NCBI GenBank assembly: GCA_005223035.1
Contig: NJBK01000037.1
Span: 1 to 33,076, forward strand
Direction: 5' to 3'
DNA from: Chloroflexi bacterium B3_Chlor
Lineage (GTDB): Bacteria; Chloroflexota; Anaerolineae; UBA7937; B3-Chlor
Length of the DNA stretch: 33,076 nucleotides
A program made the position numbers and the translations under genes. Positions 1 to 33,076 of this stretch are shown here, piece by piece (position 1 is the first letter of the stretch; each line of letters begins with the position of its first letter). Below the pieces are notes generated by a model. It was not told the origin of the DNA and searched no databases. It saw only the letters and a program-made list of their open reading frames with translations.

Positions 1-94
1 CATCGTTCTATCCCTCAAGCAGGAAACCTAATGTCAGCAGATTACCATACCTAGGCGGACACACCGGATGGCAACCCAGAACCCGCACCACGGT

Positions 95-185
95 GTCATT
101 CTGAGTAGCGAAGCGAGCCTGCCCTGAGCCCGCAGCATCCTGAGTAGGGCGAAGCCCGTATCGAAGGAGCGAAGGGCTCCTCGTC
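95..185. repeat. Imperfect interspersed-repeat-like sequence downstream of hypD
   Basis: Two imperfect copies of a CATYCTGAGTAG..CGAAGC unit lie at about 97-114 and 136-154, followed by a related GAAGGAGCGAAGGGCTCC segment that can fold on itself. Short intergenic repeats of this 'cattctgag...cgaagc' style are familiar from many environmental genomes, including Chloroflexota. It sits in the non-coding end of the window, just past the hypD stop. Only one locus is visible, so dispersal in the genome is inferred. Confidence 0.4.
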
Positions 186-213
186 AGCCTTTCGAACGCG
201 TGACAATGGCAGC

Positions 214-1308
214 CTATGAACGCTGTTCTCCAGCGTACAGATAGTAGGCGGCGCAGGTGCCCTCGCTGGAGACCATGCAAGGCCCGACGGGATGATGGGG
301 GGTGCACACCTTGCGGTAGAGCCCGCACTCAGGGGGAGTTCTCACCCCTCGGATAACATCGCCGCACAGGCATCCGGGCGCCTCCAGCGAAGGGCCTGGG
401 TCCACCTCGAAACGCTCTCGTGCATCGAAATGGCGATATCGTTGCCTCAGCTTGAGACCGCTCGCAGGCACTCTACCCATGCCCCTCCAGTCAGCGGCGC
501 ACACCTCAAAGACCCTGTACATGTGCTCCAGGGCCACCTGGTTGCCTTCGGGTCGAACGCTGCGCGAATACACGTTATCTACTCGGGGCTCCTCCGATTC
601 GATACTATCCACCAGGGTGTAGATACCTTGTAGGATGTCCAGCGGTTCGAAGCCGGCGATGACACAAGAGAGCCCGTAGTCGCGAGGGAGGAACTCCCAG
701 GCCTGGGAACCGATGACGGTGGTCACGTGGCCAGGGCCGACAATCCCATCCAGGCTTGACTCCCCCGAATTGAGGATCGCCCTCGTTGCTGGTGGGGTCA
801 GCTTGTGCATGGAGAGGATGTAGTAGTTGTCCACGCCTTCGGCTTCTGCCTGGAGGATGGAGGCAGCGATGGTAGGAGCGGTGGTCTCGAAGCCGATGCC
901 CAGGAAAACGACGGGGTGGTCTGGGTTGTCCTTGGCGATCTGCAGGGCGTCTAGCGTGGAATAGACCATGCGGACGTCTGCCCCTTCAGCCTTGGCCTTC
1001 TCCAGGCTGCTTCGACTGCCGGGGACCCGCAGCATGTCTCCAAAGGTAGTGACGATGACCTCCGGCTCGCTCGCCAGGGCTATGGCCCAGTCAAGATCGC
1101 CGTTACCTGTCACGCAGACGGGGCAGCCGGGGCCTGAGAGCATTCCTATGGTAGGGGGCAGAAGTTCGCGGATACCATGCTTGAAGATGGATACGGTGTG
1201 GGTGCCACAGAACTCCATGATGCGGACGGGGCGGGTGGAGCGGCCACGAATCTTATCCACCAGGGCCGCTGCCAGGGCGGGATCACGGAATTCATCAAGG
1301 TATTTCAT
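214..1308 (-). CDS. hypD: Hydrogenase maturation protein HypD
   Basis: HypD is the iron-sulfur scaffold protein that, with HypC, carries the Fe(CN)2CO unit during assembly of the [NiFe]-hydrogenase active site in the cytoplasm. The protein shows the family's FCGTHT motif near the start, the GPGCPVC motif, and a C-terminal cysteine-rich 4Fe-4S region (PGCLCGD, PPECGLYRKVC, GPCMV, GTCAAYY). I chose the start MKYLDEFRDP at 1308, giving 364 residues, the usual family length; an ATG at 1311 is equally possible. The frame stays open further upstream to 1401, but that part lies inside hypC and does not look like HypD. The 14-base overlap with hypC indicates translational coupling. No hydrogenase structural gene is in the window. 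Confidence 0.97.
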   Translation of the reverse strand: MKYLDEFRDPALAAALVDKIRGRSTRPVRIMEFCGTHTVSIFKHGIRELLPPTIGMLSGPGCPVCVTGNGDLDWAIALASEPEVIVTTFGDMLRVPGSRSSLEKAKAEGADVRMVYSTLDALQIAKDNPDHPVVFLGIGFETTAPTIAASILQAEAEGVDNYYILSMHKLTPPATRAILNSGESSLDGIVGPGHVTTVIGSQAWEFLPRDYGLSCVIAGFEPLDILQGIYTLVDSIESEEPRVDNVYSRSVRPEGNQVALEHMYRVFEVCAADWRGMGRVPASGLKLRQRYRHFDARERFEVDPGPSLEAPGCLCGDVIRGVRTPPECGLYRKVCTPHHPVGPCMVSSEGTCAAYYLYAGEQRS

Positions 1309-1534
1309 CATCCGCTTCCATGAGGTCGGATATCTGCCGAAATATCTCCAGGGTTTCGCGTGCCTCTTCTTCATCGAGAATGCCGATGGCGTACCCGGCA
1401 TGGACTATGACGTAGTCACCTACCTGGGCCTCCGGCGTCAGGTCCAGGCTGACCACGCGGCTCACGCCGCCCATCTCCACCTCGGCTCGAAGGTCCGTGA
1501 TCGATTTCACCCGGAGCGGCACAGCTACACACAT
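1295..1534 (-). CDS. hypC: Hydrogenase maturation chaperone HypC
   Basis: This 79-residue protein is a HypC/HupF chaperone. It begins MCVAVP, with the essential Cys2 that binds the iron centre together with HypD, and follows with the beta-barrel pattern of the family (GVSRVVSLDL, GDYVIVHAGYAIGILDEEEA). It carries the nascent Fe(CN)2CO group to the hydrogenase large subunit. It lies 13 bases after hypF and overlaps hypD, so hypF-hypC-hypD form one operon, the last genes of the long minus-strand run. Confidence 0.96.
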   Translation of the reverse strand: MCVAVPLRVKSITDLRAEVEMGGVSRVVSLDLTPEAQVGDYVIVHAGYAIGILDEEEARETLEIFRQISDLMEADDEIP

Positions 1535-1547
1535 GTTCCAGTCCTCG

Positions 1548-3854
1548 CTAGTCTACAGTCTGCGTCGTGGAATTGGCGATGATGGCCTGGCCGAGGGAGA
1601 CGCCGCCATCGTTGCAGGGCACCTGGTTGTGAGTCAGAACCTCGAACCCGGCCTGGTGCAGGACGTCGAAGCTCTTCGTCAATAGTAGGCGGTTCTGAAA
1701 GCAACCACCGCTCAGGGCCACCCGGTCGAGGCCGGTGTCCGCGGCAATCAGCCGACACATGTCGACCGTGATCTGAGCGATAGTGTTGTGGAACTTCAGG
1801 GCGATGGCGGCCGGAGAGAGTTGGGCTCGCAGGTCGTCCAGGAGCCCTCGCCAGATCTCAGACAACTGAACGACTTTGATCCCATCTCGTTCGACGAGAG
1901 AGAAGGGATAGCTTGCCCCCTCATCGTCGCCGGCAGCTATCATCTCCAATTGGATGGCCGCCTGGGCCTCGTAGGTGGCCGGTCCGTGGAAGCCAAGAAG
2001 GGCTGACACCGCATCGAAGAAGCGGCCACAACTGGAGGTCAACGGCGTGTTGATGCCTTTCTCAATCTGCTGCTTGATGACGTCGAGCTCCAGTTCGTCC
2101 ATCTCTCCGAGGAAGGGGAGGGCGGCGCTCAACCCTTCTTCACCCAGCAGGGAGTAGACATGGCCGATGGCCATCCGGTAGGGCTTGTGGATGGCTGCCT
2201 CCCCACCCGGCAAAGGAACATAGTCGAAGTGGCCCACCCTGCGAAAGCTCTGATAGTCCGCCACCAGGAACTCCCCGCCCCAGATGTGACCGTCAGTGCC
2301 ATAGCCGGTGCCGTCCAGGGCCACACCGATTACCTCGGCGTCCACTCCGTTGTCCACCATGCAACTCACAATGTGGGCGTGATGATGTTGCACGGAGACC
2401 AGCCGCCGAGGCGGGCCCAGGCTGAGGGCATATCTGGTGGCCAGATAATCGGGATGCATGTCGTGGGCGATGATCTCCGGCTCCAGGCGAAAGAGGCGCC
2501 TGTAAAGCTCGATGGTGGTCTCGAAGTGTTCCAAGGTCTCGAGGTTTTCCATGTCCCCGATGTGTTGACTGAGGAAAGCGTATTCGTCCCTGGTGATACA
2601 GAAGGTATTCTTCAACTCTGTTCCGCAGGCCAGTATGCGCTGGGCCTTGAAGGGCAGGCGGACGGGGAAGGGAGCATAACCCCTGGATCGACGGAGCGGC
2701 TGAGCCTTCCCCTCTACGAACATCCACACGCTGTCATCGTATCGGGCGTAGATTCGGCGGTTGTGAAGCAGGAAACAGTCGGCGATGTCTCGGAGCCGGG
2801 CAAGAGCCTCGTCGTTCTTGGTGGCGATGGGCTCTTCGCTGATGTTGCCACTGGTCATTACCAGTGGCGTGCCCATTTCTCTTAGGAGCACGTGATGCAG
2901 GGGTGTGTAGGGAAGCATCGCCCCCAGGTACCTGTTGCCAGGCGCCACCAGACGCGAGACGGTGGAGTCATCCTTCCAAGGCAGGAGCGCGACAGGGCAT
3001 TGAGGGGAGGACAACAGTTCCTGTTCCTCTCTTGACACCAGGCAGTGGGACTTGATCTCCTCCATGGTGGCCATCATCACCGCCATGGGCTTGGCCGGTC
3101 TCCGTTTCCGCTGGCGCAGGCGCCGAACCGCTTCCTCGTTGGTGGCATCGCAGGCCAGATGAAACCCGCCCAGACCTTTGATAGCCAGAATCTTGCCCTC
3201 ACTCAGTAGTTGGACTGCCGCGGAGATCTCATCCTCCACAGCCATTTTCGCACCGTCCGTCAAGGTGAGCTGAGGGCCACAGACGGGGCAGGCGTTGGGT
3301 TGGGCGTGGAAGCGACGGTCCAGCGGGTTGTCGTACTCCGCCTGACAATCGGGACACATGACGAAATCGCGCATGGTTGTCTGGGGGCGATCGTAGGGAA
3401 TGTCCTGGATGATGGTGAAACGGGGACCGCAGTTGGTGCAGTTGGTGAAGGGGTACCGGTAGCGCCTATCTTGCGGATCGAGAAGCTCCGCTAGGCAGTC
3501 CTTGCAGGTGGCGATGTCAGGGGAGATCAACTGGTATTTCCCCTCCTGTGCCACGCTACGGCGTATCTCGAACTGTTGGTAACCATTTGGGGAGTGGTCG
3601 CTCGCGGTGAGGCTTTCAATGCGGGCCAGAGGAGGCGCCTCTGCCTTCAAGTCTGCGAGGAACTGCACAAGGGCTTGTGAAGGTCCCTCTACTTCGATGT
3701 CCACCCCGGAAGAGGTATTGCAGACCCACCCACCCAGGCCATGGCTGTGGGCCAATTGATGGACGAAGGGGCGGAATCCCACCCCCTGCACCACTCCCGT
3801 TACGTGGATCTTCTTCAGAGAGAGAGGTCCTTCCGGATTCAAGTATTCATCCAC
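1548..3854 (-). CDS. hypF: Carbamoyltransferase HypF
   Basis: HypF turns carbamoyl phosphate into the thiocarboxamide on HypE that becomes the cyanide ligands of [NiFe] hydrogenase. All domains are present in order: an N-terminal acylphosphatase-like domain (GVVQGVGFRPFV, about residues 15-100), two zinc-finger modules (CKDC, CTNCGPRFT, CPDC, CPVCG; about 115-195), a YrdC-like domain (about 205-385, with KGLGGFHLACD) and a Kae1-like domain (HHHAHI, ALDGTGYG, LSGGCFQNRLL). At 768 residues it is full length. The start at 3854 precedes the acylphosphatase domain by about 15 residues. HypA, HypB and HypE are not in the window. Confidence 0.97.
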   Translation of the reverse strand: MDEYLNPEGPLSLKKIHVTGVVQGVGFRPFVHQLAHSHGLGGWVCNTSSGVDIEVEGPSQALVQFLADLKAEAPPLARIESLTASDHSPNGYQQFEIRRSVAQEGKYQLISPDIATCKDCLAELLDPQDRRYRYPFTNCTNCGPRFTIIQDIPYDRPQTTMRDFVMCPDCQAEYDNPLDRRFHAQPNACPVCGPQLTLTDGAKMAVEDEISAAVQLLSEGKILAIKGLGGFHLACDATNEEAVRRLRQRKRRPAKPMAVMMATMEEIKSHCLVSREEQELLSSPQCPVALLPWKDDSTVSRLVAPGNRYLGAMLPYTPLHHVLLREMGTPLVMTSGNISEEPIATKNDEALARLRDIADCFLLHNRRIYARYDDSVWMFVEGKAQPLRRSRGYAPFPVRLPFKAQRILACGTELKNTFCITRDEYAFLSQHIGDMENLETLEHFETTIELYRRLFRLEPEIIAHDMHPDYLATRYALSLGPPRRLVSVQHHHAHIVSCMVDNGVDAEVIGVALDGTGYGTDGHIWGGEFLVADYQSFRRVGHFDYVPLPGGEAAIHKPYRMAIGHVYSLLGEEGLSAALPFLGEMDELELDVIKQQIEKGINTPLTSSCGRFFDAVSALLGFHGPATYEAQAAIQLEMIAAGDDEGASYPFSLVERDGIKVVQLSEIWRGLLDDLRAQLSPAAIALKFHNTIAQITVDMCRLIAADTGLDRVALSGGCFQNRLLLTKSFDVLHQAGFEVLTHNQVPCNDGGVSLGQAIIANSTTQTVD

Positions 3855-3882
3855 TTCTGAGCTGTCTATACCGGCAGGGTGT

Positions 3883-4521
3883 TCAGGGACTCCTTGGCTT
3901 GGCGACGATGAGCTTGAAGATGCCTTGTGCGGACAGGTCTTCTACTCGCTGTATCTGCAGTCCCGCCTTTGTGAGGTTCTGCACGGTGCGGCGGTTGATG
4001 TTGGCCCCCATCATCCTTACCACCAAGGGATTGGCAACGTCCATGAAGCGGCCCAGCGGTTCACTCCTGGCCCGCATGTGCTCCAGCAGCCTGATCTGGC
4101 CCTCTGGCCTGCACACGCGACCGAGTTCCTTCAATCCGATGACAGGATCAGGTACCGAGCAGAATACGAAGGCCGCGATCACTGTGTCGAACATATCGGG
4201 CGGGAAAGCGAGCGCTTGAGCATCCATCTGGCGAAGGTCAACGTCCAAACCCAGCACTTTCGCGAGCCTTCGCGCCCTGGATAGCATCCTTTCACTGAGG
4301 TCAATGGCCGTGACGTGGACACCATCAGGGTAGTAGGGCATGTTCTTCCCTGTGCCGACGCCTACCTCCAGCACCTCCGGCCCTTTCACGCCGGCCCACA
4401 GGCGCGTGCGCCAGGAGGCATAGAAAAGGCGCTCAATGGGCTGTTCCATGAGGTCGTACGCGCCAGCTATACGGTCATACCGCTTCTTGGTCCTGGCCGT
4501 AAGCTCAGCGTCTATGCCCAT
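3883..4521 (-). CDS. Class I SAM-dependent methyltransferase (UbiE/PmtA-like)
   Basis: This 212-residue protein is a Rossmann-fold methyltransferase. The SAM-binding motif I is EVLEVGVGTGKN (about residues 50-61), followed by AIDLSERML (motif II acidic residue) and the Methyltransf_11-type segment FDTVIAAFVFCSVPDP and LLEHMRA. The pattern is closest to UbiE/MenG and bacterial phosphatidylethanolamine N-methyltransferases; its substrate cannot be told from sequence. Its ATG follows directly after the TGA of the upstream cytochrome gene, and hypF starts 28 bases after its stop, so it is co-transcribed. Confidence 0.85.
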   Translation of the reverse strand: MGIDAELTARTKKRYDRIAGAYDLMEQPIERLFYASWRTRLWAGVKGPEVLEVGVGTGKNMPYYPDGVHVTAIDLSERMLSRARRLAKVLGLDVDLRQMDAQALAFPPDMFDTVIAAFVFCSVPDPVIGLKELGRVCRPEGQIRLLEHMRARSEPLGRFMDVANPLVVRMMGANINRRTVQNLTKAGLQIQRVEDLSAQGIFKLIVAKPRSP

Positions 4522-5046
4522 TCAGTGCTCGCCATCCAGCGTTCTAAGGAATTCCAGTAAGTCGTCCAGATCTTGGTCTGACATGTGCCAGCGGGGCATA
4601 GTCAGGTCCAGCGGTTCGCCTGCCGGGTTCACCCCCAGCGTAATGGCGCTTCTTATCAACTGCTCGGTGTATGGCGGGTGTTCCTCCCCTTCCTCATGTT
4701 CCTCTTCAAGGAGATGGTGATATCGTATGTCGCCCGGGACCTCAGTGCCCATCATCACCGGCGCACCTCCACGACCGTCGGCTCCATGACACGTAGCACA
4801 GTTTCCTCCACGCATGGAGAGCCACATCGGCCCACCCTCGAAGGGGATGCGCTCCCCTCGTTCGTTCCTACCCGTGAAATAGATGCGCTGGCCGTTGGAC
4901 ACATGCCCTTGAGGCTCAGCGCCCTCTGTGCTTGGTCTTGTCACCAGATATCCCCCGAACACGAGAGCAACGCAGCACACTAGCGCTAGTCCTACCAGCA
5001 CCGCAGCGACGATCACCGCGACCCAACCAACTCGCGAATTCATCAT
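4522..5046 (-). CDS. Membrane-anchored mono-heme c-type cytochrome
   Basis: The protein has a single N-terminal membrane segment (about residues 8-33, VAVIVAAVLVGLALV...) that anchors a periplasmic or extracytoplasmic domain. The heme c site is C83-A-T-C86-H87 in the sequence GGNCATCHGADGRGG; a candidate sixth ligand is a Met in LTMPRWHMSDQDLDDL near the C-terminus, which resembles the last helix of class I cytochromes. An acidic, His-containing insert (HHLLEEEHEEGEEH, about 120-133) lies between them. It probably carries electrons at the membrane surface. Three genes upstream is the selenoprotein-like glutaredoxin block; the methyltransferase follows without a gap. Confidence 0.88.
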   Translation of the reverse strand: MMNSRVGWVAVIVAAVLVGLALVCCVALVFGGYLVTRPSTEGAEPQGHVSNGQRIYFTGRNERGERIPFEGGPMWLSMRGGNCATCHGADGRGGAPVMMGTEVPGDIRYHHLLEEEHEEGEEHPPYTEQLIRSAITLGVNPAGEPLDLTMPRWHMSDQDLDDLLEFLRTLDGEH

Positions 5047-5068
5047 TCACCCCCTTCGAGACGCGGTA

Positions 5069-5491
5069 TCAGTCGCCCTCCAGATCGTGGCCGCACTCCG
5101 GACAATGGCGCCAATCGCCAGCAATGGGCTTTCCACACTCGGGGCACTCCCCAGGCGCTGCCGGAGCCCCGCTGGGAGGTCGGCTGGCCGCACGAGCCAG
5201 CCAGACTATACCCAGGATTAGCAGCACTAGCAAGCCCAGCGGGAACAGCATGGCCGGCAATATGAACAGCCAACCGAAGATGCCCCCGTAGAAGCCGCCG
5301 GGAGACCTTCCTGTGCCACCGCAGAAGGGGCACCACCCTGAGGACGACTCTCCTCCCATCATGCCTGGTCCCATCATCCCCCAGGCACCGTATCCTCCGA
5401 AGAGGAAAGGTAACACCGTGATGCCCACCAGGAAGATGACCAATACTATCGCGGCGAAAACGCCTATTTGTGTCCAATTGATCTTATTCAT
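5069..5491 (-). CDS. Two-helix membrane protein with C-terminal zinc ribbon
   Basis: This 140-residue protein has a first membrane segment at about residues 9-32, a Gly/Met-rich stretch with GMMGPGMMGG and a CPFC pair, a second membrane segment at about 70-98, and a C-terminal zinc ribbon with two CxxC knuckles (CPECGKPIAGDWRHCPECG). The Met-rich loop could bind Cu(I), which would fit the neighbouring YHS and CopB-type genes, but this is inference. A clear AAGGAG ribosome site lies 8 bases before the ATG at 5491, and the ATG overlaps the stop of a small upstream frame. No named family recognised. Confidence 0.75.
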   Translation of the reverse strand: MNKINWTQIGVFAAIVLVIFLVGITVLPFLFGGYGAWGMMGPGMMGGESSSGWCPFCGGTGRSPGGFYGGIFGWLFILPAMLFPLGLLVLLILGIVWLARAASRPPSGAPAAPGECPECGKPIAGDWRHCPECGHDLEGD

Positions 5492-5637
5492 CCCGTCTTT
5501 CTCCTTTCAATGCACTCAGCAACAACTGCCGCCACCATCCGAGCGAGACCGGGCGGCAAGAGATAACAGACCCTGGCAGAAGGCGTCTCCATGGCCTTCC
5601 GGTCGTACGTCCCCACGATGGACGGGACCTCAGTCAT
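5488..5637 (-). CDS. Possible small coupled gene, 49 residues, function unknown
   Basis: The frame begins ATG inside the last codons of the YHS gene (ATGACTGA overlap) and ends in an ATGA overlap with the next gene. This double overlap, rather than any homology, is the reason to list it. The product has a short hydrophobic stretch (LARMVAAVVAECIE) and two Cys and matches no family I know. It may equally be an untranslated 140-base spacer. Confidence 0.35.
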   Translation of the reverse strand: MTEVPSIVGTYDRKAMETPSARVCYLLPPGLARMVAAVVAECIERRKTG

Positions 5638-5791
5638 CGCCCTCTTGCTTCCTGAGATACTTCTCAGGATCTTTCTCGAAGGCTGCTTTACACTCTGGAG
5701 CACGGAAGTAGTAGGTCTGGCCCTTGTATTCAGTCTTGGCAGGGGCCTTGTCCTTGTCAACCTCCATTTCACACACTGGGTCCTTGGCCAT
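5630..5791 (-). CDS. YHS-domain protein, 53 residues
   Basis: The protein reads MAKDPVCEMEVDKDKAPAKT, then EYKGQTYYFRAPECKAAFEKDP and EKYLRKQEGDD, a complete YHS domain. The two conserved cysteines are C7 (DPVC) and C34 (PECK), the usual metal-binding pair; the YYF and FEKDPEKYL motifs are also canonical. Free-standing YHS proteins and YHS domains fused to copper ATPases bind Cu or related metals. A strong GAGGTGG ribosome site precedes the ATG. It belongs to the metal-handling group with the CopB-type ATPase and a second YHS-like peptide at 10184-10324. Confidence 0.9.
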   Translation of the reverse strand: MAKDPVCEMEVDKDKAPAKTEYKGQTYYFRAPECKAAFEKDPEKYLRKQEGDD

Positions 5792-5808
5792 TCCACCTCA
5801 CCTCTTTC

Positions 5809-5814
5809 ATTATA
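5809..5814 (-). promoter_or_regulatory. Possible -10 box upstream of the YHS gene
   Basis: A perfect TATAAT lies 17 bases before the YHS start codon, in the 58-base gap after the glutaredoxin stop. No convincing -35 is found 17 bases upstream, and there would be almost no leader. It may give an internal promoter, but the support is weak. Confidence 0.25.
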
Positions 5815-5849
5815 CAACAAGTTGAATAGGCGGTGGCGCCGATCTTCCG

Positions 5850-6086
5850 CTAGGCTTCCAACAACTCCTCGAACTTCGCAAGGTCGAAGCCGATTACCAC
5901 TTCTCCGTCGATCACTGTCACCGGGGAAGTCATGTACCCCAACTCGTCCAACTCTGCCAGGGCTTCCTCATCTATGGTGATGTCTCGATCCACGAAGTCG
6001 AGGCCTCTCTGTGAAAGGAACTCTTTCACCCTCTGACAGAACATTCAACCCGGTTGGCTATATACAATGATAGTCTTCTCACTCAT
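5850..6086 (-). CDS. Glutaredoxin-like selenoprotein (in-frame UGA at catalytic Cys)
   Basis: Read through one UGA (6045-6047, codon 14), this is a complete 78-residue glutaredoxin: MSEKTIIVYSQPG-U-MFCQRV, then KEFLSQRGLDFVDRD, the cis-Pro segment YMTSPVTVIDGEVVIGFD and a C-terminal helix. The UGA takes the place of the first Cys of the CxxC redox motif (U14, C17). The glutaredoxin-PDZ protein in this same window has PTCGYCHQVKQYLSQRG at the aligned position. The start at 6086 has a GGAGG ribosome site 6 bases away, while the internal ATG at 6044 directly after the UGA has none and would delete the first strand and half the active site. A stem-loop follows the UGA. Other genes here end in TGA, so UGA is normally a stop. 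Confidence 0.85.
6011..6029 (-). promoter_or_regulatory. Candidate bacterial SECIS stem-loop in the glutaredoxin gene
   Basis: On the coding strand GTGAAAG and CTTTCAC form a perfect 7-bp stem around a 5-base loop, AGTTC. It begins 15 bases after the UGA, so the loop starts 22 bases downstream, and a G is the second loop base. Known bacterial SECIS elements lie in this distance range and usually have a G in the first two loop positions. The match is by eye and was not folded. Confidence 0.6.
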
Positions 6087-6277
6087 CGCTTCCCTCCCCA
6101 TGTTCAAAGAAGACATGCGCCAGTGACACGGACTGCGTCCATGAGGCCCGACCTCAGGCGGTGTTGAGCCGGGGCTCACTTGCTGTTCGCTTGTGGCCCG
6201 AGTGGTCCGCAACGTCCCTCAAGGCCGAGGGAGGCACGGCGCAAGCGGCCGCCACCTGCGCCATGGCAAACAGCTGC

Positions 6278-7072
6278 CTACGGTCCATACGTCTCCGCCA
6301 GATACTCCACCAAGGCTTGCGCTTCGTCGTCGGCCAAGTGGGCTCCATACTTCCTCATGAGGTCTACCACGGTTTCCCACTGGTCGCGGGTATGGGGATG
6401 ATCCACACGGTGAAGCCCGTGACAGGCCGTGCAGCGCTCTTGCAGTAGTTGTGGGCCACTCGCAATGGGCGGTGCAGTAGGACTCTGGACTACGGATGGT
6501 GTCGTCCCGGCCCACGTCGGAGTGACGCTAAGTTGCTCGGCCGGTGTGGCATCAACCGCGGTAGCGGTAGGGCTGAGAACCCCAGCGGGTGTTGTCTCCA
6601 CGCCCGGCACAGTGGGACTGACCGTCTGTGTCGGCGCTATCTCGATCAAGGGTGGGCTGGCAACCTGGAGCAAGAACCCAAAGTACCAGAGGGCACTGGC
6701 CACAAAGCAGCCCAGTACAGAAAAGCCAGCTATCGCACCCAGAATCCGTACGTATCTCAAGTAGCCGGGAAAGCGCCGAGCGATGATTGCCTTCAGAAGC
6801 ATGGCCACGGCCGCCAAGGTCCCCAAGGCCGCGTGCAATGGGACGCGCAGTGGGTAGACTCGGAAAGGGGCATGAACGACACAGATTACGGCGATGGCAA
6901 TCGTAAGAATCAGTGTGGCATCACCACCTCTGCGATGCCACGCCCTCAATCGCTGGCGCGGGAAAGGAAGCAGCTTGAGAGACCCGGCCACCTGAAGCAT
7001 AGTCGCCGCTTGGGCAATAGCCATCAGCAGCACCACCGTCGTGAGGATTGACTTCGCCATCAGTACGGACAT
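6278..7072 (-). CDS. Polytopic membrane protein with C-terminal cytochrome c domain
   Basis: The first 150 residues hold about four membrane helices (near 5-25, 50-70, 78-98, 108-135) with His residues at the helix ends (WHRR, VVHAPFRVY, PLHAAL) that could bind b-heme; this part was not matched to a named family. A 60-residue Thr/Pro/Ala-rich linker follows, then a compact heme c domain with C214-T-A-C217-H218 and a terminal helix (ADDEAQALVEYLAETYG), like the c-domains that close with a 'VVxYL' helix. It likely links quinol or b-heme oxidation to periplasmic electron acceptors. The start may be the ATG at 7072 or the next one at 7057. Confidence 0.8.
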   Translation of the reverse strand: MSVLMAKSILTTVVLLMAIAQAATMLQVAGSLKLLPFPRQRLRAWHRRGGDATLILTIAIAVICVVHAPFRVYPLRVPLHAALGTLAAVAMLLKAIIARRFPGYLRYVRILGAIAGFSVLGCFVASALWYFGFLLQVASPPLIEIAPTQTVSPTVPGVETTPAGVLSPTATAVDATPAEQLSVTPTWAGTTPSVVQSPTAPPIASGPQLLQERCTACHGLHRVDHPHTRDQWETVVDLMRKYGAHLADDEAQALVEYLAETYGP

Positions 7073-7193
7073 CTACACGCGTCCTTTCCGGAAGCGGACC
7101 AACCGTCGTCCTGCCCCCAAGGCTGATATCTGTGCCACCATCGTGCCCGAGCCCATCCGGGTGAAACGCACAGCTTGGCCCGGCAGCGGGCGG

Positions 7194-9437
<2,244 letters not shown>

Positions 9438-9543
9438 GTCTAACCTCCATCCACTGATCTCGGAGCAAAGCGATAGCGGTGGGTTGTGTACTGGGAAGAG
9501 GTCTCTCGTCCCTCCACGTCAGATCATCGGGTGATTGGCTCAG

Positions 9544-10035
9544 CTACTGCAGCCACGGAAGATTCTTTGCCACCAGCTTGTACCACCACCTACCTAGACC
9601 AACCCATTGACCTGCTCTTACCATGGCCAGGCCAACCAGGACGAACGCATAGATGATGTGCTCATCCATTATTGGATTGTTCGCTGGAGGCAAGCGTGAC
9701 GACCACAGCAGAAGGACGAACAGAGCACCAGCGTAGCCAGCGATCTGTACCCCTATCCCTAATACTAGGGCCACACCCAGACCTACGAGGCCCAGCATGA
9801 ACAACCAGTCCAGGACAGGGTTTCCGGCCATGCTTTGATAAAGGCCAGCGAGTGGGCCACTTGTGGCATTCGCCAGGAAGCCTGCAGTCGGAGAGCCTCC
9901 TGCCAGCCACCCGGCTTCGGGCTTGGTAGCGAACCCGAGTCCGAACAGCTTATCCAGGAAAGCCCATAGGAAAAGCCATCCCATCCCTATCCTCAAGGCA
10001 GCCCAAATGTACCTTATCTTGTCGCTTTTCACCAT
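9544..10035 (-). CDS. DoxX-family membrane protein
   Basis: The protein has about four membrane helices and the DoxX/DoxD pattern: an N-terminal RIGMGWLFLWAFLDKLFGLGF helix, a long extracytoplasmic loop (KPEAGWLAGGSPTAGFL), GLVGLGVALVLGIGVQIAGYAG, and LPPANNPIMDEHIIYAFVLVGLA with the conserved NNPxxDEH-like motif. DoxD-type members are small subunits of thiosulfate:quinone oxidoreductase; DoxX members elsewhere act in redox homeostasis. The role here is unknown. Start choice: GGAGG is followed by ATG, ATG and GTG at 1, 4 and 7 bases; the ATG at 10035 or the GTG at 10032 is more likely than the upstream frame start at 10056. Confidence 0.85.
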   Translation of the reverse strand: MVKSDKIRYIWAALRIGMGWLFLWAFLDKLFGLGFATKPEAGWLAGGSPTAGFLANATSGPLAGLYQSMAGNPVLDWLFMLGLVGLGVALVLGIGVQIAGYAGALFVLLLWSSRLPPANNPIMDEHIIYAFVLVGLAMVRAGQWVGLGRWWYKLVAKNLPWLQ

Positions 10036-10183
10036 CATTCCTCCCTTTTGTTTCATTCATTTGCCCCATAGGCTATGGCCGGTGCAAGGGTCTTGCCCTC
10101 GGCAGGCCGAGCGGGAGTCGCGCATCTTCTTACTCGTCACACATCCCTCTCGAGTTGCGCACAGCCAATGCGCCACCGGGGCC

Positions 10184-10324
10184 TCAGTTTTCGCTCGCTT
10201 CCTTCGCGATGTACGCCTCGGGATCCTTCTCGACGGCTACCTTGCACCCTGGACCACGGAAGCAACAGGTGCAGTCCGGGGGCATGTACTCTTTGAGAGC
10301 CAGGGTTATGGTGTCGCTCTGCAC
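10184..10324 (-). CDS. YHS-like metal-binding peptide sharing its N-terminus with the ATPase
   Basis: Starting from GTG at 10324 with AAGGAG 8 bases upstream, the 46-residue product reads VQSDTITLALKEYMPPDCTC, then CFRGPGCKVAVEKDPEAYIA and KEASEN. The C-terminal half (GPGCKVAVEKDPEAYI) is a YHS C-terminal motif, comparable to PECKAAFEKDPEKYL in the gene at 5630-5791. The N-terminal part (TLALKEYMPPDCTC) is identical to ATPase residues 7-20, from a 43-bp exact DNA repeat. It thus looks like a chimera of an HMA-type start and a YHS end, with three adjacent cysteines plus one more (CTCC...C). An ATG start at 10411 is in frame but gives an Arg-rich non-family extension. Confidence 0.65.
   Translation of the reverse strand: MQSDTITLALKEYMPPDCTCCFRGPGCKVAVEKDPEAYIAKEASEN
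10266..10308 (+). repeat. 43-bp exact direct repeat, copy 2 (inside the YHS-like peptide gene)
   Basis: Identical to 9379-9421, 845 bp away and in the same orientation. Identity stops sharply at both sides (G versus A before it, C versus T after it), as expected for a recent duplication or gene conversion. Confidence 0.95.
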
Positions 10325-10474
10325 GTCAATTCTCCTTCTCCGCTCTTCGGTCCGGGCCACGAGATCCAAGCGCCAACAAGCATGGCTACTGGGCAGGCGC
10401 CGCGTAGCCATCTTGCGGACCGTACACCATCATTGGGTGGTCCTCCCTCGACGGCACCGTGGCGCCAAAGGGAC

Positions 10475-11008
10475 TCAGCCTTCGTACATGGGCATCTCCA
10501 GTTCCTGGAAGTACCACTCTCCCTTGTTGGCGAGATAGTCGTAGCTGTTGTCGAGGATCTCGTAGTGGGTACCCTCCCACTCTGCCAACTGCCGATAGAA
10601 GGCCTCAGCCGTGGGATTGTCGGCGTCGGAGGCGGCCTGCTCGTACATCCGCACGGCGCGCTTCTCGAAGTCGATCGCTATCTGCAGTGCTTCCAGGTCA
10701 CTGGCGCCCTCCGGAATGATCTCCTTTACCTCCCCCTCCTCTTGAGGGAAGAGGACAAGTGTTGGGTCTCTCGGCTCGTTCCTGGCCGCGTCCAGATCAA
10801 CCCAATCCCCGGACTCGTTCACCTCGGCATACTGCACCTGCAGGATGTGTAGATGCTCTTCCTCCTCATTGGCGAAGGAACGAAACATGGCTTGGCCCAG
10901 TCTGTCCTTCGTTCTGTCCGCAGCCTGCAAGTACATCGCCTTCCCGTCCAACTCATTGCGGACCGCTTCTCTCAAGATGGCGAGGGAATCGCTAGTATCC
11001 ATAGTCAT
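10475..11008 (-). CDS. Ferritin-like (rubrerythrin-type) diiron protein
   Basis: The 177-residue product has four-helix diiron features: E in NELDGKAMYLQAA, ExxEH-type ligands in NEEEEHLHIL, E in DFEKRAVRMYEQAA and ExxxH in EWEGTHYEIL. There is no rubredoxin domain, so it resembles the YhjR/rubrerythrin-like group. Diiron proteins of this kind reduce peroxide or bind iron. The start at 11008 is set by GGAGG five bases upstream; an in-frame ATG lies at 11020. It is the downstream member of a pair with the paralogue at 11042-11566, with the linker between helices 2 and 3 being longer than usual (LDAARNEPRDPTLVLFPQEE). Confidence 0.85.
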   Translation of the reverse strand: MTMDTSDSLAILREAVRNELDGKAMYLQAADRTKDRLGQAMFRSFANEEEEHLHILQVQYAEVNESGDWVDLDAARNEPRDPTLVLFPQEEGEVKEIIPEGASDLEALQIAIDFEKRAVRMYEQAASDADNPTAEAFYRQLAEWEGTHYEILDNSYDYLANKGEWYFQELEMPMYEG

Positions 11009-11041
11009 CGGTGCCTCCATCAGTATTTCGAGATCGTCGCC

Positions 11042-11566
11042 TCAGAAGGGTTCGAAGCCCATGGCGCTCCAGAACTCCTTCGCGAGCGCGTTGTACTCCT
11101 CTTCCAGGATTCGTTGATGTTCCTTCTCCATGCCGACCAGGTACTCGTACATCGCTTTGCCGTCGGGGTCATGCGTCTCTGAGGCCGCCTTGCTGTAGAA
11201 GGCCACCGCATCCTTCTCCATCAGAAAGGCCATGCGCAGAGCGGACAACTCAGAGGTGTAGACGCTGATGTCCTCCCGCAGAGCCTCGCGAGAGAAGATA
11301 GGAGCTCCCTCCACTTGGGCACGATGTGCGTCCGCCTCCGTCTCTGGCTGGCGCAGCCAGCGCCCCTCTTTAGCTAGGGCCTCCTTCTGTGCCCGCAGTA
11401 GGCGTAGATGCTCCAGCTCGTCGTCCGCCAGCGAGATGAACAGAATCTTGCCGCCTGGATCGTTTGTCCTTTCAGCCGCTCGCTTGTAGAACTCACGACC
11501 GTCCATTTCCGTTTGGATGGCGATACTAAGCGCCATCAGCGCACTGTCCAATCCCTCGTCACCCAT
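11042..11566 (-). CDS. Ferritin-like (rubrerythrin-type) diiron protein, paralogue
   Basis: A 174-residue ferritin-like protein with the same plan as its neighbour: E in TEMDGREFYKRAAERT, ExxH in LADDELEHLRLL, E in MEKDAVAFYSKAASET and ExxH in GMEKEHQRILEEEY. It has the same inter-helix insert length, so the pair arose by tandem duplication. GGAGG lies 6 bases before the ATG. Peroxide reduction or iron sequestration is the likely role; no C-terminal rubredoxin domain is present. Confidence 0.87.
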   Translation of the reverse strand: MGDEGLDSALMALSIAIQTEMDGREFYKRAAERTNDPGGKILFISLADDELEHLRLLRAQKEALAKEGRWLRQPETEADAHRAQVEGAPIFSREALREDISVYTSELSALRMAFLMEKDAVAFYSKAASETHDPDGKAMYEYLVGMEKEHQRILEEEYNALAKEFWSAMGFEPF

Positions 11567-11596
11567 CCTTTGCCTCCTGCGTGGTGTAGCGCCGCG

Positions 11597-12118
11597 CTAT
11601 GGAGTCACTTCAACGGATATCTTCTGACCATCGCGCATGAAAACGAGGGAGACTGGCTGGCCGCGACTTAGAATGGATAGCGCGGCCTCCAAGTCGTCGG
11701 CATCGCGAATGCGACGTCCGGCCAGCTCGATGATCACGTCATCCTTCACTAGGCCCGCCTTGTCTCCCGGCGACAACGGCTTCACCCTGCCGATGTACGC
11801 TCCCTCTGCCGGCCCGGTGCCTTGCTCTTGGGCTATGTTCTTCGCATCTGCTACTGATAGGCCCAAGCGCGGACGTCCGACTTCGCGGGAAGCAATTATT
11901 TGATCCAGTCGAGGTCGATCGAAGCCGACGACCACCTGGCTATCCATCACGATGACGGGCACCCCGCGCTGACCTGACAGGCGCACCATCTCGGCGGCGG
12001 CCTGCGGATTGGCAGCCACATCACGCTCGGTGAAGGTCACACCCCGTTGCGACAGGTACTGTTTCACCTGATGGCAGTAGCCGCAGGTGGGGGTCGTATA
12101 CACGACCACGTCGCTCAT
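11597..12118 (-). CDS. Glutaredoxin-PDZ fusion protein
   Basis: Residues 1-76 are a glutaredoxin with active site C12-G-Y-C15 and cis-Pro segment GVPVIVMDSQVVVGFD. Residues about 82-173 are a PDZ domain: LGLSVADAKNI, GAYIGRVKPLSPGDKAGL, KDDVIIELAGRRIRDADDLEAAL, GQPVSLVFMRDG. No signal peptide or protease domain is present, so it is a cytoplasmic thiol-disulfide protein carrying its own peptide-docking module. It overlaps the nitroreductase by 4 bases (ATGA) and is followed by the two ferritin-like genes, which suggests these as possible partners. Its glutaredoxin half closely matches the UGA-containing glutaredoxin at 5850-6086 (KQYLSQRG versus KEFLSQRG). Confidence 0.92.
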   Translation of the reverse strand: MSDVVVYTTPTCGYCHQVKQYLSQRGVTFTERDVAANPQAAAEMVRLSGQRGVPVIVMDSQVVVGFDRPRLDQIIASREVGRPRLGLSVADAKNIAQEQGTGPAEGAYIGRVKPLSPGDKAGLVKDDVIIELAGRRIRDADDLEAALSILSRGQPVSLVFMRDGQKISVEVTP

Positions 12119-12654
12119 AGCTTCAGATTGCTCCAGTCCCCGTAGTGGACTCTGGTCCTGTCGTACCTCTCATCTTTGGTATGGGGAACTACCATCTTGG
12201 CTGTGTGGCCCAAGCACACCAGAGAAAGGGCACGAAAGCCACTTGGCACCTTGAGGGTGTCCCGCATCACTCCCTCGGCATCGCCCCACGCAAGGTTCCC
12301 GGGACTACCGGCCCATGCACTCCCCAGGCCGAGGGCCGTGGCGGTGATAAGCATATTCTCTATGGCCGCAGAACCATCCAAATCCCAGGTGTTTGAGATC
12401 TCCGGATCGCCATACACGGCGATCACCACCGACGCCTCCTGGATATAGGGGCGGATGCCCAAGGTTTCTCCCAATTGCTCCTGGAGTCCCTTGTTTCTTA
12501 TCACCACAAAATGCCACGGCTGGCGATTCATGTAGGTGGGCGCATACATCGCCATCTCCAGGATAGTTTCCACCTGTTCGTCGGTCACCGATTCGTCGGT
12601 GAATTTGCGAACCGTTCTGCGCTTCTTTATGACCTCTAATACTTTTTCCTCCAT
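12115..12654 (-). CDS. Nitroreductase-family FMN oxidoreductase
   Basis: A 179-residue nitroreductase-fold protein. It shows the FMN-binding start KRRTVRKFTDESV, the MYAPTYMNRQPWHFVVI motif, the dimer-core segment DGSAAIENMLITATALGLGSAW and a C-terminal LVCLGH. It uses NAD(P)H to reduce quinones, nitro compounds or flavins; the physiological substrate is not evident. The start is ATG at 12654. The last 4 bases overlap the glutaredoxin-PDZ gene, so they are translationally coupled. Confidence 0.92.
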   Translation of the reverse strand: MEEKVLEVIKKRRTVRKFTDESVTDEQVETILEMAMYAPTYMNRQPWHFVVIRNKGLQEQLGETLGIRPYIQEASVVIAVYGDPEISNTWDLDGSAAIENMLITATALGLGSAWAGSPGNLAWGDAEGVMRDTLKVPSGFRALSLVCLGHTAKMVVPHTKDERYDRTRVHYGDWSNLKL

Positions 12655-12808
12655 CGTCCCTCCTTATCTCGTCTTTCGAAGGCTGCCTCTGCCCATGCGG
12701 CAGGATAGGAACTGCTTTTCTGAGATCGCCCCTCGGGTGGGACTCCACTGAAATGCAGCCGCACACGCCCGAATCCAGGCTGGGTCTTTCAAGCGCCCCT
12801 CGCGGGAA

Positions 12809-13051
12809 CTACTTGAGCTCGTCAGCCATGAACTTCTTAACGTGATAGTCCCACTCGCGGGTCTCCAGATCCACCGAAGTCTTCTCTCCCTCGCTCACGG
12901 TCACGGTGACGTGCCCACCGCCACCCACGAGAGAAATGCAGCAATCATCGCGAGAGACTAACTCCAGCCCAAGTCCTCCTTCGCCAAAATACTCTTCTGA
13001 CTTGTCCAGGACGTCCGAGGTTCCCAGTTTGGTCTCTTTTCCGTATCGCAC
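12809..13051 (-). CDS. Small protein of unknown function, 80 residues
   Basis: The product is acidic, with a CC pair (SRDDCCISLVGGGGHVTVTV) followed by strands and a basic C-terminal helix (WDYHVKKFMADELK). I do not recognise the family. The GTG at 13051 has GGGG about 7 bases upstream and is preferred; an ATG at 13072 would add seven residues but has no ribosome site. It lies 46-70 bases after korB and about 150 bases before the nitroreductase. The pattern of conserved-looking strands suggests a real protein rather than noise. Confidence 0.6.
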   Translation of the reverse strand: MRYGKETKLGTSDVLDKSEEYFGEGGLGLELVSRDDCCISLVGGGGHVTVTVSEGEKTSVDLETREWDYHVKKFMADELK

Positions 13052-13118
13052 CTCACTTCCCCTTTTCAACATAAACAGCGTACTACGTCAAATCACCACA
13101 ATGCGTTGCTGTGGGATC

Positions 13119-13991
13119 CTACATAAACCCTGACCTCAAGACCGCATAGTCTTCTTCCGTCCATTCCCGGAACCCTTGCTTGACGAGAGGCCCGGCCCGC
13201 AGGACGGCAACCTGATCTTCGTAGGTGGGCACTCCCTCAGCCTGATATAGGATTCCAATGGGGATACGATCACCCCATTCGTGAGCCCTTTCCCAGGCAG
13301 CGGCGCGATCCGCCGGGTCGTAACCTGGTTCCTCCTCCACTTTGTAGACTCTAGGCTGATAGTAGTTGTAAGCATAGGCTCGATTGAAGCTAACGCAGGG
13401 CTGCAATACGTCCACCAGGGCATAGCCACGGTGCTGGATGGCCTTTTTCAGGATCTCGATCAGGTGCCTGAGGTCAACAGAGAATCCGCGGGCGATGAAG
13501 GTAGCACCGGCGGCCAGTGCCAACGACCAAGGGTTAACCGGCCTGTCAATCGCACCCCCAGGCGACGTCTTGCTGACGAAACCGGCTGGACTGGTTGGCG
13601 AGTACTGACCTTTGGTAAGGCCATAGACGCGATTGTTTTGCACAACATCTACGATGTCCATATTCCGGCGGGCGGCATGCATCATATGTCCCAAGCCCAT
13701 GCCGTAGCCGTCGCCGTCACCATGCACGCAGATCACCGTCATCTCATGGTTCGCCAATCTTGCCCCCGTGGCCGGCGGAAGAGAACGACCATGGAGGGTG
13801 TGAAGGCCGTTGACGTGGGTATAGTCCGGCGTCTTGCTCCCGCACCCGATCCCGCTCACCATCAAGACCTCATGCGGTGCCAGATCCAGTTCCGCTAGAG
13901 CAAGCTTCAAGCTGTTCCAGATGCCGTAGTCGCCACAGCCCTTACACCAGGTAGGACGTACAGGGCTTTGATAATCCCTGACTTCAACCAT
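13119..13991 (-). CDS. korB: 2-oxoacid:ferredoxin oxidoreductase beta subunit (KorB-type)
   Basis: The 290-residue TPP-binding subunit shows CKGCGDYG and SGIGCGSK (two of the cysteine sites for a 4Fe-4S cluster), the TPP motif HGDGDGYGMGLGHMMHAARRN, and VQNNRVYGLTKGQYSPTS, followed by QPCVSFN. These are characteristic of KorB/VorB-like subunits that use 2-oxoglutarate or other 2-oxoacids with ferredoxin. The ATG overlaps the 3' end of korA by 8 bases. The substrate is inferred from the family only. Confidence 0.92.
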   Translation of the reverse strand: MVEVRDYQSPVRPTWCKGCGDYGIWNSLKLALAELDLAPHEVLMVSGIGCGSKTPDYTHVNGLHTLHGRSLPPATGARLANHEMTVICVHGDGDGYGMGLGHMMHAARRNMDIVDVVQNNRVYGLTKGQYSPTSPAGFVSKTSPGGAIDRPVNPWSLALAAGATFIARGFSVDLRHLIEILKKAIQHRGYALVDVLQPCVSFNRAYAYNYYQPRVYKVEEEPGYDPADRAAAWERAHEWGDRIPIGILYQAEGVPTYEDQVAVLRAGPLVKQGFREWTEEDYAVLRSGFM

Positions 13992-15738
13992 TCTCCACCT
14001 CCTTCAATTCGGCCAGGATGTATTCCGGTGAGAAGGGGCGCCCATCGTACTTGCGGATGTGATGGTCGATCTTCACCCCGGCATGTGACTCCAGAAGGAA
14101 AGCCATCTGCCCCGTGGCATTGCCCTCAACCATGACCGTGCGCCCAGCATCCGACAGTGCCGCTTTCACCTTCTCCGTCGGGAAGGGCCACACATCTCGT
14201 ATGTGCAACATATTCGCCGTCGTCCCCTCGGCATTCAGGCGGTCTACAGTCTCCCTAAGTGGCCCATAAGTCGAGCCCCAACCTACCAACGTAAGGTCCG
14301 CTTCCGGGGGGCCGTACTGAACGGGGCCGTCCATCTCGTGAAGGGCGGTATCGAGCTTGCGCAGCCGTTTCTCTACCTGCATCCGGCGAGCTTCTGGCTC
14401 CTCCGTCAGGTGACCATCGGGCGTATGCTCGTTCCCGGTCGCCTGATAGACCGCCTTGGGATGACCAGGCAATGCTCTCGGTGAGACACCGGATTCGGTG
14501 TACGCGAACCGCAGGTATTCGCTTTCCAGCTGGTCTAGGTCGTCATCTGTGAGCAGTTCGCCGCGGTCGATCTCCACGCCCGCGAAATCCAAGGCGTCCA
14601 TCTCTATGCTGCGCACTGAGTTGGCCAGGAAGTTGTCGCTGAGGATGATGGCTGGGCACTGGTACATTTCAGCCAGGTTGAAAGCGCGCCAGCCAGCCTC
14701 GAAGCATTCTTCAACGGTGCCGGGCGAGAGGATGATGCGCGGGAACTCGCCTTGCGAGGCGTGCATTACGAATAGCAGGTCGCCTTGTTCAGTGCGTGTG
14801 GCCAAGCCAGTGGCAGGACCGGGACGTTGTGCTTCGACGATGACGATGGGCGTCTCGGTGATCCCCGCCAGGCCCAAACCCTCCGTCATCAAGGAAAAAC
14901 CTCCACCTGATGTGGGAGCCATGGCGCGAGCGCCCATGTGGGCGGCCCCGATCAACATCAGAATGGCGGCTATCTCGTCTTCGGTATGCTTGACCACTAC
15001 ACCGTATCGTTCCCCGTGTCCAGCCATCCACTGGAGGATGGACGTGGCCGGAGTCATGGGATAGCCAGCGACGAATTTGCAGCCGCCGAGCAGAGCTCCC
15101 AGGGCAAGGGCCTCGTTACCGTTCACGAGCATCCGGGGCGGGGCATCCTCTATGCGCCCGAGTTCATAGTCGAACCTGTCTGCATAGTTGTCCCCGGCGA
15201 AGCGGTACGCCGCCTCAGCCACTCGGAGGTTTCCTTCCACGGCCTTAGCGCCCTTCTTGGCAAAGTTGTCCTCGATGACGCTCGCCATGACCTCGAAAGG
15301 AAAGCCAATCAAACCAGCCGCTACCCCTAGCGCCGCGGTATTGCGCATCACCTCTGCGCCACCTTGCTCTTGGGCGATGTCGGTCAAGGGCGCTGGGAAG
15401 TAGTTGACGTCTCGCTTATCCAAGGCTTCGCAGTCCACTTCGAGGCATTCCTCGCAGATGACGCCTCCGCCCGTCACCACCTCCTGACAGTGGCGGTTCA
15501 CGGCCTCCTGAGTCAGGGCCAGCAGGAGGTCTACAGGCTCGGTGTGGGAGTAGATAGGCTTGTCGCTGACGCGGATCTGATAGAAGTTGTGCCCCCCGCG
15601 AATGCGGGAATAGTAGTCTTGCATGCCGAACACGTGCCAGCCTGCGCGGGCCAGAGCTTTGGCGAATCCGGCCCCGCTCGATTCAACGCCTTGTCCGGCT
15701 TCCCCGCCTATCTTGAAAGTCATCTCTTTGTTACGCAT
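13984..15738 (-). CDS. korA: 2-oxoacid:ferredoxin oxidoreductase alpha subunit, gamma-alpha fusion (KorA-type)
   Basis: The 584-residue protein fuses the gamma domain (about 1-190; GGEAGQGVESSG, RGGHNFYQIRVSD) to the alpha domain (about 200-580; GGCKFVAGYPMTPATSI, PTSGGGFSLMTEG, EAQRPGPATG). With KorB it forms the enzyme that oxidises a 2-oxoacid to acyl-CoA and CO2 and reduces ferredoxin, or runs in reverse. The start at 15738 (MRNKEMTFK) has GGAGG upstream; the frame extends to 15759. This low-potential, oxygen-sensitive enzyme sits directly after the peroxiredoxin, consistent with being protected by the surrounding genes. Confidence 0.93.
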   Translation of the reverse strand: MRNKEMTFKIGGEAGQGVESSGAGFAKALARAGWHVFGMQDYYSRIRGGHNFYQIRVSDKPIYSHTEPVDLLLALTQEAVNRHCQEVVTGGGVICEECLEVDCEALDKRDVNYFPAPLTDIAQEQGGAEVMRNTAALGVAAGLIGFPFEVMASVIEDNFAKKGAKAVEGNLRVAEAAYRFAGDNYADRFDYELGRIEDAPPRMLVNGNEALALGALLGGCKFVAGYPMTPATSILQWMAGHGERYGVVVKHTEDEIAAILMLIGAAHMGARAMAPTSGGGFSLMTEGLGLAGITETPIVIVEAQRPGPATGLATRTEQGDLLFVMHASQGEFPRIILSPGTVEECFEAGWRAFNLAEMYQCPAIILSDNFLANSVRSIEMDALDFAGVEIDRGELLTDDDLDQLESEYLRFAYTESGVSPRALPGHPKAVYQATGNEHTPDGHLTEEPEARRMQVEKRLRKLDTALHEMDGPVQYGPPEADLTLVGWGSTYGPLRETVDRLNAEGTTANMLHIRDVWPFPTEKVKAALSDAGRTVMVEGNATGQMAFLLESHAGVKIDHHIRKYDGRPFSPEYILAELKEVENG

Positions 15739-15797
15739 AGCGGCTCCCTCCAGTCTCACCGTGACGCAAGGATGACATGTTTCACCTTGCAGTTTGG

Positions 15798-16271
15798 CTA
15801 CAGGCTTTCTAGCAGCTGGAAGAGTTCTGCCAGATCTGGCGCCTCACCAAGTGGGTGCACTTTGACATATCTTATGACACCTTCCTTGTCGACCAGGAAG
15901 ACGGCACGTTCGGCAAAGCCGTCCGCCTCCCTCAGGACCCCGTAGCGCTCTGCAACCTCCCCATGGGGCCAGAAATCACTCAACAACAAGGTAGCTTTGA
16001 GCCCGAGAGACTCGGCCCACGCGGTCTTGGTGGGCACGCTGTCCACGCTTATACCCAGGACCTGGGTATCAAGGCTCGCGAACTTGGCGCTCTCCGCCTC
16101 GAACGCGGCCATCTCCGTCTCTCACACTGGGGTCCAGGCCAGGGGATGAAACGCCAGCAGGACATTCCGCGTGCCGCGGTAGCTGCTCAGGGTGATCTCT
16201 TGATCCCCGACGGCGGGTAACGTGAAATCCGGAGCTTTGTCACCCACTTTCAACTGCGCTTTCTCGCTCAT
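15798..16271 (-). CDS. Peroxiredoxin-like selenoprotein (in-frame UGA at peroxidatic Cys)
   Basis: Read through one UGA (16122-16124, codon 50) this is a 157-residue AhpC/TSA-type peroxiredoxin. It begins MSEKAQLKVGDKAPDFTLP, reaches the active-site strand NVLLAFHPLAWTPV-U-ETEM, and continues with VLGISVDSVPTKTAW, LLLSDFWPHGEVAERYGVL, ERAVFLVDKEGVIRYV and a C-terminal helix. The UGA takes the place of the peroxidatic Cys in PxxxTxxC (P43, T47, U50), with the catalytic Arg in AERAVF. There is no other Cys, so it is a one-Cys enzyme needing an outside reductant. The start at 16271 overlaps the upstream rubrerythrin stop (ATGA). A start at the internal ATG (16112) would lose the active site and over a third of the fold. 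Confidence 0.87.
16085..16111 (-). promoter_or_regulatory. Possible SECIS-like stem-loop in the peroxiredoxin gene
   Basis: After the UGA, a CCGC/GCGG stem (16105-16108 with 16094-16097) surrounds a 7-base loop GTTCGAG that starts 17 bases downstream. An alternative is TGGC/GCCA (16108-16111 with 16085-16088) extended by GC/GC around a 14-base loop. Both start with a G. These stems are weaker than in the glutaredoxin gene and were judged by eye. Confidence 0.35.
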
Positions 16272-16846
16272 TTCGCCCCTCTCCAATACTGCTCAAGCCT
16301 CCATCGTGCCACAAAGATTGGATAGTCTATCTTCCTGAACGCTGCCGCCCTCGCCCCGCAGATGGGACATGCCTTGGGCAGAACGGCGTCGGAGGTGCAG
16401 CCGCACACCCCACATACGTAGTAGTCGGTCACTTCATCCCGAAGCAGGTGTTGCATTGGCCCTCTTGTACAGTCTGGCGTGCCCTTCCTCCACGTCCTGG
16501 ACGTACCTGAAGGACAGGGCCGGCCGCTGCCCTCCTTCCTCCCCGGCTCCATGATGAACCGAGGACACCTCACCTCGCTGATGGCTGTCTCTCTGTCGAA
16601 GGAGAAGGACAGGTTCGCCTCGGTGCTACTGACAATCGCCTCTCCAAGGACTCGTAGATGGCTCGCGGCGTGGACTTCCTCGGCCGCAGCAATGCCTTGG
16701 AAGAGTCTGGCGATCTGCCCGTGGCCTTCTTCTTCTGACTTCCTGGCGAAGGCCAGGAGCCTGATGTGAGCCTTGGCTTCACCGACGAAGGCCTCGTAGA
16801 GGTTGCCACGCGTTTTCCTGCCCATCTGTTGGCTTCCTGCCGTCAT
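16268..16846 (-). pseudogene. Rubrerythrin, with two compensating frameshifts
   Basis: N- and C-terminal parts are typical rubrerythrin: RKTRGNLYEAFVGEAKAHIR, then EEVHAASHLRVLGEA, and a rubredoxin-like tail YYVCGVCGCTSD...KACPICGARAAAF. Between 16457 and about 16544 the frame is wrong: in the alternative frame it reads EEGGQRPALSFRYVQDVEEG then HARLYKRA, which is the expected third/fourth-helix ExxH ligand segment. A missing G in the GGGG run at 16541-16544 and one extra base near 16457 would restore it. As printed the protein stays open but loses iron ligands. The start at 16846 overlaps the upstream stop (ATGA). Either an assembly error or gene decay. Confidence 0.8.
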
Positions 16847-17439
16847 TGAGCGTAACGTTCCTCCTTCCACGGGTCGGCGTTGTTGTGATAGCCGCGCACC
16901 TCCCAAAAGCCCAATCGATCCTGGGCCATCAATTCCAGGCCTCGCACCCACTTTGCGCTCTTCCACAAGTATCTCTTGGGCACGACCAGCCGCAAAGGAT
17001 GGCCGTGCTCAGGGGTGAGAGGTGCGTCGTCGTACGTGTAGGCCAGGAGGACATCTTCGTCCATCAAGACTTCCAAAGGCACATTGGCAGTGAAATCTTG
17101 TTCGCAGCGTACCAGCACGAACTTGGCCTCGCGCTTGAGCTGGACCAAGTTCATCAGTTCCTCGAATAGCACACCCTCCCAGACCGTATCGAGCTTGCTC
17201 CACCCAGTAACACAGTGGATATCGGCCACGATTCTGGTTGTCGGCAAAGCTAACAGTTCGGTGTAGGATAGGGTGACCGGCTGCTCCACCAAGCCAAACA
17301 CCCTAAGGTCCCAAGTGTCAGGATCGAACTTCGGTATGCTGCCGTAGTGCAGAGCTGGGAACTTCTCGGTCACGCGCTGCCCTGGCGGCACGCGTCCCTC
17401 GTCTACGTCATTGCCGAGCTGTGAGCCACGAACTGTCAT
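16843..17439 (-). CDS. Sulfite-oxidase-like molybdopterin-binding oxidoreductase (cytoplasmic)
   Basis: A 198-residue member of the oxidoreductase molybdopterin-binding family (YedY/sulfite oxidase core). Motifs include HYGSIPKFDPDTWDLRV at the start of the core, the presumed Mo ligand C76 in DIHCVTGWSKLDTVWEGV, and HGHPLRLVVPKRYLWKSAKW with WVRGLEL. No Tat signal is present, unlike YedY/MsrP. Typical reactions are oxidation of sulfite or reduction of sulfoxides; the partner could be the membrane protein encoded immediately before it, although that has no obvious heme-binding pattern. GAGGTGA precedes the ATG. Confidence 0.9.
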   Translation of the reverse strand: MTVRGSQLGNDVDEGRVPPGQRVTEKFPALHYGSIPKFDPDTWDLRVFGLVEQPVTLSYTELLALPTTRIVADIHCVTGWSKLDTVWEGVLFEELMNLVQLKREAKFVLVRCEQDFTANVPLEVLMDEDVLLAYTYDDAPLTPEHGHPLRLVVPKRYLWKSAKWVRGLELMAQDRLGFWEVRGYHNNADPWKEERYAQ

Positions 17440-17448
17440 ATCTTCACC

Positions 17449-17982
17449 TCATCGCTTTCGACGTCGTTCTCCAAACCAGCCCACAACAGGCGGAACCCAG
17501 CACAGGTTGGCGACAATCGCTTCAAGAGCTGTATAGGTCTGCGTCTTGGGACTGAATCCGAGGACACGAGCCCACAGTAATCCCAAAGGAACAATGAGAA
17601 TAATCACTAGACTGGTCAGCATGACGGGATGACGACCGTATTGCCGAATCGCCATCAACCATGAACCTTCCTTTCTCCGTAGGAACACGAGTCCTGATAC
17701 ATTTGCTCCAATCTGGTCGCTCAGAGAGTAGAAATAGGGGATGTAGAATCCCTCCACTCCGTAAACATTCACGCCTAGCGCACGACTTCCCCAGTCAATG
17801 ACCCAGGGTGCGCACATCCCAAGGAGTTTCCCCCATCCATAGGCTTCAGCCATCGAGCCCGTCGCGCGACGAAATCGCTGCCGAAGAGCATAGATTCCTT
17901 CAAAGATGCTCTCGCCTTCGCCTGAGAGAGTGCGGACCATCCACTGTCCGACAGGATTGCGCTGAAAACCGTACGAATCCAA
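17449..17982 (-). CDS. Membrane protein of unknown function, start uncertain
   Basis: The reading frame holds hydrophobic segments at the C-terminus ([19 protein letters not shown] and [18 protein letters not shown]) and a more amphipathic middle ([20 protein letters not shown]). No family recognised. The TTG at 17982 is the first normal start codon, but the frame is open upstream and encodes another plausible segment ([20 protein letters not shown]) that a TTG start would cut through. In the same frame an ATG at 18141 overlaps the stop of the upstream gene but is followed at once by TGA. It lies between the flavoprotein and the sulfite-oxidase-like gene and may be its membrane partner. Confidence 0.65.
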
Positions 17983-18140
17983 CAGGACGCCTAAGAGTAG
18001 CCCTCCAGCAAATCCTGGGATAGTGAACTTGACCAGCTCTGCAAATCCCTCTTCAGCTTCCTGATGCTGTGTCTCTTCTATGGTTACGCGCCTCGCTGAA
18101 CCGATATGGGACTCGTCGATAACGTGTAGCTGGCGTCACA

Positions 18141-18731
18141 TTACCCCTCTCCCGGGCGGGCAAGACTCTTGCCCAGGGCGAAGGCGTCCTCCAGCGCTGT
18201 GGGATGGTTCAGGATGGCCCCCTTCTCATCCACCCCGGGGAATGACAACTCGCCTCCGTACTGGGCATCAAGGGTTTCCAGAAAGGCCTTCACGGCCCTG
18301 ATGGCGCACTGGAAGCTGACATCGGCTCCGCCGGCCGTGGAGACCAGAAATCCCTGGCGCTGGACACCTGTGTCCGTGGACGGCAAGGGGTCCTTCAGAA
18401 CATGCTTGCGTGCCCAAAAGCATTGGCAACGATCGATGAACGCCTTGGCCTGGGCGGGAAGCCCGGTAAAGAAAATGGGAGCAGCAAGCACGATGCGCTC
18501 AGCTTTGATCAGCCTTGGATAGAGCAGCTGGTAGTCGTCCTGCTGGACGCACCTGCCTGTCTCGGAGCAACTGTCGCATTCCCGGCAGGGGCCTATACGC
18601 ATGTCAGCGAGGATGAGCTTTTCTGTCTGCGCTCCCCGGTTGGCCGCGCCGGCCAGAACCTGATCCAGAAGTAACTCGGTGTTGCCTCGGCGACGCGGGC
18701 TACCTGCCAGGCCTAGCACTCTTAGACGCAT
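18141..18731 (-). CDS. Iron-sulfur flavoprotein / NADPH-dependent FMN reductase
   Basis: A 196-residue flavodoxin-fold protein: GLAGSPRRRGNTELLLDQVLAG is the FMN phosphate-binding loop, followed by four cysteines in the compact order C49-x2-C52-x2-C55-x5-C61 (CRECDSCSETGRC), the hallmark of the iron-sulfur flavoprotein (Isf) family that binds a 4Fe-4S cluster, then ERIVLAAPIFFTGLPAQAKAFIDR. In methanogens and other anaerobes Isf proteins help reduce O2 and H2O2. A GGAGG ribosome site precedes the ATG, and the gene starts 9 bases after the double-ferritin stop. Confidence 0.9.
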   Translation of the reverse strand: MRLRVLGLAGSPRRRGNTELLLDQVLAGAANRGAQTEKLILADMRIGPCRECDSCSETGRCVQQDDYQLLYPRLIKAERIVLAAPIFFTGLPAQAKAFIDRCQCFWARKHVLKDPLPSTDTGVQRQGFLVSTAGGADVSFQCAIRAVKAFLETLDAQYGGELSFPGVDEKGAILNHPTALEDAFALGKSLARPGEG

Positions 18732-18740
18732 GGCCCTCCT

Positions 18741-19604
18741 CTACTCGCTTACTTCATCGAGAAGATCGGTGAATACCTCGTCGTGGTAGATCTCGTTGTC
18801 CCGAATACGCGCGATCAGTCTCTTGAGATCCGGATCATCAACCTGCTCTATCTGGCGGGTGTATTCCTTGGTGACCATGCGCTCCACCTCGATGTCGGCG
18901 CGCAGCATGTCTGCCGTATCCGTGGACCGATCAATCCCTGTGTCCTCGATGACTGGGACGCCGCCAGTGTCCGTCAACTCCTCCGCGAGCCAGCCCAGGT
19001 GCTGCATCTCGTTAATAGCCTGGTCCTCCAACTGCTCGCTGACCTCTTCGTCGGGGGTGAGGAAGGAGTGGTAGAGGTATTGCAGAATGACGGTATACTC
19101 GTGGCGGATTCCCCAGTTGAGCATGTCTGACAGCTCCGGGGGCTTGCCACCGGGAGCCTGCAGAGGCGCGATGGGTTCCATGGCTTCCTTCTTGGACTTC
19201 TCGACGAAGTGCTGGAAGTCGTGACGATGGGCCAGTTCGTCCGAGACTATCCGCCGCAAGAGTCGCTTGATCTTGGGATCCTCAATAGCTTTGATGTGCT
19301 CTTCGTAGAGTCCTATCGCATCCTGTTCCAGGCCGACGTCTCGCTGCATCCACTCAGCGATGGTGGCGCCTCCTACGGTCATCTCACCTCGGTCGAGCGT
19401 GGGATCACCACCCAGTTCCACCACTGTCTCCGCGAGCCAGTCCAGGTGACGCATCTCATCTCTGGCGATGGCCTCAATCTCGCAGGCCATCTCGCCCTCA
19501 CCCATTGCGTAGGCGTGCCGCAGATACTGTACGATGGCCGCGTGTTCGCCCTTGATGTCATCACTAAGCATCGCGATGACTTCCTGAGAGTCTTGTGCGC
19601 TCAT
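18741..19604 (-). CDS. Double ferritin-like (bacterioferritin-type) protein
   Basis: The 287-residue product contains two ferritin-like four-helix domains in tandem. Domain 1 (about 1-145) has ligands in DIKGEHAAIVQYLRHAY, AIARDEMRHLDWLAE, LEQDAIGLYEEHIK and VSDELAHRHDF; domain 2 (about 165-285) repeats them in WGIRHEYTVILQYLYHSF, AINEMQHLGWLAEEL, IEVERMVTKEYTRQ and IRDNEIYHDEVF. Each domain keeps the E-ExxH-E-ExxH pattern. Iron binding or peroxide/oxygen reduction is likely. The start at 19604 is chosen because GGGAGG precedes it; the frame extends to a TTG at 19625. Confidence 0.88.
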   Translation of the reverse strand: MSAQDSQEVIAMLSDDIKGEHAAIVQYLRHAYAMGEGEMACEIEAIARDEMRHLDWLAETVVELGGDPTLDRGEMTVGGATIAEWMQRDVGLEQDAIGLYEEHIKAIEDPKIKRLLRRIVSDELAHRHDFQHFVEKSKKEAMEPIAPLQAPGGKPPELSDMLNWGIRHEYTVILQYLYHSFLTPDEEVSEQLEDQAINEMQHLGWLAEELTDTGGVPVIEDTGIDRSTDTADMLRADIEVERMVTKEYTRQIEQVDDPDLKRLIARIRDNEIYHDEVFTDLLDEVSE

Positions 19605-19866
19605 TTTTGCCTCCCTTTGTGTCAACTCCTAACCGCAAGTCTACGAAGATTGTTCACAGCTGCAATAAAGGTGAGAGACAGTCATACTTCCGTCGTCTCC
19701 CTTGCAGCGCAGCGGCGAGCCCTCTTGAGACGACTCCCTTCGGCTGATCGTCCTGCCAAGGGCGTCTGCTGCAGGTCGCATCAGGACCGAGCTCTACCGC
19801 CTCTGCACAAGGAATGGTAGATCAGGCTCAGGAATCGCTCACGAAAGCGCTCGTATCCCCGAGGAC

Positions 19867-20235
19867 CTATCTGGCAGCCACGGCCTTAGTGGCTTCCCAA
19901 ACTCCGTGCAGGTTGCAGTATGCCACTGCCCGCAGAGTTGCGGATTCGTCCAAGGCGATGTGCAAGGTGGTTTCAGGGTGGGAGACCACCGGCGCGAACT
20001 CAGTACGACCAAGCAGGCGGTCTCCGGCGTACAGATCCACCCAGTTGATCCAGTGACCAAGAAGGTTGGGGTGCTCTACACCCTCAATGCCGCCCACCTT
20101 GAGAGCAATGGCAAAAGGTACGCCGGCTTTAACCTCGTCAGGGACATCGAGCACGGGTGTGTGCTTCCGCATCATGTCGGTCATGTTGGCTGGATCTGCG
20201 CGGTTCATCTCCGTTAGTGAGAACTCTTCTGCCAT
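19867..20235 (-). CDS. Superoxide reductase (class II, neelaredoxin-type)
   Basis: A 122-residue superoxide reductase that reduces superoxide to hydrogen peroxide without making oxygen. The Fe(His)4Cys site is complete: H25 in RKHTPVLDVP, H55 in VEHPNLLG, H61 in HWINWVDLYAG, and C107 and H110 in YCNLHGVW. Lys24 is present, but the Glu of the classic EKHxP loop is Arg23. No N-terminal desulforedoxin domain, so it is class II. GAGGAG lies upstream of the ATG. Its electron donor is probably the rubredoxin at 24248, and the peroxide it makes is a substrate for the rubrerythrins and peroxiredoxin. Confidence 0.95.
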   Translation of the reverse strand: MAEEFSLTEMNRADPANMTDMMRKHTPVLDVPDEVKAGVPFAIALKVGGIEGVEHPNLLGHWINWVDLYAGDRLLGRTEFAPVVSHPETTLHIALDESATLRAVAYCNLHGVWEATKAVAAR

Positions 20236-20238
20236 GTT

Positions 20239-20420
20239 TCACTCCTCTCTCTTCTCTAGGGGCTCAGCGATGGGCTTGGCTACAGTAGAATCGGTTCGGT
20301 CGTCACAACCCGCGCTGCGTCCTGCCTCGAAGGCGCAGGCGTCGCAGCAGTAGGCCCTGATACCTCCGCGGATCGGCTGACCTTCGATCTCCTCACCGCA
20401 AAGTTGCACTTCAAAGCCAT
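20239..20420 (-). pseudogene. Small Cys-rich zinc-ribbon protein with a one-base frameshift
   Basis: An ATG at 20420 with AGGAGG 7 bases upstream starts MALKCN, but the frame then turns to nonsense. One base later in frame the sequence reads CGEEIEGQPIRGGIRAYCCD, ACAFEAGRSAGCDDRTDST and ends at TGA 20239, four bases before the superoxide reductase ATG. Adding one base near the TTT at 20398-20401 gives MALKCNxCGEEIEG..., a CxxC...CCDAC zinc/iron-binding protein of 60 residues. The total of 182 bases is one short of a whole codon number. May also be the tail of the preceding ferritin-like gene (see that entry). Confidence 0.65.
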
Positions 20421-20443
20421 GATCACCCTCCTGATTTCGTAGT

Positions 20444-20641
20444 CTACACTGGGAGCGCTGAACCGGTCAGAGTGCAATGAACCCTGGTCCTCCACCGTCG
20501 AAGGAGCATCTCCTCCACAGCTGGATCAGTGGCCAGGCTGGCGCCTAAGGCGTACCTCTGTTGTGAGAGTCGTTCTTGCTCTATGGCCTCTTCCAGTATC
20601 TCCAAGAGCTTCTGTTTCACAGAATCAGGTGCTGTTGACAT
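20444..20641 (-). CDS. Small ferritin-like protein, probably frameshifted
   Basis: The first 47 residues (KQKLLEILEEAIEQERLSQQ, RYALGASLATDPAVEEMLL) look like helix A and start of helix B of a small rubrerythrin-like protein. Then the printed frame loses the pattern and ends at TAG. In another frame the next residues are VEDQGSLHSDRFSAPSVDYE, like a ferritin helix ExxH... segment. Adding one base near CGACGGTGG (about 20500) joins them, and that frame runs on without a stop into the zinc-ribbon sequence, so both may once have been a single 134-residue gene. Confidence 0.55.
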   Translation of the reverse strand: MSTAPDSVKQKLLEILEEAIEQERLSQQRYALGASLATDPAVEEMLLRRWRTRVHCTLTGSALPV

Positions 20642-20656
20642 CTCTGCTCTCGTCGA

Positions 20657-21178
20657 TCAGGTCTTCAGAGCCGCGATGATTGTCCGGCAGAACGCGGGAA
20701 GATCATCGGGCTCCCGTGAGGTGATCAGATTGCCATCCTGCACAACTTCTTGATCTATGTAGGTGGCGCCGGCGTTTATCACGTCATCTTTGATCCCGCT
20801 GAAGCATGTGGCCGTCCGCCCTCGCAAGATGTCGGCGGAGACGAGCACCCATGCTCCGTGACAGATAGAGGCTACGACTTTGCCCTGTAGGAATATCTCA
20901 CGCGCTAGATTGTTGACGGCGGGATAGCGACGCAAGCGATCGGGCGCATAGCCCCCGGGGACGACAAGTGCGTCGAAGTCGGAAGCCTGCACCTGGTCTA
21001 CAGGCATGTCTACCGTCACTGGATACCCGTGCTTGCTGGTATAGGTGTCGGCGCTGCCAGTGCCCACGACGATGACCTCCGCGCCAGCCTCACGCAAGCG
21101 CAGGACAGGGTACCACAGTTCCAGCTCTTGATAGTAGTCCTCAGCCAAGACCGCTATCCGCTTTCCCTTCAGACTCAT
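20657..21178 (-). CDS. DJ-1/PfpI family protein
   Basis: A 173-residue DJ-1/PfpI superfamily protein. The nucleophilic elbow is ASICHGAWVLVSA with C106 and H107; E18 or E20 near the N-terminus (YYQELELWYPVLRLREAG) is the partner acid, and DALVVPGGYAPDRLRRYP is typical of the PfpI group. Members act as deglycases, peptidases or stress chaperones; the Cys is easily oxidised. It is co-oriented with the rubrerythrin upstream and the ferritin-like sequence downstream (15 bases). Confidence 0.93.
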   Translation of the reverse strand: MSLKGKRIAVLAEDYYQELELWYPVLRLREAGAEVIVVGTGSADTYTSKHGYPVTVDMPVDQVQASDFDALVVPGGYAPDRLRRYPAVNNLAREIFLQGKVVASICHGAWVLVSADILRGRTATCFSGIKDDVINAGATYIDQEVVQDGNLITSREPDDLPAFCRTIIAALKT

Positions 21179-21315
21179 GGCTTTCCTGCTAGTTGTGCCA
21201 ATTCGGAGTACTCAGTAGAATCGCAGAGCCAGTCCCAATGCTCCTAGATGGCTTTGGCGGCACACCTCACCGATGCAGAGAGAAGGTCAAGGAGCGACTG
21301 CGACACTCGAACCGA

Positions 21316-21819
21316 CTAGAAGGTTCTGATCTTGTCTGCCTTCGCCCCGCAGAGAGGGCATTTGTCCGGCTTCTCGCCGGTTCCTGTCCAGCCACAGACC
21401 TCGCAGATGTAGATATCGCCGACATCCACATCCTGGCCGCCCTGCACCGCCGTCTTGGACTGACTGTACAGGCCGGCGTGTACTTTCTCCGCTTCCAGGG
21501 CCCAAGTGGTGGAGCGCACGGCCCCTTTCTCCCCCTGCAATTCGGCGACGGCTCGAAAGGCGGGATACATCTCCTCTACCTCATAGGTCTCGCCATCGAT
21601 GGCGGCCTGCAGATTGTCAGCCGTAGTGCCTACGCCATTCAAGTTCCGGAAGTGATTGGTGGCATGCACCTGCTCGGCGAAGGCAATGGCCCTGAACAGC
21701 CGAGCCACGTTAGCATTCCCGTCCGTCTCCGCTTTCTCGGCAAAGATCAAGTACCGCATGTGAGCCTGGCTCTCGCCGGCAAATGCTGCCTGCAGATTGG
21801 CTTCGGTCATTCTCCTCAT
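21316..21819 (-). CDS. Rubrerythrin
   Basis: A 167-residue complete rubrerythrin: diiron ligands in AGESQAHMRYLIFAEKA, AFAEQVHATNHFRNL, ETYEVEEMYPAFRAVAE and ALEAEKVHAGLY, then a rubredoxin-like Fe(Cys)4 domain IYICEVCGWTGTGEKPDKCP and LCGAK. It reduces H2O2 to water with electrons from rubredoxin. Unlike the second rubrerythrin at 16268-16846 it is intact and supplies an internal reference for that gene's frameshift. The ATG at 21819 overlaps the stop of the FAD reductase (ATGA); an ATG at 21810 is also possible. Confidence 0.96.
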   Translation of the reverse strand: MRRMTEANLQAAFAGESQAHMRYLIFAEKAETDGNANVARLFRAIAFAEQVHATNHFRNLNGVGTTADNLQAAIDGETYEVEEMYPAFRAVAELQGEKGAVRSTTWALEAEKVHAGLYSQSKTAVQGGQDVDVGDIYICEVCGWTGTGEKPDKCPLCGAKADKIRTF

Positions 21820-23066
21820 TTCTTCTTCGTACCTCCTGATTGCTTGGTTATCGTTTCAAGATCAAAGTCGTCATCCAGGAGGCTTTCCTTGTACCTGGAA
21901 ACATCCGTCCCCTGTTTGATCAGCTTTGTGACCGCAGGCACCATCTGTCGGTCCCCCAGGAGGATTGCACCCACGATGCGCCCATTCCTCAGCACCACCT
22001 TTCGATACACACCCTTGGCGCCGTCCACCTGCCTTAGTTCTTCGTATCCTTCCTCCTGCGGAGCGATCAGACCGATTGATGTCAGGTCGAGACCCACCAC
22101 CTTCAAGGTGGTAGAAGGCACAGTGCCACGATAGGTTGCGGATCCTGGCTCGACCATGTTGGCGCCTGCCACCCTGCCTTGCTCCACGGCAGCGGGGATG
22201 ATACAGGGTGTTTGTCCTTCAAACTCCGCCACATCGCCGGCAGCATACACATGCTCCGCACTGGTTCGTAACTGGCTATCCACTATTACGCCTCTGTCAA
22301 CCTTGAGGCCCGCGTCCTCGGCCAGGTCTGTGTTGGGCCTCACACCCGCCGTGCAAAGCACCAGGTGAGCGGGCACTGTGAGACCGCTCCTCAGCGACAC
22401 GCCCGACACGGAGTCATTGGCCAAGATCCTTTCCGAAACCACGTTGGCCATGAAACCAATGCCCAGGCCCTCCATCTGCCCTTGGAGGACCATGGATCCT
22501 TGCTGGTCGATCTGCTTGTGCAGCAGCCATGGACCGCGCTGTAGCACGGTCACCTCCAGTCCCTGCGCGGTTAACGCACTGGCGCACTCAAGCCCCAGAA
22601 GTCCACCGCCGATCACCACCGCTTCCCTCGAACCTGCTGAGATGCACCGCTCAGCCCGGTCCTTGATGGCCAGGGCATCATCGATGGTGCGGAGCGTGAA
22701 AACACCATCTTGCTCCATCCCTAGCACGGGCGGCTGGAAAGGACTGCTCCCCACAGCCAGCAACAGACGGTCGTAGGACGCCACTCCTCCGTCTTCCATC
22801 ACGATTCGTTGGCCGGAGGTATCAAGTCCTACTACCTTGGTCGCCAGATGAACTGCGATACCTCGCTTGGCATACCACTCGGGTGGATAGACGTACAGGT
22901 CTTCCAGCCTCAGACGCCCAGCCAGGAACTTTATGAGCCTCGGGCGCAAATAGTATGGGTGTGGTTCATCAGTGTAGATCTCTATTTGCGCGCCGGGAGC
23001 CCCAGCAGATATACTTCGGGCGGCGGTTATGGCGGCTATCCCGTTGCCGGCGATGACGAACTTCAC
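21816..23066 (-). CDS. NAD(P)H:rubredoxin reductase-like FAD oxidoreductase
   Basis: A 416-residue pyridine-nucleotide-disulfide reductase family protein of the rubredoxin reductase / NirB-N-terminal type. FAD-binding IAGNGIAAITAARS is at the N-terminus, NAD(P)-binding VVIGGGLLGLECASAL at about 150, and the FAD site VYAAGDVAEF at about 270. There is no redox CxxC. Gene order rubredoxin - flavodiiron protein - this reductase - rubrerythrin argues that it passes NAD(P)H electrons to the rubredoxin that supplies the flavodiiron protein, rubrerythrin and superoxide reductase. Confidence 0.9.
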   Translation of the reverse strand: MKFVIAGNGIAAITAARSISAGAPGAQIEIYTDEPHPYYLRPRLIKFLAGRLRLEDLYVYPPEWYAKRGIAVHLATKVVGLDTSGQRIVMEDGGVASYDRLLLAVGSSPFQPPVLGMEQDGVFTLRTIDDALAIKDRAERCISAGSREAVVIGGGLLGLECASALTAQGLEVTVLQRGPWLLHKQIDQQGSMVLQGQMEGLGIGFMANVVSERILANDSVSGVSLRSGLTVPAHLVLCTAGVRPNTDLAEDAGLKVDRGVIVDSQLRTSAEHVYAAGDVAEFEGQTPCIIPAAVEQGRVAGANMVEPGSATYRGTVPSTTLKVVGLDLTSIGLIAPQEEGYEELRQVDGAKGVYRKVVLRNGRIVGAILLGDRQMVPAVTKLIKQGTDVSRYKESLLDDDFDLETITKQSGGTKKK

Positions 23067-23069
23067 CGG

Positions 23070-24245
23070 CTATAGGCCTTCTGCTATCTTAGCACCGAAT
23101 TCTCGGCAGCTCTCCAGTTCCTCGGCCGTGGGCACCAGTGCAAACCTGAGACCAGGTTCCGGAACCTTGAACTTCAGACTCTGCAGTCTGTCCTCTATCA
23201 TGCCCACCGCTTCGCCACTCCAGCCATACGAGCCAAAGGCCGCACCCACCTTGCCCTTCATCCTAATGGTGGCCAGGCTGGACAGGAGGTCCCACACGGG
23301 CTTCACCGCGTCACCGTTGATCGTCGGGGAACCGACTATCAGCGCGTGTGCCACCTCGATGCGATCCAAGACCTCGCCCGGGTCAGTCTCAGTCAAGTCA
23401 AAGACCTCGACCTCTACCCCGTCGATGCTCGCGCCCTTGGCCATCTCTTCGGCCATCATCTCTGTGTTGCCGTGAGCGCTGGCATAGAAGATCAGCGCCT
23501 TCTTGGCCTCGGTAGGGGAAGGCGTGCTCCATTCGATGTACTGGTTCACGTACTTCCACGGGTCACTGCGGAGGATGGGACCGTGGGAGGGTCCGATGAT
23601 CTCTATCTCCAGGTCCTTGATCTTGTCCAACGCCTGCAACATCTTGTCCTTGAAGGGTCCCATGATGCCACGGTAGTAGAACTCAAAGTCGTGGCTGAAA
23701 TCGCCCACCAAGTCATTGAACATCTGCTCATCGCAGAAGTGACTGCCGAAGACGTCGCAGGGGAACAACACCTGATCCTCCACGGCATAGGTGAACATGG
23801 TATCCGGCCAGTGGAGGAACGGTGCAAAGATGAAGCGCAAGGTCTTGCCACCTAGGTCTAGGAGATCACCGTCGCCCATCTTGAGGGGGCTTACGTCTGC
23901 ATTGAGGATGTTGCTCACATAGTGCTCGCCCGTCCTGGAGACCACGACTTGAGCGTTCTTGGCCTCTTTCAGGAACGCAGCCAGGGAACCCGAGTGGTCA
24001 GGCTCCATGTGATTGCACACGATGTAGTCAATGTCCTTCGGGTCAACAAGGGACTTGACATTGGACAGGAACTGCTCGTAGAAGCGCCCCTTCGCTGTGT
24101 CAATCACAGCCGTTTTCTCGCCCTTGACCAGGTACGAGTTGTAGGTGGTTCCGTGCTCGGTGGGGAACAAGACATCAAAGAGCCGCAGGTCGGGATGCAG
24201 TACCCCAATCCAGTAGATACCCTTCTTGATCTCTATTGGCTTCAT
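23070..24245 (-). CDS. Flavodiiron protein (FprA/Rubredoxin:oxygen oxidoreductase)
   Basis: A 391-residue class A flavodiiron protein. The metallo-beta-lactamase domain (1-250) has the diiron ligand motif H79-x-E81-x-D83-H84 (CNHMEPDHSGSL) plus HWPDTMFTY, PCDVFGSHF and GPSHGPI. The flavodoxin domain (about 252-391) has FYASAHGNTEMMAEEMAKGA as the FMN loop and GSYGWSGEAVGMI. It reduces O2 to water or NO to N2O using rubredoxin. The start at 24245 (MKPIEIKKG) lies 2 bases after the rubredoxin stop, so they are coupled; the open frame up to 24305 overlaps rubredoxin. Confidence 0.95.
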   Translation of the reverse strand: MKPIEIKKGIYWIGVLHPDLRLFDVLFPTEHGTTYNSYLVKGEKTAVIDTAKGRFYEQFLSNVKSLVDPKDIDYIVCNHMEPDHSGSLAAFLKEAKNAQVVVSRTGEHYVSNILNADVSPLKMGDGDLLDLGGKTLRFIFAPFLHWPDTMFTYAVEDQVLFPCDVFGSHFCDEQMFNDLVGDFSHDFEFYYRGIMGPFKDKMLQALDKIKDLEIEIIGPSHGPILRSDPWKYVNQYIEWSTPSPTEAKKALIFYASAHGNTEMMAEEMAKGASIDGVEVEVFDLTETDPGEVLDRIEVAHALIVGSPTINGDAVKPVWDLLSSLATIRMKGKVGAAFGSYGWSGEAVGMIEDRLQSLKFKVPEPGLRFALVPTAEELESCREFGAKIAEGL

Positions 24246-24247
24246 CG

Positions 24248-24412
24248 CTAGTCTGCCAACTTCTGGAACATGTCCTTCTCGGCACCGCACTCGGGGCAGA
24301 CCCAATCATCGGGCAGATCCTCGAAAGCAGTGCCCGCCGGAATACCGTTGTCGGGGTCTCCCACTGCCGGGTCATAGATATAGCCACAGGCCAAGCATTC
24401 CCACTTCTCCAT
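24248..24412 (-). CDS. Rubredoxin
   Basis: A 54-residue rubredoxin: [20 protein letters not shown], then a [15 protein letters not shown] ending, with the four iron ligands C6, C9, C39 and C42. The ATG at 24412 has AAGGAG 6 bases upstream. It is the one-electron donor for the flavodiiron protein coded directly after it and probably for rubrerythrin and superoxide reductase. Confidence 0.96.
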
Positions 24413-24474
24413 CTCAGTCTCCTTTCTTGATCTCGTCATCTGTAGAACAAAAGAGGTCTGACAACATTCAAAGG

Positions 24475-24891
24475 CTACCCCTGACACCCAGAGCAGTAGC
24501 CGTAGAAGACCACATCGCAACGCACGATTTGATAACCGGAGGCTTCTTCCGGTAATAGCTTAGGGTTCTCGGATGCCCGCATGATGTCCACCACGCCTCG
24601 GCAATTGAGACAGACTAAGTGGTAGTGTCCGTCGGTGCAGGGATCGTAGCGTCTCTTGCCCTCACGAAGATCAAGTTCCGTCACTTCTCCCATCGCAACC
24701 AAGTCATTCAGGGCGTGGTAGACCGTGGCGGGGGATATGTCGGGCATGGCGTCGCGTACGCTGTGATAGATATCCTCAGCGGTGGGATGCTCTGCGCCGT
24801 CTTGCAAGACTTCGAAAATCAAACGCCGCTGAGGCGTGATTTTCATGCCTCTCTCCCTCAACATGTCGCAGAGTTCTTTGACAGGCCTCAT
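24475..24891 (-). CDS. Fur-family regulator, PerR-like
   Basis: A 138-residue Fur/PerR protein. The winged helix (about 1-80) has [16 protein letters not shown] and [18 protein letters not shown]. Two structural Zn pairs are C94-x2-C97 and C133-x2-C136. Metal-sensing candidates are H35, D83 or D87, H89, H91 and D102; the Asp at the position where Fur has Glu is a PerR feature. PerR senses peroxide by metal-catalysed oxidation of a His. The start at 24891 is chosen because it opens the winged helix; the frame to 25047 runs across the promoter. It sits at the head of the oxidative-stress run. Confidence 0.9.
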
Positions 24892-24933
24892 GACTATCAG
24901 CTGTTTAATAGTAATGGTTCTTAAATCATACTT

Positions 24934-24962
24934 ATTATACATTGATTCTCGACAACTGTCAA
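24934..24962 (-). promoter_or_regulatory. Consensus sigma-70 promoter of the PerR-like gene
   Basis: On the minus strand TTGACA (24957-24962), a 17-base spacer and TATAAT (24934-24939) form an exact consensus promoter 43 bases before the ATG at 24891. The spacer to the start is AT-rich with TTTAA...TTAAA inverted elements that could be a metalloregulator site, but this is not a clear Fur or PerR box. The run downstream may depend partly on it. Confidence 0.85.
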
Positions 24963-25761
24963 GCAAAAGGAAACCCGTCGAGATCTTAGTCAACACTATG
25001 GAGTCATCGCCGGAGTGGAAGAGCCAACGCGATTTCCCATGAATCACAGCCTCATTGATGCCCGGCGGTCACCACATGCCCGCCAACGAGCGAGGCTATC
25101 AGCGGCCCGGAGCCTTGCCCACCTTTGAGAGAGCGGGCCACCAAGCCATCCACGATGTCCAGCACAAACTCCGCTGGAAGGCACAATCTTCTTCGTCGGC
25201 ACCGTTTTCGAGTCATACAGCGGGGACAGGCGTTGGTGCCGGCCGAGAAGGGTCATCGTTGCTGCTCCCACACTATGTCTATCACACGCTGCCCATATCG
25301 CCGTTAACGTATAATGCAAGGCAAGAATTGCACATGCATCTAAAGGGACGCCCTGCAACTCCATAAGATACGATAACAGAAAAGGCGGCCCCAAACCGAT
25401 GGGTCTGGTTGCGACTGTGGTTGAGATTGGTCGAAAAGGTTGGATTTGCGTTGGGGTTATTCTCTAGTCGTCCTCACCAGGGGCTTACAAGGGGCCACGG
25501 AGGGCGAGCTCTGTGAGCTGGAAGACTTACTCACACCGCTCGACCCACCAGGTGGAGACTTCAGTTGTCCGCCACACTGAGGAGTTCGACAGACTCACGC
25601 CAAGCCGGCAGACTGAGGTCTTGGTGATCCGCAAGGGGAATGGTGAGACAGTTGCACCGCACGGTAGGCATTCGCAGCGCAGGTTGAGCAATCGGCGCCA
25701 AAGACGAGACCATGTACGATGACTGCGGTCTGTTCCTCTCAGGTGTCGATCAGGAAGCTAC
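24963..25761. other. Intergenic region without a convincing gene (about 800 bp)
   Basis: No ORF has a known family match. A 54-residue minus-strand frame (25052-25216) begins MTRKRCRRRRLCLPAEFVLD and then IVDGLVARSL, loosely like the start of an IS3-type OrfA, but the rest does not follow that family. A 103-residue plus-strand frame and a 116-residue minus-strand frame overlap it and look like noise. It may be a degraded element. Confidence 0.3.
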
Positions 25762-26550
25762 CTAAGGTGAGTCAGCGATCACGCGATCAGGCCTGGTGTA
25801 GACGTTCATCTTGCCGCCGCGGGCATAGCCGATAATGGTCATCTCCCAGGCCTGAGCCAGCTTGATCGCGAGGTCCGTCGGGGAGGTGAGGGAGGCAACT
25901 ATGGGTACCTCCATCTTGATGGCTTTGTTCACCATCTCGGATGATATGCGCCCGGTGGTCAAAAGGAGGCGATCCTTGGTGGGGATGCCGCGGAACATGC
26001 ACTCTCCCCTGATCTTGTCCAGGGTGTTGTGTCGTCCGACATCCTCAGCCACTACGAACAGACTTTCGCCATCTGCCAGGGCTGAGGCATGGGTGCCTCC
26101 GGCGATGCGATGGATTTTCGCTTGGTGGCGTAGCTCCCGCATGAGAGCAGATAGCTGCTTCGGTGAGACGGTGAGGGAGGAGTCCAGCTTGGCGTGACTG
26201 GTCGAGAGATCGTCGAAGGTGACACCTCGACCACACCCCGAAAGAAGGACAGGGTGGGCGGGCAGGGGGATGTCGCCGTCTTCTCTCAGGGTCACCTCAA
26301 TGACACCTTCTTGCTCGTCGCACACCTGGAGCAGCGCCACATCATCCAGGCTGCCGATCAGGCCTTCAGCCGCAAGGAACCCCAGGACCATGAAGTTCAT
26401 TTTGTGAGGCGTGCAAAGCAGAGTAACCAGCTCCTCGCCATTGACATGAATCGTCCAGGGGGCCTCGCGGACCAAGGGCCTTTCCCGTTCCTCGCTCTCA
26501 CTTCCACTATACCGGAGATAGGTTACCTCGTCTGTGGTGCTACTGTTCAT
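25762..26550 (-). CDS. fdhD: Formate dehydrogenase accessory protein FdhD (sulfurtransferase)
   Basis: The 262-residue FdhD transfers sulfur to the molybdenum cofactor of formate dehydrogenase. Seen: REAPWTIHVNGEELVTLLCT, PHKMNFMVLGFLAAEGLI, GGTHASALADGE, VAEDVGRHNTLDKIRGE, LLLTTGRISSEMV and VAS.TSPTDLAI, in family order. In place of the CxxC loop in the E. coli protein there is only one Cys, in LSGCGRGVTFDD. The start at 26550 (MNSSTTDEV) has AGGGA upstream; the frame continues to 26658 with upstream ATGs inside fdhE. Formate dehydrogenases often carry selenocysteine, which fits the UGA-containing genes in this window. Confidence 0.93.
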   Translation of the reverse strand: MNSSTTDEVTYLRYSGSESEERERPLVREAPWTIHVNGEELVTLLCTPHKMNFMVLGFLAAEGLIGSLDDVALLQVCDEQEGVIEVTLREDGDIPLPAHPVLLSGCGRGVTFDDLSTSHAKLDSSLTVSPKQLSALMRELRHQAKIHRIAGGTHASALADGESLFVVAEDVGRHNTLDKIRGECMFRGIPTKDRLLLTTGRISSEMVNKAIKMEVPIVASLTSPTDLAIKLAQAWEMTIIGYARGGKMNVYTRPDRVIADSP

Positions 26551-26563
26551 GGTTCCCTGTGTG

Positions 26564-27397
26564 TTATCGATATCCCTGTTGACGGGCTGAGACATCCATG
26601 CCGATGGTGATGATGCGCTGCAGGGGCAACAGAGGTTTGCTGGCAGTTTGCCTTCCATCCAAGACCTTCAGGTAGCGCTTGCATTTGTCGCACACATAGA
26701 GGCGATACGCTTCGTCGTCGCCGAGGTAGTAGAAAAAGGAGTCCTTGTCCGAGTTCCCGCAAAAGGTGCACTCCCCTCGTTTGTATGTCCACACGGTGTC
26801 ACAGTGGGAGCACAGCAGGCGAAGCCCTCCGACTTTCTCCTCCAGATATCCAAAATCCGGCTCGCCGCCGCAGACGGGGCACCGCTTCTGATACCATTTC
26901 TCGTCTCTGATCATCGGCCTGAGGACGGCTGCGTGGGCTTGAAGGAAGGGGTGCAGGGCATTGACCAAGACAAAGGAGAGTAGCTGCTGGTCCACGTCGG
27001 GATGTTCTGGGAGATCGACTTTGCCCTCCCTTAGATGACTGGTGACGATACTTTGGGTTTGGTCGGGCTCCTCAATCAGGAGGGAACGGATCTCGTTAAA
27101 CTGGGGCGCCAAGTCCTCCCTGTGGCGGGCGCCGACATCGCAGATCTGGCCACTGAGGCGGCTGAAGCTTTCTTGATCCCACCCCAGTTCCCATCGCTGC
27201 ATGAGGGGTACACGCTCGTCTACTTGTGTCGCTACTTCCCGTTCATCAGGCTTGACATGGGCTGCCTCAGCCTCGATCTTGGCTCGAGTGGAGATGACCT
27301 CGTGGTGAAGATCAATTGCCTGGGCCAGTTCAGGGCTCTTCTTTCGTTCCTCCTCCAACGCTGCTATTAGCTCTCCGTCTGGTGTGATGGCCTCCAT
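26564..27397 (-). CDS. fdhE: Formate dehydrogenase accessory protein FdhE
   Basis: FdhE is a rubredoxin-like-fold accessory protein for formate dehydrogenase assembly. The C-terminal half has four CxxC pairs in the family order: CPVCGGEPDF, CSHCDTVW, CTFCGNS and CDKCKRYLK. The N-terminal half is helical. At 277 residues it is slightly shorter than E. coli FdhE. AAGGAG lies 9 bases before the ATG at 27397 (GTG at 27400 is also in frame). It is followed 13 bases later by fdhD. No formate dehydrogenase subunit is in the window. Confidence 0.9.
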   Translation of the reverse strand: MEAITPDGELIAALEEERKKSPELAQAIDLHHEVISTRAKIEAEAAHVKPDEREVATQVDERVPLMQRWELGWDQESFSRLSGQICDVGARHREDLAPQFNEIRSLLIEEPDQTQSIVTSHLREGKVDLPEHPDVDQQLLSFVLVNALHPFLQAHAAVLRPMIRDEKWYQKRCPVCGGEPDFGYLEEKVGGLRLLCSHCDTVWTYKRGECTFCGNSDKDSFFYYLGDDEAYRLYVCDKCKRYLKVLDGRQTASKPLLPLQRIITIGMDVSARQQGYR

Positions 27398-27438
27398 CAC
27401 CGACTGCTCCTTTTTGGACTGAAACTCTCCAATTTCTA

Positions 27439-27467
27439 AGTATACAACATCTCAGCGGAAGAGTCTA
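27439..27467 (-). promoter_or_regulatory. Likely promoter of fdhE-fdhD
   Basis: TAGACT (27462-27467), a 17-base spacer and TATACT (27439-27444) on the minus strand lie about 42 bases before the fdhE ATG. Four of six -35 bases and five of six -10 bases match consensus. Confidence 0.45.
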
Positions 27468-28001
27468 GAGGCCAGATCTGAACAGGTATGGGCAACTCGC
27501 GAATCCCAGAGTTCTCCACACGGAGTCTTCCAGGCGTGGGACCAGGACTTGTGTCGGCTTCGCTGATGCACTCCAGGGGCTCTTGGGGGCGCCGGGCACC
27601 ACAGATCAATTCTCACTCCTCTGGAGCAGGCGGCGGCCGAGCACGAGCAGTTGCGCATCGCGTTGGAAGAATGGGTAGACCCGTTCAAGGGTTTGGAGAT
27701 GTAGAGGGGGGATGCGGGAGAATAGAAGGATTATGTAGCAAGCTTTCGGTGTAGCGCCCTCAACGAGACCTAGAAAGGCTCTGCACAATCACCGTCGGGC
27801 CGCATCGCTTCTTCCCAGTTAGTGAAGCCGAATGAAGAGGCTTGTGCTGTATTCTTCTGCAGTGTTGACCCTTGCGTCCGGCTCTGCAACACCCAGCTAG
27901 CCTCTTGAACCGTGGACATCGAGAAACCACATCCGGTTTCCCCTCTCAGTAGTCCGCGGGTATTCGCATGTCGCCTTTCCATGCCCTCGACAAGCCCAGA
28001 C
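27468..28001. other. Intergenic region between divergent fdhE and the regulator gene
   Basis: No supported gene. Short frames on the minus strand (for example 27452-27688, 27606-27788, 27770-27982) have no recognisable motif and overlap in several frames. The region separates two divergent transcription units. Confidence 0.4.
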
Positions 28002-28030
28002 TTGACAAATGCTCTATTGTTCTATATAAT
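28002..28030 (+). promoter_or_regulatory. Consensus sigma-70 promoter of the GntR/LacI-hybrid regulator
   Basis: TTGACA (28002-28007), 17 bases and TATAAT (28025-28030) give an exact consensus promoter 46 bases before the ATG at 28077. The spacer and -10 flank are AT-rich (TATATAATTATAACATA), a possible autoregulatory operator. Confidence 0.85.
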
Positions 28031-28076
28031 TATAACATACACCTTTGTCGAGTAGTCCTCATTACTGGATGGCTAC

Positions 28077-29237
28077 ATGAGTGAATCGCCAAGCCTGGCA
28101 GATGGGACCATCAGACTCCTGCGATTCGTGCGCATCGATCCCGATGCATCCCTGCCGCTCTCTGCCCAATTGCAGCAGCAGATCGCCTGGCTGATCGCCA
28201 GCGGCGAACTCCAGAAGGGTGACAAGCTACCGCCGATCCGAGAACTCGCCAAACACCTTGGCATCAATATGCACACGGTCCGCGTCGCCTACCAGCAATT
28301 GGCAGTCGATGGCCTTGTTGAATCTCGCCGGGGCCTGGGAACCGCAGTGCTTGCGTATGATCCCGGGCGTGTCACGAAGCGGGTGCCGGACCTACCGTCG
28401 TTCAGCATCGGTGTGCTGCTCCCTGGCCTCAATCCGTTCTATACCCCTTTCATCCAGGCGATCCAGGAGGCCGCCCGAGATGCTCGCTGGCTGTTCTTCT
28501 TCTGTGACTTCCACGATAGTCCGGAGCTCGCTAAGAGATACGTACACCAGCTGAGCGCCAAACAGGTTGATGGTCTGATCCTCGCTTCGACCCACCGGAT
28601 GATGGCGGGTGAAATCTGGTGGGAAGCTGCGGAACCCCGCCGGTTGTCTCCCGTCGTCTACGTTGACGACCCGGATGTGCCCGAGCATGTTATTCTTCTC
28701 GATTCTGAGGGGGCCGGGTACCGAGCCACTACCCATCTCATAGAGCACGGCCACAGCCGGATTGGCTTGATTACCGGTCCCATCGCGTGGCCCAACCTAC
28801 GGGAGTGCTACCTGGGCTACCAGCGTGCTTTGACCTCTGCTGGCTTGGATATGGATTCTGAACTCGTCGTCGAGGTACCAGCCTTCAGCATGGATCACGG
28901 CTATCAGGCAGCGCAAGGGCTCTTGGACAAGCCGGACGCGCCCTCGGCGATCTTCGGCGCAGCAGACCTGCTAGCCATCGGTGCTATGCAAGCGATAAAG
29001 GCTGGCGGCCTCACCATTCCGGACGACATGGCTGTCGTAGGTTACAACGATATCGAGCTTGCCGCATTGGTTGACCCGGCATTGACTACGGTATCGGCGC
29101 CGGCGTACGAGATGGGTGTGCAGGCAATGACGATGCTTCGAACACTTCACGGCGGCCAGCCTGTGAAACCGGGACGGATCATACTCGATACCGAGTTGAT
29201 TATCCGGCGGAGCTGCGGCTGTGGGGGCCAACCTTAG
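28077..29237 (+). CDS. GntR-type winged helix fused to LacI-type sugar sensor (AraR-like regulator)
   Basis: The 386-residue protein has a GntR-type helix-turn-helix (about 15-90: LPLSAQLQQQIAWLIASGEL, KLPPIRELAKHLGINMHTVR, YQQLAVDGLVESRRGLGT) followed by a periplasmic-binding-like LacI sensor (about 105-380: IGVLLPGLNPFYTPFIQAIQ, RIGLITGP, FGAADLLAIGAMQA, VVGYNDIELAALVDPALTTV, ELIIRRSCGC). This architecture is known from AraR. The ligand is probably a sugar or nucleoside. It is on its own promoter; the next gene downstream is the lipoprotein. Confidence 0.92.
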   Translation: MSESPSLADGTIRLLRFVRIDPDASLPLSAQLQQQIAWLIASGELQKGDKLPPIRELAKHLGINMHTVRVAYQQLAVDGLVESRRGLGTAVLAYDPGRVTKRVPDLPSFSIGVLLPGLNPFYTPFIQAIQEAARDARWLFFFCDFHDSPELAKRYVHQLSAKQVDGLILASTHRMMAGEIWWEAAEPRRLSPVVYVDDPDVPEHVILLDSEGAGYRATTHLIEHGHSRIGLITGPIAWPNLRECYLGYQRALTSAGLDMDSELVVEVPAFSMDHGYQAAQGLLDKPDAPSAIFGAADLLAIGAMQAIKAGGLTIPDDMAVVGYNDIELAALVDPALTTVSAPAYEMGVQAMTMLRTLHGGQPVKPGRIILDTELIIRRSCGCGGQP

Positions 29238-29323
29238 GTGGGCCGGGAGGTGTGATATGACAGATTAGGTAAGCTACGTGAAGTGAAGTCCGTTTCCGAG
29301 TCAACCAACGAGGGAGAATAGTG

Positions 29324-30370
29324 ATGAATAAGCTAGATACAAGACGCAGGTTTGTGAGAGAAACCACCTGGCGGATCACGCCAATCCTACTCCTGATCGC
29401 CGTCACTGTCGTGGGATGCGGCGGCGGGGATACACAGTCAGTGCCCACGGCCGTCCAACCCGTATCTACACCTACGCTCGTGTCACCCACACCGACCTCT
29501 GCGGCACCGACACCGACCGCTGTGCCGCCCACACCGACCTTCGTGCAACCGACACCCGCTTACACAGTGGAGGTGACCAAAGACGTCGAGTACGTGACGC
29601 TGCTGCAACCGGACGCGCCTGTTCAGAAGCTCAATGTATACGCGCCCACTGAGCCGGGGCCCTGGCCAGTTGTGGTTCTCATGCACGCATGGTACCAATC
29701 CAAGGACAACACGATATACACGTCTTTCGCCGAAGAGCTTGCCGGGCGGGGGGTGGTGGTGTTCGTCCCGCAAAGGCGTTCGGAGTCTTCGACGCTTTAC
29801 GAGTACGTCCTGGACAATGGCAGGGACATCCGCGAGGTCCAAGGGTCGTGGGCCTGCGGAATTCGCTTTGCCCGGGAGCAGGCTGCGGATTATGGGGGCG
29901 ATCCAGACCGGATAACCGTACTCGGCCATGGAGCTTCAGGGCTGGAAACGGCGTTCTTCGGAGACGACTTGCAGCAGTTGTGGGAGGAGTTCGCCTTGCT
30001 CCGGGGGGGTCCACCCCCCCAGACGGAATGCCTGGGGGGCGGAGACTCTGCCCGTGTGGATGCATACATCGGGTATGGTGGGGACCTCCACTACTACGAG
30101 CGTCTTAGTGAATCAGACCCTGAGCTGTGGGAATTGACCAGTCCCTTCGCCGTCATCGGCAGGAATCCAAGCCTTCTGATTCATCTCGTCCATGGGGGAA
30201 GGGCCAACCCATCGTATATCGAGAGGGCGGTTGAGTACCACGAGGACCTGGTGAACGCGGGGTATGATGCCACACAGACGTTACTGGGTGAGGCGGATTG
30301 GCAGATTCCATTCTCGGGTCCCGACCGCGAGGCATTGATCCAACTGATACTGGAGGAGGCCCGCCGCTGA
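29324..30370 (+). CDS. Lipoprotein with alpha/beta-hydrolase-like domain
   Basis: A signal peptide with lipobox (TPILLLIAVTVVGC, Cys about residue 32) is followed by a Thr/Pro-rich linker of 45 residues and then an esterase/dienelactone-hydrolase-like domain: LNVYAPTEPGPWPVVVLMHAW, YTSFAEELAGRGVVVFVPQ, and RITVLGHGASGLETAFF. The usual nucleophile elbow is GxSxG (GHSAG-type); here it reads GHGASG, so the nucleophile position is Gly. It is therefore perhaps an inactive or shifted esterase. The ATG at 29324 has GGGAG 7 bases upstream; a GTG at 29321 is in frame. Confidence 0.75.
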   Translation: MNKLDTRRRFVRETTWRITPILLLIAVTVVGCGGGDTQSVPTAVQPVSTPTLVSPTPTSAAPTPTAVPPTPTFVQPTPAYTVEVTKDVEYVTLLQPDAPVQKLNVYAPTEPGPWPVVVLMHAWYQSKDNTIYTSFAEELAGRGVVVFVPQRRSESSTLYEYVLDNGRDIREVQGSWACGIRFAREQAADYGGDPDRITVLGHGASGLETAFFGDDLQQLWEEFALLRGGPPPQTECLGGGDSARVDAYIGYGGDLHYYERLSESDPELWELTSPFAVIGRNPSLLIHLVHGGRANPSYIERAVEYHEDLVNAGYDATQTLLGEADWQIPFSGPDREALIQLILEEARR

Positions 30371-30407
30371 TTCCGGTGGTGGGCTTCGGGTAGCCTGCTG
30401 CTTCTCA

Positions 30408-30441
30408 GCCATTGCCAGCAATGCGCCGCTCAGGCAATGGC
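30408..30441. terminator. Strong inverted repeat between converging genes
   Basis: GCCATTGCC (30408-30416) and GGCAATGGC (30433-30441) form a perfect 9-bp stem with a 16-base loop, just past the lipoprotein stop and before the end of the toxin-like gene. No U-run follows, so an intrinsic terminator is only a possibility; it could also be a small palindromic repeat. Confidence 0.45.
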
Positions 30442-30717
30442 GAGAGCCGAAGCCTGCTGGGGAACCTCCCCTAGCTGCGCCCATTCGGGGACCGGCTGGG
30501 CCAGGAGCCAGTTGGCCAGTCGGGCCAGAGGGAGGTATGTCCGCAGGGGACCACCAGATAGCGTCGCGGGGTGGATGTCGGCGGCTGGATCGTGTGGCGC
30601 GAGATCGTGATTGAAGCGGCCAGCGGTGCGCAGCCGCCTGTGCAAGAGCCTCCGGTCCGTAGAGACGAGGACTGCGAAGAATCGGTGGCTAGCCCGCGCG
30701 GGCCAGGAGCCGATCAA
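30430..30717 (-). CDS. Doubtful 95-residue frame downstream of the toxin gene
   Basis: The frame overlaps the end of the toxin-like gene by 29 bases and runs into the inverted repeat. The product is rich in Arg, Leu and Ala and has no recognisable domain (RLANWLLAQPVPEWAQLGEV at its end). It may be noise; listed because it covers a gap of about 318 bases that holds no other gene. Confidence 0.2.
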   Translation of the reverse strand: MIGSWPARASHRFFAVLVSTDRRLLHRRLRTAGRFNHDLAPHDPAADIHPATLSGGPLRTYLPLARLANWLLAQPVPEWAQLGEVPQQASALAIA

Positions 30718-31366
30718 CGGCCCTGCCCAGGTCCGCCCTGTATTCGAGCAGCCAGTCGTCTGCCGTGCCTAGGATGAAGAACTTGAACCATTCGTCAAGT
30801 ACGAGCATCGCGTCATCGGATAGCCTGACACGGTGTCCTTGCAGCCAATTCCTGGGGACCACGTGGGCTCGGTCGAATCTTGTGAATCCTTCGACCATGC
30901 GCAGGCTTTCGTCCGACGGCAGATAGAACAACTCGCGGTACTGCAACGCACGAACGCGAAGACGGAATTCAGCGGGATCATCGTCGTGAAAAGAGAACAT
31001 CGGCAACATCAGATAGACTGACTCTCGGGTCTCGCCTGAGCGATAAGTCCACGGCTCGGGGGCTGACGAGAGGAGAATAGACGGCCTTTGCTTCGCCTTC
31101 AGTCTCAGATACTCTTCGCGGGTCTCTAGGCGCACCGACCATAGTGGGGGATGCTCAAAGGGAGGTGGCCTGAGGTCAGCTTGGCCCGCCGCTACAAATT
31201 CCCATCCGTCAATTTCCCCGGCCCAGGCATCGGAACCAAAAGGGCGCACCAGAGTCAAGTCACGCTCAAGGTACAGAGAGGGAGCCCAATAGATTTCGCC
31301 TCGCTCGTAGGCATTCTGCCTCTGTGCACTCGAGACCTCATAGTAGGCGCCAATCAGGTCTTCCAT
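30689..31366 (-). CDS. Probable toxin of Panacea pair; diverged MazF/PemK-like
   Basis: The 225-residue product resembles the MazF/PemK toxin layout: ERGEIYWAPSLYLERD near the start (strand 1), KAKQRPSILLSSAPEPW (the RPxxVLS-like strand, residues about 105-120), VYLMLPMFSFHDDDPAEF (the 'PlTS' strand) and TRFDRAHVVPRNWLQGHRV (cf. the final strand and helix). The order fits, with a long insertion (about 35-100). I infer the family from motif order, not a clear match. The Panacea gene lies 8 bases upstream, the arrangement of PanAT toxin-antitoxin systems, so the pair would be PanT after PanA. Confidence 0.6.
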   Translation of the reverse strand: MEDLIGAYYEVSSAQRQNAYERGEIYWAPSLYLERDLTLVRPFGSDAWAGEIDGWEFVAAGQADLRPPPFEHPPLWSVRLETREEYLRLKAKQRPSILLSSAPEPWTYRSGETRESVYLMLPMFSFHDDDPAEFRLRVRALQYRELFYLPSDESLRMVEGFTRFDRAHVVPRNWLQGHRVRLSDDAMLVLDEWFKFFILGTADDWLLEYRADLGRAVDRLLARAG

Positions 31367-31374
31367 GGATCGTG

Positions 31375-32082
31375 CTAGCTGAGGGCCGTGTGGTTGCCCC
31401 TAATGCGAAGCTGTCTTGGCACGGCACTTCGCTCCTGCTGATCTCGGCGTTCCATGGCCTGGCGATAGTCATCATCGGTGCTGATGGGACGTTCCCGCAG
31501 TGCAGCACTGGTGTCCCGAAGATTGCCAAGGCGCTGCTCGCGCAGCGTCGCCAACTCGGCTCTGTATCGCTCCAGCTTGTCATCTGAGATCTCAAGGCTG
31601 GCTGCTCGTAACCCGGTGGGTGGTGGAATGAGCTCGAAGTTCAAGGCCGCGCCAAACTTCGCCCTTTCCATGGGTGCTGTGCAGAAATACACGTAGTTCA
31701 GAAGATCGTTGAGGTTTTCGTGAGCCCAACCGTTGATGACTTCATCAATTAGCATCTTGGTGCCCAGGTCCACTGCGCTCGGCAGCTCCGGCTGCTCGTC
31801 AGCTCGATAAACAAACGCCTGGTACCCGTCGGTGGTGAGCAGCTCTTCCCTCTCAAGTTTGTAGCCAAGCGCACTGATAGCATCGTCTATCTCAAAGGCA
31901 AAGGGCCCATACTTATAGGCAATCCACTCAACACTGCTAAGCAGTTGCCGTCGCGTTCTGAAGTAGGCTACATCTATCAAATAGAGCAGCTTCACAATTC
32001 TGATCTTACTGACACCCGCCCCAAGATCATCCAGTTGGTCAACTATGTAGTGGATGAGCCTGCCCAGCATGTCGGTCTCCAT
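31375..32082 (-). CDS. Panacea/DUF4065-domain antitoxin (PanA)
   Basis: The N-terminal half holds the Panacea (DUF4065, GepA/SocA) domain: SKIRIVKLLYLIDVAYFRTR, then SVEWIAYKYGPFAFEIDDAI and LINEVI-like ALNDLLNYVYF. The C-terminal 60 residues are an Arg/Glu-rich helical tail, common as the toxin-binding part. Panacea proteins neutralise many unrelated toxins. The ATG at 32082 has GAGG just upstream; a GTG at 32085 is in frame. The promoter region carries direct and inverted CTCAAG-type sites. Confidence 0.85.
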   Translation of the reverse strand: METDMLGRLIHYIVDQLDDLGAGVSKIRIVKLLYLIDVAYFRTRRQLLSSVEWIAYKYGPFAFEIDDAISALGYKLEREELLTTDGYQAFVYRADEQPELPSAVDLGTKMLIDEVINGWAHENLNDLLNYVYFCTAPMERAKFGAALNFELIPPPTGLRAASLEISDDKLERYRAELATLREQRLGNLRDTSAALRERPISTDDDYRQAMERRDQQERSAVPRQLRIRGNHTALS

Positions 32083-32087
32083 CACAC

Positions 32088-32146
32088 CTCAAGTATATCG
32101 ACTACTGCTCTGTTGTCAAGCTGTTGAAGCACTTGAGACTCCTCAA
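32088..32146 (-). promoter_or_regulatory. Promoter and putative operator of the Panacea pair
   Basis: On the minus strand TTGACA (32114-32119), a 16-base spacer and TATACT (32092-32097) precede the panA start. CTCAAGT at 32088-32094 and ACTTGAG at 32131-32137 are inverted around it. A second inverted repeat, TTGAG-4-CTCAA, lies at 32133-32146. Such repeats suit autoregulation by the antitoxin. Confidence 0.55.
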
Positions 32147-32159
32147 CCGGTGTCGGATT

Positions 32160-33076
32160 TCACTGATCGAAGACAGCATCAGCCTTTGACTCTGCCGTCC
32201 GCACAGAGCGTTTTCTCCACCACAGGACGCCACCGGGGAGACTGGCCACGATGATGATGGCTTGCATGATGAGGGATATGGCGAGGGATTTCTGCTCGGG
32301 GACGCCTACAAGGTTGAAGAAGAAGACGTAGGCGCTTTGATTCAGGCCAATGCCACCGATACTGATGGGTATTAGGAGTACGAAGGTGATGAGGGGGGTG
32401 AAGAGGAAGATGTGCAGGATCGATATCCCGCCCCCCAGGGCCAGGGCGATAAGGTAGTTGACCACACTTCCGATCGACAGCACCAGGATGGAGATGAAGA
32501 ACGCCTGAGCCAGAGGCCCGTAGCTCCTTCTGTAGGCTGATAGCGCCGCCGACAGTCTGTCGTACAAGGGTGCCAGAGAGGAGAGCAAGGTCGTATCGAA
32601 GAGACGCCGTACCTGAGCGCGCAGCCGATCGCTCAGCATCAGGGCGAACCCCCCGCACAGGCCCATGAAGGCTATGACGGCAAGAAGGACTACCTCCCAT
32701 AACGCCGCCTGCCCGGCGGAGTACACCACCAGCAAGGCCATCACCACAGCCACGAAGACGAAAGCGATGAGGCCCACCATCCGGTCCACCAGCACCGAGA
32801 TTGCCGCCTCCGCGGGAAGCCGAGTGTCACGGGCCAGGTCGTAGCCACGTACCAGGTCTCCCCCTACGTTGGTGGGCAGGAAGTTACCGAAAAAAAGACC
32901 AACGAAGGTATAGGAGAGGAGATTGCCGAGAGGTACCTCTATCCCCTGTGCGTTGAGGAGAATCTGCCATTTGACGGAACCTACTGCTATAGCCCCGAAG
33001 TAGAGGACTAGGGCTATTAGCACGTATAGATAATTGGTCGAGGCTGAGCGCATCACCTCGACCACCTGCTGTAAGC
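32160..33076 (-). CDS. Flippase-like / lysylphosphatidylglycerol synthase TM-domain protein, 5' end cut by window
   Basis: The frame is open through the edge of the window (LQQ-VVEVMRSAS...). About seven or eight membrane helices and the family signature LFFGNFLPTNVGGDLVRGYD plus VDRMVGLIAF and PISIGGIGLNQSAYVFF identify an UPF0104/AglD2-like (LPG_synthase_TM) protein. Known members flip or transfer lipid-linked groups. The first about 30 residues are missing. It is followed by the Panacea pair, apparently not in one operon. Confidence 0.85.
   Translation of the reverse strand, partial: LQQVVEVMRSASTNYLYVLIALVLYFGAIAVGSVKWQILLNAQGIEVPLGNLLSYTFVGLFFGNFLPTNVGGDLVRGYDLARDTRLPAEAAISVLVDRMVGLIAFVFVAVVMALLVVYSAGQAALWEVVLLAVIAFMGLCGGFALMLSDRLRAQVRRLFDTTLLSSLAPLYDRLSAALSAYRRSYGPLAQAFFISILVLSIGSVVNYLIALALGGGISILHIFLFTPLITFVLLIPISIGGIGLNQSAYVFFFNLVGVPEQKSLAISLIMQAIIIVASLPGGVLWWRKRSVRTAESKADAVFDQ

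Follow-up and report, generated by a model that had tools for sequence, protein, structure and literature searches.

Glutaredoxins that carry selenocysteine (Sec, U) are an already known kind of bacterial selenoprotein, as a sequence-only reading of the present locus had also stated. Since at least 2006, according to an extract of the work concerned, a glutaredoxin has been counted among the selenoproteins of Geobacter sulfurreducens, Alkaliphilus metalliredigenes, and Moorella thermoacetica (PMC1794560), and the excerpt of a 2026 table lists Grx with a UxxC motif above the entries grouped as 'Predicted with high confidence' (PMC13188914). The gene described here, from contig NJBK01000037.1 of Chloroflexi bacterium B3_Chlor (GCA_005223035.1), shares with this known selenoprotein Grx (PF00462, UxxC) the glutaredoxin fold and the Sec at the first UxxC position. 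The hosts differ, as far as the descriptions in these extracts go: Deltaproteobacteria and Clostridia for the known Grx, Chloroflexota for the present gene, whose active site is GUMFC. Among solved structures, the closest chain is the glutaredoxin 7c10/7c12 (E 4.8e-15 over 73 residues), which shares the peptide VKEFLS, encoded in the present gene by an RNA hairpin, but whose site is CPHC, unlike GUMFC. The UXX-star family (NF041212) likewise consists of small glutaredoxin-like proteins named for Sec, although the present protein falls below its cut-off (51.3 versus 66). The YruB and NrdH redoxins have a Cys codon where this gene has UGA, and NrdH-redoxins are among its solved relatives. To this known kind, the analysis adds support from covariation, a branch with the motif GUxFC in which every sampled member has Sec, a possible link to metals, and a second gene bearing UGA. 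A hidden selenoprotein could be recognised from raw sequence and backed by covariation; an annotation that reads UGA as a stop only would lose both the selenoglutaredoxin and the peroxiredoxin genes.

The window, that is, the whole stretch of DNA analysed (33,076 nt), belongs as contig 68 to a draft genome of 2.82 Mb with a completeness of 85%. From comparison of sequences, the gene at 5850-6086 (Table 1) very probably encodes a selenoglutaredoxin of the U-x-x-C type, with a probability of about 0.95. Translated on the reverse strand from 6086 to 5850, the frame reads MSEKTIIVYSQPG-U-MFCQRVKEFLSQRG... and ends at the TAG. The read-through protein matches the Pfam Glutaredoxin model PF00462 with an E-value of 2.9e-16 (59.9 bits, cut-off 22.9), and protein conservation extends over both flanks of the UGA. 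The sequence-only reading had described the TGA as the sole break in a glutaredoxin frame, a ribosome site and a start codon belonging to the part upstream of it, and a Cys aligned to the UGA in the glutaredoxin-PDZ protein of the window. These three observations were borne out: the frame of 78 residues is otherwise open, GGAGG stands just 5′ of the ATG, and the aligned site of the paralogue at 11597-12118 is CGYC.

Table 1. Features of the window that bear on the predicted selenoglutaredoxin (positions refer to the window).
Feature	Position	Strand	Basis or remark
Predicted selenoglutaredoxin gene, 78 aa, U14-x-x-C17	5850..6086	(-)	ATG 6084-6086, stop TAG 5850-5852
In-frame UGA, predicted Sec, first position of the CxxC motif	6045..6047	(-)	Codon comparison with homologues
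Ribosome-binding stretch, GGGGAGGGAAGCG before the ATG	6087..6099	(-)	Sequence
Putative bacterial SECIS apical hairpin, GUGAAAG-AGUUC-CUUUCAC	6011..6029	(-)	15 nt 3′ of the UGA; cross-genome pairing
YHS-domain protein	5630..5791	(-)	58 bp after the selenoglutaredoxin gene on its strand; Pfam PF04945 over cut-off (E 1.1e-17)
Heavy-metal/copper P-type ATPase, upstream	7194..9437	(-)	NCBIfam TIGR01525 and TIGR01511, over cut-off
DUF6529 protein	6278-7072		Adjoins the selenoglutaredoxin gene; weak cytochrome match below cut-off
Cytochrome c	4522-5046		Near the selenoglutaredoxin gene
Glutaredoxin-PDZ protein, Cys paralogue (CGYC)	11597..12118	(-)	Profile and alignment
AhpE-like peroxiredoxin, second UGA-bearing redox gene, without Cys	15798..16271	(-)	Pfam AhpC-TSA, E 1.2e-36

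The codon found at the UGA position in homologous genes is the first line of evidence. A script read 131 loci, including the two glutaredoxins of the window, and 126 distinct genes remained once rows with the same 48 nt had been reduced to one. The codon is TGA in 89 of them (the window's included) and TGC or TGT in 36, so that the Cys homologues that the sequence-only reading proposed to look for do exist; the one remaining row (L102, GGA, codon extrapolated) could not be placed and stays out of the Sec and Cys counts, although it was kept in the neighbourhood count. These counts leave out loci L152-L161 and the search matches that were not fetched. It is important to note that the ratio of Sec to Cys is not a frequency, because 20 of 51 loci were chosen for being listed with TGA and the other 80, named loci, which are the best 80 of 204 relatives found with two patterns, lean towards Sec, one of the patterns being the hairpin-encoding peptide. 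When 400 genomes from the phylum were searched with the protein, 94 of them gave matches with E <= 1e-8, and a search of 60 closer relatives gave matches in 29, the host's own genome being included in both figures. In the latter search, the five matches from other genomes with E < 1e-20 each hold one TGA, and two of the five come from the same family as the host (G401 and G402). From a genome of the same genus (G400, 68% complete), the search yielded the Cys glutaredoxin-PDZ gene only.

If the glutaredoxin gene were broken, or the sequence in error, the UGA would be a true stop and the frame a remnant. A single substitution would leave just such a lone TGA in an otherwise open frame, and the window does come from a draft genome. 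Against this, a further 88 distinct genes have TGA at this very codon, which makes a sequencing error very unlikely, and the conservation of the protein on either side of the UGA, the covarying hairpin 3′ of it, and the Sec machinery of the genome all speak against a remnant; the probability left to this explanation is very small.

The second line of evidence is the hairpin. The sequence-only reading had noted a perfect 7-bp stem-loop with G as the second loop base, 15 nt after the UGA, and this is indeed what the sequence holds (GUGAAAG/CUUUCAC, loop AGUUC). The constraints for bacterial SECIS elements (bSECIS), as given in the excerpt of PMC13188914, are an apical loop of 3-9 nt with G in one of the first two positions, a stem of 4-16 bp, 16-37 nt from the UGA to the loop, and an energy of <= -7.5 kcal/mol. 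The hairpin of the window lies within all four, as this excerpt words them, with a loop of 5 nt, G second, 7 bp, 22 nt, and -7.8 kcal/mol. By itself, the hairpin carries little weight. Its stretch of 45 nt has an alternative fold of lower energy (-11.2 kcal/mol), and stretches of 42, 50, and 81 nt around it fold no better than their shuffles (z-scores of -1.02, 0.20, and -0.03). All seven pairs arise at this site in 215 of 20000 synonymous recodings of the gene (about 1%). Among the 127 TGAs of the window flanked by open frame on both sides, 24 are also followed by a hairpin by a loose rule, so the presence of a hairpin does not by itself discriminate; of these 24, just two, the glutaredoxin and the peroxiredoxin, resemble interrupted genes on visual inspection. 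The search of the window against Rfam at gathering score gave no match.

The comparison across genomes is what places the hairpin far beyond chance. All seven pairs are formed in 60 of the 89 UGA rows, compared with a mean of 0.5 and a maximum of 4 in 1000 trials of a synonymous null. A hairpin by the loose rule is present in 84 of 89 UGA rows (absent from five) versus 2 of 36 Cys rows (Fisher 7e-23, with related rows treated as independent). This contrast is independent of the Sec to Cys ratio, since within the subset of the other 51 loci the seven pairs are complete in 26 of 39 UGA rows and in none of the 12 Cys rows. Pair 2 covaries, being U-A in 28 rows, C-G in 28, and A-U in 12, and its type changes at least 14 times on a tree that is poorly resolved; its partners are the second base of a Val/Ala/Glu codon and the third base of a Ser codon. 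In the register test, 92% of the cells are paired in register versus 34-67% when slid by one to three columns, and pairs 1 and 2 are formed in 146 of 178 cells, while shuffling gives a mean of 107 and a maximum of 118. The earlier suggestion of a bSECIS search and RNA folding thus had a divided outcome: the hairpin search told UGA genes from Cys genes and revealed covariation, whereas the folding of the single sequence was neutral.

The exceptions to this pattern were also noted. The two Cys rows with a hairpin by the loose rule are L108 and L126, the hairpin of L126 being different and A/T-rich. L108 (match 6001-6231) is a Cys glutaredoxin of Syntrophomonadaceae which keeps a SECIS-like hairpin after its TGT, likely a relic of a change from Sec to Cys. 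Conversely, three glutaredoxins of Desulfobacterales (L113, L117, and L125) have UGA and the motif FUGxC, without a hairpin by the loose rule; perhaps these have a different type of SECIS.

The third line of evidence is the presence of the Sec machinery, for which the sequence-only reading had proposed a search of the source genome. The same genome holds SelA (569 bits), SelB (313 bits, or 350 together with its in-frame neighbour), SelD (367 bits, its own frame containing a TGA), and a tRNA-Sec with anticodon UCA (74 bits), all of them over the cut-offs; ARAGORN found no tRNA within the window itself. This set bears on another explanation, according to which the UGA would be decoded as Trp or Cys without SelB, by code reassignment or near-cognate suppression. 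Cys would suit the active site chemically, but the presence of SelA, SelB, SelD, and tRNA-Sec, together with a hairpin that tracks UGA and not Cys codons, leaves such decoding a very small share of the probability. The pseudogene, the sequencing error, and the code reassignment were all rejected, each on the grounds given for it above. The alignment of UGA with Cys, the machinery, and the covarying hairpin support the reading of the gene as a U14-x-x-C17 selenoglutaredoxin, and the insertion of Sec at 6045-6047 may be predicted from these comparisons with near certainty.

Regarding its family, the selenoglutaredoxin lies below the curated cut-offs. Its best NCBIfam matches, both nearly full length, are YruB (TIGR02196, 67.6 bits, cut-off 88.55) and then NrdH (TIGR02194, 55.8 bits, cut-off 85.75); it reaches 32.6 bits with the Grx3 model (cut-off 90) and matches the mycoredoxin model poorly (23.1 bits, cut-off 89.5). 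The paralogue with a PDZ domain exceeds the cut-offs of both UXX-star (76.9 versus 66) and YruB. In several longer relatives of this glutaredoxin-PDZ type, UGA stands where the first Cys would be; the lineage may therefore have changed from one of the two residues to the other. All 27 distinct sampled members with the motif GUxFC have Sec, although Cys members of this branch could be missed, because the scan favoured the hairpin-encoding peptide; five rows with xFC and no G are divided into two TGA and three Cys. By the tree labels, the 27 rows belong to Chloroflexota, Acidobacteriota, Nitrospirota, Myxococcota, and Actinomycetota, nearly all of them from draft metagenome assemblies. In a poorly resolved tree of 124 rows, the window falls in a mostly Sec half (47 Sec and 6 Cys rows); membership of the branch is approximate, since support is below 80 at 62 of 121 inner forks, and L023 and L025 carry GUxFC but fall outside this half. 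No description of a GUxFC branch was found in the open-licence literature searched, and this branch, below the cut-offs of the curated subfamilies, is possibly new.

The mechanism would follow from what is established for bacterial Sec. SelB and Sec-tRNA would bind the hairpin, and Sec would be inserted at the UGA. To judge from the active site, the selenolate would attack disulfides, sulfenic or selenenic acids, or metal-thiolates, and Cys17 would resolve the resulting selenenylsulfide. The likeliest reductant would be thioredoxin reductase, because the protein is closer to YruB and NrdH redoxins than to the glutathione glutaredoxins; a thioredoxin reductase is present in the host genome. Glutamate-cysteine ligase (PF04107, the only glutathione route searched) was not found, which is weak evidence since the genome is 85% complete.

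The genes around the selenoglutaredoxin suggest that it may serve in soft-metal and oxidant stress. In addition to the metal ATPase, the YHS protein, and the cytochromes of the window, a heavy-metal/copper ATPase gene ends directly before the selenoglutaredoxin in G401, from the host's family. More distant relatives have MerA genes over the curated cut-off beside them (at L073, L090, and L101, and one of the two MerA genes at L080), while in the genome of the window itself no MerA reaches the cut-off; also beside such relatives stand MerR and ArsR regulators, an HMA protein, and a MerT-like protein below its cut-off. Within 4.5 kb, mercury- or copper-type genes occur at 18 of 37 branch loci compared with 5 of 43 loci outside the branch from that scan (Fisher 4e-4, rows treated as independent), a contrast that is inflated and partly circular, because the query genes were chosen after viewing the branch's own loci. 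The 37 loci were hand-picked from the tree and the motif, the flanks searched amount to 266 kb versus 341 kb, and antisense ORF clusters were disregarded by eye. None of the queried metal genes was found at the other 19 of the 37. On this genomic context, we give a role of the selenoglutaredoxin in metal stress about even odds.

A broader proposal, which we consider rather improbable, is that the GUxFC proteins form an obligately selenium-dependent family, spread across phyla together with mercury and copper resistance genes, in which the pair of selenolate and thiol would act on soft metals beyond disulfides, and which in the present host may, together with the AhpE-like peroxiredoxin, sustain a peroxide relay based wholly on selenium. 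If the branch were truly Sec-only and linked to metals, it would offer a natural test of why an active site keeps selenium and not sulphur.

The peroxiredoxin mentioned above is the basis of a different view of the function. Its closest solved relatives are the entries for Rv2238c/MT2298, known as AhpE. Its UGA (16122-16124) is at the peroxidatic position, where 7 of the 30 homologous loci read, the window's included, have TGA; by the loose rule, a hairpin follows in one of these seven rows only, the window's own. It has no Cys besides the Sec position, and therefore it needs an outside reductant. The selenoglutaredoxin could chiefly reduce this peroxiredoxin, in a peroxide relay of two selenoproteins, instead of acting as a metal-stress redoxin. 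By analogy such a relay is plausible: mycoredoxin-1, a glutaredoxin homologue, can reduce the sulfenic acid of AhpE of M. tuberculosis (AhpE-SOH), as reported in an extract of PMC4360819, and for the one-Sec MsrA of C. oremlandii an extract of PMC4333827 reports recycling by glutaredoxin, with thioredoxin unable to do so. Moreover, genes for a glutaredoxin and a peroxiredoxin are near each other in at least four genomes, as judged by eye, with gaps of 70-76 bp (G397 and G072), 498 bp (G105), and 3.1 kb (G073). However, none of these four listed genomes has UGA in both members of the pair; the peroxiredoxin alone has it in G397, G072, and G073, and the glutaredoxin alone in G105. In the window, about 10 kb separates the two genes, and no such peroxiredoxin is found in the stretches read of G401 and G402, where the syntenic place lies. 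Of the branch loci that were compared, L088 alone has peroxiredoxin-like matches close to it, and by eye these resemble thiol-disulfide oxidoreductases. The poor match to the mycoredoxin model, given above, also speaks against the relay. On balance, it is doubtful that the relay is the chief function, and that the peroxiredoxin of the window is a substrate of the selenoglutaredoxin remains a tentative suggestion, less probable than the service in metal stress. The two roles are compatible.

Other arrangements of redox genes were seen in the course of the comparison. At L076 (3438-7340), a class-V aminotransferase gene (cysteine desulfurase-like), the selenoglutaredoxin gene, and a gene for the catalytic chain of ferredoxin:thioredoxin reductase with a rubredoxin-like tail share one strand within a few kb, the reductase gene coming after the selenoglutaredoxin gene; this reductase is a possible reductant of the selenoglutaredoxin there. 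At L105, from 447 onwards, a NifU-type gene (below the cut-offs) is accompanied by the selenoglutaredoxin gene and an ORF that by eye is ferredoxin:thioredoxin reductase-like. In the window itself, an island at 10475-25047 contains genes for ferritin-like proteins, rubrerythrins, desulfoferrodoxin, a flavodiiron protein, and rubredoxin (several of them named by eye), as well as an NADH:rubredoxin reductase-like gene and a Fur-like gene. Much of this island is also present in G401, and its content resembles what an anaerobe would use against oxygen.
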